Source: Limonium bicolor
Taxonomy: Eukaryota; Streptophyta; Magnoliopsida; Caryophyllales; Plumbaginaceae
DNA length: 64,000 nucleotides
Direction of reading: 5' to 3'
Assembly: GCA_023374045.1 (NCBI GenBank)
Contig: CM041778.1
Location: forward strand, 402,440,438 to 402,504,437
Below the pieces are notes generated by a model that worked only from the letters and a program-made list of their open reading frames with translations, did no database searches and was not told the origin of the DNA. The position numbers and the translations under genes were made by a program. Below, piece by piece: positions 1-64,000 of this stretch. How positions within the stretch are numbered: position 1 is the stretch's first letter; each line of letters opens with the position of its first letter.

Positions 1-344
1 CCCTTAGGCTCGTAGTAAGACCTAGCGTTACCCTTTAGCTTACCCGCTCTTATCAAACACATTGCATTCATCACATCATATAGGCTTGTCATAAGACCTA
101 GTGCATTATCCAGGCGCGTCACAAGACCTGGCGACAGAAAAGTTGGCGAGGTGATGGTAATAAATCCTCCTTTTGCGATGTCAACTTATTTTCGGGATCA
201 ACGAATGGTGGGCGATGGCAATAAGTCCCCAAGGTTTTTACCAGGAGTTATCCCTGCACACCGGCTTGGGGGGCGATGGCAATAAGTCCACATTGGGTCC
301 AGCCAGGAGCATTGGCACGGGTTTCGGTCCCCAGAAGCATCGAG

Positions 345-440
345 CATCATCAGCATCATCAGCATTATCATCAACATTATCATCAGCATTATCATCAGCA
401 TCATCAACATCATCAGCATCATTAGCATCATTACCATTCC
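345..440. repeat. CATCAT/CATTAT low-complexity tract
   Basis: Degenerate trinucleotide tract of CATCAT, CATTAT and CAGCAT units. It gives false open frames on both strands (Ser/Ala-rich on plus, Met/Leu- or Asp/Ala-rich on minus). A short related GATGATG tract exists in C2 near 19220-19250. Confidence 0.85.
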
Positions 441-483
441 AGCATTTTTGCATTTGCATGCCACCTAGCTATCATCATTATAG

Positions 484-700
484 GTAGTCAACGCCTTAGA
501 ATCGCTTGACATCATCTCATTCATTATAGGTAGTCAACGCCTTAGAATCGCTTGACATCATTCATTCGTCATGGGTAGTCAACGCCTTAGAACCGCTGAA
601 ACATCTCATTCATTGTAGGTAGTCAGCGCCTTAGAAACGCTTGACATCATCTCATTCATTGTAGGTAGTCAGCGCCTTAGAATAGCTCGACACAACTTAT
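484..700 (+). repeat. About five tandem ~55-60-bp units, GTAGTCAACGCCTTAGAA family
   Basis: The unit GGTAGTCAACGCCTTAGAA then TCGCTTGACATCAT then a spacer CTCATTCATT occurs about five times with a few substitutions. The same units in reverse complement lie at 18965-19190 in C2, so the array belongs to the element family and not to the locus. Confidence 0.85.
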
Positions 701-801
701 CAGTTTTCTAATAACATGCAGGGTCTTGGAAACATTGAAATTTTGGGGTATCACTCAGGCATCAACTAGCCTTCTCACTTTCACTACAAAGTCTAGTTGA
801 C

Positions 802-812
802 GGGGGGCAATC
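802..812 (+). other. Polypurine tract of C1
   Basis: GGGGGGCAATC lies immediately upstream of the LTR start TGTTATACCC, the expected place for the plus-strand primer. The equivalent in C2 is at 18851-18867 on the minus strand. Confidence 0.8.
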
Positions 813-1318
813 TGTTATACCCAAAATTTTGACCCCTGGTTAGGGTTTACGAGGGGTACTGGTGTTGTGAGAGGCATTTTAATCAAGCGGTGAGGGATCC
901 GGCCCGATCGGCACGTTCCATGGCATGGGGAGCAGCTTCGTCACTTTCAGGGGCGTTTTGGTAATCTTTAAAGGCTCCTAAGACCTCTTGTAAGCTTTCT
1001 CTCTCCTCCAAAGGATGCCCAAATCAGCTTGACATGCTTTGATATTTAACCCATGATAGAGGATGACATTTAAGCATAATGGCGTTGGAATTTTGATTTT
1101 CAAATTCCAATAATTTTCTAGCAATTCTGACTGAATCTGACGAGAAATTCAATTTAAAAATATTCCAATATTCAAAAAAATTCGGTTCCACCTCAGAAAA
1201 TTCAATATCATCCTTGACATGTGGTTAAAATCTCACAGCAAAATTCATTGGGGAAGTCACTTAATTAAAATATCAAAAAATCTACTTTTACTAGATTTTC
1301 TTTATCTTTAAGAAAGTC

Positions 1319-1327
1319 TATATAAGG
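1319..1327 (+). promoter_or_regulatory. Putative TATA box of C1 LTR
   Basis: TATATAAGG lies about 0.5 kb into the LTR. It is preserved in the sister LTRs (minus strand) at 18340-18348 and 24735-24743, the position expected for the U3/R promoter. Confidence 0.55.
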
Positions 1328-1910
1328 GGATAGGTTTTTGGATAAAATCAGAACCTCATATGCTCAAGAACCCTAGAGAGTCAGAAAACACAGCCTCCCT
1401 CTCTCTCTCACGTTTTCCAACACCCGGCCACCCAAATCATACCGAAAATCCCCGAATCACCATCTAAACACGTTTTCCAATTCCCAAAGCATCAACAATC
1501 ATCAAAACCCCACCAAAACACCTCCAAAACGTGAAGAACAGCAAGAACAACCAACAACCAGAAGCTTGGGTCGAAATCCTTTCGGGTCTGCCATCGACGG
1601 AGCACTCGACGAATCCCGGTGTGAAGAAAACGTTGTGAATCCAAAGGAAAAACAGGTAGAAACTCCACTTCCTAGTTCTCCACGGTATTATCTGTCTTGC
1701 CTCAAAATTTGGGCTCAAACTAACCTTCATACGCTTCTGTATTGCTGTTTATTCAAGCTTCTGTCCAAAATTGTTTACCAAGTTTCGTGCATAATTCGAA
1801 TTCAAATTGAGAACTTTCGACTACTAACGTATTGTACATCTTTCAGGCTACACACCCATTAAAATTTGAGCCGAAAACACCTTCGGAACAGCCTCAAAGC
1901 CTCCGTCCAA

Positions 1911-2156
1911 GGGCTGTCCGCACCCACGGACGTCGTGTCCGGGGTCCCGGACTCCCTGTCCGTAAGCTCGGACACCCACGGACGGTGGCGAGATTTTTAA
2001 AATTTAAAAATTAGGTTTTTTTTTAATGTCCGGGCCCACGGACAGCCTGTCCGAGGCCCCGGACTTTACAATTTCTGTTTTCTGTTTAATTCGACTTTTT
2101 TGTTTGTAGGTTAACTGGGGTCCGTGGCTTCGGACATTAGGTCCGGCTACGGACGG
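1911..2156. repeat. GC-rich CCACGGAC / GTCCGTGG inverted-repeat array in C1 LTR
   Basis: A block of repeated GTCCG, CCACGGAC and GTCCCGGAC words in both orientations inside an AT-rich LTR. The same block is at 23921-24165 in the C2 5' LTR. Similar arrays with different core words occur in elements A, B and in the 59818-61300 insertion. Confidence 0.75.
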
Positions 2157-2576
2157 AAACAAAATTTGACCTAATTCTACCTCCGAAACCCTAGTTTAGG
2201 TATTTTAATTTCCACTTTAATTTCTGTCAAAAATGCAAAAACAACACAAAAAAACATAAGCACGCACCTAGGTTAAAAAGCAACTTTGTAGAAGGCCGTA
2301 ATCAAACCAAGTAGAGAAAAACGACCTAGGAGGGGTAATGAAAGTAATTGAACCCTATTAAGTCGAATATCAAGCCCCAGAACCGAACTCTCCTTTCCTA
2401 ATTTGATCTAGGTTAAATTAGGTGGTGACTCAAATAGGTTCTAGTGAGCTAGCTTAGGTATTAATAATTATTGTTATATGACATATTATTAAACTTAGGC
2501 TTAAGTGGACCTAAAAACGGTTAGATCCTAATCAACTTTAATAAACAGAGGATAGGGTTTAAAATCGAGGCTCACA

Positions 2577-2758
2577 AATACGTTACCGAGGTCTCATACC
2601 TCCTATGGTCATTTAACACCTATTTAGCGTTTTTCACTTTTTTAAGCGTTTCTTATTTCTTTTGGAGTTTTTTCCTTACCAATATTACATAGGCCCATTA
2701 GGCCCTTAAATACCTATTAGATTAAGTTTGATCACTATATTTAAGTTGGGGTATTTCA
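2577..2758 (-). mobile_element. B 3' LTR, first ~180 bp only (interrupted by C1)
   Basis: In minus orientation this begins TGAAATACCCC and follows the B polypurine tract. It matches the first ~180 bp of the B 5' LTR at 12455-12631, including the GTTAAATGACCATAGGAGG stretch. The rest of this LTR lies left of C1, outside the window. Confidence 0.85.
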
Positions 2759-2791
2759 ATCTACCCCCTTAAGAACTTTGTCCTCAAAGTT
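2759..2791 (-). other. B polypurine tract and preceding hairpin
   Basis: On the minus strand the arms AACTTTG (2785-2791) and CAAAGTT (2774-2780) with a 4-nt loop are followed by TTAAGGGGGTAGAT and the LTR start. The same arrangement, with partly different arm sequence, precedes the PPT of A (38568-38601) and G (50840-50876). Confidence 0.8.
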
Positions 2792-4857
2792 GTTCGAGGT
2801 TATAGGGTTACTATACTTATTTATTTAGCTTGCTAATACCAAAGCCATACGTTCTTCCTCATTACAATTCCCATTCATTACTCAAGGTTCCTACATTCCA
2901 TACCATACAAATGTACCCTCATTACTCCAATCCGATTACATCCAACCATCGGTCCACATTACAAAATTTATACATACGTTTGCAAAGCTATCCCCATCAA
3001 AGCAATGCAATACACATTACAATCCCATAGGCACTCAGGTCATTTAGACACAGGACTCCTCTATGTCCCGCTGCCCTTGGAATAATACAACATGCTACAC
3101 TACTATCTTCTCTGGTATAAGCTTCTAACAAAACCTCATTCTCCATACTAAGGGAAATCCCTTCACTCACTACTACTAATTAGAAATTTTCTAAAACATA
3201 CAACTCCAAATTTCAATTTATATTCATTACATCTATTCTATGCGTGATTCTTGTGACCACTTGAGGGGAGCTTCAAGAATCATTCGACCCTGATGTGATC
3301 AGCATCAGTGTTGAACTATCTTTCCACCCCAATTTGTGTTCGGTTTCGCTTGATCTGATCAGGATCCAGTTTGACTTCCCACATCAGTTTCAAACAAACA
3401 TATAATTCAATTATTTGCATTTTATATCTTTTTACTCTTCCTAGTCATAATTACAAATTCATACAACTCCAAGGGATGTAATTTAGTCCATCAATCATCC
3501 TCACTCTACTTACCAAATACTTTACTCCAAGATTCAATACCTAAGTGCTCATTTCATCAATCTTCGCTACTTTCATCCATTACTCTCCAACTTCTCAAAT
3601 AATCTACTAAGAATTGCAATACTTGTGAAATTCAGTCATCCTCAATTTACTTCCAATAATTTACCTCCGAATACACTACTTGTAGGTTCCGTTCATCAAC
3701 TACTCTCAATTATTTTGTACTACTTCTTTAAGGGCTACCATACTTGTGGAACTCCGTCCACTACTCATTACTCTTCTTTACCATACTCTTACACTAGGGT
3801 TACAAGATGGGTATATTCGCCCTACCGTATTTGCATTTCTAGTGCTTAATTATCACAATTACAATATGAATGAGTACTTATGTTTATTTAACATAGTACC
3901 AATTATCAATTCGATTCTCATTTGTGCTATGCACATTATAGTTTATGTGTTTTATTCATAAAATTCACATTATGCAGTTTTCGCTCTACCCCCCTTAAAA
4001 GGGATTACGCCCACGTAATCTACCATATGTTATTATTGAACATTGGTTACTAAGTTCGGGCACTCTGAAGCATTTAGCTTCACTACGGTTATTATATAAT
4101 GTACTCTTGTCAAAGGATCTTAACCATACCAATGGTTTAGTCTTTGCACCAAGAATTCCTATATGAATTTATTTAACTCATAATTAATTAGGTTCCAGCC
4201 TATCCGGCTTCAAGGCATTGATAGCCATTCTTTCATACTTACTGGGTATATTAAACCTCTAAGCTAGGGCCCACTAGCTTCTGCTGCGCGACCCTGATAA
4301 TCTTAGTACTTAATTGCTCTTTGGTTATTCCAAATGTGCTACTCATCGCCTTTTATCCGTCTATTATGGGAATAAGGTTTACTAAACAATGTGGTATTCT
4401 TTTACCGTGTTGAACTCAATGAGTTGTAGGTTTATAACCAGCTCTCTGGAAATCTAGTATACATACTATTTCTACTCCCACGATTATTCGCTAAGTTCCT
4501 CCGACTTATTGTCGGGTGAGGTTAAGTCGCTACTTAGTTGTAGTGCTTCCTCTGTTGTCAATAGCTTATGAATTATACCAGTTCTTCTGGTTCAGTACAA
4601 GTGTTCTTTACTTGTATGACCTTGCATTTTCTATGCGTCAGTCCTAGTGACTTTCTTACATCTCCTTTCACCTTGTTATTCCAATGGAATTCACATCTTG
4701 TGATGGTTAGTGTGTTTTACACTCTTCGTGCTTCTTTGGCCATAGGCCGCACGGTTTGTTTCTAGGCTTGTTTAACTGGCTGGTGCCATGTTTGTTGGTG
4801 AAAAGAAGGGTTTACTACAATTTACATTTCCAAATTCCTAGCTATCACACTAGATCA

Positions 4858-4927
4858 TTAGCTGCACCAGGGAAATACCAAAACACTCAGTCATACAGAG
4901 TGCAGAGGCGTAAACGCTTGACAGTAA
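4858..4927 (-). other. Conserved ~70-nt inverted-repeat motif (copy in B)
   Basis: On the minus strand this contains CTGCACTCTGTATGACTGAG and GTGTTTTGGTAT, and its ends can pair (TTACTG with CAG-C-TAA). It is the B copy of a motif also at 36336-36405 (A interior), 43264-43330 and 53940-54006 (G LTRs). The inner hairpin CACTC/GAGTG is identical in all copies. Confidence 0.65.
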
Positions 4928-7900
4928 GTCACTTATGTGATAGGAAAGAATATTTCTGTCTGTCATCTCATACTTGTATTCCGTGTCATTATCTAACTAC
5001 TTCCTCATAACGGTCACTTGTTGCGCACCGTATACTTGCTCATTGTTACAACATCGTTCTTACGATCTCTGTTACTGTGGTAGCTCATCTTTACTCATTA
5101 CCATTGTCGTTGGCACCATTTCATTATGGTGTAAATACACTAGGAAGTTCCTTGTTCATATGTATGACGGTTGTCGTAGCGTACCGTAATGTTATTATCT
5201 TTCCATGTGGAGATGTTTATTTTAGTTTAGGTTTCATGTGTAGGTTTGCTTACCTCACATTATTTCCATCATTTATGATACAATTTACCAAGTGTCTTGG
5301 TTGACCAAGGATAAGGTAATTTATCGGGTTACAAGCTCTCTTGAGCGTGGGTCATTCGTGGTGTTCAATGGGTATTCACATTGGTTGTTCCTGACAATTA
5401 TTGTCTTTCCAGTGTTGAGCATTGGTTATAGGCTCTAGCTGTGCAATTTTATTTTGGTATGTACATCACCGGGACATCCCAAGAAACTTCAAGGGTTTTC
5501 TGGTCCAGTTCTCTAATTGAAGAGTATTTTATCACTAATAGGTGAAAGTTCTTGTTGAGGGGTTTGTCGTCACTCATACGTCTCATAGCAAGGTTACTAT
5601 GTTAGTACCTGCTTATGTACTGCATATAGAGTGTACTTACTCCTTTAATCGCGATGGTTTGGAATGTCTTTTCCTTGTTCATCGCCTCTTGGCAATATCT
5701 ATATGCGTAGGCTCTATTGTTATAGTAGATGGAAGCCTTTTCTAAGGGTTCACATCTTCACCACGTTGGTGGTCTTCGGTTACAAGGGTATCTTTCCTCA
5801 AGTCTCTCGTAGTGTCCAAGTGTGGACTAGGCCATTGTTGGCATTATCACGATTCTTACGCCTCTGTGCTACCATTGCTACATAAGGCATGAAGGTAATT
5901 AAAGCTTGTCAACTGTATACTAGACTGATGCTCTAGTGACAGTGACACTGAGTTGGCCATTACTACAAGCCACTCAGGATGTTAGGTTTGAATTGATGGT
6001 CTAGTTGTTGATTTCTTTGTCGTATGAGACAATATCTCTTGCAAGTCTTGTTATCAAATGGTGTGGGTTATGCAACCGTTAAGGTTTACATAACATAGTT
6101 GGTTGATGGCTTTTAAGCCTTATTGCTGCAAGCTATGCTCTTTGCAAGCTACTTATACATGTTTCCACTCCCTGTATACCCCATAGGTTGGAGCTATTGC
6201 TGGGCTCCATGGTAAGTTGTGACATCACGCTTCCGTTCATAGGAGACCCTTTAGGCAATCTGGTGTTAATTCGGGCCTTCTGGTAATTTAGGGTATTTCC
6301 TGTTAAGCGAAATCCCTTCGGTGTCCTAACCTAATGTTCGTTCTAGCTTCTGTGCTCTTATCATGCCGCTTGTACAACTGTTGTTAATCCAGACACCCTT
6401 CAAGGATCGCTCCTGGGTGTTGTTGATCACGCTGTTACATCCGGCTAATGTTTATGATATGTTATCACTATACCGTCTTGTGGTATCGTATTTTGAGTTA
6501 TCCCTTATGGGTTATAGCGTCTCCCGTCCCTGGGTAGACCGTTTGTAGTTCCTCCTAGTATTCTTGACTAGGTTTATATTCCTCTCCAATGATGGATTAT
6601 ACTTCATGGTAATCTTTGTGACTGTTCCCGTTTTTTAGCACTGTGGTGTTCACGTTAGGCGTTTGCCTATGGTGTGTTCAGGCTGGGTATGCTTTCTAGC
6701 TGTCGTGTATTTGCTTGATGTCTTTCAGACATATCCAAGGTCTATGCTTACTAGTCGGCGCTCCTTGCGCTTCTTAATCCTCATTCCTTATCTTCAGATG
6801 GATTCTCTAAGTTCTCTTATACCTATTTACTTAGATGAGTTCCTTCTCCATGAGCTTCTGAAGTGTCTAGCTGTTCTGCTTTGAACTTACTGATGGTCCG
6901 TAGAATGGAGTTGACCACTTCCCGTGTTTCGTGCACTACATGCATACATACGTGGGGTACCATGTTGATACGTTGCCACTTACCTAACTATATGTCAGGC
7001 CCGCAAGCTCCTTCGGAGTGCGGTTGTCCCACATCCCGTAATTGGGTACACTCGTAGTGCTCGTCACACGCCTAGGTGAAGTATTCTATTGTCAACTCCT
7101 CTTGTATCATTCTATGATACTCACCGTAATTCCGTTAGTTTGGTTTTTTAAATTTCAAGTTTAAAAGAAGGGTTGTGGTTTGAAAGAAAAAATTGGGTTT
7201 GAAATAACCGTTCGGTGGTAAAAGAAGTTCTTCATGGCATAGCCATGTTTGAGGTCTTGCCCAAGTACAGCTTCCTGCTGACTGGTATGTCCTTAGTACA
7301 ATGGTCGGGCCGTCAGGCCTTTCCAAGTTTTCATTCTTCCAGTTTTAGGATGTGCGATCCTGTGTTTGTTTACTATGTACCTGTGGCGTGTTTAAGTTCC
7401 TTTACATGCTCCTGTTCTTACTGCACTTGCCATGGCAAGTGCGTGGTACTGTTGGTTTTTGGGTAATCCTATACCGGTCTTGGTATGGTTTCCACTCGTG
7501 TTTGATAGTCTTGTTGACTCTTCCCTTGATCTCATTGATCTATGTTTTGGATACTTGATCTTTTAAGTAGTTCCTCTGTGATCTTGACATGACTGTCATT
7601 GATCGGGGTACTTCTTCAATCCTTGGAGATCCCTAATTATTTGTTCTGTGTTTTCCCTTGTTGCTCGTTCCCACACATTTGTTGTGGTTACTGAGCCTGA
7701 GTCGGTTTAGGCACTATGGTTGTAGTCACGTCAGATTACATCTTGTGAATGTTCCTGTAGCTGTCTGAGCTATGTTGGCCAGGTATTGTAACCTTAATGG
7801 CGTTATAGTTTGGAGTTAATCACTCTTGACTATGTCCTTAGTCAGTTGATATACCATTGGTGGTATTATCTAGCTACTGCTGTCCCGCAGACCTGTGTCT

Positions 7901-8379
7901 CGGGTTCCGTTATGTTCGTCATTCTGCTCTGTTGCACGCTAAGTGCTTCTTTTCCTGCTGCTGGTTGACTAGCCAGGTTCTGCGACCGCTAAGCATGTCG
8001 CCCCATGCTGTGTAAGTTGTAGCCTCTTTATGGCTGGGGTACTCATCCCACCGCTATTAAGTGTGGGTATTGTTGTTCAACCGGGATCCATCTCCGGGAC
8101 TTCCAATCCTTGGAATCTACTACATGTCAGGTTCTTGTTTACTTGTATGATTACTTCCCAACTGCCAGATCGGGTTTTCCCGAGTGTGAGAGGACTTTCC
8201 TTCTCTCTGGCGTCCTTTCCAAGTTATATAATGGGTTTGTGGAGGGCAGGTCTGGTATTGTAGGTATCCGGTACTCACCGGGAGTTCCTAACTAGCATAT
8301 CTCTAATGCTAACACTCAGCCCTTAGCCCTAACTTCTAATTCCTAACTCGGTATTTCCTAAACTCGGTATTTCCAGTCA

Positions 8380-8406
8380 TCAAAGCGATACTTCGCTCTG
8401 ATACCA
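8380..8406 (-). other. B primer binding site (tRNA-iMet type) with overlapping hairpin
   Basis: Minus strand TGGTATCAGAGC (8395-8406) lies 5 nt after the LTR end, as in A and G. The last part of the PBS forms one arm (TCAGAGCGA) of an inverted repeat whose other arm is TCGCTTTGA, with one mismatch relative to A. Confidence 0.8.
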
Positions 8407-8515
8407 CTTTTTGTAACACCCTTACCGCTAATTCTGTCATTGCCGTCCAATCTCTTTATACAATCCAGACTCACGCAGCGGATACTTACATACATACAGT
8501 GGGTGATACAATGCC

Positions 8516-8537
8516 GTTAGCCACCCGCGTGGCTAAC
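8516..8537 (-). other. Hairpin near the LTR 3' end (B)
   Basis: Arms GTTAGCCAC and GTGGCTAAC with a 4-nt loop, about 105 bp before the LTR end. E (13528-13549) has GTTAGTCAC and GTGACTAAC, a compensatory T-A for C-G change at the same position; A has GTTAGTCAC and GTGACTAGC, which allows a G-U pair. Confidence 0.75.
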
Positions 8538-10170
8538 AAGGCTACTACTACTACTACTACATACAGCATCGGTCTGATGGACCGGAATATCCGAGTACTA
8601 CACACTTACAATACATACTCAAGTTACTAAATCGAATACTAGAACTTCCCATTCATTACAATACTCCATAAGTTCAATACAATATAATACCGAGTTTACT
8701 AAGATCCTTATACAATTACAACACCTCTTTCAATTTCATAAATGCTCCTTAAGAGTCTAACCACTATCCATTCCTCACAACTACTTACTTTCTAAGTACA
8801 AGGTGTATCCCTTGGTACACTACTACTACAAGGTTACAAGTTCAATACTATTCTCTACAATCCACACGGTCACCGGTCTCTTATTGCGACCATGTCTGCT
8901 TTGGGTACCTGCACACTAAAAACGTTCCCCCTAGGGGGTCAGCTTTCGCTGCATATGATAACCGCATACCCCGCGTACTAGTGAGGGTACGCCAACCACT
9001 TGGTCGAATACATGCAATTGATTTCATTCAAACATACATGCATACATGCTCTTATACACAATACTGTAATACTTTACGCAAGGAAATGCACGTATCCACT
9101 CCAACACATACAAAGAGATTATACAAGTCCAACAATACTTACTTACCTTCTTCCGAAATACACATTCACGATACATGCACAATACATACTCATTACATAC
9201 TCAATCCATGCACAATACATATACAATACCCAATACTTTGTTAGCTTCATTTGTCCACCGGGTTAATCGGGTGGAGATTACTCTTTTACTCGTTACACAA
9301 TACTTACGCATACATACTCATACTTTACTTACTTACTTACTCAAGTCAAGTCGTCGGGACCTCCGGCCCGGGGACTACTCTGTCCCACCACCGGGATTTA
9401 CTTGGTTCACCAATCCAGGATGCTACCCATTTAAGGGGTTTGGGCCGTGGACCAGTTTAAGAACCAGGAATCGGATCCAACCTCTTGTGTCTCCTCATCC
9501 TCACGCGTGGCCGAAACTATATCGGACTTCTACTCATTCCAATTTATCCAATACTTAAGTTAGGAGTTAGGTAGTTAGGAATTAGTAGAAGTCATTCACT
9601 CAAGCCACATACACAAATACATTGCTCAATTACACATCCATACAAAGACAATACAACATACAAGTACACTACTTATTACAAATACACCTCATCATCATTC
9701 ATATATTTCATGAATTATACAAACTATTGTTCAAGACAAATATCCAGAACAACGTAAACAAGCACAAGTAAGTGCACTATAGTCCGATTCATGCCTTTAT
9801 CTTATTAGGTGATCAAATAAGCACACAAATCGGGGTAACCAGATTAGGATACAGGGCATGAAGAAATCATACCGTTCACCGTTGTACTTGCAACTGACTT
9901 TCCCTTCGGTGTTCACAATTCGAGTCCTATAACATACATGTGATCGAGTGGTTAATTTTCTATGGGTAACCCAACACGTTTCGTCTTTTATGTTTCCCAA
10001 TGTACCCTTACTAGTTCCTTAGATTCTTCCTTAATCCTAAAATCATTTACTTCACATCATTTCCTAAGCTCATTTTCTTAGGTTCTTATGTGTATTATTA
10101 TTTCTCCTTACCATCATTATTCTCCCTATTGTTTACTGCTTAAGCCCATAATTTTTTTTAATTTTTTTTT

Positions 10171-10428
10171 GACCTCCCCGGGCCTCCCTAGGGGCGGTCC
10201 AAGACAGAAGCCATCCGGCCTGGGATTTCGAATGGACCTCCCACAGGGGTGGTCCCTTGGGGCGGTCCGAGACAGAAACCAATTTTTATTTTTAATTTAT
10301 TATTTATTTTTTTCTCTGCATTGGACCTCCCCTGTGGGGCGGTCCCTAGGGCGGTCCGAGACAGAAACGAATCCGTCCTGCAGAATTCGACTGGACCTCC
10401 CCACAGGGGCGGTCCATAGGGGCGGTCC
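10171..10428. repeat. GC-rich GGACC...GGTCC inverted-repeat array in B LTR
   Basis: Several copies of GGACCTCCCC and GGGGCGGTCC (9 of 10 positions pair) separated by short AT-rich spacers. It sits at a place equivalent to the GGTCCGGGAC array of A LTRs. Confidence 0.75.
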
Positions 10429-12631
10429 ACAACAGACCCTGTTTTTAAAAGTGTTTTTCTACTCATTTTGGACTCCAAATTCACCCCAATCTTTCCCACT
10501 TATTCCACAATCTTTCCACATGTTTCCTACATGTTTAAACACCTTAAAACATGCACTAAACCTCTCCAAATCATTGGTTAAACCCTTACTCCAATTCTTG
10601 CTCAACTTCACAAACATCAATTCTTACCTTTTGCACTTTGCACACTAGTGCACTTCTAACTTTCTCTGGCTAGTTTCCTACCTCCTACCAACTCACTTAA
10701 TAACCATTCCAAATCCTTTATAACCATTTGCAATAACTATACTCAAGTTCTTCATTCATTTCCAAGGTTATGCACACCAACTTTCTTCCTAAAATTCAAG
10801 GTACTAATACACTGTTTTGCTACAGATTTTGATTCTCACTTCCTCCTTCTATAGCTCCCTCTTACAATGGCATTCCTAAGGCTTATAATGCATTACTCAC
10901 CTCTCCTAAACTACCCACCTACTAGCTCCAATCAAAATCTGTTTCAAATACATGTTTTCACCTAGTTCCTAGTTCTTAAGTTCTCTAGTTTCTAGGTAAA
11001 TTTTGACATAGTCTCCCCTATATTTTTACATTCTCACCACATATTTTAGCTCACAAAACATCACTCATTTCACCTGCTTGTAAACAACATTAATATACCA
11101 AGCTCTCCAACACAATACCAACACTAACATCATTAAATTCCTGCACATTCACCATTTCCTTCCTTAGGTTTTAACATGTTTTCCAATGTCTTTTAAAGCT
11201 TTAAAACTGTTTGGTTCTCTTACACATTACACCACTACTCATTACCATTTACAATACACATTTTAAACTACTAAAATCTGTTATAACAACATACAAAAAT
11301 GCACAAGGATGAGTGTAATTACCTTGTTTTCTTACTAGTTCTTCCTCCCTTCTTCTTTCTTCTTTCTTTCCTATTTCTTTTCCCTTTCTCTTCCCACCGG
11401 TTATGGAGATTCAATTCTCACAAGCTACAGCCCATTCATTATACACCTTCTAAATTAAACTAACCCTTAATCAACTTTAAAGCTTTAAGGTAAGTTTTAG
11501 GGTTTAGGAATTGACATTACCTTGCAAGTGAGTAGATGGAGTTTAGAATAGCACAAGAGCATATTTTTACTCCTCCAAGAAGCCAAAATTCTGCTGGAAG
11601 CAAGGAACAAGAAGTTCAATAACTAGAAGTTCCTTATTTGACAAATGAGGGCTAGAAATGTTAGTTTTTTCGGATTTCTTTTTACCTTAGACCAACAAGG
11701 TGGAGAAGAGGCTTCTAATGGTGGTATTCTTATTCAAAACCAAGAACACCCATGGAGATGAAGTTGCTTGTTTTCGGATTTGGAAAAGAGGAAAATGCTC
11801 TCCTCGATGAGAGGAGGACAATGGTACAATTTTTGTGATTTTGGTGGAGATTTGAGTAGTTAACAAGAGGAAGAAGTGGGGTGGGTGTGGTGTGGGTTCA
11901 TGCAAATCGCCATTAGAGGCTGCTCAAGGAAGAAGAAAGAAATAGAGAAAGAGAGGGAGTACGTGAGTGAGGGAATGTGAGGGTAGGAGAGAGAGAATGT
12001 GAGTATAGTAGTAAAGTAGTGGGTTTCTTTTTACTTTTTAATTTATTTGTCCTTTTGCAAATGAAAAGAGAATTAAGAGTGTGAGTGGATAAATCGGCTG
12101 CACCCAGCACCCATTATGGGTTTTAAAATTCTATTTACAATAGTGGACACACTAGTTTGGGTTATTTATGTTTTTACCCACCAACTTCCCGTTTTGACAG
12201 TTTTTACTATTTTTCGTTTTATTGATTTTATGGTTCTAAAACTTTCACTAATGTTCATAATGACTGTTTAGTTGACCAAAAGTGTTACGAGTCATTTGGC
12301 CCACTTAATAGTCACGTTTTCCCGGTTTCCTCGAAAAACGCGCTTTAAGGTTCGTTTATGTTTTTAATCCATTTTAAGGATCCGTTTTCTTCGGGAATTT
12401 TTTTATACATGTTATTTAGGCATAATTAAGCCTTTAGAATCCATATAATAAGCTTACCGAGGTCTCATACCTCCTATGGTCATTTAACGCCTATTTAGCG
12501 TTTTTCGCTTTTTAAGCGTTTCTTTTTTCTTTTGGATTTATTTTCCTTACCAATATTACCTAGGTACCATTAGGCCCTTAAATACCTATTAGATTAATTT
12601 TTATCGCTATATTTAAGTTCGGGGTATTTCA

Positions 12632-13639
12632 GTACGACTCCACCCAGAGACCAAAGTAATGAATATTGTGTATTGCGTATGTATGAGTAAAGTAATGAGT
12701 ATTGAGTATTGCGTAAGTATGAGTAAGTAATGAGTATTGAGTAAGGAGTAAGTATGAGTATGTAATGAGTACCGAGCAATGAGTAAGTATGAGTAAGGAG
12801 AAGAGTATGGGTACGGAGTATGTGAGAACAAGCAGTGAGTACTGAGTAAGAGTAAGTAATGGTAGCAGTGAGTACTGAGTAAAGTATGAGTGAAGTAATG
12901 AGTAAGGTATTGAGCGTAGTGTGAGTAAACCACGAGTAAGTAAGATTAAGCTTGGTGTAAGCCTTGTGAACCCGAGTAAGGAGAAAGAGAGCATCCGATG
13001 AAACCGGATGAACGAATAACTAAATGAACGGTTGACTAACAATTGTCTTCTTTGGTAGGTAGAGAACCTTATGTATGTATGCAAGTATGGTTGATTGTAT
13101 TGTTGTAGCATGAGTATGTATGTATGCATGTAAAATGAACTCCATGTTTATCCGACCCAAAGTAGTCGGCGTACCGCGGTTAGCACGCGGTATATGCGAA
13201 TTTCATATGCAGCGTAAGCTGACCCCCTAGGGGGAACATTTTTAGTGTGCAGGTATTCGAAGCTAACCACCGTTCGAGAGAGTAGGACGGGAACTGCTAG
13301 GTAAGCATGGGTAGTTGTATAATAGGGATTGTATTTGTAATGTACTGTGAATTTGGAAGTCCAAACTGTATCGGTAATTTAAGGATTGTAGTATACTCGG
13401 TATAGTATTGTATTGGATTTGTATTTGAATTATGGTTGAGTAGGCAATGAGAAGTAATGTATTGTGTAGAGTACTCGGTATGTTCACATTCATCAGACCG
13501 ATAGTATGTAGGATTGTAACTCGCCTTGTTAGTCACGTGGGTGACTAACGGCATTGTACACCCCCGTTGTGTAAGTAATATCCGCTGCGAAGGTAAGTAT
13601 TTGTACAATAATGATGGTATTAGCGGTAGGGGTGTTACA
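12632..13639 (+). mobile_element. E: 3' part of an A/B-like LTR
   Basis: Plus-strand fragment ending GGTAGGGGTGTTACA. It carries the GAGTA-rich stretch, the CCCCCTAGGGGG palindrome (near 13224-13235) and the terminal hairpin found in the last kilobase of A and B LTRs. No PBS follows, so this is the end of a 3' LTR or of a solo LTR. Its 5' part was separated by the insertion of B and is outside the window. It inserted into D. ORFs on its minus strand (12594-13698) are by-products of the repeat. Confidence 0.75.
12650..12945 (+). repeat. GAGTA/GAGTATTGAGTA-rich degenerate tandem repeat
   Basis: Irregular repeats of GAGTAAGTAT, GAGTATTGAGTA and AATGAGTA. Shorter versions lie at the same LTR position in A (32560-32640 and 56900-56990) and, in reverse, in B (about 9170-9340). 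Confidence 0.8.
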
Positions 13640-16600
13640 CCTAACCTTAAAAACTTAATTAAATGATCTATTAATGGTCTAAGATGGTTAATAAACATCT
13701 AAATACCATTGGGGAACAATCTAAAGATCTCAACAAGGCAAAACATGCCTTAAGATCGGTAAAGCTAAAAATGTGCTTTAAGACACCATAGAGATTGTAT
13801 GACCTCAAATAGGATCCAAAGTGGATTCCTAAGTATTATAATGAAGTAATGAACATTATAAAACCATTCTCAAAGGAAACCAAGCTCTAAAACATGTTCT
13901 AACACAAAATGTGCTTTAAAATTCCTTAAAGCACGTTTTTGAGAAAATTGACTTTCTGAGTGGGTTTTGAGTGGTGTTAGGCATTGGATTAGACCTTGTT
14001 ATACTAATGTACTGTAATGTACCACATTAGAAGGTCTAAATCCAAGATTTCAAAAAACAATCAGAAATATGGCACTCATTTGTGAATAGTAATCCAAATA
14101 GTGCATTTTTAAGCAAAATTGACTAAGTATAGTCAATGGTCAATGAATGACTCATCTTTATCCATATGAGGTCGGCAGCATGGAGCAAGGAGGATAGCAC
14201 ATTAAGCTTTAATACAAATATCTAGACAATTTGGTGAATCACCATTTACTATTCCATTTCTTACTTTTCATTCATTAAAACCCATTTTCTTTTCTTTCTT
14301 TCTCTTCCTCTTGTCCCATTCCAGCCGAGCTATCATCATTCTCTAAACCTCTCAAGCTGTGTTCTTGAGCATTCAAGGCAAATCAATCCCATTTGCACCT
14401 AAGTGTATTAAACCTTGAACAACAATCATTCTCGGCTGAAGCAAGCTTTGGGACCAAGGTTGTCAAAATTTACATTATAAGTTAGTTAACCATTTGGAGC
14501 AAGGGTGGCCGAAAATCAAAGGAAATATCATTCTTTAAGGCATTTTGCCAAGGCCGAAACCCTTTGGAGACTACCTTGCATTTTTATGTGTAATTTTATG
14601 TTATAAAGCAAAGTTGTAATAAGGCCATGTCATTAGGCCATTTTAATTTAAGTTTAAAGCTTATTTAATTTAATTTATGCTTATATAAGTAAGTTTGGGG
14701 TCAAACGGTAATTACTAGTAAATTATAAAGCCGTGGGCTTAAATTAGAGGAATTTAGGGTTTTTAAATGAATTTAATAAAAATTATAACATTTTATAAAG
14801 TTTTGGGCCAAAATTGTAAAAATAGAAAAGTATAGGGTATGATTGGTAATTACCAAGAGTTTGGGTCCAATTTGGCATTAGAAGTCATAGTTGACTATAT
14901 AGGAGACTTTGACCAAGTTTGGAGAATTTAAGGAATTAAAATACTACCTTATAATAAGATAGTTATTAAATTGTAAAAGATTTATAAGAGATGGGGTGAT
15001 ATTGTTATTTCCGAAAACTTGGGGTACTAAATAGAATTTAGAACAGACCTTAGGTTATTAGGAATTTTTAGAAGTTTATTTGGTTAAATTTGGAGTTTAT
15101 ATGAATTATATAAGTATAATATATGATACTTCATATCATTGTTACAAATGGGTAACATATGGGTAAAACCGAGAATTATAGAAAGTATAAGGTTAGGAAT
15201 GACATTTATAACCTTTTGGTATAGTTTGGTAATTTTTGGAGTTATATATAAGGTTTTATTAAGATATATGTATAATATATAGTTTTAATGACATTAGAAA
15301 ACTATATATTATAAATTGGGGAGATTTGGTAATTATATAAATTTAGGTGGTAGGAATTAAATTAAAACAGGCCCTAGGGTCTATTCGGAAATTATAACCA
15401 TTTAAAACTATAGGTTATAATTATATTAAGGTTTAAGGATTATAATATAAGGTATATATATAAGTGTAACAATGAAATATAATTTGGGGTTGATTTGTAA
15501 TTTATGGAAGTATAGTGGGAGATAATAAAAACCGAGAGTATAAGGGGGCTGTTTGATATTTTATAACAATTTATAACTATAGGTTATAATTGTTTTAATG
15601 ACATAAATGTCATAATATATGTTATATAACTATAATATAACATTATATTAATTATGTGGTGGATTTTGTAAATATTTAAGGAAATAGGTGTTGTTCGGTA
15701 ATATGGGAAATTTAGACTGAAAATTTATAATATGGTTTTAATGTTATAAGGGGTGTAACATTTATAATATAAGAAATATTCATTAAAGAGAATGAATATA
15801 TTATAAAGACTTACCATATAATAAATAGTCCCATAATACATGTATATAAATAAATATATGTCATGGTGTGGAAAATATAATATGGTTCAATGACCATATA
15901 TTATCATAATTAAAAATGATATAAGATAAAGAGAAAAGAATTACAAACATTAGATATGGAATTCTAATGTTAGAGTTTACATGGAATAATAAGGATTTAT
16001 ATAATTCAAAGTATTTTTACATATGAATTATACCACATTAAACTTGGAAAAACAAACCTTAGGAAAATAAATACTAAGGTGGAATGTATAATATATGATA
16101 AAGAATTATACGTGCAATATAGAAACAAACTATATAATATACAAGAGTATATTAAATTACATGCGATAACCAAGTTCAAACTTTAAGTATATTAAATATA
16201 CGAGACGCGACTACGCATGTAATATAACGTTTTTCCAAATCCCGAGTTAAGCCGAAAACCCGACAAACGTTGACAGTTAATAACGGGGGATTAACGGGAG
16301 GTGTTAGTGATGGTACGGGTACCGTAGAGTTATGTCATTATACGGGATTCTAATCAGTAGCGTTATGTATTAGTAGACTGTTAGAGACGACACGGGGAGC
16401 ATCGGATCTAGCTGATTCATACTCCACAGTTATACATTCAGGGTGAACGGTATGTTGTTATGTGTCTCCGATTGTCTCTGAGGACTTCCTCAGTTCAGAC
16501 TTCTGTGTAATTTGTCTGATTGTGTGAATAAATATGCATGAACTGTATATTTATAGCTGCTTATTATTTACTGTTGTTGCGTTAACAGTATTGGTTCGTA

Positions 16601-17806
16601 TATATGGACCTATATATATAAATGAACTAGCGGCTATGGTGCTATCTTATATGTAATATAAGGATCGTCAGAAAAACGTTGTAGCACTAGGATAATAAGA
16701 TATACATATTATCCGAGACTTTAATACGGAGCATTGGCCTTTCTAACGCCGCTCTCGTATCTAACACTGGATCCCGAGTTTACAGACTCTGGATTGGACT
16801 AACGACCTTAGTCTGCTGTGTTAGAAAATTGGTAATGCGATGCGATGGTATAATTAATTAACATAACAAAGCCAAGAGGATGTGGCTCTTGGTGCGCGCT
16901 GTGATCACAAAAAACGATACCAGGATGTCCGCGTACGGGTCCGCAAGTATCAAGAAAATTTCCCGTGAGCTAAGATGGCTCGTTGGTCGGAGACTCTACC
17001 GCTGGAGTGGCTACTGCCGTGGGTGACCCGCCATAGTATATGGGTAATTTAGAGACACGTCGTTTTTAACGAGACGTTGTCACTAGGTATAAACGAACAT
17101 TTATTACAGTTAAGACTTGTACATTGGCAAACAATATTGGTCTTTATACCAAGGACAGGAGTTGATACTTGTTTATTATTCTCGTTGTTCCGCCTTGTTG
17201 TTCATTGGTTATACTGTGTGGATTATATTATGTGTGTTGTTGGTTGTGTTATTGTATGGATATTACTGTTAATTGTTTTACAGTTTAAATGTTAAAACGG
17301 TATTGCATGTAACGAATCTCATGCTCTCGACCAATTAATTGAGGGGTTTGAGGAGGCATGACGGGGCATGTGATAACATACTCAGCAGGGCTGATTCTAT
17401 ACCACAAACCATTTTTATTTCAGGAGACTAGCTGGAGGGTCGACGCGGGGCGCGACAGTTGTATTTACCTTTGTTTAGACTTGGTACGGATTGAGACTAC
17501 AGTTATTTTGGACTCGGGTTTTGTAAACCGAGGTGTATATTGGTTAGACGCTCACGTGTACGGTTTTGTATAAGATGGTTGTTGTTGTATATATTCTAGT
17601 TTTATTTAAGCACTACTATCTATCTCTTGTGGCCACTGCGGGAATACGTTTCGTATGTTGATTATCATGTAACTCGTCATCACCCGTATGGGCGAGTGAT
17701 AACAGTGACACCATTAGAACGACAGTCTATTATTTACCGCTGCGATTTATTTACTAAGTACGACGTTTATACTATGATTAGGAGCCGGATTAGTAGGGGT
17801 GTTACA
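13640..17806 (+). mobile_element. D: LTR fragment of a chromovirus-like element (about 4.2 kb)
   Basis: AT-rich non-coding sequence bounded on the left by E and ending at 17806 with TAGGGGTGTTACA, the typical 3' LTR end of this group, where the minus-strand C2 LTR resumes. The first ~300 bp contain related short phrases to the first part of the G LTR, but I could not align them reliably. No PBS follows the end, so it is a 3' or solo LTR. The short ORFs at 17077-17854 show no family motif. Confidence 0.55.
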
Positions 17807-18850
17807 ATGTTTTCGGCTCAAAATTTATGTACGTGTAGCCTGAAAGATGTATAATACGTTAGTAATCAAAAGATTTTAATTTGAAGTCAGAATAATGACG
17901 AAACTTAGTAAACAAGTTAAAGGGCAGAAACAAAAATGAACAACTATAGAGAAGCCGGAAAGCGTCGGTTCGAACCCAAATTTCAATAGAAAGTTAGAAA
18001 GGTCGTGCGGAGTTAGAAAACTAAGATTCCTACCTGTTTTACCTTCGGATTTGAGGTGTTTCTTCAGAGGCTCCGATGATGCCGGTTCCAGATGGAGTTC
18101 GACCCGAGCTTCTGGATTTTGATTTTTGATGATGTTCTTCATGTTTTGGAGGTGGTTTGGTTGATGTATGATGATTGTTGAAGTGTTGGGAGTTGAAAAA
18201 TGTGTTTAGGTGGTGATTTCGGGGGGTTTTTGATGTGATTTCGGTGCTTGGATGTGTAAAAACGTGGGGGACTTGTGACGGCTAGGTTTTCTGACTTTGT
18301 AGGGCTCTTGAAGTTCTGATTTGATCAGGGGATAAGGCTCCTTATATAGGCTTCCTTAAAGATAGAAAAATCTGGTAAAAACCAAGATTTACCGACGTTT
18401 TAGCTCAAGGGCTTTCAAAAGGAATCTGTCTATGAAATTTTAAACATGGGTAAAGGATGGTATTTCTGATTTTTCTAAAGTAGAATCGAATTTTTTGGAT
18501 ATTGGAATATTTTTAAATTTAATTTCTCGTCAGATTCAGTCAGAAATTGCAAGAAAATTATTGGAAATTCTAAAAATCAAAATTCCAACGCCATTATGCC
18601 CAAAATGTCATCCTCTATCATGGGTTAAAATCTCAAAGCATTTTGAATTGATTTGACCCTTCTTTGGAGGAGAGAGAAAGCCTATAGGGGGCTTAAGAGC
18701 CTTGAAAAAATACGAAAATGCCCCTGGAGATGACTAAGCTGTCCCTAGTACTCTGAAATGTGCCAATCGAACTGGGAACCCTCGCTACTTGACCAAACTA
18801 GCCTATTAGTAGAGACTCTCTTCCGGGGGGTTTAAATTTTGGGTATAGCA
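17807..18850 (-). mobile_element. C2 3' LTR, truncated at D
   Basis: In minus orientation it begins TGCTATACCC at 18850 next to the PPT and matches the first ~1.05 kb of the C2 5' LTR (24195-25241). It breaks at TGTTTTCGGCTC, where D is inserted; the remaining ~0.7 kb is outside the window. A minus-strand ORF of 88-93 residues is open in both C2 LTRs (17876-18142, 24259-24540), but one copy lacks an ATG at the start and C1 does not keep it. Confidence 0.85.
18340..18348 (-). promoter_or_regulatory. Putative TATA box of C2 3' LTR
   Basis: TATATAAGG on the minus strand, at the same LTR position as in C1 and the C2 5' LTR. Confidence 0.5.
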
Positions 18851-18867
18851 GATTGCCCCCCGTCAAC
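18851..18867 (-). other. Polypurine tract of C2
   Basis: Minus strand GTTGACGGGGGGCAATC directly precedes the LTR start. It matches the C1 tract at 802-812. Confidence 0.8.
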
Positions 18868-18964
18868 TAGACTTTGTAATGGAAATGAAAAGGCTATTTG
18901 ATGCTTGAGTAATACCCCAAAATTTTGGATCTTAAAAGACCCCACATGCAATTGAAATCCGACA

Positions 18965-19190
18965 AGTAGTGTCGAGCTGCTCTAAGGCGCTGACTACCTA
19001 TGAGTAAAGTGGAAGGATGTCGAGCGATTATAAGGTGTCGACCACCTAAAGGTAAAAATGGAGTAATATCAGACTATTCTAAGGCGTCGACTACCTATAA
19101 TGAAATGATGATGTCAAGCTATTCTAAGGCGTTGACTACCTGAAGTGAAATAAAGTATGTCGAACATTCAAAGGTGTCGGGAACCTGTAA
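18965..19190 (-). repeat. Tandem GTAGTCAACGCCTTAGAAT units in C2
   Basis: Five diverged ~50-bp units, reverse complement of the 484-700 array in C1. Confidence 0.8.
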
Positions 19191-19439
19191 TGCACATGTA
19201 GATGTCATGCAGAAGAAGATGATATGATATGCTGATGATGATCTGATGCTTCTGGGGACCAAAACCCGTTCCAATGCTCCTGGTTGGTATACTACGGGGA
19301 CTTATTGCCTCTGCCCACCAACTGGGGTGCTGGGATAACTTCTAGATTACCAAGGGGACTTATTGCCACTGCCACACTAGTTGTTTCTCCCAAGAAGTTG
19401 CCATGAAGATGGGGACTTATTGCCTCTGCCCCGCCAACT

Positions 19440-19750
19440 TAGATCACGCTCTGTCTCGTACTTGTCTCGCACTGAAGATGATACTAGGTCTCGTACTAGT
19501 CTCGCAATGGATGATGACGCTCGGTCTCGCACTAAAGAAGATGCATGGTCTCGCACTGAAGAAAATGATGGGTCTCGCACTAATGAAGATGATGGGTCTC
19601 GCACTGAAGTCTCGTACTAAACGGATGAAGAAAAAGCTAGATCTCGCACTGATTCTAGGTCTCGCACTAAATGAAGATGCTAGGTCTCGTACTGAATGAC
19701 GAAAATGCAGGGTCTCGCACTGATTTTGGGTCTCGAACTAAAAATGAGTT
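19440..19750. repeat. GGTCTCGCACT tandem array
   Basis: More than ten copies of GGTCTCGCACT (or TCTCGTACT) separated by GAAGATGATG-like spacers, period roughly 22-30 bp. The array makes open frames on both strands with repeated Ser-Arg-Thr or Val-Arg-Asp words. These ORFs are not genes. Confidence 0.85.
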
Positions 19751-20331
19751 AGGAAGATAATGGTCTCGTGCAAATGATGAAAACTGATTACTGGAGTGCC
19801 AAACATGGCAATGATGATAAGATGTATGCAATCAAAATATATGAAAGATACTCGTTCAAAACAGGAAACTGTTGGAAAAGGTGTCAAACTTGGCAATGTT
19901 GAGGTGTTATGCAAAAGTTGTAAAATGCAACTAAAGTGTTTGTTGGAAGCTTGCCCAAAACAAGGAAATATTGAAAAAGGTGCCAAACATGGCAATGCTT
20001 GAGAAAAACTGCTGAAAAAGGAAAGTGAAATGATCATTTCCTGACCAAAAATTCCATATCTACAATTTTTTTCTTAAAAATGAACATGTCGTTGGTGGAA
20101 GTGTGTGGTGTTTGTTGTGGTGCTAAAGGCTTTTGCCGGTGTTCAGGATTTGTGATAGACCTGGGATTGGGTTGTGATTTTGGATGGTGGTCAGGATTAT
20201 GACGGGCCTGATGTTTTTGTGGAGGTAAGGTCAATGATGGGCTTGAGAGTGTGTGTGTGGTGGTAAGGGCTTATGTGTGCCTGTGGTGGGGTGGTGGTGC
20301 TCAAGCTTTGGGTTTCAATTGGTGTTAACAT

Positions 20332-20431
20332 GGCAATTGTTGGAACCAACAATTGCCCCCAGTATTTTTTCCTTAGGACAATCTGAGCTAGAGTTCATGG
20401 CAATCGATCGGAACGATCGATTGCCCCCAGT
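20332..20431 (-). repeat. Two tandem hairpin + PPT-like units
   Basis: Unit 1 has perfect 12-bp arms GGCAATTGTTGG (20332-20343) and CCAACAATTGCC (20346-20357). Unit 2 has perfect 12-bp arms GGCAATCGATCG (20399-20410) and CGATCGATTGCC (20414-20425). Both run directly into CCCAGTATTTT. Read in the element's sense (minus), each is a G-run tract ACTGGGGGCAAT followed by a hairpin. The stems differ at several positions yet both stay perfectly paired. Confidence 0.85.
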
Positions 20432-21513
20432 ATTTTCTTTGATTAAACACGTGAACGAGTCTCATACTCACAGGATCAATGCTTATCTTTTGATGTGGTA
20501 CTTCCTAACCTACACTCCGCGTGTTTGATGTTTGTACTTTGTTTCCTGCTCACGGTCACAACTTCTAGACCATTGAATTTGACATTTGGTGGATTTACGC
20601 ATTCGATCTGGTACTTTCACGTGATTAGATACACAACTATCAAGTCGGAAGTTTTTAAAGCTTATAACGTGACCATAGGGTGTGATGAAAGACGACGGGA
20701 TCATAGAGGGATATTTGAGGTATGTGGAGCTTAAATGGGTGACCAAAGCTGCAACTCGCGTCGTCTCTCCGATTCATCTTCCTTGTCTTGAAGTCGTCTA
20801 GCTGCTTCATGTTGACGCGTTTTTTGAGCTTCTGGACCTGGACTTTTGAAGTTGTCGTTTACACCATTTCTCTTTTTGTCATTTAGATTTCTTCGAGGCA
20901 CTTCGGGTTTGCCTTTTTGTCTTATCCTTTCTTGACTTTGCCTTCATGGTTCTTGTGTTTCCCGGTTTTGAGTTTTGAGAGCTGTTTTTTGTGAGCTCTC
21001 TGGATCCTGTGTCACTTTGGGACCATTTGCGGATCGCTTCATCATGCTGATAGCGACATTGCTTCTTTGGACTGATTAGATTGTTATCTGAGAATTGGGT
21101 TCCTCGCTTCCTTTGGTCACCGGGTCGGTAATTCATTATTGGCCGGGTGATTTTGTGGAGTTCATAATATCGAAAAGGGATATATGAAAGGTTCAGCGGG
21201 GGTGCCTAGGGTTTAATGTCATGGTTCACAAGCTTTTGGCTATGTGGTGCTGTACCTAGGTGCTTTGTCATTCTTGATAGTTGTGTATCCGCTCTTTGTT
21301 ACTTTTCACAGGTCTATGAGTAAATTTACAAATTATCTCCTTCGGTCGGAGTTATGCCATTTACCTTTTCCTTTGTATGTGGTCTCACCGGAGTGGTGTA
21401 AAAATGACACGCTCGTTCACTCATGGTTTTCCGCTCAAGACACTCTCGTGAATTTCACTTAAAGACTAGTTCACACACTTAAACGAAAGATTAAAGACGA
21501 CGATCCTGAGCTC

Positions 21514-21526
21514 AGATTGCCCCCAG
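21514..21526 (-). other. Third PPT-like copy in C2
   Basis: GATTGCCCCCAGT, as in 20351-20363 and 20419-20431. It is preceded by the self-complementary CTGAGCTCAG (21505-21514) rather than a 12-bp hairpin. Confidence 0.6.
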
Positions 21527-23467
21527 TATTGATTTGGGGTTTATGACAACACTTAAACAGATGTGGATTTTGGAATGCTTTGTGGATGTTTTGAGATAGA
21601 CTATGGTGTGTGGACGGACATGTTCACCCTTTTTAGAAACAAAGGACAAGTCGTTCTATTCTGTTGTCAAAAAAAAATTATTTCATGATCCTTTTTCTTG
21701 AAAAACAATTTTTTGTTTTGTTAAATGAATGCACAAAAAATTCACAAATGGAACTATGCTATAATTCACAAATGCAAATATAACATCAAAAATTGTAATC
21801 TTGGTAAAACTACCTAAAGTGATAAAGGAAGCTAGCTACCATAAGAGTTGGAAGAACGATTGAGAAAAGAAAACTACTTAAATTGAGAAAAATTCTAATG
21901 TTGAAATGTCTGATGCCAACATACTGAAGACTCGAGCTCTCGACCGTTGGGACGCCCTTGAGATGGCGGTGATTGTCTTCCTTCTGAACTCCGAGTAGGC
22001 TCCGTAAAATGTCTGAACTAGGAATGCCTATGGGTTATGTAGGAGGAACTAGGGCCGGAATCTCTTCCAAACTGAGAGTGAAGTGCATGGGCTAGAGTGA
22101 TCCCTAGGTTAGAACGGATGTGTGGGCCTGAATACCCTTAATCTGGAAGTGGAGCAAACGGGCCGAAGGAAGCCGTATGGATCTTGAATGGGCCTCTAGG
22201 CCGAGAGAGAAACCTTGAAGCCTAAGATTCGTTTGATGTTCTTGTTGGGCCTTAAGGCTAGAAACTGGAATGAACGAGTTATATAAACTATCTTGAATTC
22301 AAATGTTTTACGCTATGGGCCGAAATTCTGGATTGAAAACGAAGTTTGTGGGCCAAAATTATGAATTGGTCTATGGGCCCAGATGGAATGAGTTATGAGT
22401 GTGGTACTTGGGCCGGAATGATTCATGAACTGTGAACTAATGCTTAGGCTGAAAAGTTTTAGAGAATGCAGCACTTGGAATATTCTGAGAACTTGGCATC
22501 TGGGCCAGAATGTGTTTGGGCTAGAAATAGGGTGCATGGGCCGAAATGATTTCTAAATCATGCTCTAGATGTGAATTGGAGTTTGGGCTGAGTAATTCTG
22601 ATTGAGCCTAAAAGATGATATATAACTAGGATTTTGGGCCAAAGCCCGAGTGGAAAGTCTTCTTAGACTAGAATGAGCCTTGAAATGGAAAGGCATGATG
22701 GATTTTCATGAATTGCTTTAGTGGATTTATTTTTCGTGGGACTAGAACTAAATTGATCATTCAAATTGGGCTGAAAGAGAGAAATCACCTAAGTCTAAAC
22801 TTTTGGGCCGGACCCCAAACAAACAATTCATTCAAACCAAACAAGGCCTTTGGGCCGCAAACAATAAAGCCGTAAATTCGGGTTGGGCTGAGTTGATGTA
22901 GGAAAAGTTCCTATCAATTCCTAGGCTGGGTAGTGGGCCAATCATACAAATAGACAAGGCCCACACAAATTCAACATGTCCTCACTTGACGCTTATCCAA
23001 TTCGGGTATGGATCGATCCGGAGAGGTGCTTGGGGCATAGGCCCAGGTTACCACAAAGGAATAGAGCTTGCACGCTATTCTCTTTGGGCTTCCCCACCTT
23101 CTTCACATCACCATGAGGTGTGCGTCCACGGTCGGGCCTTTGAATGACCAAACAGGGCTAGGTAGGGCACTGCCAGGAAAACGCTTGGGGCTAAAGCCCA
23201 GGTATTAAGGGGATGTGGTTAGACGACATCCTCCTCTTTTCCCTCGCTTATTCACATCACCTAAAAGGTGTGAGCCCCTGACAGGGGACCCTCAAACGGG
23301 TCCCGGGGTGAAGTCGGTTTGCGTGGACCCTCGCTCTCATATGATGCAAGGGTGCAAAATTTAAATTGCGCACTAAGATAAACAAACAATGTAATAAAGG
23401 CATAAATAAACAACTTTCGAGTTAAGCCCTCTTTCTTAAAATTAAACAAGTTAAAATTAAGAAGTTT

Positions 23468-23485
23468 TCCCCAACAGAGTCACCA
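23468..23485 (-). other. C2 primer binding site, Tat/Ogre type
   Basis: Minus strand TGGTGACTCTGTTGGGGA lies 3 nt after the LTR end GGCTCACA. It resembles the TGGCGACTC...GGGGA sites of plant Tat/Ogre elements (tRNA-Arg type, from family knowledge). Confidence 0.75.
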
Positions 23486-23920
23486 TTCTGTGAGCCTTGA
23501 TTTTTAAACCCTATCCTATGTTGATTCAGATTGATTAGGATCTAATCGGATTCTAGGCCCACTTATAACCTAAGCTTAATAACTATGTCATATAACACTA
23601 GTTATTAAATCCTAAGTTAGCTCACTGGAACCTAATTAGAGTCGCCACCTAATTTTGACCTAGGGTAAATTAGGAAAGGAGAGTTTGGGTTTGGGGGCTT
23701 GATATTCGACTTATTTAGGGTTCAATTACTTTCATTACCCCTCAAAGTCGTTTTTCCTCTACTTAGTTTATTTACGGCTCATTACGAAGTCGTTTTAACC
23801 TAAATGTGCGAGCTTCTGTTTTTTTTATGTTTTTTTAGCATTTTTTGACAGAAAATAAAAGTGGAAATTAAGAATACCTAAACTAGGGTTTCAGAGGCAG
23901 AATTAGGTCAAATTTTGTTT

Positions 23921-24165
23921 CCGTCCGTGGCTACGGACCTAATGTCCGAACACATGGACTCTAGTTAACCTATGTGAACATAAAAGTCGAATTAAACAGA
24001 AAACACAATTTTGAAAGTCCGGGGCCACGGACAGGATGTCTGTGGGCCCGGACATGTACCGTTAAACCGTAAAAATTTGAAAAATAAAATCCCAAATCCC
24101 GCCGCCGTCCGTGGGTGTCCGTGGCCACGGACAACCCGTCCGTGGTCCCGGACCACCCACGGGCA
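23921..24165. repeat. GC-rich CCACGGAC / GTCCGTGG array in C2 LTR
   Basis: Counterpart of 1911-2156, with repeated GTCCGTGG, CCACGGAC and GTCCCGGACC words in both orientations. Confidence 0.75.
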
Positions 24166-24734
24166 GGGGTTTTCTGGTGGTTCCTGAAGGTGTTTTCGGC
24201 TCAAAATTTATGTACGTGTAGCCTGAAAGATGTACAATACGTTAGTAATCAAAAGATTTTAATTTGAAGTCAGAATAATAACGAAACTTAGTAAACAAGT
24301 TAAAGGGCAGAAACAAAAACGAACAACTATACAGAAGCCGGAAAGCGTCAGTTCGAACCCAAATTTCAATAGAAAGTCAGAAAGGTCATGGGGAGTTAGA
24401 AAACTAAGATTCCTACCTGTTTTACCTTCGGATTTGAGGTGTTCCTTCATGTCGGGATTCTTTGGAGGCTTCGATGATGCCGGTTCCAGATGGAGTTCGA
24501 CCCAAGCTTCTGGTTGTTGTTTGTTGATGATGTCCTTCACATTTTGGAGGTGGTTTGGTTGATGTATGATGATTGTTGAAGTGTTGGAGTTGAAAATGTG
24601 TTTAGGTGGTGATTTCGGTGGGTTTTGATGTGATTTCGGTGCTTGGATGTGTAAAAATGTGGGGGACTTGTGACGGCTTGGTTTTCTGACTTTCTAGGGC
24701 TCTTGAAGTTCTGATGTGATCAGGGGATAAGGCT

Positions 24735-24743
24735 CCTTATATA
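24735..24743 (-). promoter_or_regulatory. Putative TATA box of C2 5' LTR
   Basis: TATATAAGG on the minus strand, conserved in all three C LTRs at about 500 bp from the LTR start. Confidence 0.55.
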
Positions 24744-25241
24744 GGCTTCCTTAAAGATAGAAAAATCTGGTAAAAACCGAGATTTATCGACGTTTTAGCT
24801 CAAGGGCTTCCAAAAGGAATCTGTCTATGAAATTTTAAAATGAGTAAAGGATGGTATTTCTGATTTTTCTAAAGTAGAATCGAATTTTTGGATATTGGAA
24901 TATTTTTAAATTCAATTTCTCGTTGGATTCAATCAGAAATTGCTAGAAATTTATTGGAAATTCAAAAAATCAAAATTCCAACGCCATTATGCCCAAATGT
25001 CATCCTCTATCATGGGTTAAAATTTCAAAGCATTTTGAATTGATTTGACCCTTCTTTGGAGGAGAGAGAAAGCCTTTAGGGGGCTTAGGAGCCTTGAAAA
25101 ATTGAAAATGCCCCTGGAGATGACTAAGTTGTCCCTAGTACTCTGAAATGTGCCGATCGAACTGGGAACCCTCGCTACTTGACCAAACTAGCCTATTAGT
25201 AGAGACTCCTTTTTGGGGGGGTTGAAATTTTAGGTATAACA

Positions 25242-26824
25242 ATACCAAAATTCATCAATTCTCATCTAAATCATTTCAAAACTAACCACACCCATAAAGG
25301 GTCCCACCAGCACCAAGCTCAATCAAATTTCACAAACATCACAAATCTCTTCAAACAACAATATCAATATATGTTCAAGTCATTTGGCTCCAAGGCCCTC
25401 AATTCAAACATCAATTCCACAATTTCCTCCTAGTCACATTCAAACACAATTTTGCTCCATATTTTGTTTCATCTTTTATTTCACATCCAATCCCAAAATT
25501 TCTAAAGCATTAAGATAGTAGTTAAGGTAAGCTTTTTACCTTAATCTTCCAATTCCTTTTCAATTCTCTTCTTCTCTTCCTCCACCCATTTTCAGTCAAG
25601 TGGGCAATGTATTTGCCAATGCTCCAGGCCAACATCCAAATAAAGGAATGAGTCTAAGTAAAACACCCAACTCATTAATTAGAAATGCTTAAGGCACTAA
25701 AATTGGTCATTACCTTTAGAACCCTAAAAATGGGTTTTTTCCATGAATCAAAGGAGGAGCTCCAATCCACCATTGGAGGTTTGAATGGATGCTCAACAGG
25801 GAAAGAAACAAAGCATTAAAAGGGGTGAAATTGGTCAAGACAAAGGATGGAGAAAAATGAGGTTTTCCTTGGAACTTTTTACCTTAAATGAAAGAGGAGA
25901 CTCCAAGCTTCAAGAAAATGTCATTTTCTTCACAAATGGGAGTATACCCATGGAGGTCAACTATATCCTTTGAGATTTTGAAAAGATAGAGCTTGGTGAG
26001 AGGAGCAAGAATATATGGTTTATTTTTCATTTGGAGCTTGGATGTAGCTTGGGCAAGCAAGAGAAGGTGAAGAAGCCATGGGAGCTCTTGAGGAAGCTCA
26101 AAATCGGCAGCAGCAGAGGGAGGAGGAGGAAAATCAGCTGGGAAGAATAAGGGAAAGACAGAGAAAAGAGAAGTAAGGGAGGAGAGAGAGGAGGGAGGGT
26201 CCCTTTCTACTTTTTGCTTTTTCCCTATTTGTTCCTTTTTCTCTTCTTTCTAATAGTCTAGCTCATTAAGAGAGAGCATATTTATTTAATAAAACCGCCT
26301 CTATGTACACATAAGCTGGAGTGTTTTTCATCTTTTACAAGAAACGCTCGTTAATTTACCCGGTTTGATATTATTCACTAACCAGGCCCGTTTTCCGGAT
26401 TTTTCTCTCGTTTCTTTAATTTTAATGGTTCTTAAGTTTCCATTAATGTTAAATATAGTTATTTTATTGGCTATAATTGTTACAGGTCCATTTGATCACA
26501 CAAAGTCACGTTTTCGGGTTTACTTGAAAAACGTGCTCTAAGGCTTCATTAGCGTTTTAACCATTATTTGGATCCGTTTTCTTCGAGAATTGTCCCCACA
26601 TATTATTAGGCGTAATTAAGCCCTAATAATCCATCTAGGGACTCTAGCTGAGTCATATACCTCATATGGTTCATAACACTCGTTTTTACAATTTAACGCT
26701 TTTTAGCGTTTCACTTTTCTTTTTGTGGTTTTATTTTCTTCACCAATATTCTTTAGGAACTATTAGGCCCTCAATTACCATATTATAATTATTTAATCAC
26801 CATATTTAAGTTCAGGGTATTTCA
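25242..26824 (-). mobile_element. F: 5' part of an A-like LTR
   Basis: Minus strand begins TGAAATACCCTGAAC at 26824 and follows the first ~1.6 kb of A's LTR, including the words AAAACGCTAAA, CGGATCCAAAT and GGACCCTTTATGGGTGTGG. It is broken at 25242 by C2. The ORF at 25785-25973 lies in it and has no supporting motif. Confidence 0.75.
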
Positions 26825-28878
26825 TTTAAGAACCACCACGTAGTAAGCACAATATTTTTCTATTTAAAAAGGGCTCTAACATGAACTATCATCTTCAAAT
26901 AGAAACATATAATTCAGCTTGTAGAGTATGTAAATTAGTGTGAATGAGTAGATCTAGTTCTAATCATCACAAGTTGAATAGTGGACCTTGATTATAATAG
27001 GCTCAGCATGCCAGTCTGTCGGCGTCATTTTTAACCCTTAAGTATTGAACTTAAGACTTCAAGGTTCAATTTACAATTAGGATAAACTAAACCAAATTTT
27101 AAACAATGAGGGCGTCTTTTGCCTGTTTCGCTTGGCCCCATATGGCAGACTTATAAATGTGTATCGGCCAATCAAGAGGCGTGTGCAACTAACACCTGTT
27201 ATGCGTTTGTAGAATATGAGAGATGGCGCCAAGCGGAATAGGAAATCTTAGAGGTGATTGGAAAGTGGGTAAATGGGAGCAGAATCAGTACACAGCAGGC
27301 CAGGCCCACGAAGAAACCGGTAAGCCAAGGAAGATATACAAGACAGGCGAGCCCAAGCCCTCAACCGTTGTCGTCGGTCCCATAACATCCCAACCCACCA
27401 CCGAAGACAAGGTTTGACGATCTTTGAGATTATATTAGATCAAGGGCGGAGAAAGTGAGAATGGAGCAGAGTTTAAGAGTGCATAATTCAAGTGCTGAGG
27501 AAAATAGATCATACAATGGGCCAATAAAATTGTCACCCTCAAGCATACTAGTACCAAAGCTGGATAGGAGTATCAAAGTCCAATCGAGTGGTCGCACCAC
27601 CATGGAGGAAGTAATGGAGGACAGTGCTAGTAAGAGCTTCATGGTCCAAACAAATGACCATAAAGTGGTAAATATAATAATGGGCCTAATAGCAAGCGTC
27701 GAGAATATATATGGTCAATGCATCATTACACCTTTGGGCTTGTGATAGATACGGTAACAATACAATTAAGAGAAGGTGACGAAAGGAGTGATGGCCTGAT
27801 GGGGCTCGGATCGCTGACTCATCGAATACAAATGCAAGGCCCATTTTAGTTGGGGAAAGGCGCGGTCGTTTTGAGTAATGGACAAGCCGGTAAATAATAA
27901 AGAAAATCCTAAGCAAACCAACCACATCAGTATAATAATAGATGCAACTGACATGATGAATGTCTCTCCGGCTATATCAAATGGGAATTCAAGAATCTCA
28001 ACAGACCAGGAAGATAATACTCATGAAGTTTTCTCGTTCCAAATAGGGCCCATTGAGATTGCAAACAGAGGCTTTCCAACCCCAGTCGATGCAAACTCCC
28101 TAGATGAAATCAGTCTCACAATTGACATGTCACTGAGGAGCAAAGCAACACTGAGAGCAAGTAAACAACAACAAGATGGAAGGAAAGACAAGACCAAGAA
28201 GCTCAATCTCGAAAGAAGCAAGACGTTGCTTCAAGTATGGACAAAAACTGGGGATAAACTCACCTTTCCCTAGCAAGTTGCTGGCAAATATAGAAAAAAA
28301 TTGAAAAGTAGCCGAGCAAGAAAACAAAATGAGAACAACAATAATGGGGCTGCTAGTATCACTTCTCGCTGAGCCTTATGACAAAAGGTAGAGCCTTGGA
28401 GACCACAAAATAGGAGATAGAAGTGAAGTGTTCTCAGAAGGGCAATCAGGTGGGATATTTGGTTCTTGGTCCCCGAGTGATGTATTGGCGAAGTGACTAT
28501 GAGCAGCAACAAATGGTTGGTGATGGTAGTGTAGGTCCTTTAGATTCAATCCCAATGCATGAAGGCTGGAAATGGCAGATAGGAACTATGTCCGAAGTTA
28601 TTCATTGATCACAGAATTGAAGAGATAATTGAATAGGCAAGGAAGACCTAAAGACTATTGGGCCACAAAATATGTAGTTGCAAAAAGGAACCAGAAGGAA
28701 TTACAATAGTTTTGAAATACATGATGTCATTCTGTTTTATCCTGTTTTTTTATATGTTTCAGATTGGTTTTGACATTCTTATGTACATTGTCATGTACCC
28801 TGGCAAGGATATATCCTTTGCCTTAGAACCAGATTACTGGTTAAACATCGCTACACTTGTAGCCCACTGATAAAAAAG
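26825..28878. other. Unresolved DNA between F and A
   Basis: Not LTR sequence of any family seen here. It continues on the other side of A at 57826 (5-bp duplication AAAAG), so it is the older substrate. It carries the broken ORF series 27223-28608; otherwise I see nothing. Confidence 0.6.
27223..28608 (+). pseudogene. Broken plus-strand ORF series, possibly the tail of a retroelement ORF1
   Basis: Four successive plus-strand open frames (27223-27417, 27455-27745, 27878-28273, 28423-28608) in different phases, hydrophilic and rich in Ser, Asn, Lys and Asp. I do not recognise a domain. The composition, the repeated Gly-Pro-Ile words and the absence of minus-strand coding suggest one decayed protein region, perhaps the poorly conserved C-terminal part of a plant LINE ORF1 or a DUF4283-like protein. 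That identification is a guess from style, not from a motif. A decayed host gene is equally possible. Confidence 0.25.
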
Positions 28879-31076
28879 TGAAATACCCCGTACTTAATTA
28901 GGGTGATTAAATTACTCTAATACAATATTGAGGGCCTACTAGTGCCTAATGAATTTTGGTAGAAAGAATAACTCCAAAAGAAACAAGAAAAACGCTTAAA
29001 ACGTGAAAAATGCTAAAACGAGCGTTAAGTGACCCTAGGAGAAATACAACCTCAAAGAGGGTATTAAATGAATTTAAAAGGCTTAATAATGCCTAAATAA
29101 TATATGGGAATAATTCCCGAAGAAAACGGATCCAAATAAGGTATTAAAACACTAATAAAGCTTTAGCGCACGTTTTTCGAGAAAACCCAAAAACGAGACT
29201 TTAAGTGGTCAAACGAACCCGTAAAAAATTATAGTTCATTAAATAACTATAAATAAACATTAACGGAAGCTTAAGAGCCATTAAAATTAAAGAAACGAGA
29301 AAATTCCGGAAAACGGGCCCGGTTAGTGAATAGTGCTAAACCGGGTAAATTAACGAGCGTTTTCTGTAAAAGACGAAAAACGCTCCAGCTTGTACAATAA
29401 ATGTGGGCCGGTTTTTAATTGTTAAAAAGCCCTCACTCACACTCTCACCTAGCTAAGAAAGAAGAAAGAAAGGTCAAAAAGCAAAAAGCAATAAAGTGCC
29501 TCCTTTTTCTCTTTCCTCTCATTTCCCTCTTCTCTTCTCTTCTTTCTTTCTTCCCCACCGTGATCTGCCTCCTCCCTTCCTTCCCTGGTGATTTTTGAAG
29601 CTCTCCACAAGCTTCCATGGCAGCCTCTCTTCATCCTCTTGCTCAAGCCACAAAAATGCTCCAAATCAAAAGCAAACACATATTTGTGTTCCTCTCAACA
29701 TTCTCTATCTATCTCTCTTTTCAAAATCCAAAAATAATGAAGTTCATATCCATGGGTTTTCCCCATTTGAAGAGAAAATGGCATCAATGGGTAGCTTGGA
29801 GTCTCCTCTTCCTCCTAAGGTAAAAATTTCCAAGAAAAAGTCATTCTCTCATTTTCCTTGGTAGCCGATTTTGGCTCTCTCTCACACCTTGGTTTTCTCC
29901 TTGATTTTGAGCTTCATTTCAACCCTCCAATGGTGGAGTAATCCCCTTCTTGATTCAAGGGTGAGTACCTCACTTAAAAGGCCCAAAAGGTAGACCCTAA
30001 CTTGTGCTCTAAGCCCTTTTTATTGAATTAAGATTTCCTAAGGGTTTAGATAATTAATTGAATGTATTTTGTGTTTCTTGAATGTTGGGATGGAGTTTGG
30101 AAACTCCATTCCCTCTTGACCAATTTTGGGAAGATGAGGAACAAGAGGAGAATCAAAGAGGAATTTGTGAATTAAGGTATGAACCCACCTTCAAGCTTCA
30201 TTTAAATTGCTTAAGGTTTTGGGATGGGTAATTTAATTAATGAACCCAAAATATGGAAAATATTGTTTAGTTGGTTTTGTGAGAGCTTGTAAATTGTTGG
30301 TCGAATTTGAGAGAGATTGTGAACTTGTGTTGAATTAAGGGCCTAAGTGCCAAGCTTTTGAGCTATTGTGGTTATATTGTGGTTTAGTGAGATTTTTGAG
30401 CTATATTGTGTTTGAAAAGATTTTGGTAAATTTTGGATTGTTATGGTGTGCTGGTAGGACCCTTATGGGTGTGGCTAGATTAGGGATGGAAAATTGACGA
30501 GAATGGTGAATTTGGACATGCTAGGTTATGGGGAGGTTATGGCAAAATTTTGGTAGAAAAACGAGTGTTTAAAGATGACTTAGTGTATTGGAGAACCTAG
30601 GTGTTTGTACTGTTGTTTAGAGTTGAGCGATAGCCTTGAAATGGCATTTGGAGAACTAGAGGAAAGGAGGTAAAAATCTGTAGCATAGGAGTATTGAAAT
30701 GCTTTGGAAAAGCTAGAAAAGAGCAAGTGTGCAAGACTTAGGAAATGAGAGTTGGACTTGGGTTTTTAGAAGTGCTTTTATGTAGGAATGGTTTGCAATG
30801 GTCATTGATGGATTTGGTGAGGTTGGTAAGAGGTAAAAACAAGCAAGAAGGAAGTTAGAAATGCAAAAGAGTGAAAAATGCAAAATGAGAGAACTTGGAT
30901 TGTTGAATTTAAACAAGAATTGGAGTAGGGATTTAACCAAGGATTTGAGGTGGTTTAGAGCGTGTTTTAGGGTGATTAATTATGTGGAAAACTTGTGGGA
31001 AGACTAGGGAAAGATTAAGGGTGGTTTTAGGATTGATTAGGGGCTGAAAAATAATGTAAGTTGCAGGTTTTAGCAG

Positions 31077-31331
31077 GGTCCGGGACCTAGTCCTTGGACA
31101 GAGTCCCGGACCACCCACTAAAAACATGCCGAGAGTTCTTGCAGCACTTGGTCCGGGACTTGAGGGATGGACAAGGTCCCGGACCACCCATGAATATGTA
31201 GCCGAGAGTTAGAACCATTGTTTGGTCCAGGACTTGACCTAGGTACAAGGTCCCGGACCACATGTTATTTTCACCCGAGAGTTTCACAATGCATTGGTCC
31301 GGGACTATAGGTAGGGACCAAGTCCCGGACC
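31077..31331. repeat. GGTCCGGGAC / GTCCCGGACC hairpin array (A 5' LTR)
   Basis: Four units of about 70 bp. Each has a GGTCCGGGAC arm (one unit GGTCCAGGAC) and a GTCCCGGACC arm about 15-20 bp apart, separated by AT-rich spacers with a GAGAGTT word. The partner array at 55433-55687 has the same four units. Confidence 0.85.
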
Positions 31332-33351
31332 ACACCCAGAATCCTGCAGAATGTGTTTTAAGGGTTTAAAAGATGGGGGTTTGAATGGTATTGGTTTTAG
31401 ATGATGCTTAGGAGTTGTTTGGTGACTTATAAAGGTCCTAAGAAGTATAAACAAGTGTTGGAAGTGAGTGAGCAAGTTAAGGAGTTAAGTACACTAAGTT
31501 AAACCGAATTAACGGATAACGGGGTAGGTACGGAAGTAGCAATAATGTGCATACCGTGACACCGTAATAATAATTGAACCATTTGACATGTAATTAGTGT
31601 TTAAGAATATGATTCGAGAAACAAGGGTGAGCCAAAGAACACGAGAACCCCCGGTAAAGATAAACCCCGGTAAAAGGTATGATTTCCTCATGCTCTGTAT
31701 CCTAACTTGGTTACCCCGATTTGTGTGCTTGTTTGATTGTGTGATCACCTAACAAGATAAATGCACGAATCGGATTGTGTGTACTCTCTTGTGTTTGTAT
31801 TGTATCGTTTGTGGTTGGATTGTATTCCTTTAATCAAAGTTCGTATAATTCATGAAATGTGGATTGAGAATGAATTGCTTGATTGTGATTGTGTTTGGGT
31901 AGTGCGACTCATAGTTGAGTCTTGTGTGAGTACAGACTCGTAGAAGGAGTCAAGTGCGAACTAATAAAATGGTGGAAACACACTACAACAATTGAACCCT
32001 TATGCGGTAACCTAAACCTACGAGCGCACTAGAACGTGAGAAAACATACGGGAGTAGCAACCTCCCGATAAAGGTTAGAGAACCGAAACGACTAAATCCA
32101 CACGATAAATATTAGTGGAAGTATATGAGTAACCTCTAACTAGAGGATTGGGAAGTTGTTCAAAATACGAACCTTGAGTAAAGTAATGAATGGTAAGGGA
32201 TCACCAAACCCCTTAGAAACATAGTCGAACACCAATGAGAGGAATCAACTAACATGAGCAAGGTCCCGAACATGAGAGTATTCAATAAGTTGGTTGAAAA
32301 CCTTAAACCTTAGAATACTAGACATTGAGGAATTCCCTAAGCCGTTAGATGCTATCGAAAGAGATACTTCTAGGCTAATCCATGAGATTGTGAATTGACT
32401 CCGAGAGTGGAGTTTGGGGATTTGAGTAGCCCGGTAGTGAACCGGACATTTGAGTATTTGAGGAGCTAACTGTATAGCCCTATTTGTATTTGAGCCCGGT
32501 GGTGGGTCTTGTGCATGACCCTACCCGGAGGTCCTGAGATCGACTTAACATGCACCTTGAGCATTGAGTATTGACTTGGGAACTTGAGTATGAGTATTGA
32601 GTATGGAATCGAGTATGTGAGTATTGAGAATTGAGTTGTGACTTGTGGGACTTGAGAATTCGAGATGAGTGGGGAATTGAGTTGAGTGTTGTAGACCTTG
32701 TTGAGATTGTGAGGAAGAGTACCCAAGGGAGTGGGTAGTACATGAGTAGTTGAGTAAGGCATGGTGAGGTAGAAACCCTCAAGCCTAATTAAAGAACATA
32801 TTGAACCAACCTTTGATGTGTGGGTTAGTGCTTGTGTTCAATGTTGAACTTGATTGTGAATGTACATATATAATGTATGTTGTATGCATGTTGTCTGTGA
32901 TAAAATGAACCACATGCTCTCGACCAATTAGTCGGCGTACCCTCGCTAGTACGCGGGGTGCGGAAGTTATATTCAGCGTAAGCTGACCCCCTAGGGGGAA
33001 CGTTTTTAGTGTGCAGGTACTCGAAGCGAACATGATCACTGTAAGAGACCGACAGCTAAGACAGACACCGTTCGAGAGTAGGACGGGGTTGTTATTGATA
33101 TGGGTAGTGATTAAAGCAATTGTAATTGTTGTATTGTGGAATTGTAAGACCAAAAGGTAGTTGTTAAACTTGGGAATTGTAGATACTCGGTATAGAACGG
33201 ATTTGAGATTGTATTGTATATAATGGATATGAAGGTTGTCTTTAGTTTGAGGATTGATTAAGTGAAGGAAGTATCTTCTGTAGGGTACTCGGTAAAAGAC
33301 CCATCAGACCGATATTATATTTGTTGTAGTATTTGTGTTTGGATTGGCCTT

Positions 33352-33373
33352 GTTAGTCACGTGGGTGACTAGC
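33352..33373 (+). other. Hairpin near the LTR 3' end (A 5' LTR)
   Basis: Arms GTTAGTCAC and GTGACTAGC around loop GTGG; contains the G-box core CACGTG. Second copy at 57699-57720. Confidence 0.75.
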
Positions 33374-33481
33374 GGCATTGTATCACCCCCGGTTGTAATT
33401 ATTATTCCGTTGCATTATGGTTGGTAATCGAGACAGGTTAGGAGATAATAGTGTGATTACCGGTAGGGGTGTTACAAAAAG

Positions 33482-33508
33482 TGGTATCAGAGCGAAGTAT
33501 CGCTCTGA
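33482..33508 (+). other. A primer binding site (tRNA-iMet type) with overlapping hairpin
   Basis: TGGTATCAGAGC (33482-33493) is 5 nt after the LTR. TCAGAGCGA (33487-33495) and TCGCTCTGA (33500-33508) form a perfect 9-bp inverted repeat with a 4-nt loop, so part of the PBS can be paired. Confidence 0.85.
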
Positions 33509-36335
33509 TGGTCTGAATACCGAGTTAGGAAAATACCGAGTTAGGAATAGAGGCTTAGGGCTAAGGGTTGAGTGTTAGCGTGTGAGGTACGCTAGATAGG
33601 AACTTCCAGTGTGACCTGGATACCTACATAACCAGTCCCGCCCTCCGCAACCCCCGTTATAAGTTGGGGAAGGAATGCCAGAGAGATGGAAATATCCCGC
33701 ATACTCGGGAAAACCCGATTTGACAGCCGTAGAATAAACTTTGTATAGAGAAAGAACCTGTCATACGGTAGATTCCAAGAACTGGATATCCCGAAGATGG
33801 TTCCCGTTTCGACGACAATAACCATATAAAACGGCAGAAGATTGAAGATCCCGAATATAGGATAGTGAAAATTTGCGGCACCATGGGCGACATGCTTCGC
33901 AGTCACGAGAACCATGCGTAGCCAACAAGAAGGGAAGTATAGCTACACAATGAGCAGAAAAGCAAAGTAACAACCCGAGGCAAGAGAGTCTACGGACTGC
34001 AATACTTGACAATACCACCAACGGTATACTAACCGACTAAGGAATTAGTCGAGGTTGGATAATTTCGAACCTACAAAGCCAATAGGACTACGATGTAGTT
34101 CCTGAAGATCAAACAACCTCGGTAACCACCGTAAAGGCGTGGGAACGAGCAGCCAAGCAAGGTACACGGAGTACCTCAAGGATCAGGAAAGTACCCGAAT
34201 TAACAACAATTTGTCAAGAGCACTATGGAGTACTCAGGAGATTGATCACTAAGGTCAAAGGATCAAAGGAAGATCCAATAAAAAAACCAAATATAGTTGA
34301 AAACAATACCGCAAACGGTATAAGTTAACCTAAAAACCGACGTACCCGCGCACTTGCCATGACAAGTGCAGCAACTATAAGGCAAATTGAGAGACTTTTG
34401 ATAACCAGCAAGTACTTACTAAAGTACCACCATATCGATGGAGCAAACATAGGATCACTAATCCTAAGAACTTGAAGAAGGAAACTTTAGAAAGGCCTAA
34501 CGGCCTGACCATCACTTTACGAACATACCAATCAACATGAAGCTGTACTTGATCAAAGACCTCGAACATGGCAACGCCATTAAGATTTTCTTCCAAACCT
34601 AAGATTTTATTTCGAACACAAAACCTTTCTTTCAAACCTCAAACTTTTCTTTTAAACCTCAGTTTTTAAAACCAAACCAGGAGAATCACGGTGAGTATCA
34701 TAAAATGATACAAGAGGAGTTGACAATAGAATACTTCACCTAGGCGTGTGACGAGCACTACAAGTGTACCCAAATACGGGATGTGGGACGACCGCACTCC
34801 GAAGGAGCTTGCGGGCTTGACAGACCCTTTTGAGAGTTGGTCAGGTAAGTGGTAACGTACCAGTAAGGTACCCCACAAATGTATACATGTAGTGTACGAA
34901 ACATGGGAAGTGGTCAACTCCGTTCTACGGACCATAAGGTGAATGCAAACCAAAACAGTTGAATACCTCAATAACCGAAGGAACCCAGATTAGCTTACAA
35001 GCTAAAGGAGTCAAGAATCCATTCTAGGAGGATGATTAAGAGCTAAAAAGTGTGAGAAGCACTAGTAATTGACTAAAGACATTGGAAATGTCTCAAGAAT
35101 TTGAAACAAAAGCATGAAATAGCCGGAAGGGATACCCGGTCTAAACACAGTAAGGCAACGCCTACCATGAACATATAAAGGTTCAAGGAGCAAAGTGAAA
35201 TACCCATAGTGATCATCTAAGGTACCGGAGGTATACCGTTCACTATCGAAGAAGGCATCAAACCTGTTATAAACATTAAGGAAAAAAGCAAACGGTCTAC
35301 CTACCCTAGGACGGGAGACATACAACCCTAAACGGGACAACTTATAATTCCAAGACCGTAATGCGGAGAAAACAGAACTCACTCAAATGTTAGCCGGATG
35401 TAACGGCATAATGAATAACACCCAGGAGCAATCCACAAAGGGTATCAAAATCAACATAGTTGAACGAAGTGTCATAATAAGAGCACAAAAATTACAACGA
35501 ACACTCGGTTAGAACACTGAAGGGATCTCACTTACTAGGGGATACCCTGAATTAATAAACGGTACAAATCAATACAAAGACACTTAAAGGGCCTCCAACG
35601 GACGGAATTGTGATGCACTGATCCTATCAAGGAACCCGTAAGCAGTAATACCTCCAACCATTTTATGGTATACGGAGAAACAATACTTGTGAGCAGCCTA
35701 AGATGAGCAGAGCTCTAGGCAATGGGGCTAGCATGCCACAAAACCATTACTATACACAGATTCAACGGTTGCAAACCTACAGAGAACCATGTGGAGAGTT
35801 TCCAAGAACGGCACAAGTAAGATAGTTTAATAACCAATGAGTAAGGATACCCCTCGTTAATGTGAGACCACAAGAGCGGTGAACACATACACTCTAAAAA
35901 GAGAATGTACCTCCTTTAGAACTACTACGGTAGTGAATCTAAGCTTACAGTTATTGCCAAGCAAAGTGGAAATATGCTAACATAGCAACTGTTGGGAACC
36001 TCGAAGTAATCAGTTAAGAAGTAATATGTGGAGTATGAACCTAAAGTGTAAAAACCAATAACGCTCAAGGAGCTCAGATATAAAAGAATGTCAGGTACTA
36101 TAATCAGCCAAGTAAATGGCGAACCATTGTCTAATGGTAGAGATACATGAGCGGAAGCTAATGAGATAGCGGATGCCATGGAAACCAAGGTCGTAAGCAA
36201 ACACGAAGATGGTGCGCAGCAAGCGACCAATATATGTGAATAAATCATAAGGTTATGGAATTGGTGAGTAAAGATGGTAGACAGACCGAGAAATAAGGAA
36301 ATAATATTCATTCCTAATGCAATCTCACAAGAGAT

Positions 36336-36405
36336 TTACTGCCCAGGGGTTTCCGCCTCTGCACTCTGTAGGACTGAGTGTTTTGGTATTGCGCTTGTGC
36401 AGTAA
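36336..36405 (+). other. Conserved ~70-nt inverted-repeat motif (copy in A)
   Basis: Outer arms TTACTGC (36336-36342) and GCAGTAA (36399-36405); inner hairpin CACTC...GAGTG; core CTGCACTCTGTAGGACTGAG followed by TGTTTTGGTATTGCGC. The G LTR copies have AACTGC and GCAGTT as outer arms. Confidence 0.7.
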
Positions 36406-38567
36406 TGATCGAGTGGGATAGCTAGGAAGTTAGGAAGATGACAATTGTGGTAAAAGGTAGAAGGAAACGTACGAAGTCATAAGGACCGAAGTATAGAAAA
36501 TGCAAAGTCATAATTCAGAGGCTACTGACAACAGAGGAAGCACTACAATTAAGTAGTGGCTTAACCGCAACCGATAATAAGTCGGAGGAATCAAGTGAAT
36601 AACCACGAAAATATACAACAGTATATAGATTCCTAAGGAGCTGGATAGAAATCAGAAGCTCATTGAATTCGCGTACGGTAAAAGAATACCACGCTTGATT
36701 GATAAACTGTATTCCCAGGATAAAAGGGAAAACGGATGTTGTACAACACATTAAGGATAACGAGAAGGGTAAATAAACCCAAAGTTATCAGGGTCGTGCA
36801 GCAGAAGCTAGTGGGCCCAAATTCTAAGGTTTGATACACCTAGTGAATTAATAGCTGATTATCAATGCCTTGAAGCCTCTAAGGCTAGAACCGAACCCAG
36901 TTGAGAGTTAAACAAACTCCGATGAGAATTCTTGGTGCAGGGACTAGCCGACAATGCGGTTAAGACCCTTTGACCAGAATACATTGTATAATAGACCACA
37001 TGGAAGTTGAACCACTCCATGACGGCTGAATGCCTTCGACATATCTCCAATGTTGACACATAGTAGATTACGTGGGCGTAATCCCTTTTTAATGGGGTTG
37101 GGCGAAAACCGCGAAATGTATGTTTTACGTGATAGGGCGTAAACTACAATGCGCATAGCGCAAAAGTATTTGTTGTGATGATTGGTACTTATGTTACATA
37201 AACATATGTAGCCATTCATAATGTAATAAGTTTGATTGTAGAGATTAGAAGTGGAAAGGATTACTGATTGTGAAAGATTTGAGGTGAATGGAGTAGAGAA
37301 ACTCCATGGGGAATGAGAACCCTGATTGGTAATAATTTGGGAAATGAGTATGTTTGAGGAAAATGATGAGTATGTTGGGAGATTTGAGGAGTATAAATCG
37401 GTATGAAACCGATGTTGAACCTAGTGGGAAGTGAGTCCCCTAGGTAATTTGAGTTGGTTGTATTGGTGAATAACTTAAGAATAGGAATTGATTTGACTGT
37501 AAATGATTTGAGGATAGAAGAACTAATTTGAGAACTAACTTTCGAAATTCTTGGGTATAATAGTTGAAGATAGGATTGAGTAACAATTGATGAGACGAGT
37601 AGTAAATGAGTAAATGGATTCTAGAAATTGGTAAATGTATGATTGTATGATTATGACTAGAAAGACTATGAAGATAGAAAATTAAATAATGATTGACTAT
37701 TTGATTGTGTGAATTAAGGTGGGAAGTGGAACTTGGTTTGCTAGCAATCAAGGGAAACCGAACACCAAAGTGGGGTGGATGGATAGTTCAACACCAATGC
37801 TGATCACATTGGGGTTGAATGACTCTTGAAGCTCCGTATAAGTGGCCACAGGTAATCACGCTAGTAATAGGTGAAACTAACATAAATTGGAACTTGGAGT
37901 TGCATTGAAGTTTTCAAAATGAACTTCCAAATGATTTTGGCAAATGATTTTCTTCAAACTTGAGAATGAGGATTGGTTTTGAAACCACTTCCACGGGCGC
38001 TAGTGGATCTTTCATGGCTAGGCACGGGTATCCGGTTGAATCATGGAGGTGAAGCTAGTTATGAGTCAGTGGAGGTGTTGAATAGTTTTGAAACCACTAC
38101 AACGGACGAGCAAGGGTACTAAGTGACCTGTAGGACGTTTGTAGTGTGTGTTTTGTATTTGTCCAAGGGCTGCCGGATATGAGTAGTTCGGTCAGGGAAG
38201 AGTACCCACTTTGGAGCCTGAGGATTCTCTAGAGTTGCAAATGAATTTTGATCATAACCAAAGGACCGTAGAGCCAGAAAGAGTAAGTGCTCAATGTCAT
38301 GACGGCTGTGAACCAGAGAGCGTAAGTGTTCAAACGTGACCGGTACCTGAGGGATCACTCGATTTGGGGGAGGACTTAGTGTCTAATTGTCTACGAATGG
38401 ACCCCCTTTGAGAGATTTGGGAAAAAGATATTTTTGGGTGCTATGCATGCTTGGCATGTTGTGTGGATATGTGGTTTGTATTCAGTCAGTCATTGGAGCC
38501 TGACAGTTGTAGAGAGAGTATAACCTTAGTATTGAGCACCTTGGTGACTAACAATCTTAGACTCACT

Positions 38568-38601
38568 AACTTTGTGGGCAAAGTTCTTTAAGGGGGTAGA
38601 T
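38568..38601 (+). other. A hairpin and polypurine tract
   Basis: Arms AACTTTG (38568-38574) and CAAAGTT (38579-38585), loop TGGG, then TTTAAGGGGGTAGAT and the LTR start at 38602. Confidence 0.8.
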
Positions 38602-40272
38602 TGAAATACCCCGTACTTAATTAGGGTTATTAAATTACTCTAATACGATATTGAGGGCCTACTAGTGCCTAATGAATTTTGGTAGAAAGAATAAATCCAA
38701 AAGAAACAAGAAAAACGCTTAAAAAGTGAAAAACGCTAAAACGAGCGTTAAGTGACCCTAGGAGAAATACAACCTCAAAGAGGGTATTAAATGAATTTAA
38801 AAGGCTTAATAATGCCTAAATAATATATGGGAATAATTCCCGAAGAAAATGGATCCAAATAAGGTATTAAAACGCTAATAAAGCTTTAGCGCACATTTTT
38901 CGAGAAAACCCGAAAACGAGACTTTAAGTGGTCAAACGAACCCGTAAAAAATTATAGTTCATTAAATAACTATAAATAAACATTAACGGAAGCTTAAGAG
39001 TCATTAAAATTAAAGAAACGAGAAAATTTCAGAAAACGGGCCGGTTAGTGAATAGTGCTAAACCGGGTAAATTAATGAGCGTTTTCTGTAAAAGACGAAA
39101 AACGCTCCAGCTTGTACAATAAATGTGGGCGGTTTTTAATTGTTAAACAGCCCTCACTCACACTCTCACCTAGCTAAGAAAGAAGAAAGAAAGGTCAAAA
39201 GCAAAAAGCAATAAAGTGCCTCCTTTTTCTCTTTCCTCTCATTTCCCTCTTCTCTCTCTCTCTCTCTCTTCTTTCTTTCTTCCCCACCGTGATCTGCCTC
39301 CTCCCTTCCTTCCCTGGCAATTTTTGAAGCTCTCCACAAGCTTCCATGGCAGCCTCTCTTCATCCTCTTGCTCAAGCCACAAAAATGCTCCAAATCAAAA
39401 GCAAAACACATATTTGTGTTCCTCTCATCATTCTCTATCTATCTATCTTTTCAAAATCGAAAATAATGAAGTTCATCTCCATGGTTTTCCCCATTTGAAG
39501 AGAAAATGGCATAAATGGGTAGCTTGGAGTCTCCTCTTCCTCCTAAGGTAAAAATTTCCAAGAAAAAGTCATTCTCTCCCCATTTTCCTTGGTAGCCGAT
39601 TTTGGCTCTCTCTCACACCTTGGTTTTCTCCTTAATTTTGAGCTTCATTTCAACCCTCCAATGGTGGAGTAATCCCCTTCTTGATTCAAGGGTGAGTACC
39701 TCTCTTAAAAGGCCCAAAAGGTAAACCCTAACTTGTGCTCTAAGCCCTTTTTATTGAATTAAGATTTCCTAAGGGTTTAGATAATTAATTGAATGTATTT
39801 TGCGTTTCTTGAATGTTAGGATGGAGTTTGGAAACTCCATTCCCTCTTGACCAATTTTGGGAAGATAAGGAACAAGAGGAGAATCAAAGAGGAATTTGTG
39901 AATTAAGGTATGAAACCCACCTTCAAGCTTGATTTAAATTGCTTAAGGTTTTGGGATGGGTAATTTAATAATGAACCCAAAATATGGAAAATATTGTGTT
40001 TAGTTGGTTTTGTGAGAGCTTGTAAATTGTTGGTCGAATTTGAGAGAGATTGTGAACTTGTGTTGAATTAAGGGCCTAAGTGCCAAGCTTTTGAGCTATT
40101 GTGGTTATATTGTGGTTTAGTGAGATTTTTGAGCTATATTGTGTTTGAAAAGATTTTGGTAAATTTTGGATTGTTATGGTGTGCTGGTAGGACCCTTATG
40201 GGTGTGGCTAGATTATGGATGGAAAATTGACGAGAATGGTGAATTTGGACATGCTAGGTTATGGGGAGGTTA
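38602..40272 (+). mobile_element. A 3' LTR, left part (before G)
   Basis: First ~1.67 kb of A's 3' LTR, nearly identical to 28879-30540. It ends at GGGGAGGTTA, where G is inserted; the LTR resumes at 54890. Confidence 0.9.
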
Positions 40273-43263
40273 TGAAATACCCCTAAATTAATTTAAATTA
40301 ATTTAGGGGATTTCTTTTATTAAAATTTAATTATTATATGGAATTATGAATATTAAATTATTATATGGAATTGTGGAATTTATTTAGGGGTTTTCTCCTA
40401 TTTAACCCTAATTATTATACATTATTATATAGTATTATGAATTTAATAATAAGATTTATAAGTCAATAAATCTTGGGAAAATTTCTAAACACTCCAAATA
40501 TGCTATAAAGATTTTAGGAAGCGTTGGAATATTGTTTTGAAACATAAAAGTCAATATAAGATTCTAGAAACCTTAAAGCTTATTAAGCCTTGTTAGAGTT
40601 GACTTTTTGAGAATGGTCAAACCAGGCCATGAAACATATACCAATAAATAGGTTATGAAAATCCATGAAGATCGATAAAAAGAACGTTAAAAACGGATCA
40701 TCCTAGCCAAAGTTATGATAAATTGAAGTTTAGAGCCAAAATTTTGAAGGATGCTGACGTGTCCAGGACACGTGTCGCGCCCAGTCAGCACCCGACACTT
40801 AACCGTTTGATTTTCCCAGCGGTTTTGGCATGTCGAGGGTCGATCTTTAGACACCTATATCTTTTTCCCTACTCCACCATTTGGTATGCCGTTTGTTTCA
40901 TTCGATTCTCCTATCTTTCCTCTTTCCACCACCATTACTCACACACCATCTAACTCCTTCTACAATGATCGGAAAGTTGATCCAAAGTTGCCTCCTCGCG
41001 AGTTCGTAACCCAGAACTGTAGTTTTCCTGAAAACGGGTAAACTTCGTCACGCCATAACTTCTTCATTTCTCGTCCAATTTCTTGTTCTTTAGCTTGTTT
41101 TGAAGATCTCTAATCCCTCTATAACTTTCATGTTGATGGCCATGGCTGATTCGCACTGGGTTGGGAGATAAATCTGTCTAAAGTTGCCCACTCGATCACG
41201 GCGGTAATTCTGCCCAGTTTCATCCTGAACCAACTAGGTAAACTCGGATCTTGTGAGATCTATAACTTTCTCCCTAGTTCATCAAATCAATGATTCTTCC
41301 ACTAGCATCTAGAGTTACATGTCTAGTTTGGATTGTGATAGGTTACATGAATCGAATCTCTCTCAGTTGGTGCGAGTTGATTCGAGAAGAGGCGTACCTG
41401 AAACGCGCATAAAATACCGATTCCAGAATTGTCGACTTGGTTTCACCCCGATTAATGCAATTCCGGTAAGCTTCTGGTCAAATTGTTCCATTGATGCCAT
41501 TTGAAATTTCATCACACCGATCAAACCCACATGCCAATTTAGCCTATTATGCATTACAATGGGAGAATTTGTAGGAATTGCAACCGAATTAAGTTCTGTA
41601 CCGAAATAAACCCTAACTCTCGAATCGATTTCGAAACATGGTGTATACTGCATTATAATTGGGGAATCGGTACCATTAGAACCGAATTGAGAACCGGATT
41701 GATTACGAATCGATAGGAACATCATCGAATTTCGTTCTGTAGATTGTGAGTTATAGGGTGATTAGTACTCGGGTCGGAAGGGGAGAACGCTGAAGAACTC
41801 GAGGGTTCTGGGCCGCCCGATCGCGGTTAAAAGAAACGGACGGCCACGATTAAAACGTTTCAAAATATAAGTATAAGTTTTTTATATTATTCCCAGAATA
41901 AAGTCCTAACTTGCTAGATTTATTTAATGGCCTTCCCGATTGTATTTTGACTTGAATTTTAACCATAGATTCCTTATAAAGTCTAGTTTATTTTGATGTA
42001 AATTAATATGAGTTTTGAGTTTTTAAACATAAGTTATGAATTTTGCAAGTTACGGGTATTATGGAATTATTTGGGTGATTTAAAAAGATATTTTTATGGA
42101 ATAAAATTTTATAATATGTCTAAAATGTTATAGTTATTATATATTAAGTTTGGGAATTTTTGGGCAAGGGTAAATAGGTTTAAAAATTATGTTTATGAGT
42201 TTTTCATAAGAATAACCTATAATATAAAGTTTTTAATGTAACCAAAATTAAAGTATGGTTGGGTAATTAACTTTTTAGGATGGGGAAAATAATTAAACCT
42301 AAATTAACATTTTACATCATCATGTTTATAAATATTTTGGGTGTTATCTTTTCGGTGAAGTAAAAGTTGTTTACACAAATATATTTATATGAGAAGAATA
42401 AAATAGGGACTTATATTAAATCAAGGTATTAAACTAAACTACATATTATTATTATGGAGGTTAATATGCTTAATTAAACTAGGGCAAACACTTTATTTTA
42501 TAAACCATATATCAGTTGTGAGATGTCTAAAAGATATTAGATATAATTAAATACAATAAGAATTTCTTAAAGAATGTTTTGGATAAATCCTAAGAAAAAT
42601 ATAAGTGTATATATAATACATTAGAAGTAAATAAAAGAAGTAACATTCATTCCTTATGGGAAACATATTAAGAGGGAAAAATTGGGATAAACCTAATTCC
42701 TACGTGGCAATTAAAAATATTAAAGGTTAGTGTGACATCCAGGTAGACTATTAGGGGGAAATACACATCTTAACCTTAATAGGTGTCAAAGTAAGTTAGC
42801 CAATCGTAACCCAAGGGATTAATTAAAACAAACCTATAATCAGGAGTGGGAAAATGGAGTAAGATAAGTTTACATTAAAAATTTAATTACGAGATCTAGC
42901 CAGTTCCCTAGGAGGGAGTAACTGTAAAACGAAACTATAGACTAATAAGAATGGGGGATGTGTAGCATTATAGTGCCTTAACTAATCAATACTTGGAATA
43001 CTTTAATTATAGGTGATTAGTGGAAGTAGTTCGCATTTTCAAGTTTGGTTGCTCTGCTTCTACATATACCAGGTACGATTTCTCGTACTCAGATACTTTT
43101 GGTGACGAACTTCTTGGAATGTTTTGAAACGCTAACTGAGCTTGAATGAATCTCGAAAGGGAACTGTTGTGTGACTAACTCAGCTTGATGTGACTAACTG
43201 GACCTTGAATGTACAATTCACATGATCATTGGTTCTCCTTATCTGGTTACCTCATTAGATATT

Positions 43264-43330
43264 AACTGCTGAGGGTTTACGCTTCTGCACTCTATAGGAC
43301 TGAGTGTTTTGGTATTGCGCTCGTGCAGTT
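43264..43330 (+). other. Conserved ~67-nt inverted-repeat motif (copy in G 5' LTR)
   Basis: Outer arms AACTGC (43264-43269) and GCAGTT (43325-43330), inner hairpin CACTC/GAGTG, core CTGCACTCTATAGGACTGAG. In A and B the related motif lies in the interior, not in the LTR. Confidence 0.7.
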
Positions 43331-43442
43331 ATTAATCTAGTGGGAATATGGGAATGTTGATCTTGGTAAATTCTTCTTTCGACTATGGATATCATTTCAA
43401 CCATGAGCTGAGTCTTTGTTGTGATGTGCGCACATCTTCACC

Positions 43443-43585
43443 GGTAAACAGCGAGGGGCTGTATATCCCCTGTCCAATCGGACGTGGTAAACAGCGAGGG
43501 GCTGTATATCCCCTGTCCAGACGGACGTTGTAAACAGCGAGGGGCTGTATATCCCCTGTCCTATCGGACGTAGTCAACAGCGAGC
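43443..43585 (+). repeat. 43-bp tandem repeat with hairpin core (G 5' LTR)
   Basis: Three full 43-bp units (43443-43485, 43486-43528, 43529-43571) plus a partial fourth. Each unit holds GGTAAACAGCG and an AGGGG...CCCCT inverted repeat around CTGTATAT. The 3' LTR copy is at 54119-54262. Confidence 0.9.
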
Positions 43586-44219
43586 CATCTCTTCCAATTG
43601 GTTTCATTCCACCCTCGAGTTGTTAGTTCTTGGATTCCTTCTTTCCTTTCCTAGTCCTTGTGACTACTTGGGTTGTTCTACTCTTACTGGAACTTAATCT
43701 AACTTAAGCATGGGATGTTCACTAACTCCTGGTGTGGTTTTAACTGACTAACTTTATCTTTATTGTTGACTATCTCTATTACTTGCTTGTTGCTTTGACT
43801 TGGTGATTTGAAGTGCCTTGTCCCTCTGCTTGGTTTTTAAGAGTTTCTTTCTAAGTTTCTATATTGTTAAAGATTATGTTTTAATTCCTGTTATGAGGAT
43901 TGTACCAGTTCCATTCCAGGGAACTGACTCACCCCTTCCGGGGTGGGCTGCTTGGTTTCATCATGCAGGTACGAATTGTTGTACAGGTGGCCACGAAGAG
44001 GGTGAGTGTATGGGATGGGAATTAGGAATTTTGGAGAGCTATTGTATCTTGTTATTATTACTTTTATGTGATGTTTTCTCGAGTTCAGACCGTAGCTTTT
44101 GTAATATCATAAGTTGTAATTGGTGAGGTTTGGTGCCGGGTGTTTGGAACCCGATGATCTGTAATCGCCTTAGTGTTTTATTTCCGCTGCATTTATGTTA
44201 ATAGGGGCGTTACAGAAAG

Positions 44220-44246
44220 TGGTATCAGAGCGTAGTTACGCTCTGA
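44220..44246 (+). other. G primer binding site (tRNA-iMet type) with overlapping hairpin
   Basis: TGGTATCAGAGC (44220-44231) is 5 nt after the LTR. TCAGAGCGTA (44225-44234) and TACGCTCTGA (44237-44246) form a perfect 10-bp inverted repeat. At the ninth position A has an A-T pair where G has T-A. Confidence 0.85.
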
Positions 44247-44502
44247 GCCCGAGAAAACAAGCCGAGTGAAATACTTAGAATATAGGTGCCCTTAAAACTG
44301 GGAAGTGGGGTAGAATTGGGAAGTGAGGATTCTAGAAAGGCACGTTACCCTTACCCCATACTTTGCCTTACTTACATTACTCATGAACACACTAACTACA
44401 TACCGTCCATGGGTAGTTATGAAACACTTCGCGCGTTACTATTTAGATATCTAGAATTAATACGCAACATCTGAACAACAAACACCATCCTTTAGCAGCT
44501 AA

Positions 44503-45160
44503 ATGTCTCAAAGAGGAGGACGTGGAGGAAGAGGAGGACGAGGAGCGGGACCCCCAGGTGGTTACGGACCCGACGCTGTTACCCCTGAGGTCATAGCTCA
44601 GATTGTGACCGCTGCATTAGCTCAGCAGCAGGCTCAGATCCCTCAACCACCGCCACCACCACCCAATGGTCCACGAGAGTTTAACTGTTTGAAAGCGGTC
44701 AACGATCTTCGTCCCCCAGTCTACGAAGGCCAGCCAGTACCAAAAGCTCTGGAGAAATACATAGCTGAGATTCAAAAGGCTTTTACCTCTCTACATGTTC
44801 CAGCAGAGCGCCAAGTGGACATAGCGGCCTACTTTCTCCAAGGGCCCGCTCATCGATGGTGGCAGACAGCCAGAGCCGAGCTGACCGCTCAAGCGAACTT
44901 TGATTTCCAAGCTTTTCTGGTGGCCCTGAGAGCTAAGTTCTACCCATCCTACCTACAGAAGAGGATGAGAAGTGAATTTGAGCAGTTGAAGCAGGGGACT
45001 TCCTCTGTTGCTGAATACTATGACAAGTTTGTGGAGTTGCTTGCCGTCATTGGCGAGGGGGCTTACGCTCCGAGGTATTTGGTGGACAAATTCCATACCA
45101 TACCGGCTTGGACTTCAGGATCATGAATATGATCGGTTCCACCAGAGGAAGACTTTACAG
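44503..45160 (+). CDS. gag: gag, first exon: capsid region of G
   Basis: Structural protein forming the virus-like particle. The ATG at 44503 is about 290 bp after the LTR. The N-terminus is an Arg/Gly tract (residues 3-15) and a Pro-run (about residue 49-56). It is followed by a retrotransposon gag region with the words ALEKYIAEIQKAF, AAYFLQGPAHRWW and QLKQGTSSVAEYYDKFVELL, typical of plant chromoviruses. The frame ends at a TGA at 45124-45126, but gag-like sequence continues in another phase to 45160. There the sequence changes to an AT-rich stretch with splice-like ends. A short indel near 45080-45100 explains the early stop. Confidence 0.85.
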
Positions 45161-45225
45161 GTATAAAATATGACTATGAAATTTCTAGCATGCTTGGATT
45201 CCCCTAACACGTGCTGTAACGATAG
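45161..45225 (+). other. Candidate short intron 1 in gag
   Basis: 65 bp, CAG|GTATAA at the 5' end, CCCTAAC branch-like word about 24 nt before the end, GATAG|G at the 3' end, AT-richer than its flanks, and full of stops. The upstream phase is disturbed by a nearby indel, so phase continuity cannot be shown here. Confidence 0.45.
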
Positions 45226-45435
45226 GAACTAGCTGATGATGCGAATGACTGCGAAACCACCATCGCATACCAGGATTCTGTGCTAGGGAAGAGGAGGAAT
45301 GATAATGGAGGAGGAAATGGAAGAGGATCCTCTCAGAATCATGAGAAGAGGGGAAATTTTTCAAGGGAGGGAATGAGAAGACCATCGTTCCTTCCCATGC
45401 TGATGCTAAGCCTCTCCGCTATGAGCCACCTAGGG
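45226..45435 (+). CDS. gag, second segment
   Basis: Hydrophilic linker between capsid and zinc knuckles, with the words ELADDANDCET and LGKRRNDNGGG. The first part is in phase 1 (from 45226) and the last part in phase 3 (from about 45390), so a short indel lies near 45385-45395. The end CCACCTAGGG joins in phase to 45505 if 45436-45504 is removed. Confidence 0.6.
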
Positions 45436-45504
45436 GTGAGAAAAGATAGAATCTACAATGTAGCTTTATTTTGCTATCACATTACTAACCTTGAATTGAA
45501 ACAG
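45436..45504 (+). other. Candidate short intron 2 in gag
   Basis: 69 bp starting GTGAGAAAAG and ending AAACAG, with a textbook TTACTAAC branch word about 20 nt before the end. Removing it joins the phase ending CCT AGG G to GA GAC AAC and runs straight into the zinc knuckles. Unspliced, that frame meets stops. Confidence 0.6.
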
Positions 45505-45854
45505 GAGACAACCCGGTGAGAAGGTATTTCTGCAGGTGGTGCCAGAAGGATCACCCAGGAAAGGACTGTAAAGGGAACCTGGTAGAATGCCACTACTGCG
45601 GTAAGAAGGGGCACAGGGGGTTCGAATGCTTCTTGAACCCGGACTCCAAGAGTTACAAGCCACACACACCGGTCGACGGCTAAAGCCTCAGCTACAAATG
45701 CTGCCGGAGGAGGAGGTAGAGGTGGCACAGGAGTGCAGGACCAGGACCATCTACCAACCGCCCTGGCCAGAGCTACCCTCAAAGCCGGGCAAAGCACCAA
45801 TTCTCAACCTGGTGGATCGTGTTGAATCAGCTAGTGATGATCCGAGTTCACCTG
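45505..45854 (+). CDS. gag nucleocapsid: two zinc knuckles and acidic tail
   Basis: Nucleic-acid binding part of gag. First knuckle CRWCQKDHPGKDC (C-x2-C-x3-H-x4-C), second CHYCGKKGHRGFEC (classical C-x2-C-x4-H-x4-C), both in phase 3. A stop follows at about 45681. From about 45626 a phase-2 frame stays open and ends in an acidic stretch (LVDRVESASDD) that leads, through a good donor CCTG|GTGAGG at 45854/45855, to the AlkB segment. The switch between the two phases near 45680 needs an indel. Confidence 0.7.
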
Positions 45855-46034
45855 GTGAGGACTACTTTCCTACTGAAGAAGCTTAGACCTTCGTTCCACT
45901 TAATTTCTTCAAGAAATTTTTCCTCTACATTGTAAAGGGATGAACTATAAATCCCTCTTTCTTTACATCTTTGTGCTAAGACCAGTTTGAACCTTGACTT
46001 GTTTTACTTAATGGCAATTGTTGTTTTCGTTCAG
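45855..46034 (+). other. Candidate intron 3 between gag and AlkB
   Basis: 180 bp, GTGAGG donor, T-rich body, GTTTTCGTTCAG acceptor. Removing it joins phase 2 to phase 2 exactly, and the downstream segment then begins with FDIC, which matches where I recall the conserved part of plant ALKBH1-like proteins starting. The AlkB segment has no ATG of its own near its start, which favours splicing from gag. Confidence 0.6.
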
Positions 46035-46750
46035 CTTTCGATATTTGCTTTCCTGTATTGCCTATTTCCACACCCACCATTCCCTTTGAGGCCAAACCAC
46101 ACCCACCAGAGAAGTGTGAGATATTGAGACCTGGGATGGTCTTATTACGAGAATTTCTGACCCCAGCTGACCAATATGCGTTGATCCTCAAGATCAGAGA
46201 ATTAGGTGTGAAAGGAGGAAACTTTTACACCCCTACCTTCAAGAACGGTGCGACCATGAAGGTAAAGATCATGTGCCTAGGTAAGAAGTGGGACCACACC
46301 ACTGGAAGCTATGAAGAGGTGAGGTGCCACCAATTCCAGGAGAGTTGCAGACCATTATCGGGGCTGCAGTTAAAGCGGCCCAGGAATTGGAGGATGAGCC
46401 CGTCCCAGACCTAACCGCAGACGTGTGCATCATCAACTTCTATGGGAAAGAAGATAAGCTAGGAATGCATCAGGATAGGGACGAGTCACTGGAGTCCATC
46501 GCCAGAGGAGTTCCAGTGGTGTCCATATCACTTGGAGACGATGCGGAGTTCCTATTTGGAGATCAGAAGAGAATGGATCTCGCTACAAAGATCCTCCTGA
46601 AGTGGTCGGTGATGTGCTGATATTCGGGGAGCAGCCAGACTCATCTACCATGGGGTGAAGAGAATTAAGCCCCACACAGCCCCCACATCCATCATCAACC
46701 AGACCCACATGAAACCTGGCCGTTTAAATCTGACCTTTAGACAGATCTAG
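46035..46750 (+). CDS. AlkB-like 2-oxoglutarate/Fe(II)-dependent dioxygenase domain inside G (frame-broken)
   Basis: AlkB enzymes use Fe(II) and 2-oxoglutarate to remove alkyl groups from nucleic acid bases. Visible in order: FDIC at 46037-46048, RPGMVLL from about 46127, a nucleotide-lid-like region (FYTPTFKNGA, KIMCLGKKWD), the Fe ligand motif HQD at 46468-46476, a VVSISLGDDAEFLFG strand, GDVLIFG at 46608-46628, the third Fe ligand His in YHG at 46649-46651, and the 2OG-binding R-L-N-L-T-F-R from 46721 to 46741. The stop TAG at 46748 follows the natural end of the fold. Phases are 2, 1, 3, 2; the breaks lie at about 46320 (a 5-bp tandem duplication GAGGT), 46600 and 46630. The order of words is closest to plant ALKBH1-like proteins, so host capture is likely (inference). 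As read, this copy cannot make the whole domain without frameshifting. Confidence 0.88.
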
Positions 46751-46847
46751 CCTTGTAATTTATGCAATTTCAGCATTGTAATCATTAAAATGCTCACGAA
46801 GACCTTAATAAGAGTGGAAATCTTATGAGTTTGTTTCGTCGTTGTAG

Positions 46848-47390
46848 GGGTTGGGAACTCAGAGATCAGGTTGACTGTGTTGAACCAGGCTCAAGCGAAG
46901 AGCAATGGGATGGTCATCACAGGTATAACTACTAGCCTGATTTATTACCTTGGAAGTAATGCCTGAGAATCTTAGAATCTACTCTATGGTTTCAGGCACG
47001 TTCTTAATTAATGAGGTGGAAGCCACTGTTCTGTTTGATTCTGGAGCCTCCCATTCATTCGTATCCCAGGAATTCCATGCTAAGATAGATGCCCCCCACA
47101 GAGTATCCATGACTGCTCAGTTTTATTGCCATCCAGAGAGTTAATCAAGTGCAGTAAGCAATGTAAGGACTTGAATATACGCATCAAGGGAGCAGATTTT
47201 CTCTTTGATGCCATTGTCTTCCCTGGCATGGGGTTCGACATAATTGTGGGCATGGACACACTACAGCGATATAGAGGTAGGCTGCACTGTGCAGAGCATC
47301 GCCTCCTCTTGAAGTCAGCTACAGGGATCACAGTATCATACCGAATACAACCAAGCCAGCCCGACTGTGAAGGTTGTATCGGCATTATCC
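46848..47390 (+). CDS. Aspartic protease (PR) of G, with a candidate intron at 46923-46995
   Basis: Retropepsin that processes the polyprotein. Active-site loop [10 protein letters not shown] is in phase 3 (about 47030-47060). The flap/C-terminal part [11 protein letters not shown] follows in phase 2 after a shift near 47140. Upstream, 46848-46922 is open (words [11 protein letters not shown]) and ends ATCACA G. The 73-bp stretch 46923-46995 (GTATAA...TTTCAG) can be removed to join it in phase to GC ACG TTC before the active site. A candidate acceptor CGTTGTAG at 46840-46847 could take a donor in gag, which would skip the AlkB segment. Confidence 0.75.
46923..46995 (+). other. Candidate short intron 4 in PR
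   Basis: 73 bp, ACAG|GTATAACTACTAG... to GGTTTCAG|GC. Joining keeps the phase and gives a Gly-Thr-Phe-Leu word typical before chromovirus protease. The unspliced frame is also open from 46950, so splicing is plausible but not forced. Confidence 0.5.
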
Positions 47391-48240
47391 CTGATGAAGG
47401 AGGTGTCCAAGGGAGCGACCGCCTACTACTGTTATGCCCAGGATCTGAGGACAGATTCGAAGTTCAAGAGTGACGTACCTGTTGTGTCGGAGTACCCCGA
47501 CGTTTTTCCGGAGGAGTTACCTGGACTACCACCATTGAGGGAGGTTGAGTTCAACATCGACCTCATACCTGGTACAGGACCGATTGCCAAAGCACCATAC
47601 CGGATGGGCCCTGCGGAGATGGTGGAATTGAAGAAACAACTGCAGGAGTTACTAGATAAGGGTTTCATCCGACCCAGTGTCTCACCTTGGGGTGCTCCTG
47701 TGCTGTTCGTCAAGAAGAAGGACGGAAGCATGAGATTATGTATTGACTACAGGGAGTTGAATAATGTCACGATCAAGAATAAGTACCCACTGCCCAGGAT
47801 CGATGACTTGTTCGACCAGCTGAGGGGAGCTAAGGTGTTCTCTAAAATTGATCTGCGTTCCGGGTATCATCAGATAGCTGTAGCTGAGTCAGATATAGAG
47901 AAGATAGCCTTCCGGACCAGATACGGCCACTATGAGTTCACAGTGATGCCGTTTGGACTGACCAATGCACCGGCGAGATTTATGGATTTGATGCAGAGAG
48001 TCTTCCAAGCCCAGCTAGATAAGTCAGTGGTTTGTATTCATAGACGACATTCTGATCTTCTCCAAGAGCAAAGAGGGACACGAGAAGCATTTGAGGACAG
48101 TCTTGCAGACTCTGAGAGAGAGGCAACTCTATGCCAAGTTCAGCAAGTGCGAATTCTGGCTGGACAAGGTATCATTTCTTGGTCATGTGATCTCAGCTGA
48201 GGGAGTTTCAGTGGACCCCAGCTAAAATTGAGGCGGTAAA
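47391..48240 (+). CDS. Reverse transcriptase of G
   Basis: RNA-dependent DNA polymerase of the Ty3/gypsy type. Main frame is phase 3 to 48200, with [13 protein letters not shown], the finger region [31 protein letters not shown] (first catalytic Asp) and [10 protein letters not shown]. The catalytic FIDD box (48037-48048) is present but one phase away (phase 1), so a single-base type indel lies just upstream, at about 48020-48035. After it the normal RT connection continues through the other phase to about 48240. All catalytic residues are therefore present although the frame is broken. Confidence 0.9.
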
Positions 48241-49074
48241 GAGCTGGCACAAACCTCGCTCAGTGACTGAGATTCGGAGCTTCCTTGGGTTGGCTGGCTA
48301 TTATAGACGCTTTGTGAAGGATTTCTCCAGGCTAGCCAAGCCCTTAACCTCTCTGATGAAGAAGGATAGCCCGTTTGTATGGACAGAGGCATGTGAGGCC
48401 TCCTTTCAGGCACTGAAGGATGCTCTGACCACAAGCTCCTGTATTGGTGATCCCCGAGGGAAATGAGGGATTCGAGGTTTACTTGTGATGCTTCGGCAAG
48501 GGGGGGATCGGTGAGTATTGATGCAAAATGTAGAGTCGTGCTTACGCTTCTCGACAGCTGAAGAAGCACGAAGAAATTATCCCACATGACCTTGAGTCCT
48601 CGCCTGCCTGAAGATCTGGCACTAGGAGTACTGAGACAGTGATGATGATGATCGAGAATGAGATGAGGAATGATGATGGAATGCTGGACAGAGTGATTGA
48701 GACAAAGCAGAAAGAGAGTCGCTGACACGAGACAGAAGAGGAGAAGAGCGCACATGATGAGATCAGACATGATACAGCCATAGAGACATGGCGACTCATA
48801 TGGAGCCACGGTCCGAATTATGACAGATCATAAGAGTTTGAAATACATCTGGACCCAGAAGGAGCTGAACTTGAGACAGCGACGGTGGATCGAGCTACTA
48901 GCTGATTATGATATCGACCTCCAGTACACTGAGGGTAAAGGTAATGTCGTGGCAGACGCTCTGAGCAGAAGAGCATATTCACTTCTTGCTCTCATAGAGA
49001 CGACCACGATAGCTGAGGAGTATATGCAGCTCAGGATAGTGATGTGTATCTACAGGGTATCAGGCAGAAATTAG
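48241..49074 (+). CDS. RNase H region of G, disrupted in the middle
   Basis: Degrades the RNA strand during reverse transcription. The RT-RH connection (48263-48466: [27 protein letters not shown]) is intact. The first RNase H Asp lies in CDAS at 48484-48495. [10 protein letters not shown] (from 48822) and the last Asp in ADALSRR (about 48952-48972) are intact. Between 48500 and 48820 the phase changes repeatedly, and 48625-48810 is GA/GATGA-rich sequence with no match to RNase H. Confidence 0.8.
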
Positions 49075-49081
49075 CAGATGG

Positions 49082-50268
49082 TTGACTGATGGTCTGAAGT
49101 ATGACTACGAGCTAGACAGCGAGGGACACCTTCGGGTCAGGGGCAGACTCTGTGTTCCTCAGGATGCGACAGAACTTCAGACCAGGATTCTCTCTGAAGC
49201 TCATTCCTCTACATTGTCAGTACATCCTGGAGCCACCAAGATGTACAAGGATTTAAAGAAGCTATTCTGGTGGAGCGGGATGAAGAGGGATGTAGCAGAC
49301 TTCGTCTCGCGATGTCTCACCTGTCAGAAGGTGAAGTTCGAGCATCGACGACCAGGAGGCCAGATTCAGTCGTTACCGGTACCGTGCTGGAAGTTTGACG
49401 ATATTAGTATGGATTTTGTGGTCGGTCTCCCTCCAGCCAGAGGTGGATTGAACACAATTGGGGTGATAGTCGATAGGCTAACTAAGACAGCTAAGTTTAT
49501 ACCTATCAAGGACACATGGAAGGTGCCCAAACTAGCTGAGGTGTTCACCACAGAGCACATCCGGTACCATGGGGTACCGAAGACGATCGTCTCCGATCGT
49601 GATGCACGTTTCCTTAGTAGATTTTGGCGTCAGGTACAGGAGGCATTTGGTACTCAGTTGCGACTTAGCACAGCCTTCCACCCTCAGACAGATGGGCAGA
49701 CCGAGAGGACGATTCAGACACTGGAAGATATGTTGAGAGCGGTCGCCTTAGACTATCAGGGGAGTTGGATAGAGCGTCTACACTTGGTAGAGTTCTCCTA
49801 CAACAATTCCTATCACTCGTCTATCGGCATGGCCCCATTTCAGGCTCTGTATGGCAGACCGTGCCGGACACCTTTGTCATGGAGTGACCTGCTGAGACAG
49901 TTTTGATTGGCCCAGAGTATATTCAGAGACTGCAGGATGACATCAGAGTTATTCAGCAGCACATGAGGGCAGCGCAGTCTAGGCAGAAATCTTACGGGGA
50001 TCAGCGTACCAGAGAGCTTGAATTTCAGATCAGTGATATGGTTTTCCTACGAGTGTCTCCGATGAGAGGTATCTTCAGATTTGGGATGAGAGGGAAGCTA
50101 AGCCCTAAGTATGTTGGTCCGTACAGGATTACGGAGCGCGTGGGCCCAGCAGCGTATCGACTAGACCTACCAGCGGAGTTGGGGAAGGTACATGACGTGT
50201 TTCATGTATCTCAGCTGAAGAAGTATGTACCTGACCCTTCTCACGTGCTACAGCCAGAGAGATTAGAG
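49082..50268 (+). CDS. Integrase of G (core plus GPY/F module)
   Basis: Inserts the element's cDNA into chromosomes. Zinc-binding HHCC region: His residues near the start (HSSTLSVH) and CLTC at about 49315. Catalytic Asp in MDFVVGLP at 49412-49414, second Asp in SDRDARF at 49595-49597, Glu at 49703-49705, exactly 35 residues between the last two (D,D35E). The frame is open to 49906 and overlaps the next ORF at 49903; a 1-2-base indel near 49890 separates the two. The C-terminal part has the chromovirus GPYRITERVGPAAYRLDLP module and the HDVFHVSQLKKYVPDP word. Confidence 0.92.
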
Positions 50269-50448
50269 ATTGAACCTACACTGAGATATGAGGAGACTCC
50301 CATACAGATCCTGGACACGAAGGTCCGGGAAACGAGAGGCAGATCAGTCAAGCTGGTGAAGGTTCTTTGGGAGCATCATGGGGTTGAAGAAGCTACTTGG
50401 GAGTCTGAGGACTCTATGAGAGTGAAGTACCCACACCTATTCCCATGA
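50269..50448 (+). CDS. Chromodomain-like tail of G integrase
   Basis: Last ~60 residues, in phase with the second integrase ORF (49903-50448): PIQILDTKVRETRG, LVKVLWEHHG, EEATWESEDSM, ending YPHLFP. This is the group II chromodomain-like form of plant Tekay-type chromoviruses, which lacks some aromatic cage residues (family knowledge). It probably biases insertion to heterochromatin. Confidence 0.8.
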   Translation: MEPTLRYEETPIQILDTKVRETRGRSVKLVKVLWEHHGVEEATWESEDSMRVKYPHLFP

Positions 50449-50519
50449 TATTTCCTTGTATTCTTGCCTTTACTGGGTTCTTGTTCATAGCGGTACGAGG
50501 GCGTACCTTGGCTCTTTTC

Positions 50520-50530
50520 GGGGGGGGGGG
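50520..50530 (+). other. G11 homopolymer after the pol stop
   Basis: About eleven consecutive G between the pol stop and the LTR. It is not at the LTR edge, so it is not the standard PPT; length is uncertain because homopolymers are often misread. Confidence 0.5.
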
Positions 50531-50839
50531 TAGTGCATACTCTTCCTTCGTCACCTCATCCAGATTATGCCCTGTTTGTTTGTTAGTAGAATGATGGAGA
50601 GGTGTATGCATGTACTTGATTCATACATTGTGTGATTCTTGATTTCTGTTTATGAAAATCTTGGTTTTGGCCTGACGATGAATAATCTTGCGTGGAATTT
50701 GGAAATGGAAATGAGTGGAAATGGATGTGGGAGAAGTTACAATTGGTATGGAATTTTGGTTGGGATTGTTATTGGATGAATATTCTGGTAATTTTTGACA
50801 GCACACCTGATGTGGTGTGAGTAGCTATTAGTTGGTGAT

Positions 50840-50876
50840 AAACTTCGGGACGAAGTTTCTTTTAAGGGGGATATAC
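50840..50876 (+). other. G hairpin and polypurine tract
   Basis: Arms AAACTTCG (50840-50847) and CGAAGTTT (50851-50858), loop GGA, then CTTTTAAGGGGGATATAC and the LTR start at 50877. A and B have AACTTTG/CAAAGTT arms at the same place. Confidence 0.85.
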
Positions 50877-53800
50877 TGAAATACCCCTAAATTAATTTAA
50901 ATTAATTTAGGGGATTTCTTTTATTAAAAATTTAATTATTATATGGAATTATGAATATTAATTATTATATGGAATTGTGGAATTTATTTAGGGGTTTCTC
51001 CTATTTAACCCTAATTATTATACATTATTATATAGTATTATGAATTTAATAATAAGATTTATAAGTCAATAAATCTTGGGAAAATTTCTAAACACTCCAA
51101 ATATGTTATAAAGATTTTAGGAAGCGTTGGAACATTGTTTTGAAACATAAAAGTCAATATAAGATTCTAGAAACCTTAAAGCTTATTAAGCCTTGTTAGA
51201 GTTGACTTTTTGAGAATGGTCAAACCAGGCCATGAAACCTATACCAATAAATAGGTTATGAAAAACCATGAAGATCGATAAAAAGAACGTTAAAAACGGA
51301 TCATCCTAGCCAAAGTTATGATAAATTGAAGTTTAGAGCCAAAATTTTGAAGGATGCTGACGTGTCCAGGACACGTGTCGCGCCCAGTCAGCACCCGACA
51401 CTTAACCGTTTGATTTTCCCAGCGGTTTTGGCATGTCGAGGGTCGATCTTTAGACACCTATATCTTTTTCCCTACTCCACCATTTGGTATGCCGTTTGTT
51501 TCATTCGATTCTCCTATCTTTCCTCTTTCCAACCATTACTCACACACCATCTAACTCCTTCTACAATGATCGGAAAGTTGATCCAAAGTTGCCTCCTCGC
51601 GAGTTCGTAACCCAGAACTGCAGTTTTCCTGAAAACGGGTAAACTTCGTCACGCCATAACTTCTTCATTTCTCGTCCAAATTTCTTGTTCTTTAGCTTGT
51701 TTTGAAGATCTCTAATCCCTCTATAACTTTCATGTTGATGGCCAGGCTGATTCGCACTGGGTTGGGAGATAAATCTGTCTAAAGTTGCCCACTCGATCAC
51801 GGCGGTAATTCTGCCCAGTTTCATCCTGAACCAACTAGGTAAACTCGGATCTTGTGAGATCTATAACTTTCTCCCTAGTTCATCAAAATCAATGATTCTT
51901 CCACTAGCATCTAGAGTTACATGTCTAGTTTGGATTGTGATAGGTTACATGAATCGAATCTCTCTCAGTTGGTGCGAGTTGATTCGAGAAGAGGCGTACC
52001 TGAAACGCGCATAAAATACCGATTCCAGAATTGTCGACTTGGTTGGTTACCCCGATTAATGCAATTCCGGTAAGCTTCTGGTCAAATTGTTCCATTGATG
52101 CCATTCGAAATTTCATCACCGATCAAACCCACATGCCAATTTAGCCTATTATGCATTACAATGGGAGAATTTGTAGGAATTGCAACCGAATTAAGTTCTG
52201 TACCGAAATAAACCCTAACTCTCGAATCGATTTCGAAACATGGTGTATACTGCATTATAATTGGGGAAATCGGTACCATTAGAACCGGAATTTGATTACG
52301 AATCGATAGGAACAAGAATCATCGAATTTCGTTCTGTAGATTGTGAGTTATAGGGTGATTAGTACTCGGGTCGGAAGGGGAGAACGCTGAAGAACTCGAG
52401 GGTTCTGGGCCGCCCGATCGCGGTTAAAAGAAACGGACGGCCACGATTAAAACGTTTCAAAATATAAGTATAAGTTTTTATATTATTCCCAGAATAAAGT
52501 CCTAACTTGCTAGATTTATTTAATGGCCTTCCCGATTGTATTTTGACTTGAAATTTTAACCATAGATTCCTTATAAAGTCTAGTTTATTTTGATGTAAAT
52601 TAATATGAGTTTTGAGTTTTTAAACATAAGTTATGAATTTTGCAAGTTACGGGTATTATGGAATTATTTGGGTGATTTAAAAAGATATTTTTATGGAATA
52701 AAAATTTTATAATATGTCTAAAATGTTATAGTTATTATATATTAAGTTTGGGAATTTTTGGGCAAGGGTAAATAGGTTTAAAAATTATTTTATGAGTTTT
52801 TCATAAGAATAACCTATAATATAATAAAGTTTTAATGTAACCAAATTAAAGTATGGTTGGGTAATTAACTTTTTAGGATGGGGAAAATAATTAAACCTAA
52901 ATTAACATTTTACATCAGTATGTTTATAAATATTTTGGGTGTTATCTTTTCGGTGAAGTAAAAGTTGTTTACACATAAATATATTTATATGAGAAGAATA
53001 AAATAGGGACTTATATTAAATCGAGGTATTAAACTAAACTACATATTATTATTATGGAGGTTAATATGCTTAATTAAACTAGGGCAAAACTTTATTTTAT
53101 AAACCATATATCAGTTGTGGAGTTGTCTAAAAGATATTAGATATAATTAAATACAATAAGAATTTCTTAAAGAATGTTTGGATAAATCCTAAGAAAAATA
53201 TAAGTGTATATATAAATACATTAGAAGTAAATAAAAGAAGTAACATTCCTTATGGGAAACATATTAAGAGGGAAAAATTGGGATAAACCTAATTCCTACG
53301 TGGCAATTAAAAATATTAAGGTTAGTGTATGTAGAATATAAAGAATAATTAGGGAAAGAAGTAGATAAAAATAAATAATAGAATAGAAATAAATGTAATA
53401 GAAAGATAAGTATAAATAGGATATCTATTAGGGGGAAATACACATCCTAAACCTTAATAGGGGTCAAAGTAAGTAGCCAATCGTAACCCAAGGGATTAAT
53501 TAAAACAAACCTATAATCAGGAGTGGGAAAATGAGAGTAAGATAAGTTTACATTAAAAATTTAATTACGAGATCTAGCCAGTTCCCTAGGAGGGAGTAAC
53601 TGTAAAACGAAACTATAGACTAATAAGAATGGGGGATGTGTAGCATTATAGTGCCTTAACTAATCAATACTTGGAATACTTTAATTATAGGTGATTAGTG
53701 GAAGTAGTTCGCATTTTCAAGTTTGGTTGCTGCTTCTACATATACCAGGTACGATTTCTCGTACTCAGATACTTTTGGTGACGAACTTCTTGGAATGTTT

Positions 53801-53939
53801 TGAAACGCTAACTGAGCTTGAATGAATCTCGAAAGGGAACTGTTGTGTGACTAACTCAGCTTGATGTGACTAACTGGACCTTGAATGTACAATTCACATG
53901 ATCATTGGTTCTCCTTATCTGGTTACCTCATTAGATATT

Positions 53940-54006
53940 AACTGCTGAGGGTTTACGCTTCTGCACTCTGTAGGACTGAGTGTTTTGGTATTGCGCTCGT
54001 GCAGTT
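53940..54006 (+). other. Conserved ~67-nt inverted-repeat motif (copy in G 3' LTR)
   Basis: Same outer arms AACTGC/GCAGTT as the 5' LTR copy; one substitution in the inner loop (CTGTAGG for CTATAGG), matching A. Confidence 0.7.
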
Positions 54007-54118
54007 ATTAATCTAGTGGGAATATGGGAATGTTGATCTTGGTAAATTCTTCTTTCGACTATGGATATCATTTCAACCATGAGCTGAGTCTTTGTTGTGA
54101 TGTGCGCACATCTTCACC

Positions 54119-54262
54119 GGTAAACAGCGAGGGGCTGTATATCCCCTGTCCAATCGGACGTGGTAAACAGCGAGGGGCTGTATATCCCCTGTCCAGACGG
54201 ACGTTGTAAACAGCGAGGGGCTGTATATCCCCTGTCCTATCGGACGTAGTCAACAGCGAGCC
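54119..54262 (+). repeat. 43-bp tandem repeat with hairpin core (G 3' LTR)
   Basis: Same three units plus partial fourth as at 43443-43585. Confidence 0.9.
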
Positions 54263-55432
54263 ATCTCTTCCAATTGGTTTCATTCCACCCTCGAGTTGTT
54301 AGTTCTTGGATTCCTTCTTTCCTTTCCTAGTCCTTGTGACTACTTGGGTTGTTCTACTCTTACTGGAACTTAATCTAACTTAAGCATGGGATGTTCACTA
54401 ACTCCTGGTGTGGTTTTAACTGACTAACTTTATCTTTATTGTTGACTATCTCTATTACTTGCTTGTTGCTTTGACTTGGTGATTTGAAGTGCCTTGTCCC
54501 TCTGCTTGGTTTTTAAGAGTTTCTTTCTAAGTTTCTATATTGTTAAAGATATGTTTTAATTCTTGTTATGAGGATTGTACCAGTTCCATTCCAGGGGGAA
54601 CTGACTCACCCCTTCCAGGGTGGGCTGCTTGGTTTCATCATGCAGGTACGAATTGTTGTACAGGTGGCCACGAAGAGGGTGAGTGTATGGATGGGAATTA
54701 GGAATTTTGGAGAGCTATTGTATCTTGTTATTATTACTTTTATGTGATGTTTTCTCGAGTTCAGACCGTAGCTTTTGTAATATCATAAGTTGTAATTGGT
54801 GAGGTTTGGTGCCGGGTGTTTGGAACCCGATGATCTGTAATCGCCTTAGTGTTTATTTCCGCTGCATTTATGTTAAATAGGGGCGTTACAGGTTATGGCA
54901 AAATTTTGGTAGAAAAACGAGTGTTTAAAGATGACTTAGTGTATTGGAGAACCTAGTGTTTGTACTGTTGTTTAGAGTTGAGCGATAGTCTTGAAATGGC
55001 ATTTGGAGAACTAGAGGAAAGGAGGTAAAAATCTGTAGCATAGGAGTATTGAAATGCTTTGGAAAAGCTAGAAAAGAGCAAGTGTGCAAGACTTAGGAAA
55101 TGAGAGTTGGACTTGGGTTTTTAGAAGTGCTTTTATGTAGGAATGGTTTGCAATGGTCATTGATGGATTTGGTGAGGTTGTTGGTAAGAGGTAAAAACAA
55201 GCAAGAAGAAGTTAGAAATGCAAAAGAGTGAAAAATGCAAAATGAGAGAACTTGGATTGTTGAATTTGAACAAGAATTGGAGTAGGGATTTAACCAGGAT
55301 TTGAGGTGGTTTAGAGCATGTTTTAGGGTGATTAATTATGTGGAAAACTTGTGGGAAGACTAGGGAAATATTAAGGGTGGTTTAAGGATTGATTAGGGGC
55401 TGAAAAATAATGTAAGTTGCAGGTTTTAGCAG

Positions 55433-55687
55433 GGTCCGGGACCTAGTCCTTGGACAGAGTCCTGGACCACCCACTAAAAATAGGCCGAGAGTTCTTGCAG
55501 CACTTGGTCCGGGACTTGAGGGGATGGACAAGGTCCCGGACCACCCATGAATATGTAGCAGAGAGTTAGAACCATTGTTTGGTCCGGGACTTGACCTAGG
55601 TACAAGGTCCCGGACCACATGTTATTTTCACCCGAGAGTTTCACAATGCATGGTCCGGGACTATAGGTAGGGACCAAGTCCCGGACC
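55433..55687. repeat. GGTCCGGGAC / GTCCCGGACC hairpin array (A 3' LTR)
   Basis: Four units, same as 31077-31331, with a few substitutions (unit 1 has TCCTGGACC for TCCCGGACC). Confidence 0.85.
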
Positions 55688-57698
55688 ACGCCTAGAATCC
55701 TGCAGAATGTGTTTTAAGGGTTTAAAAGATGGGGGTTTGAATGGTATTGGTTTTAGATGATGCTTAGGAGTTGTTTGGTGACTTATAAAGGTCCTAAGAA
55801 TTATAAACAAGTGTTGGAAGTGAGTGAGCAAGTTAAGGAGTTAAGTACACTAAGTTAAACCGAATTAACGGGATAACGGGGGTAGGTACGAAAGTAGCAA
55901 TAATGTGCATACCGTGACACCTTAGTAATAATTGAACCATTTGACATGTAATTAGTGGTTCAAGAATATGATTCGAGAAACAAGGGTGAGCCAAAGAACA
56001 CGAGAACCCCCGGTAAAGATAAACCCGGTGAAAGGTATGATTTCCTTATGCTCTGTATCCTAACTTGGTTACCCGATTTATGTGCTTGTTTGATTGTGTG
56101 ATCACCTAACAAGATAAATGCACGAATCGGATTGTGTGTACTCTCTTGTGTTTGTATTGTATCGTTTGTGGTTGGATTGTATTCATTTAATCAAAGTTTG
56201 TATAATTCATGAAATGTGGATTGAGAATGAATTGCTTGATTGTGATTGTGTTTGGGTAGTGCGACTCATAGTTGAGTCTTGTGTGAGTAGAGACTCGTAG
56301 AAGGAGTCAAGTGTGAACTTATAAAATGGTGGAAACACACTACAACTATTGAACCCTTACGTGGTAACCTAAACCTACGAGTGCACTAGAACGTGAGAAA
56401 ACATACGGGATAGCAACCTCCCGATAAAGGTTAGAGAACCGAAACGACTAAATCCACACGATAAATATTAGTGGAAGTATATGAGTAACCTCTAAGAGGA
56501 TTGGAAAGTTGTTCAAAATACGAACCTTGAGTAAAGTAATGAATGGTAAGGGATCACCAAACCCCTTAGAAACATAGTCGAACACCAATGAGAGGAATCG
56601 ACTAACATGAGCAAGGTCCCGAACATGAGAGTATTCATATGTTGGTTGAAAACCTTAAACCTTAGAATACTAGACATTGAGGAATTCCCTAAGCCGTTAG
56701 ATGCTATCGAAAGAGATACTTCTAGGCTAATCCTTGAGATTGTGAATTGACTCCGAGAGTGGAGTTTGGGGATTTGAGTAGCCGGCAGTGAACCGGACAT
56801 TTGAGGAGCTAACTGTATAGCCCTATTTGTATTTGAGCCCGGTGGTGGGTCTTGTGCATGACCCTGCCCGGAGGTCGTGAGATCGACTTAACATGCACCT
56901 TGAGCATTGAGTATTGACTTGGGAACTTGAGTATTGAGTATTGAGTATGGAATCGAGTATGTGAGTATTGAGAATTGAGTTGTGACTTGTGGGACTTGAG
57001 AATTCGAGATGAGTGGGGATTGAGTTGAGTGTTGCAGACCTTGTTGAGATTGTGAGGAAGAGTACCCAAGGGAGTGGGTAGTACATGAGTAGTTGAGTAA
57101 GGCATGGTGAGGTAGAAACCCTCAAGCCTAATTAAAGAACATATTGAACCAACCTTTGATGTGTGCATTAGTGCTTGTGTTCAATGTCGAACTTGATTGT
57201 GAATGTACATATATAATGTATGTTGTATGCATGTTGTCTGTGATAAAATGAACCGCATGCTCTCGACCAATTAGTCGGCGTACCCTCGCTAGTACGCGGG
57301 GTATGCGGAAGTTATATTCAGTGTAAGCTGACCCCCTAGGGGGAACGTTTTTAGTGTGCAGGTACCCGAAGCGAACATGATCACTGTAAGAGACCGACAG
57401 CTAAGACAGACACCGTTCGAGAGTAGGACGGGGTTGTTATTAATATGGGTAGTGATTAAAGCAATTGTAATTGTTGTATTGTGGAATTGTAAGACCGAAA
57501 GCTAGTTGTTAAACTTGGGAATTGTAGATACTCGGTATAGAACGGATTTGATATTGTATTGTATATAATGGATATGAAGGTTGTCTTTAGTTTGAGGATT
57601 GATTAAGTGAAGGAAGTATCTTCTGTATAGGGTACTCGGTAAAAGACCCATCAGACCGATATTGTATTTGTTGTAGTATTTGTGTTTGGATTGGCCTT

Positions 57699-57720
57699 GT
57701 TAGTCACGTGGGTGACTAGC
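57699..57720 (+). other. Hairpin near the LTR 3' end (A 3' LTR)
   Basis: GTTAGTCAC, loop GTGG, GTGACTAGC, identical to 33352-33373. Confidence 0.75.
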
Positions 57721-57825
57721 GGCATTGTATCACCCGTGGTTGTAATTATTATTCCGCTGCATTATGGTTGGTAATCGAGACGGGTTAGGAGATAATGGTG
57801 TGATTACCGGTAGGGGTGTTACACA

Positions 57826-59433
57826 AAAAGAGCAGCAACAAAGAATGGAATTTCGATGGTTGAACAGTAGTAGTGAAAGGTCGATGTACTTTTTTATGGG
57901 AGTGACGAAAGTAACCCTGTTACCTTCCTCCTTGTCTCTCCTTCTCATGCTACTGTCTCCCTCAACGGAAAAACATACAGTTGATATGAATGCTACAATT
58001 GTAAGTGAATAACTGAACCATATTAGACATGTATACTTTCTGTAGATTGTTGTTTTATCAGTTTATAATTTTCTTGTTACGCAGCATGTAGCATACAAAC
58101 TTCTAGCTCAATCTACATCTTAGAGTGCTCTATACCTTTTTAATAGAGTGGTACAATACTACTGTTGGTTTGGTTTGATTTTTAACAACAATATTATATA
58201 ACCTCTTGAAGTTGCAAGAAAAGGAGAGTGAACGGAAGCCTCACCCATATGAACGAAACCAACGGAACGCACTGGTAGAATAACCTGTAAAATTCATGAT
58301 AATAAGGAAGCATTAGAAATTAAAAAATTATGGCAGCGGTGTGAAATCCCTCTTATTTATCTCATGGTTCGTTAATTAACCAACACTATTTATTGGGTAC
58401 AACACTACAACAATAAAAGAAAGTTCTAAAAGAATGCTAAAGTAAAAAATATAATGGATGAGAGTTTCTTATTATATTTTATTTACATGCCACAATTTGT
58501 TAAGAAACTCACCACCATTGTGGATGCCTTAACAAATGTAAGGCTGCTTATGCTTCACATGTAATAGAAACCCATATTATTAAACTTTTAATTTCAAGCA
58601 ATGATAGCATTTTAGCTACTAATGAGGATAAATTCCGTGCCTTATTTCATGATCCTGAGTTAGTGAGAACTTGATTGTGCGATAAAGAGTTAAATATCTA
58701 ACTCCATAAAATAATGTAAAAACTACTAAAACCTCTTAACATAGGCAAGTGAACCAAGTCATAGCACTATAGCCTCTAACTAAACTTATAGGATATTGTC
58801 GAACACAAGGACTCCAAGTCTCCATAGTCCTAAACTATTAGTCTAAACATACAAAATATACTATACCATTGACATTGAGTTTTTTGTTTGGTTGTGGTTC
58901 TTGAATTTTAATAAGCCAACTGAAAGCGAGTAAATGTAAATGTTTTTTGATCAAATGGAGCATACCTGTAGGTTTCTTAATTCCTTATTCTCATGTTTGA
59001 ATTTATGTATGAAGGGAAGGAATGACTAGGTCTTATATTGTCTATTGGATGCTCCTTTATGGTTTGACTCTCGTGATGGTTTCAAGGTCATACTTAAGGT
59101 TTGGAGGAAGAAGACTTAGCTCCTTGTTGGTTCACGAAAGATGGAGACCAACTTGCAATACCACTTGTTTAGGCAGACATATTGTTTTTACTTTTAACTT
59201 CTCTTGTTTATCAGTAACCTTTCGTTTTGTTCATTGGGATATTTTGTCTTGATCATGTTAATGATCAACATTATCTTTTTGTATCCTATTTAATTTCTTA
59301 GTTTTACTTATCTTAAATGATCTGTGTTTATTTCTACAATGTACCCTTATAGAGTTTTGTTTATTTTTTTATTAGTTTCAGTAGTTGTCATAGTAAAATA
59401 AATGAATAAATGAATTTATTTTTGATAAAAATT
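57826..59433. other. Non-repetitive looking AT-rich DNA, no gene recognised
   Basis: Continuation of the substrate of A. The longest frames (57764-58012, which crosses the LTR edge, and 59022-59252) have no motif or plausible composition. I see nothing else in it. Confidence 0.5.
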
Positions 59434-59817
59434 AGGGAAAATTCATAGTATACCTTTAAAATCTTTCATAATTCATAATATACCATTTTTAAAAGCTTGT
59501 CACAAGATATCCCAAAATCTTTCGAAATTCACAAAATACCCCTTTTCCATAACGTCTGTCAACTCCGCCATTAACCCCACCTGGGAAATGACATTTTTGC
59601 CCCTACCATTTTCTTTTAAAATTCACGATATACCCTTAAAAACTTTCACAGTTCACAATATACCATTTTTTAAAAATACATTCACAAAATACCCCTAAAA
59701 AGTTTCAAATTCACAATATACCCCTAAAAAGTTTCAAAATTCACAAAATACCCCTAATTTGTGAAATTACCTTGAATAATGACTATTGTATCCCTTACAT
59801 TGTGCTAACAGAGAAAT
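59434..59817. mobile_element. Mutator-like AT-rich repeat arm with ATTCACAAAATACCCCTA units
   Basis: Begins GGGAAAATTCATAGTATACC, which resembles the end of the foldback element at 61566 (GGGAAAATTCACGATATACC). It continues with several ~30-bp units of ATTCACAAAATACCCCTA or ATTCACAATATACCCCTA and AAAAAGTTTC. The opposite end is not clear; it may lie past the insertion at 59818-61300. Confidence 0.5.
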
Positions 59818-61300
59818 TGTTGGGATAAACTTATATATAAAAAGAATAAAATAATAACTAAACCTACAACTCTACTACGTACGGGTAGCAAATAAAAACC
59901 CGGTCGGAGTATAGTGTAAATATATTACGACCGAGAGTATCGTACCCAAGGGACTTATAGAAAACTAGTCCTAATCCGGGCAAAAGCCTATTCTATAATA
60001 ACAAAGGGGGGAATTGAAAATGTGATCCTAAACTAAATAAATAAACTAACTTTGATTGGGAAGACTATCAATGCAAAAGGTTCGTATGACCAATGATCAA
60101 GGGTGGCAAGTCTCAAAGAGGATTTGGTCTCGCAAAATGCATATGCCGGATGTGATGCCGGATCCTCGCTACCCGGCAGATTCATGGCCTTGAACGTGCC
60201 GGATAACTTTTACCCGGCATGCCATCCGGCATCGTACATTTCGTAAACAACACTTCCAGATTCGGTTCTGACAAAAGGAACTCAATATTCATACTTGCAT
60301 CGTGCATAGCCAATGCCGCGAATACAACAGAATAATGGGAAATAAGAGATTAACCCTAAACCTTAAGTCTTGCTCCCGCTGAGGTGCAGAAGACAATGTT
60401 AAAGATTACCAAAATCCTAATCTATCCTATTCTTGTCTAGTGAACATCAAATAGGACTTAGAGATAAGAGAATGAATAGCTACTTCATTCTACTTGTAAG
60501 AAGATTAGAACTCGGGTTAAGAAACTTGAAAATTCCAAAATGATCATAAGAGTTTTACAAGGAAGTCATCCCTAACCAAAACCTAACAAGGATTCTGCAT
60601 CACCATCCACACAACTACAAGAAGAGAATACAAAGGGGGAGAAGGAGATGTTAATAGCCTTAACCCTGACAAGGTCTTCTTCTTCTCTTGCGTGGATGGA
60701 TCTGCAAATGTTCCTTGGACACCAACACTTGGAGTGGGGCGGAAACTGAGATGTGAATGAAGTATAATATGGTGTTGAAGTGTGTTAAATTGTAGCCTTC
60801 TCGGCCTATTTATAGGCATTAATTGTGTCGTTGCCGGGCATCGTGTCGGATCACCAGTAGCCGGCACACGTGATAAATGCGCCCAATTGTTAACGGTCGA
60901 AACCGTCAATTCCGCGCGAAACAGTGCATATGCCGGGTAAGATATACCCGGCATCACACCCGGCAGCATCCTTTTCACCAACGGTCAATAACTGCTATCG
61001 CTTGGTCAACCGTGGCGACTCTTCACTTATGCCGGATGGAATCTACCCGGCATTAGGTCCGGCAAGGCCTCTTTTCTGTTCTATGCTTATGCCGTGCAGA
61101 AAAAACCCGGCATGGGGTCCGGCTTCAACTGAACTTTTGCCTAGAAAATCATTCCTTGCACAAAAAACTCATAAAAACATAAATCTGTACAAATATTATA
61201 CTTTAACACATAATAAGCATAAATAACATAAAATAACTTTATTTAGATAAATATAATACTAAATCCAGTGCATAAAATATGATAAGTCTGCGGCTTATCA
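59818..61300. mobile_element. LTR-like or terminal-repeat insertion with CCGGCA hairpins (about 1.48 kb)
   Basis: Starts TGTTGGGATAAAC and ends GGCTTATCA; the right end is a hairpin TGATAAG, TCTGCGG, CTTATCA (61280-61300). TG...CA ends in both orientations would fit a solo LTR, but I find no clean target duplication. It contains two GC-rich arrays of ATGCCGG and ACCCGGCAT words (60141-60233, 60831-61126). The minus ORF 60583-60981 and plus ORF 60924-61226 cover the arrays and are not supported as genes. Confidence 0.4.
60831..61126. repeat. ATGCCGG / CCGGCAT hairpin array
   Basis: About four units of the form ATGCCGG...ACCCGGCAT followed by a further CCGGCA, with AT-rich spacers; a related set of units is at 60141-60233. 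Confidence 0.75.
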
Positions 61301-61565
61301 CATTGCAGGTCATGTTTCAAGTTCACAACATGCCTTTTTTTATTTGGGACATTTTATGAAATTTAACAAAAAAATATTTAAAATACTACAAAAAATATAA
61401 CTGATTATAAAAAATATTTTAAAATAAATAAACTCTTAAATATTAATCATACACAAAACTTGAATATATTTTTTTTCTTCTCATTTTTACCTTCCTTGAC
61501 TACTTATCCATCTTCTTTTGCATTAAAATATTCTAGTTATAGTCAAATAATGATTAAATATTATA

Positions 61566-61973
61566 GGGAAAATTCACGATATACCCCTGTTTTCTATCAT
61601 AATTCACAATATACCCCTGTGATTTTTGTAATTCAACTTTAAACATGCTTAAATGTGGTCCAAAATTGATGAAACTGTACATGGACGATGCTAAAGTGTT
61701 ATATTTTGGTCCAATTCAAATTTGAAGTTTTTTAAGCTCACATGTGACTTGTGGGACCCAATGAACATGTGGCATATCATTGGGTCCCACAGGCACATGT
61801 GAGCTTAAAAAACTTCATATTTGATATTGGACAAAATATAACACTTTAGCATCGTTCATGTAAAGTTTCATCGATTTTGGACAACATTTAAGCATTTTAA
61901 AGTTGAATTACGAAAAACATAGGGGGGTATATTGTGAATTACGAAAAAATAGGGGTATATCATGAATTTTCCC
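61566..61973. mobile_element. Foldback MITE of Mutator-like type (408 bp)
   Basis: The ends GGGAAAATTCACGATATACC and its near reverse complement form long inverted repeats, and almost the whole element is palindromic (for example CACATGTGA words around the centre and AAGTGTTATATTTTG / CAAAATATAACACTT). It is flanked by a perfect 9-bp duplication AATATTATA (61557-61565 and 61974-61982), the size made by Mutator-like transposases. It has no coding capacity. Confidence 0.9.
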
Positions 61974-62000
61974 AATATTATATACTAAGCATATATATAT

Positions 62001-62670
62001 TGAAATACCCCTAACCTTTAAATAATTAAATAATGGTAAATAAATACTATCTATGGGATTATTAAACCTGAGAAAAGTATACAAACAGTTAGGCGTTAAA
62101 AACGCACCTAAACTCCTTAAGGTCATAAACGGGCGTTAAGCCGGACCTTAAGCTAAACAAGTTATATAAGCTATAAACCTCATATGAAGTTAATCAAGGA
62201 TCATTATATGACCCTTACAATAAAGAACCTCATCTAAAACCGTGTAAAACTACAAAATGCCCAGGAGTTCCCTTAAGGGCCCAAAAGACCCGAAAGTCCC
62301 GGAAATATTTTATAGATGAAATAAAGCATTAAACATCATTCCAAATACACCATAACACTTTAATAAACATATAGAGAAGTTCTCATGCTAAATTACCAGT
62401 TAAATACAAAGTGCTCAGAAGTTCCCGAGGGGGGGCCCATAAACCCCCTTAGAATGCCCTGGAGAGGTGTCGAGGTGGCACGAAGTCCTATATAATTCAT
62501 TCTTAGAGTTCCTAATATCATTATTCAACATTCTAAAGAGAATGCTCAAGCTAACTTTTCAAAAATAAACAAGTGCTCGGGGGAATTTCTTAACGCTCCT
62601 ATTTTGCACGGGGGAGGTCCCGGTAGCCCGGAAATTGTGTTGAGTTGATAATAACCTCATATAACTCAAT
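62001..62670 (+). mobile_element. Putative start of another chromovirus-type LTR
   Basis: TGAAATACCCCTAACC is the same opening as the G and A LTRs. Next come AAAACGCACC and GGGCGTTAAG words like those in their first 300 bp. The right boundary is unclear. The minus ORF 61908-62126 crosses the MITE edge and is not a gene. Confidence 0.4.
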
Positions 62671-63353
62671 GTAACACCTTCAAATATTATGATTGACTAT
62701 AAACATGTTTATAAATACTTGTAACTCATAGCGACTACTTATTTTCCAGAAAATCCTTAAAGCACAAAAACGTACCTTCGGGTGTCATAAAAAAGCGTTC
62801 TACGCTATTGCCTTGAAGTTTTTGAAGAGCCACGAGTTGATAATATTAAAAGGGGATAAATTGATCATCTAAATCAATTAATTCCAGTGCTAAACTCATA
62901 GCACAAACAGGGCCGATTTTAGATCAAAAAGGTACCATAAATCAGCATTTTTACCTTAGAACTTTCATCTTTTACCATAGTATAATGTACAAATAAATGC
63001 TGGAACCTAGTACATGTATTAATATGATCGTAGTACAATATATTGTGACAGGAATTAAATTAAAAATCAGTCCCATATGGCTGCTATTATGGGCACCATT
63101 TGAGTGATTTGACTAGTTTTTAGTTTGGTGAATCATCCTACATGTGCCTTGTGACATTATGTCAAATAAACGCAGTCAAGGTATCCTACCATTACGATTT
63201 CCTGCAAGAAAATGAGAAGGAATTAGTATAAGAAAAGTAATGAAATTAAATAATGCAACCTAGATCTACTTTATCATGTGCAATATAAAAAAACAAGACA
63301 GCCCATGTTACTAGCCTAATGCTGCGATTGATTAAGAAAAAGGGGGATTGATT
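62671..63353. other. AT-rich non-coding DNA
   Basis: No open frame longer than about 60 codons, no repeat edge I can define. Confidence 0.4.
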
Positions 63354-63800
63354 GCTGTCTATTTAGTCAATAAAACAGTCACCTAACAATGCATGTTCCT
63401 TTGTCAAAAATAAACAAAAATCAAGTGTGCCCATAATCACCTAGATGCCGAAATCAAGCATGGAAAAGAGGCTTAATTGCCTGGTAAAAATCAAAATAAA
63501 ATACCTACCAACCTAGGCATGTTCTCCTGTCTTTAATTGTCAAAAATCAATTGCCTATCTATAGTATTGTTACCGAAATCAAAAAAGAGAGCAAGACAAA
63601 CTAGTATTGGTATTCTACTTAGAAAATTCAAAGAAACACCTACTAAATTAGGCATGTTCTCATGTTTTCCATTAACAAAAATCAGTAGCTATCTACACCA
63701 ATACTACCGTTAAACAAAAAAGGAGAAATCAGCATTTAAATTGCTAAAGTATTACCTTGCCTACCTTGTCTTTGTCTTCTTGTTTCAATTGTCAAACAAA
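63354..63800. repeat. Degenerate ~130-140-bp repeats
   Basis: The phrase ACCTA..AA...AGGCATGTTCTC with a following TTGTCAAAAATCA occurs at about 63380, 63505, 63640 and, weakly, 63760. Copies are diverged. It could be an intron or 5' region of a gene to the right, but no coding sequence is seen. Confidence 0.45.
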
Positions 63801-64000
63801 GATTCCCTCTTCCTTATCAATCATCTGAAAGCTAGCATGAATTAAGGGCATTTTATGGAGCCAGGGGTCAAATTAATAAACAAAGAAAAACTATACAATG
63901 ACAGGTATGTGTCAAAACATTCTGTCCTTGCCCAACCTTATCTTCATACGTGAGACTCTTCCATTCTCATTTGCCTCATTCCACCGAATTGGTAAGTCTC

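What the first reader, a model, noticed from the sequence alone, without database searches (positions are those of the whole stretch)
46035..46750. AlkB (2OG-Fe(II) dioxygenase) domain carried between gag and protease of a plant chromovirus
Seen: HQD, a later His in YHG, and R-L-N-L-T-F-R in the right order and spacing for AlkB, lying between zinc knuckles and DSGA protease of an element with matched LTRs and TSD. Known: AlkB domains repair alkylated nucleic acids and occur in some plant RNA viruses; I know of no described Ty3/gypsy family with one. Inferred: it may protect or demethylate element RNA or cDNA (for example m6A or m1A marks that plants use in silencing), giving the element an anti-defence or repair function.
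Basis: partly seen in the sequence, partly recalled or inferred. Interest (0 to 1): 0.93.

Follow-up and report, generated by a model that had tools for sequence, protein, structure and literature searches.

The report
Retrotransposon with spliced-in AlkB demethylase
A family of plant jumping genes carries its own AlkB-type nucleic-acid demethylase as an alternative exon, so its RNA can encode either a coat protein fused to the enzyme or the replication polyprotein, and selection has kept the enzyme intact.

Summary
Confirmed and extended. Window 46035-46750 is an ALKBH1-type AlkB domain between zinc knuckles and protease of a 14.6-kb LTR retrotransposon (40273-54890, TSD GGTTA). The window copy is frame-shifted, but the family is large: a 40-nt exon pattern occurs 1014 times in the 2.9-Gb genome, and AlkB is fully open in 24 of 39 other copies. 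Fe and 2OG residues are (nearly) invariant. Shared variants outside the query piece give nonsynonymous/synonymous ratios of 0.19 and 0.05; dN/dS between subfamilies is 0.06-0.09. AlkB is an alternative exon: one gag donor (45854) joins, in frame, either AlkB (46035; Gag-AlkB) or the protease exon (46848; Gag-Pro-Pol). Both junctions were predicted first, then found as intron-less retrocopies (8 exact plus 5 one-mismatch; 37 within three mismatches, none exact; reversed controls 0). Two divergent families share layout and phase, though no junction retrocopies of theirs were found. AlkB in Ty3/gypsy is not unprecedented: Phalaenopsis Ogre-like elements carry an ALKBH5-type domain in a separate ORF (PMC9289625). 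This differs in AlkB class, position and splicing. Most likely Gag carries the demethylase into the particle; substrate and activity are untested.

The parts
40268..40272 (.). target-site duplication GGTTA, left copy
   Evidence: right copy 54891-54895
40273..44214 (+). 5' LTR (3942 bp, TG...CA)
   Evidence: K2P 0.0075 to the 3' LTR over 3909 aligned bases
44220..44231 (+). primer-binding site TGGTATCAGAGC (initiator-Met tRNA type; assignment recalled)
   Evidence: sequence
44503..45160 (+). gag exon 1 (MSQRGGRGG..., capsid domain)
   Evidence: PF03732 57.2 bits on 44503-45126; shared variants N12/S43
45161..45225 (+). intron 1, GT...AG
   Evidence: missing in 13 of 57 loci in which it could be judged; alignment
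45226..45435 (+). gag exon 2
   Evidence: open frame ELADDANDCETT; shared variants N31/S29, ratio 0.47
45436..45504 (+). intron 2, GT...AG
   Evidence: missing in 15 of 58 loci judged (the rows printed as 'other' with -15 to -17 because my trial borders were off); alignment
45505..45854 (+). gag exon 3: two CCHC zinc knuckles, ends CCTG|GTGAGG (shared donor)
   Evidence: donor table; ratio 0.35; zinc knuckles read by eye
45855..46034 (+). intron removed in the AlkB-inclusion form (180 nt)
   Evidence: junction 45854|46035 found in retrocopies: 8 exact, 5 with one mismatch; length
46035..46750 (+). AlkB exon (ALKBH1-type 2OG-Fe(II) dioxygenase), ends TAG; broken by frameshifts in this copy
   Evidence: selection; residues
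45855..46847 (+). intron removed in the AlkB-skipping form (993 nt, contains the AlkB exon)
   Evidence: junction 45854|46848 in 37 places within 3 mismatches, control 0; L065, L066 read; length
46848..46922 (+). short exon GVGNSEIRLTVLNQAQAKSNGMVIT joining Gag to protease
   Evidence: 40-nt pattern in 1014 places within 3 mismatches; in frame with the gag donor
46923..46995 (+). intron 4 (GTATAAC...TTTCAG)
   Evidence: present in 59, absent in 2 of 61 loci judged; junction in 24 places
46996..47473 (+). protease (VLFDSGASHSF), frame broken here
   Evidence: PF08284 44.5 bits on 47084-47473
47313..48200 (+). reverse transcriptase (part)
   Evidence: PF00078 74.3 bits
48784..49074 (+). RNase H (part)
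   Evidence: PF17917 31.8 bits
49043..50448 (+). integrase and chromodomain-like end (two overlapping ORFs)
   Evidence: PF17921 70.2, PF24626 90.6 bits; PF00385 Chromo 18.7 bits, below its cut-off 25.1
50864..50871 (+). polypurine tract AAGGGGGA
   Evidence: sequence
50877..54890 (+). 3' LTR (4014 bp)
54891..54895 (.). target-site duplication GGTTA, right copy

Best explanation
A lineage of Ty3/gypsy elements, probably chromoviruses, carries a plant ALKBH1-type demethylase as an alternative 3' coding exon. SHOWN (from genomic retrocopies and sequence): in the window's family the RNA is spliced; from one donor at the end of the zinc-knuckle exon it goes either to the AlkB exon, giving an in-frame Gag-NC-AlkB reading that ends at the AlkB stop, or past it to the protease exon, giving Gag-Pro-Pol; unspliced RNA ends Gag about ten codons on (GEDYFPTEEA*). 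SHOWN: AlkB catalytic residues and sequence are kept by purifying selection in the same range as on pol. INFERRED: Gag carries AlkB into the virus-like particle, where it removes methyl groups from adenine or other alkylated bases of the packaged RNA and/or the nascent single-stranded cDNA. This would work like the dUTPase that some retroviruses carry beside nucleocapsid (recalled), improving stability, reverse transcription or escape from methylation-based control.
For: Junction GTTCACCTG|CTTTCGATATTTGC exact in 8 places, 1 mismatch in 5, 2 in 4; 222 places within 3 mismatches, of which 100 are listed and the listed three-mismatch ones look like unspliced acceptor ends; reversed control 0. 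L049, L052, L053, L054, L055 and L059 lack introns 1, 2 and 3; L056 lacks 2 and 3; L050 lacks 1 and 3, intron 2 not judged. L049 reads ZnF...DRVESASDDPSSP-AFDICFPV...LNLTFRQI without a break, in frame with the gag ORF before it save one stop. Skip junction in 37 places, control 0; L066 reads SSP-GVGNSGIRLNVLNQAQAKSNGMVIT-GTFLVNG...DSG. The intron right after AlkB is present in 60 of 60 loci judged, so no copy shows AlkB spliced on to pol. Selection. H145, D147, H205, R235 in 40 of 40 aligned copies and R229 in 39 of 40. Phase-compatible donor and both acceptors also in L067 and L068. Ten element-type AlkB rows form one clade 100/100.
Against: No transcript or protein data. Demethylase activity, substrate and particle packaging are untested. 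Four searches for junction retrocopies in the L067 and L068 families found 0, so splicing there is only predicted from phase. Retrocopies prove that splicing happens, not that the spliced mRNA is translated; the Gag-AlkB retrocopies seen carry stops or frameshifts in most cases. The 40 copies were chosen by similarity to the window AlkB, which lowers N in the query piece (the flanking pieces and the L045-L064 set, found by a DNA junction pattern, are free of this). Intron 4 removal is not tied to AlkB skipping. No protein with zinc knuckle and AlkB was seen in the database (120 of 252 hits listed).
Confidence: 0.6

Rival explanations
1. AlkB is made and selected but acts outside the particle, as a free or Gag-linked eraser of m6A on element and host mRNA in the cytoplasm, raising element expression as proposed for the orchid elements.
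For: Phalaenopsis element AlkB demethylates m6A ssRNA in vitro (PMC9289625, part 4); ONSEN control by m6A (passage in PMC12786077).
Against: This domain is ALKBH1-type, not ALKBH5/9-type: for the middle piece the PDB hits at E<=1 are the plant oxygenase 5xeg, bacterial-type AlkB, ALKBH1 and ALKBH2, none to ALKBH5; its spliced form reads as a Gag fusion.
Confidence: 0.3
2. The AlkB exon is mainly a splicing device: an alternative terminal exon that caps how much Gag-Pol is made, its enzyme activity being irrelevant now.
For: It shares a donor with the protease exon and ends in a stop; Gag/Pol balance by splicing is known in EVADE (passage in PMC12786077).
Against: Catalytic residues kept and dN/dS 0.06-0.09 across the domain between subfamilies; a stuffer needs no active site.
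Confidence: 0.08
3. A host AlkB gene fragment hitch-hikes as passive transduced DNA.
For: The domain is most like plant ALKBH1-type proteins.
Against: Strong purifying selection; three divergent families with the same place, phase and stop; one AlkB clade.
Confidence: 0.02

Closest known systems
Phalaenopsis Gypsy_Pa_2799 and kin (Alvarado-Marchena et al. 2022, PMC9289625; parts 1-4 of 7 read)
   Same: Ty3/gypsy LTR element of plants with an AlkB 2OG-Fe(II) domain, many copies, cofactor residues kept.
   Different: There: Tat/Ogre-type RT, 25.5 kb, AlkB of ALKBH5/9 type in a separate ORF2 (565 aa), gag and pol one ORF. Here: chromodomain-like end, 14.6 kb, ALKBH1-type AlkB between gag and protease, introns, Gag-AlkB by alternative splicing. 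Their screen of 121 angiosperm genomes found the domain in the two Phalaenopsis species only.
Plant ALKBH1-type proteins (names in the database: DNA N(6)-methyladenine demethylase ALKBH1D; structure 5xeg)
   Same: 42-50% identity of the open copy L020 to the named plant proteins, FDIC motif before RPGM, HQD...H...RLNLTFR.
   Different: Element AlkB rows form their own clade (100/100), share a KRMDLA-like segment, and L020 has a 6-residue deletion before PPIP.
EVADE and Ogre introns in plant LTR elements (passages in PMC12786077)
   Same: Splicing of element RNA sets which protein is made.
   Different: In EVADE a short Gag RNA arises by splicing (passage); here a further product, Gag-AlkB, comes from a captured enzyme exon.
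Retroviral dUTPase beside nucleocapsid (recalled, not tested)
   Same: A nucleic-acid hygiene enzyme joined to Gag next to the zinc knuckles.
   Different: Different enzyme; joined by frameshift or in pol there (recalled), by splicing here.

Membership tests
AlkB family (2OG-Fe(II) oxygenase, PF13532) | profile match above curated cut-off | tested here: met
   72.0 and 32.9 bits against 31.2 for two of three pieces; N-terminal piece 14 bits, below
AlkB family (2OG-Fe(II) oxygenase, PF13532) | HxD...H iron ligands and R.....R 2OG ligands | tested here: met
   40 of 40 aligned copies (window's included, read column by column) for four residues, 39 of 40 for R229
AlkB family (2OG-Fe(II) oxygenase, PF13532) | oxidative demethylation of nucleic acid | not testable with these tools
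   no wet experiment
ALKBH1-type rather than ALKBH5/9-type | nearest relatives are plant ALKBH1-type | tested here: met
   database names ALKBH1D/1C among best hits; no ALKBH5 or FTO chain at E<=1 for the middle piece; no tree with ALKBH9/10 rows was built
Ty3/gypsy LTR retrotransposon | LTRs, TSD, PBS, gag, PR-RT-RH-IN order | tested here: met
chromovirus (chromodomain branch) | chromodomain at the integrase end | tested here: inconclusive
   PF00385 18.7 bits, E 0.0016, below cut-off 25.1; no RT tree with reference lineages was built; the name Tekay is recalled only
Phalaenopsis AlkB-gypsy (Gypsy_Pa_2799 group) | AlkB in a separate ORF2, gag and pol in one ORF, about 25 kb | tested here: not met
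   AlkB lies between gag and protease, introns, element 14.6 kb; source for the family
Phalaenopsis AlkB-gypsy (Gypsy_Pa_2799 group) | ALKBH5-type domain | tested here: not met
   here; for the paper

The most novel reading that the evidence does not exclude
An old lineage of plant chromoviruses, several families deep and also present in other plants, packages an ALKBH1-type demethylase into its particles as a Gag fusion made by mutually exclusive splicing, and uses it to erase alkylation or methylation from its own genome RNA and cDNA. This would be an independent second capture of AlkB by Ty3/gypsy elements and, as far as I know, the first particle-borne demethylase of a retroelement.
Probability: 0.45. 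Interest if true: 0.9.

Novelty: new variant of a known kind. Interest (0 to 1): 0.8.

Why it matters
Captures of two different AlkB types by plant Ty3/gypsy elements, here kept under strong selection, suggest that base methylation or alkylation of element nucleic acid limits these elements. The alternative exon makes the question directly testable: Gag-AlkB can be looked for in RNA and particles and assayed. It is also a clear natural case of alternative splicing of a captured enzyme exon in a retrotransposon, recorded in the genome as spliced retrocopies of both forms.

Tried and rejected
Rejected: chance or one-copy insertion; passive passenger; AlkB spliced on into pol (the intron after AlkB is present in 60 of 60 loci judged). 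Not explained: L005, where the gag start is joined exactly to the AlkB exon start, out of frame and without a GT donor; template switching is likely. L039 lacks 44893-45508.

Led nowhere or negative: viral contigs gave four distant relatives only. A search with the ZnF-AlkB reading of L049 found no protein with both zinc knuckle and AlkB domains listed among the best 120 of 252 hits. Junction retrocopies of the L067 and L068 families: 0 in four searches. The host ALKBH1 gene of this genome was not recognised: the 129 scored places each match about residues 72-307 in one piece, none looked like separate exons, and only two were read, both elements; so the donor gene and its exon border are unknown. 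I did not match the 129 places one by one against the list. The species is not known. No RT tree, so the Tekay label is not tested (the one RT search failed on stop codons and was not repeated); the gag search did not complete, so relatives without AlkB were not surveyed. Structure prediction was not run: the window copy is broken, and open copies came from a source not listed as allowed for that tool. Intron 4 removal is not tied to AlkB skipping: at least three of the 24 places (C1:240044433, C3:220639610, C5:243797280) lie beside an AlkB exon listed.

Full report
What is there. The window lies in a 2.92-Gb assembly with eight large contigs (G000:C3:402440438-402504437). The element runs from 40273 to 54890 with LTRs of 3942 and 4014 bp and TSD GGTTA. 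LTR divergence is 29 changes in 3909 aligned bases plus 138 gap columns, K2P 0.0075, about 0.3-0.5 My at rates of 1.3e-8 to 7e-9 (recalled). Gag, protease, RT, RNase H, integrase and an SH3-like integrase end with a weak chromodomain match are found by Pfam; the chromodomain is below its cut-off, so 'chromovirus' is likely but not proven here.

AlkB. The three pieces of the broken window copy match AlkB in order. All have the plant protein 5xeg/5xoi as best structure (I recall it as rice ALKBH1; the tool's title says only 2OG-Fe oxygenase). The database search with an open copy (L020) found 3048 proteins, best 120 listed: three unnamed ones at 52-58% identity (P0002-P0004), then proteins at 42-52%, the organism-named ones from plants and many called DNA N(6)-methyladenine demethylase ALKBH1D. 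A profile of the four element-like rows added P0123; P0122 scored high only through an internal repeat.

Copies. One search scored 150 matches, E at or below 5.3e-51; counts are lower bounds. Twenty came as loci (L001 is the window) and 20 more by place. Of the 39 others, 24 hold an unbroken FDIC...LNLTFR frame; of 59 copies including L045-L064, 29 do. Some frameshifts may be assembly errors. A 40-nt pattern of the short Gag-protease exon occurs in 1014 places and a 40-nt AlkB exon-start pattern in 436, both within 3 mismatches and with reversed control 0. The two patterns need not be equally conserved, so 436/1014 is not the AlkB fraction. On contig 1, 24 of 40 exact short-exon hits have an exact AlkB start at the right distance (from the listed places); of the other 16 one is the AlkB-skipped copy L065 and one has AlkB; the rest were not examined.

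Selection. Minor variants shared by two or more of 40 copies, against the neutral expectation for the same base changes and contexts: AlkB before the query piece N7/S17 (ratio 0.19), query piece N2/S15 (0.07, lowered by how copies were chosen), after it N1/S11 (0.05). Singletons 0.47, 0.11, 0.34. For comparison, shared variants give gag exon 1 0.14, gag exon 2 0.47, zinc-knuckle exon 0.35, protease-RT 0.10, integrase-chromo 0.02, and three introns 1.62, 0.96 and 0.77; the body of intron 3 had no open frame and was not scored. Between divergent subfamilies (L020 against L047, L055, L059, L060, found by a DNA junction pattern and not by AlkB similarity) dN/dS is 0.06-0.09 at dS 0.51-0.65; among those four 0.12-0.14, and 0.48 for the close pair L047/L055. 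Only open copies can enter this comparison. Cofactor residues.

Splicing. Copies L003, L006, L014 and L035 lack introns 1 and 2, L010 and L026 lack intron 1. From sequence I then predicted one donor, CCTG|GTGAGG, and two competing acceptors in the same phase: AlkB TTCAG|CTTTCG and protease GTAG|GGGTTG (note). The donor with GGTGAGG is kept in 38 of 40 aligned copies and the AlkB acceptor in 40 of 40. The AlkB junction was then found exact in 8 places, with one mismatch in 5 and two in 4. The flanking sequence shows the 180-nt intron gone in 15 of 59 loci judged, all among the 20 fetched by that pattern; the other five of the 20 (L058, L060, L062-L064) are unspliced. L049 is a natural Gag-AlkB reading with one premature stop. 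The skip junction was found in 37 places, none exact, 4 with 1 mismatch, 27 with 2 and 6 with 3, mostly one variant form. L065 and L066, the two of 37 that I read, lack AlkB and intron 4; L066 runs from zinc knuckles into protease in one frame, L065 is shifted. The Gag-AlkB retrocopies still hold the intron after AlkB and intron 4.

Depth. A search with Arabidopsis ALKBH1-type protein P0074 scored 129 places, 51-60% identical. Two read (L067, L068) are protease-containing elements of other families, with zinc knuckles, AlkB exon, stop, then protease. Donor and both acceptors are again phase-compatible: RETG-CFDIC and RETG-LESNG; RDTG-NFDIC and RDTG-CELEK. L067 has no intron 4, L068 has. No junction retrocopies of these two were found. 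Ten element-type AlkB rows (six from this genome, plus P0002, P0003, P0004, P0123) are one clade with 100/100 support and in 100% of 200 bootstrap trees, apart from 48 other ALKBH1-type rows. This fits one capture followed by long descent within elements; the four rows of unnamed source suggest other plants, but their genomic context was not seen.

Mechanism. Shown: alternative splicing and selection. Inferred: translation of Gag-AlkB, packaging through Gag, catalysis. I put about 0.6 on the particle-borne demethylase, 0.3 on a free eraser acting on mRNA, 0.1 on the rest.

Literature. Searches: AlkB + retrotransposon + LTR + gypsy (13 papers), ALKBH1 + rice + 6mA + demethylase + structure (10 listed), 2OG-Fe + retrotransposon + Tekay, ALKBH9B + retrotransposon + m6A (12 listed), ALKBH1D + Arabidopsis, LTR retrotransposon + alternative splicing + gag + intron + Ogre, AlkB + chromovir, dioxygenase domain / LTR retrotransposon / additional ORF, two of three (15 listed). 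Read: PMC9289625 parts 1-4 of 7; PMC12786077 passages; the rest as listings with abstract starts. Nothing that I saw in these describes AlkB in a chromodomain element or Gag-AlkB splicing; the library lacks most subscription papers.

Noticed in passing
window 54890-56000 and 30534-31641: A second long repeat pair, 97.5% identical over 1115 bases, beside the element.
   Followed up: no
window 48605-48798: Stretch in the RNase H region at which the alignment of the copies that reach it breaks off; the window copy looks locally scrambled.
   Followed up: no
window 43443-43584 and 54119-54260: Tandem copies of a roughly 43-base unit in each LTR.
   Followed up: no
L005 (around 1210): Gag start joined exactly to the AlkB exon start, out of frame and without a GT donor, with a few shared bases at the joint: template switch or odd splice.
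   Followed up: partly
L067, L068: Two more, very divergent AlkB-carrying element families in the same genome, one without intron 4.
   Followed up: partly
P0002, P0003, P0123 (unnamed contigs of 26.6, 26.6 and 10 kb): Element-type AlkB proteins from other, unnamed sources; context not available here.
   Followed up: partly
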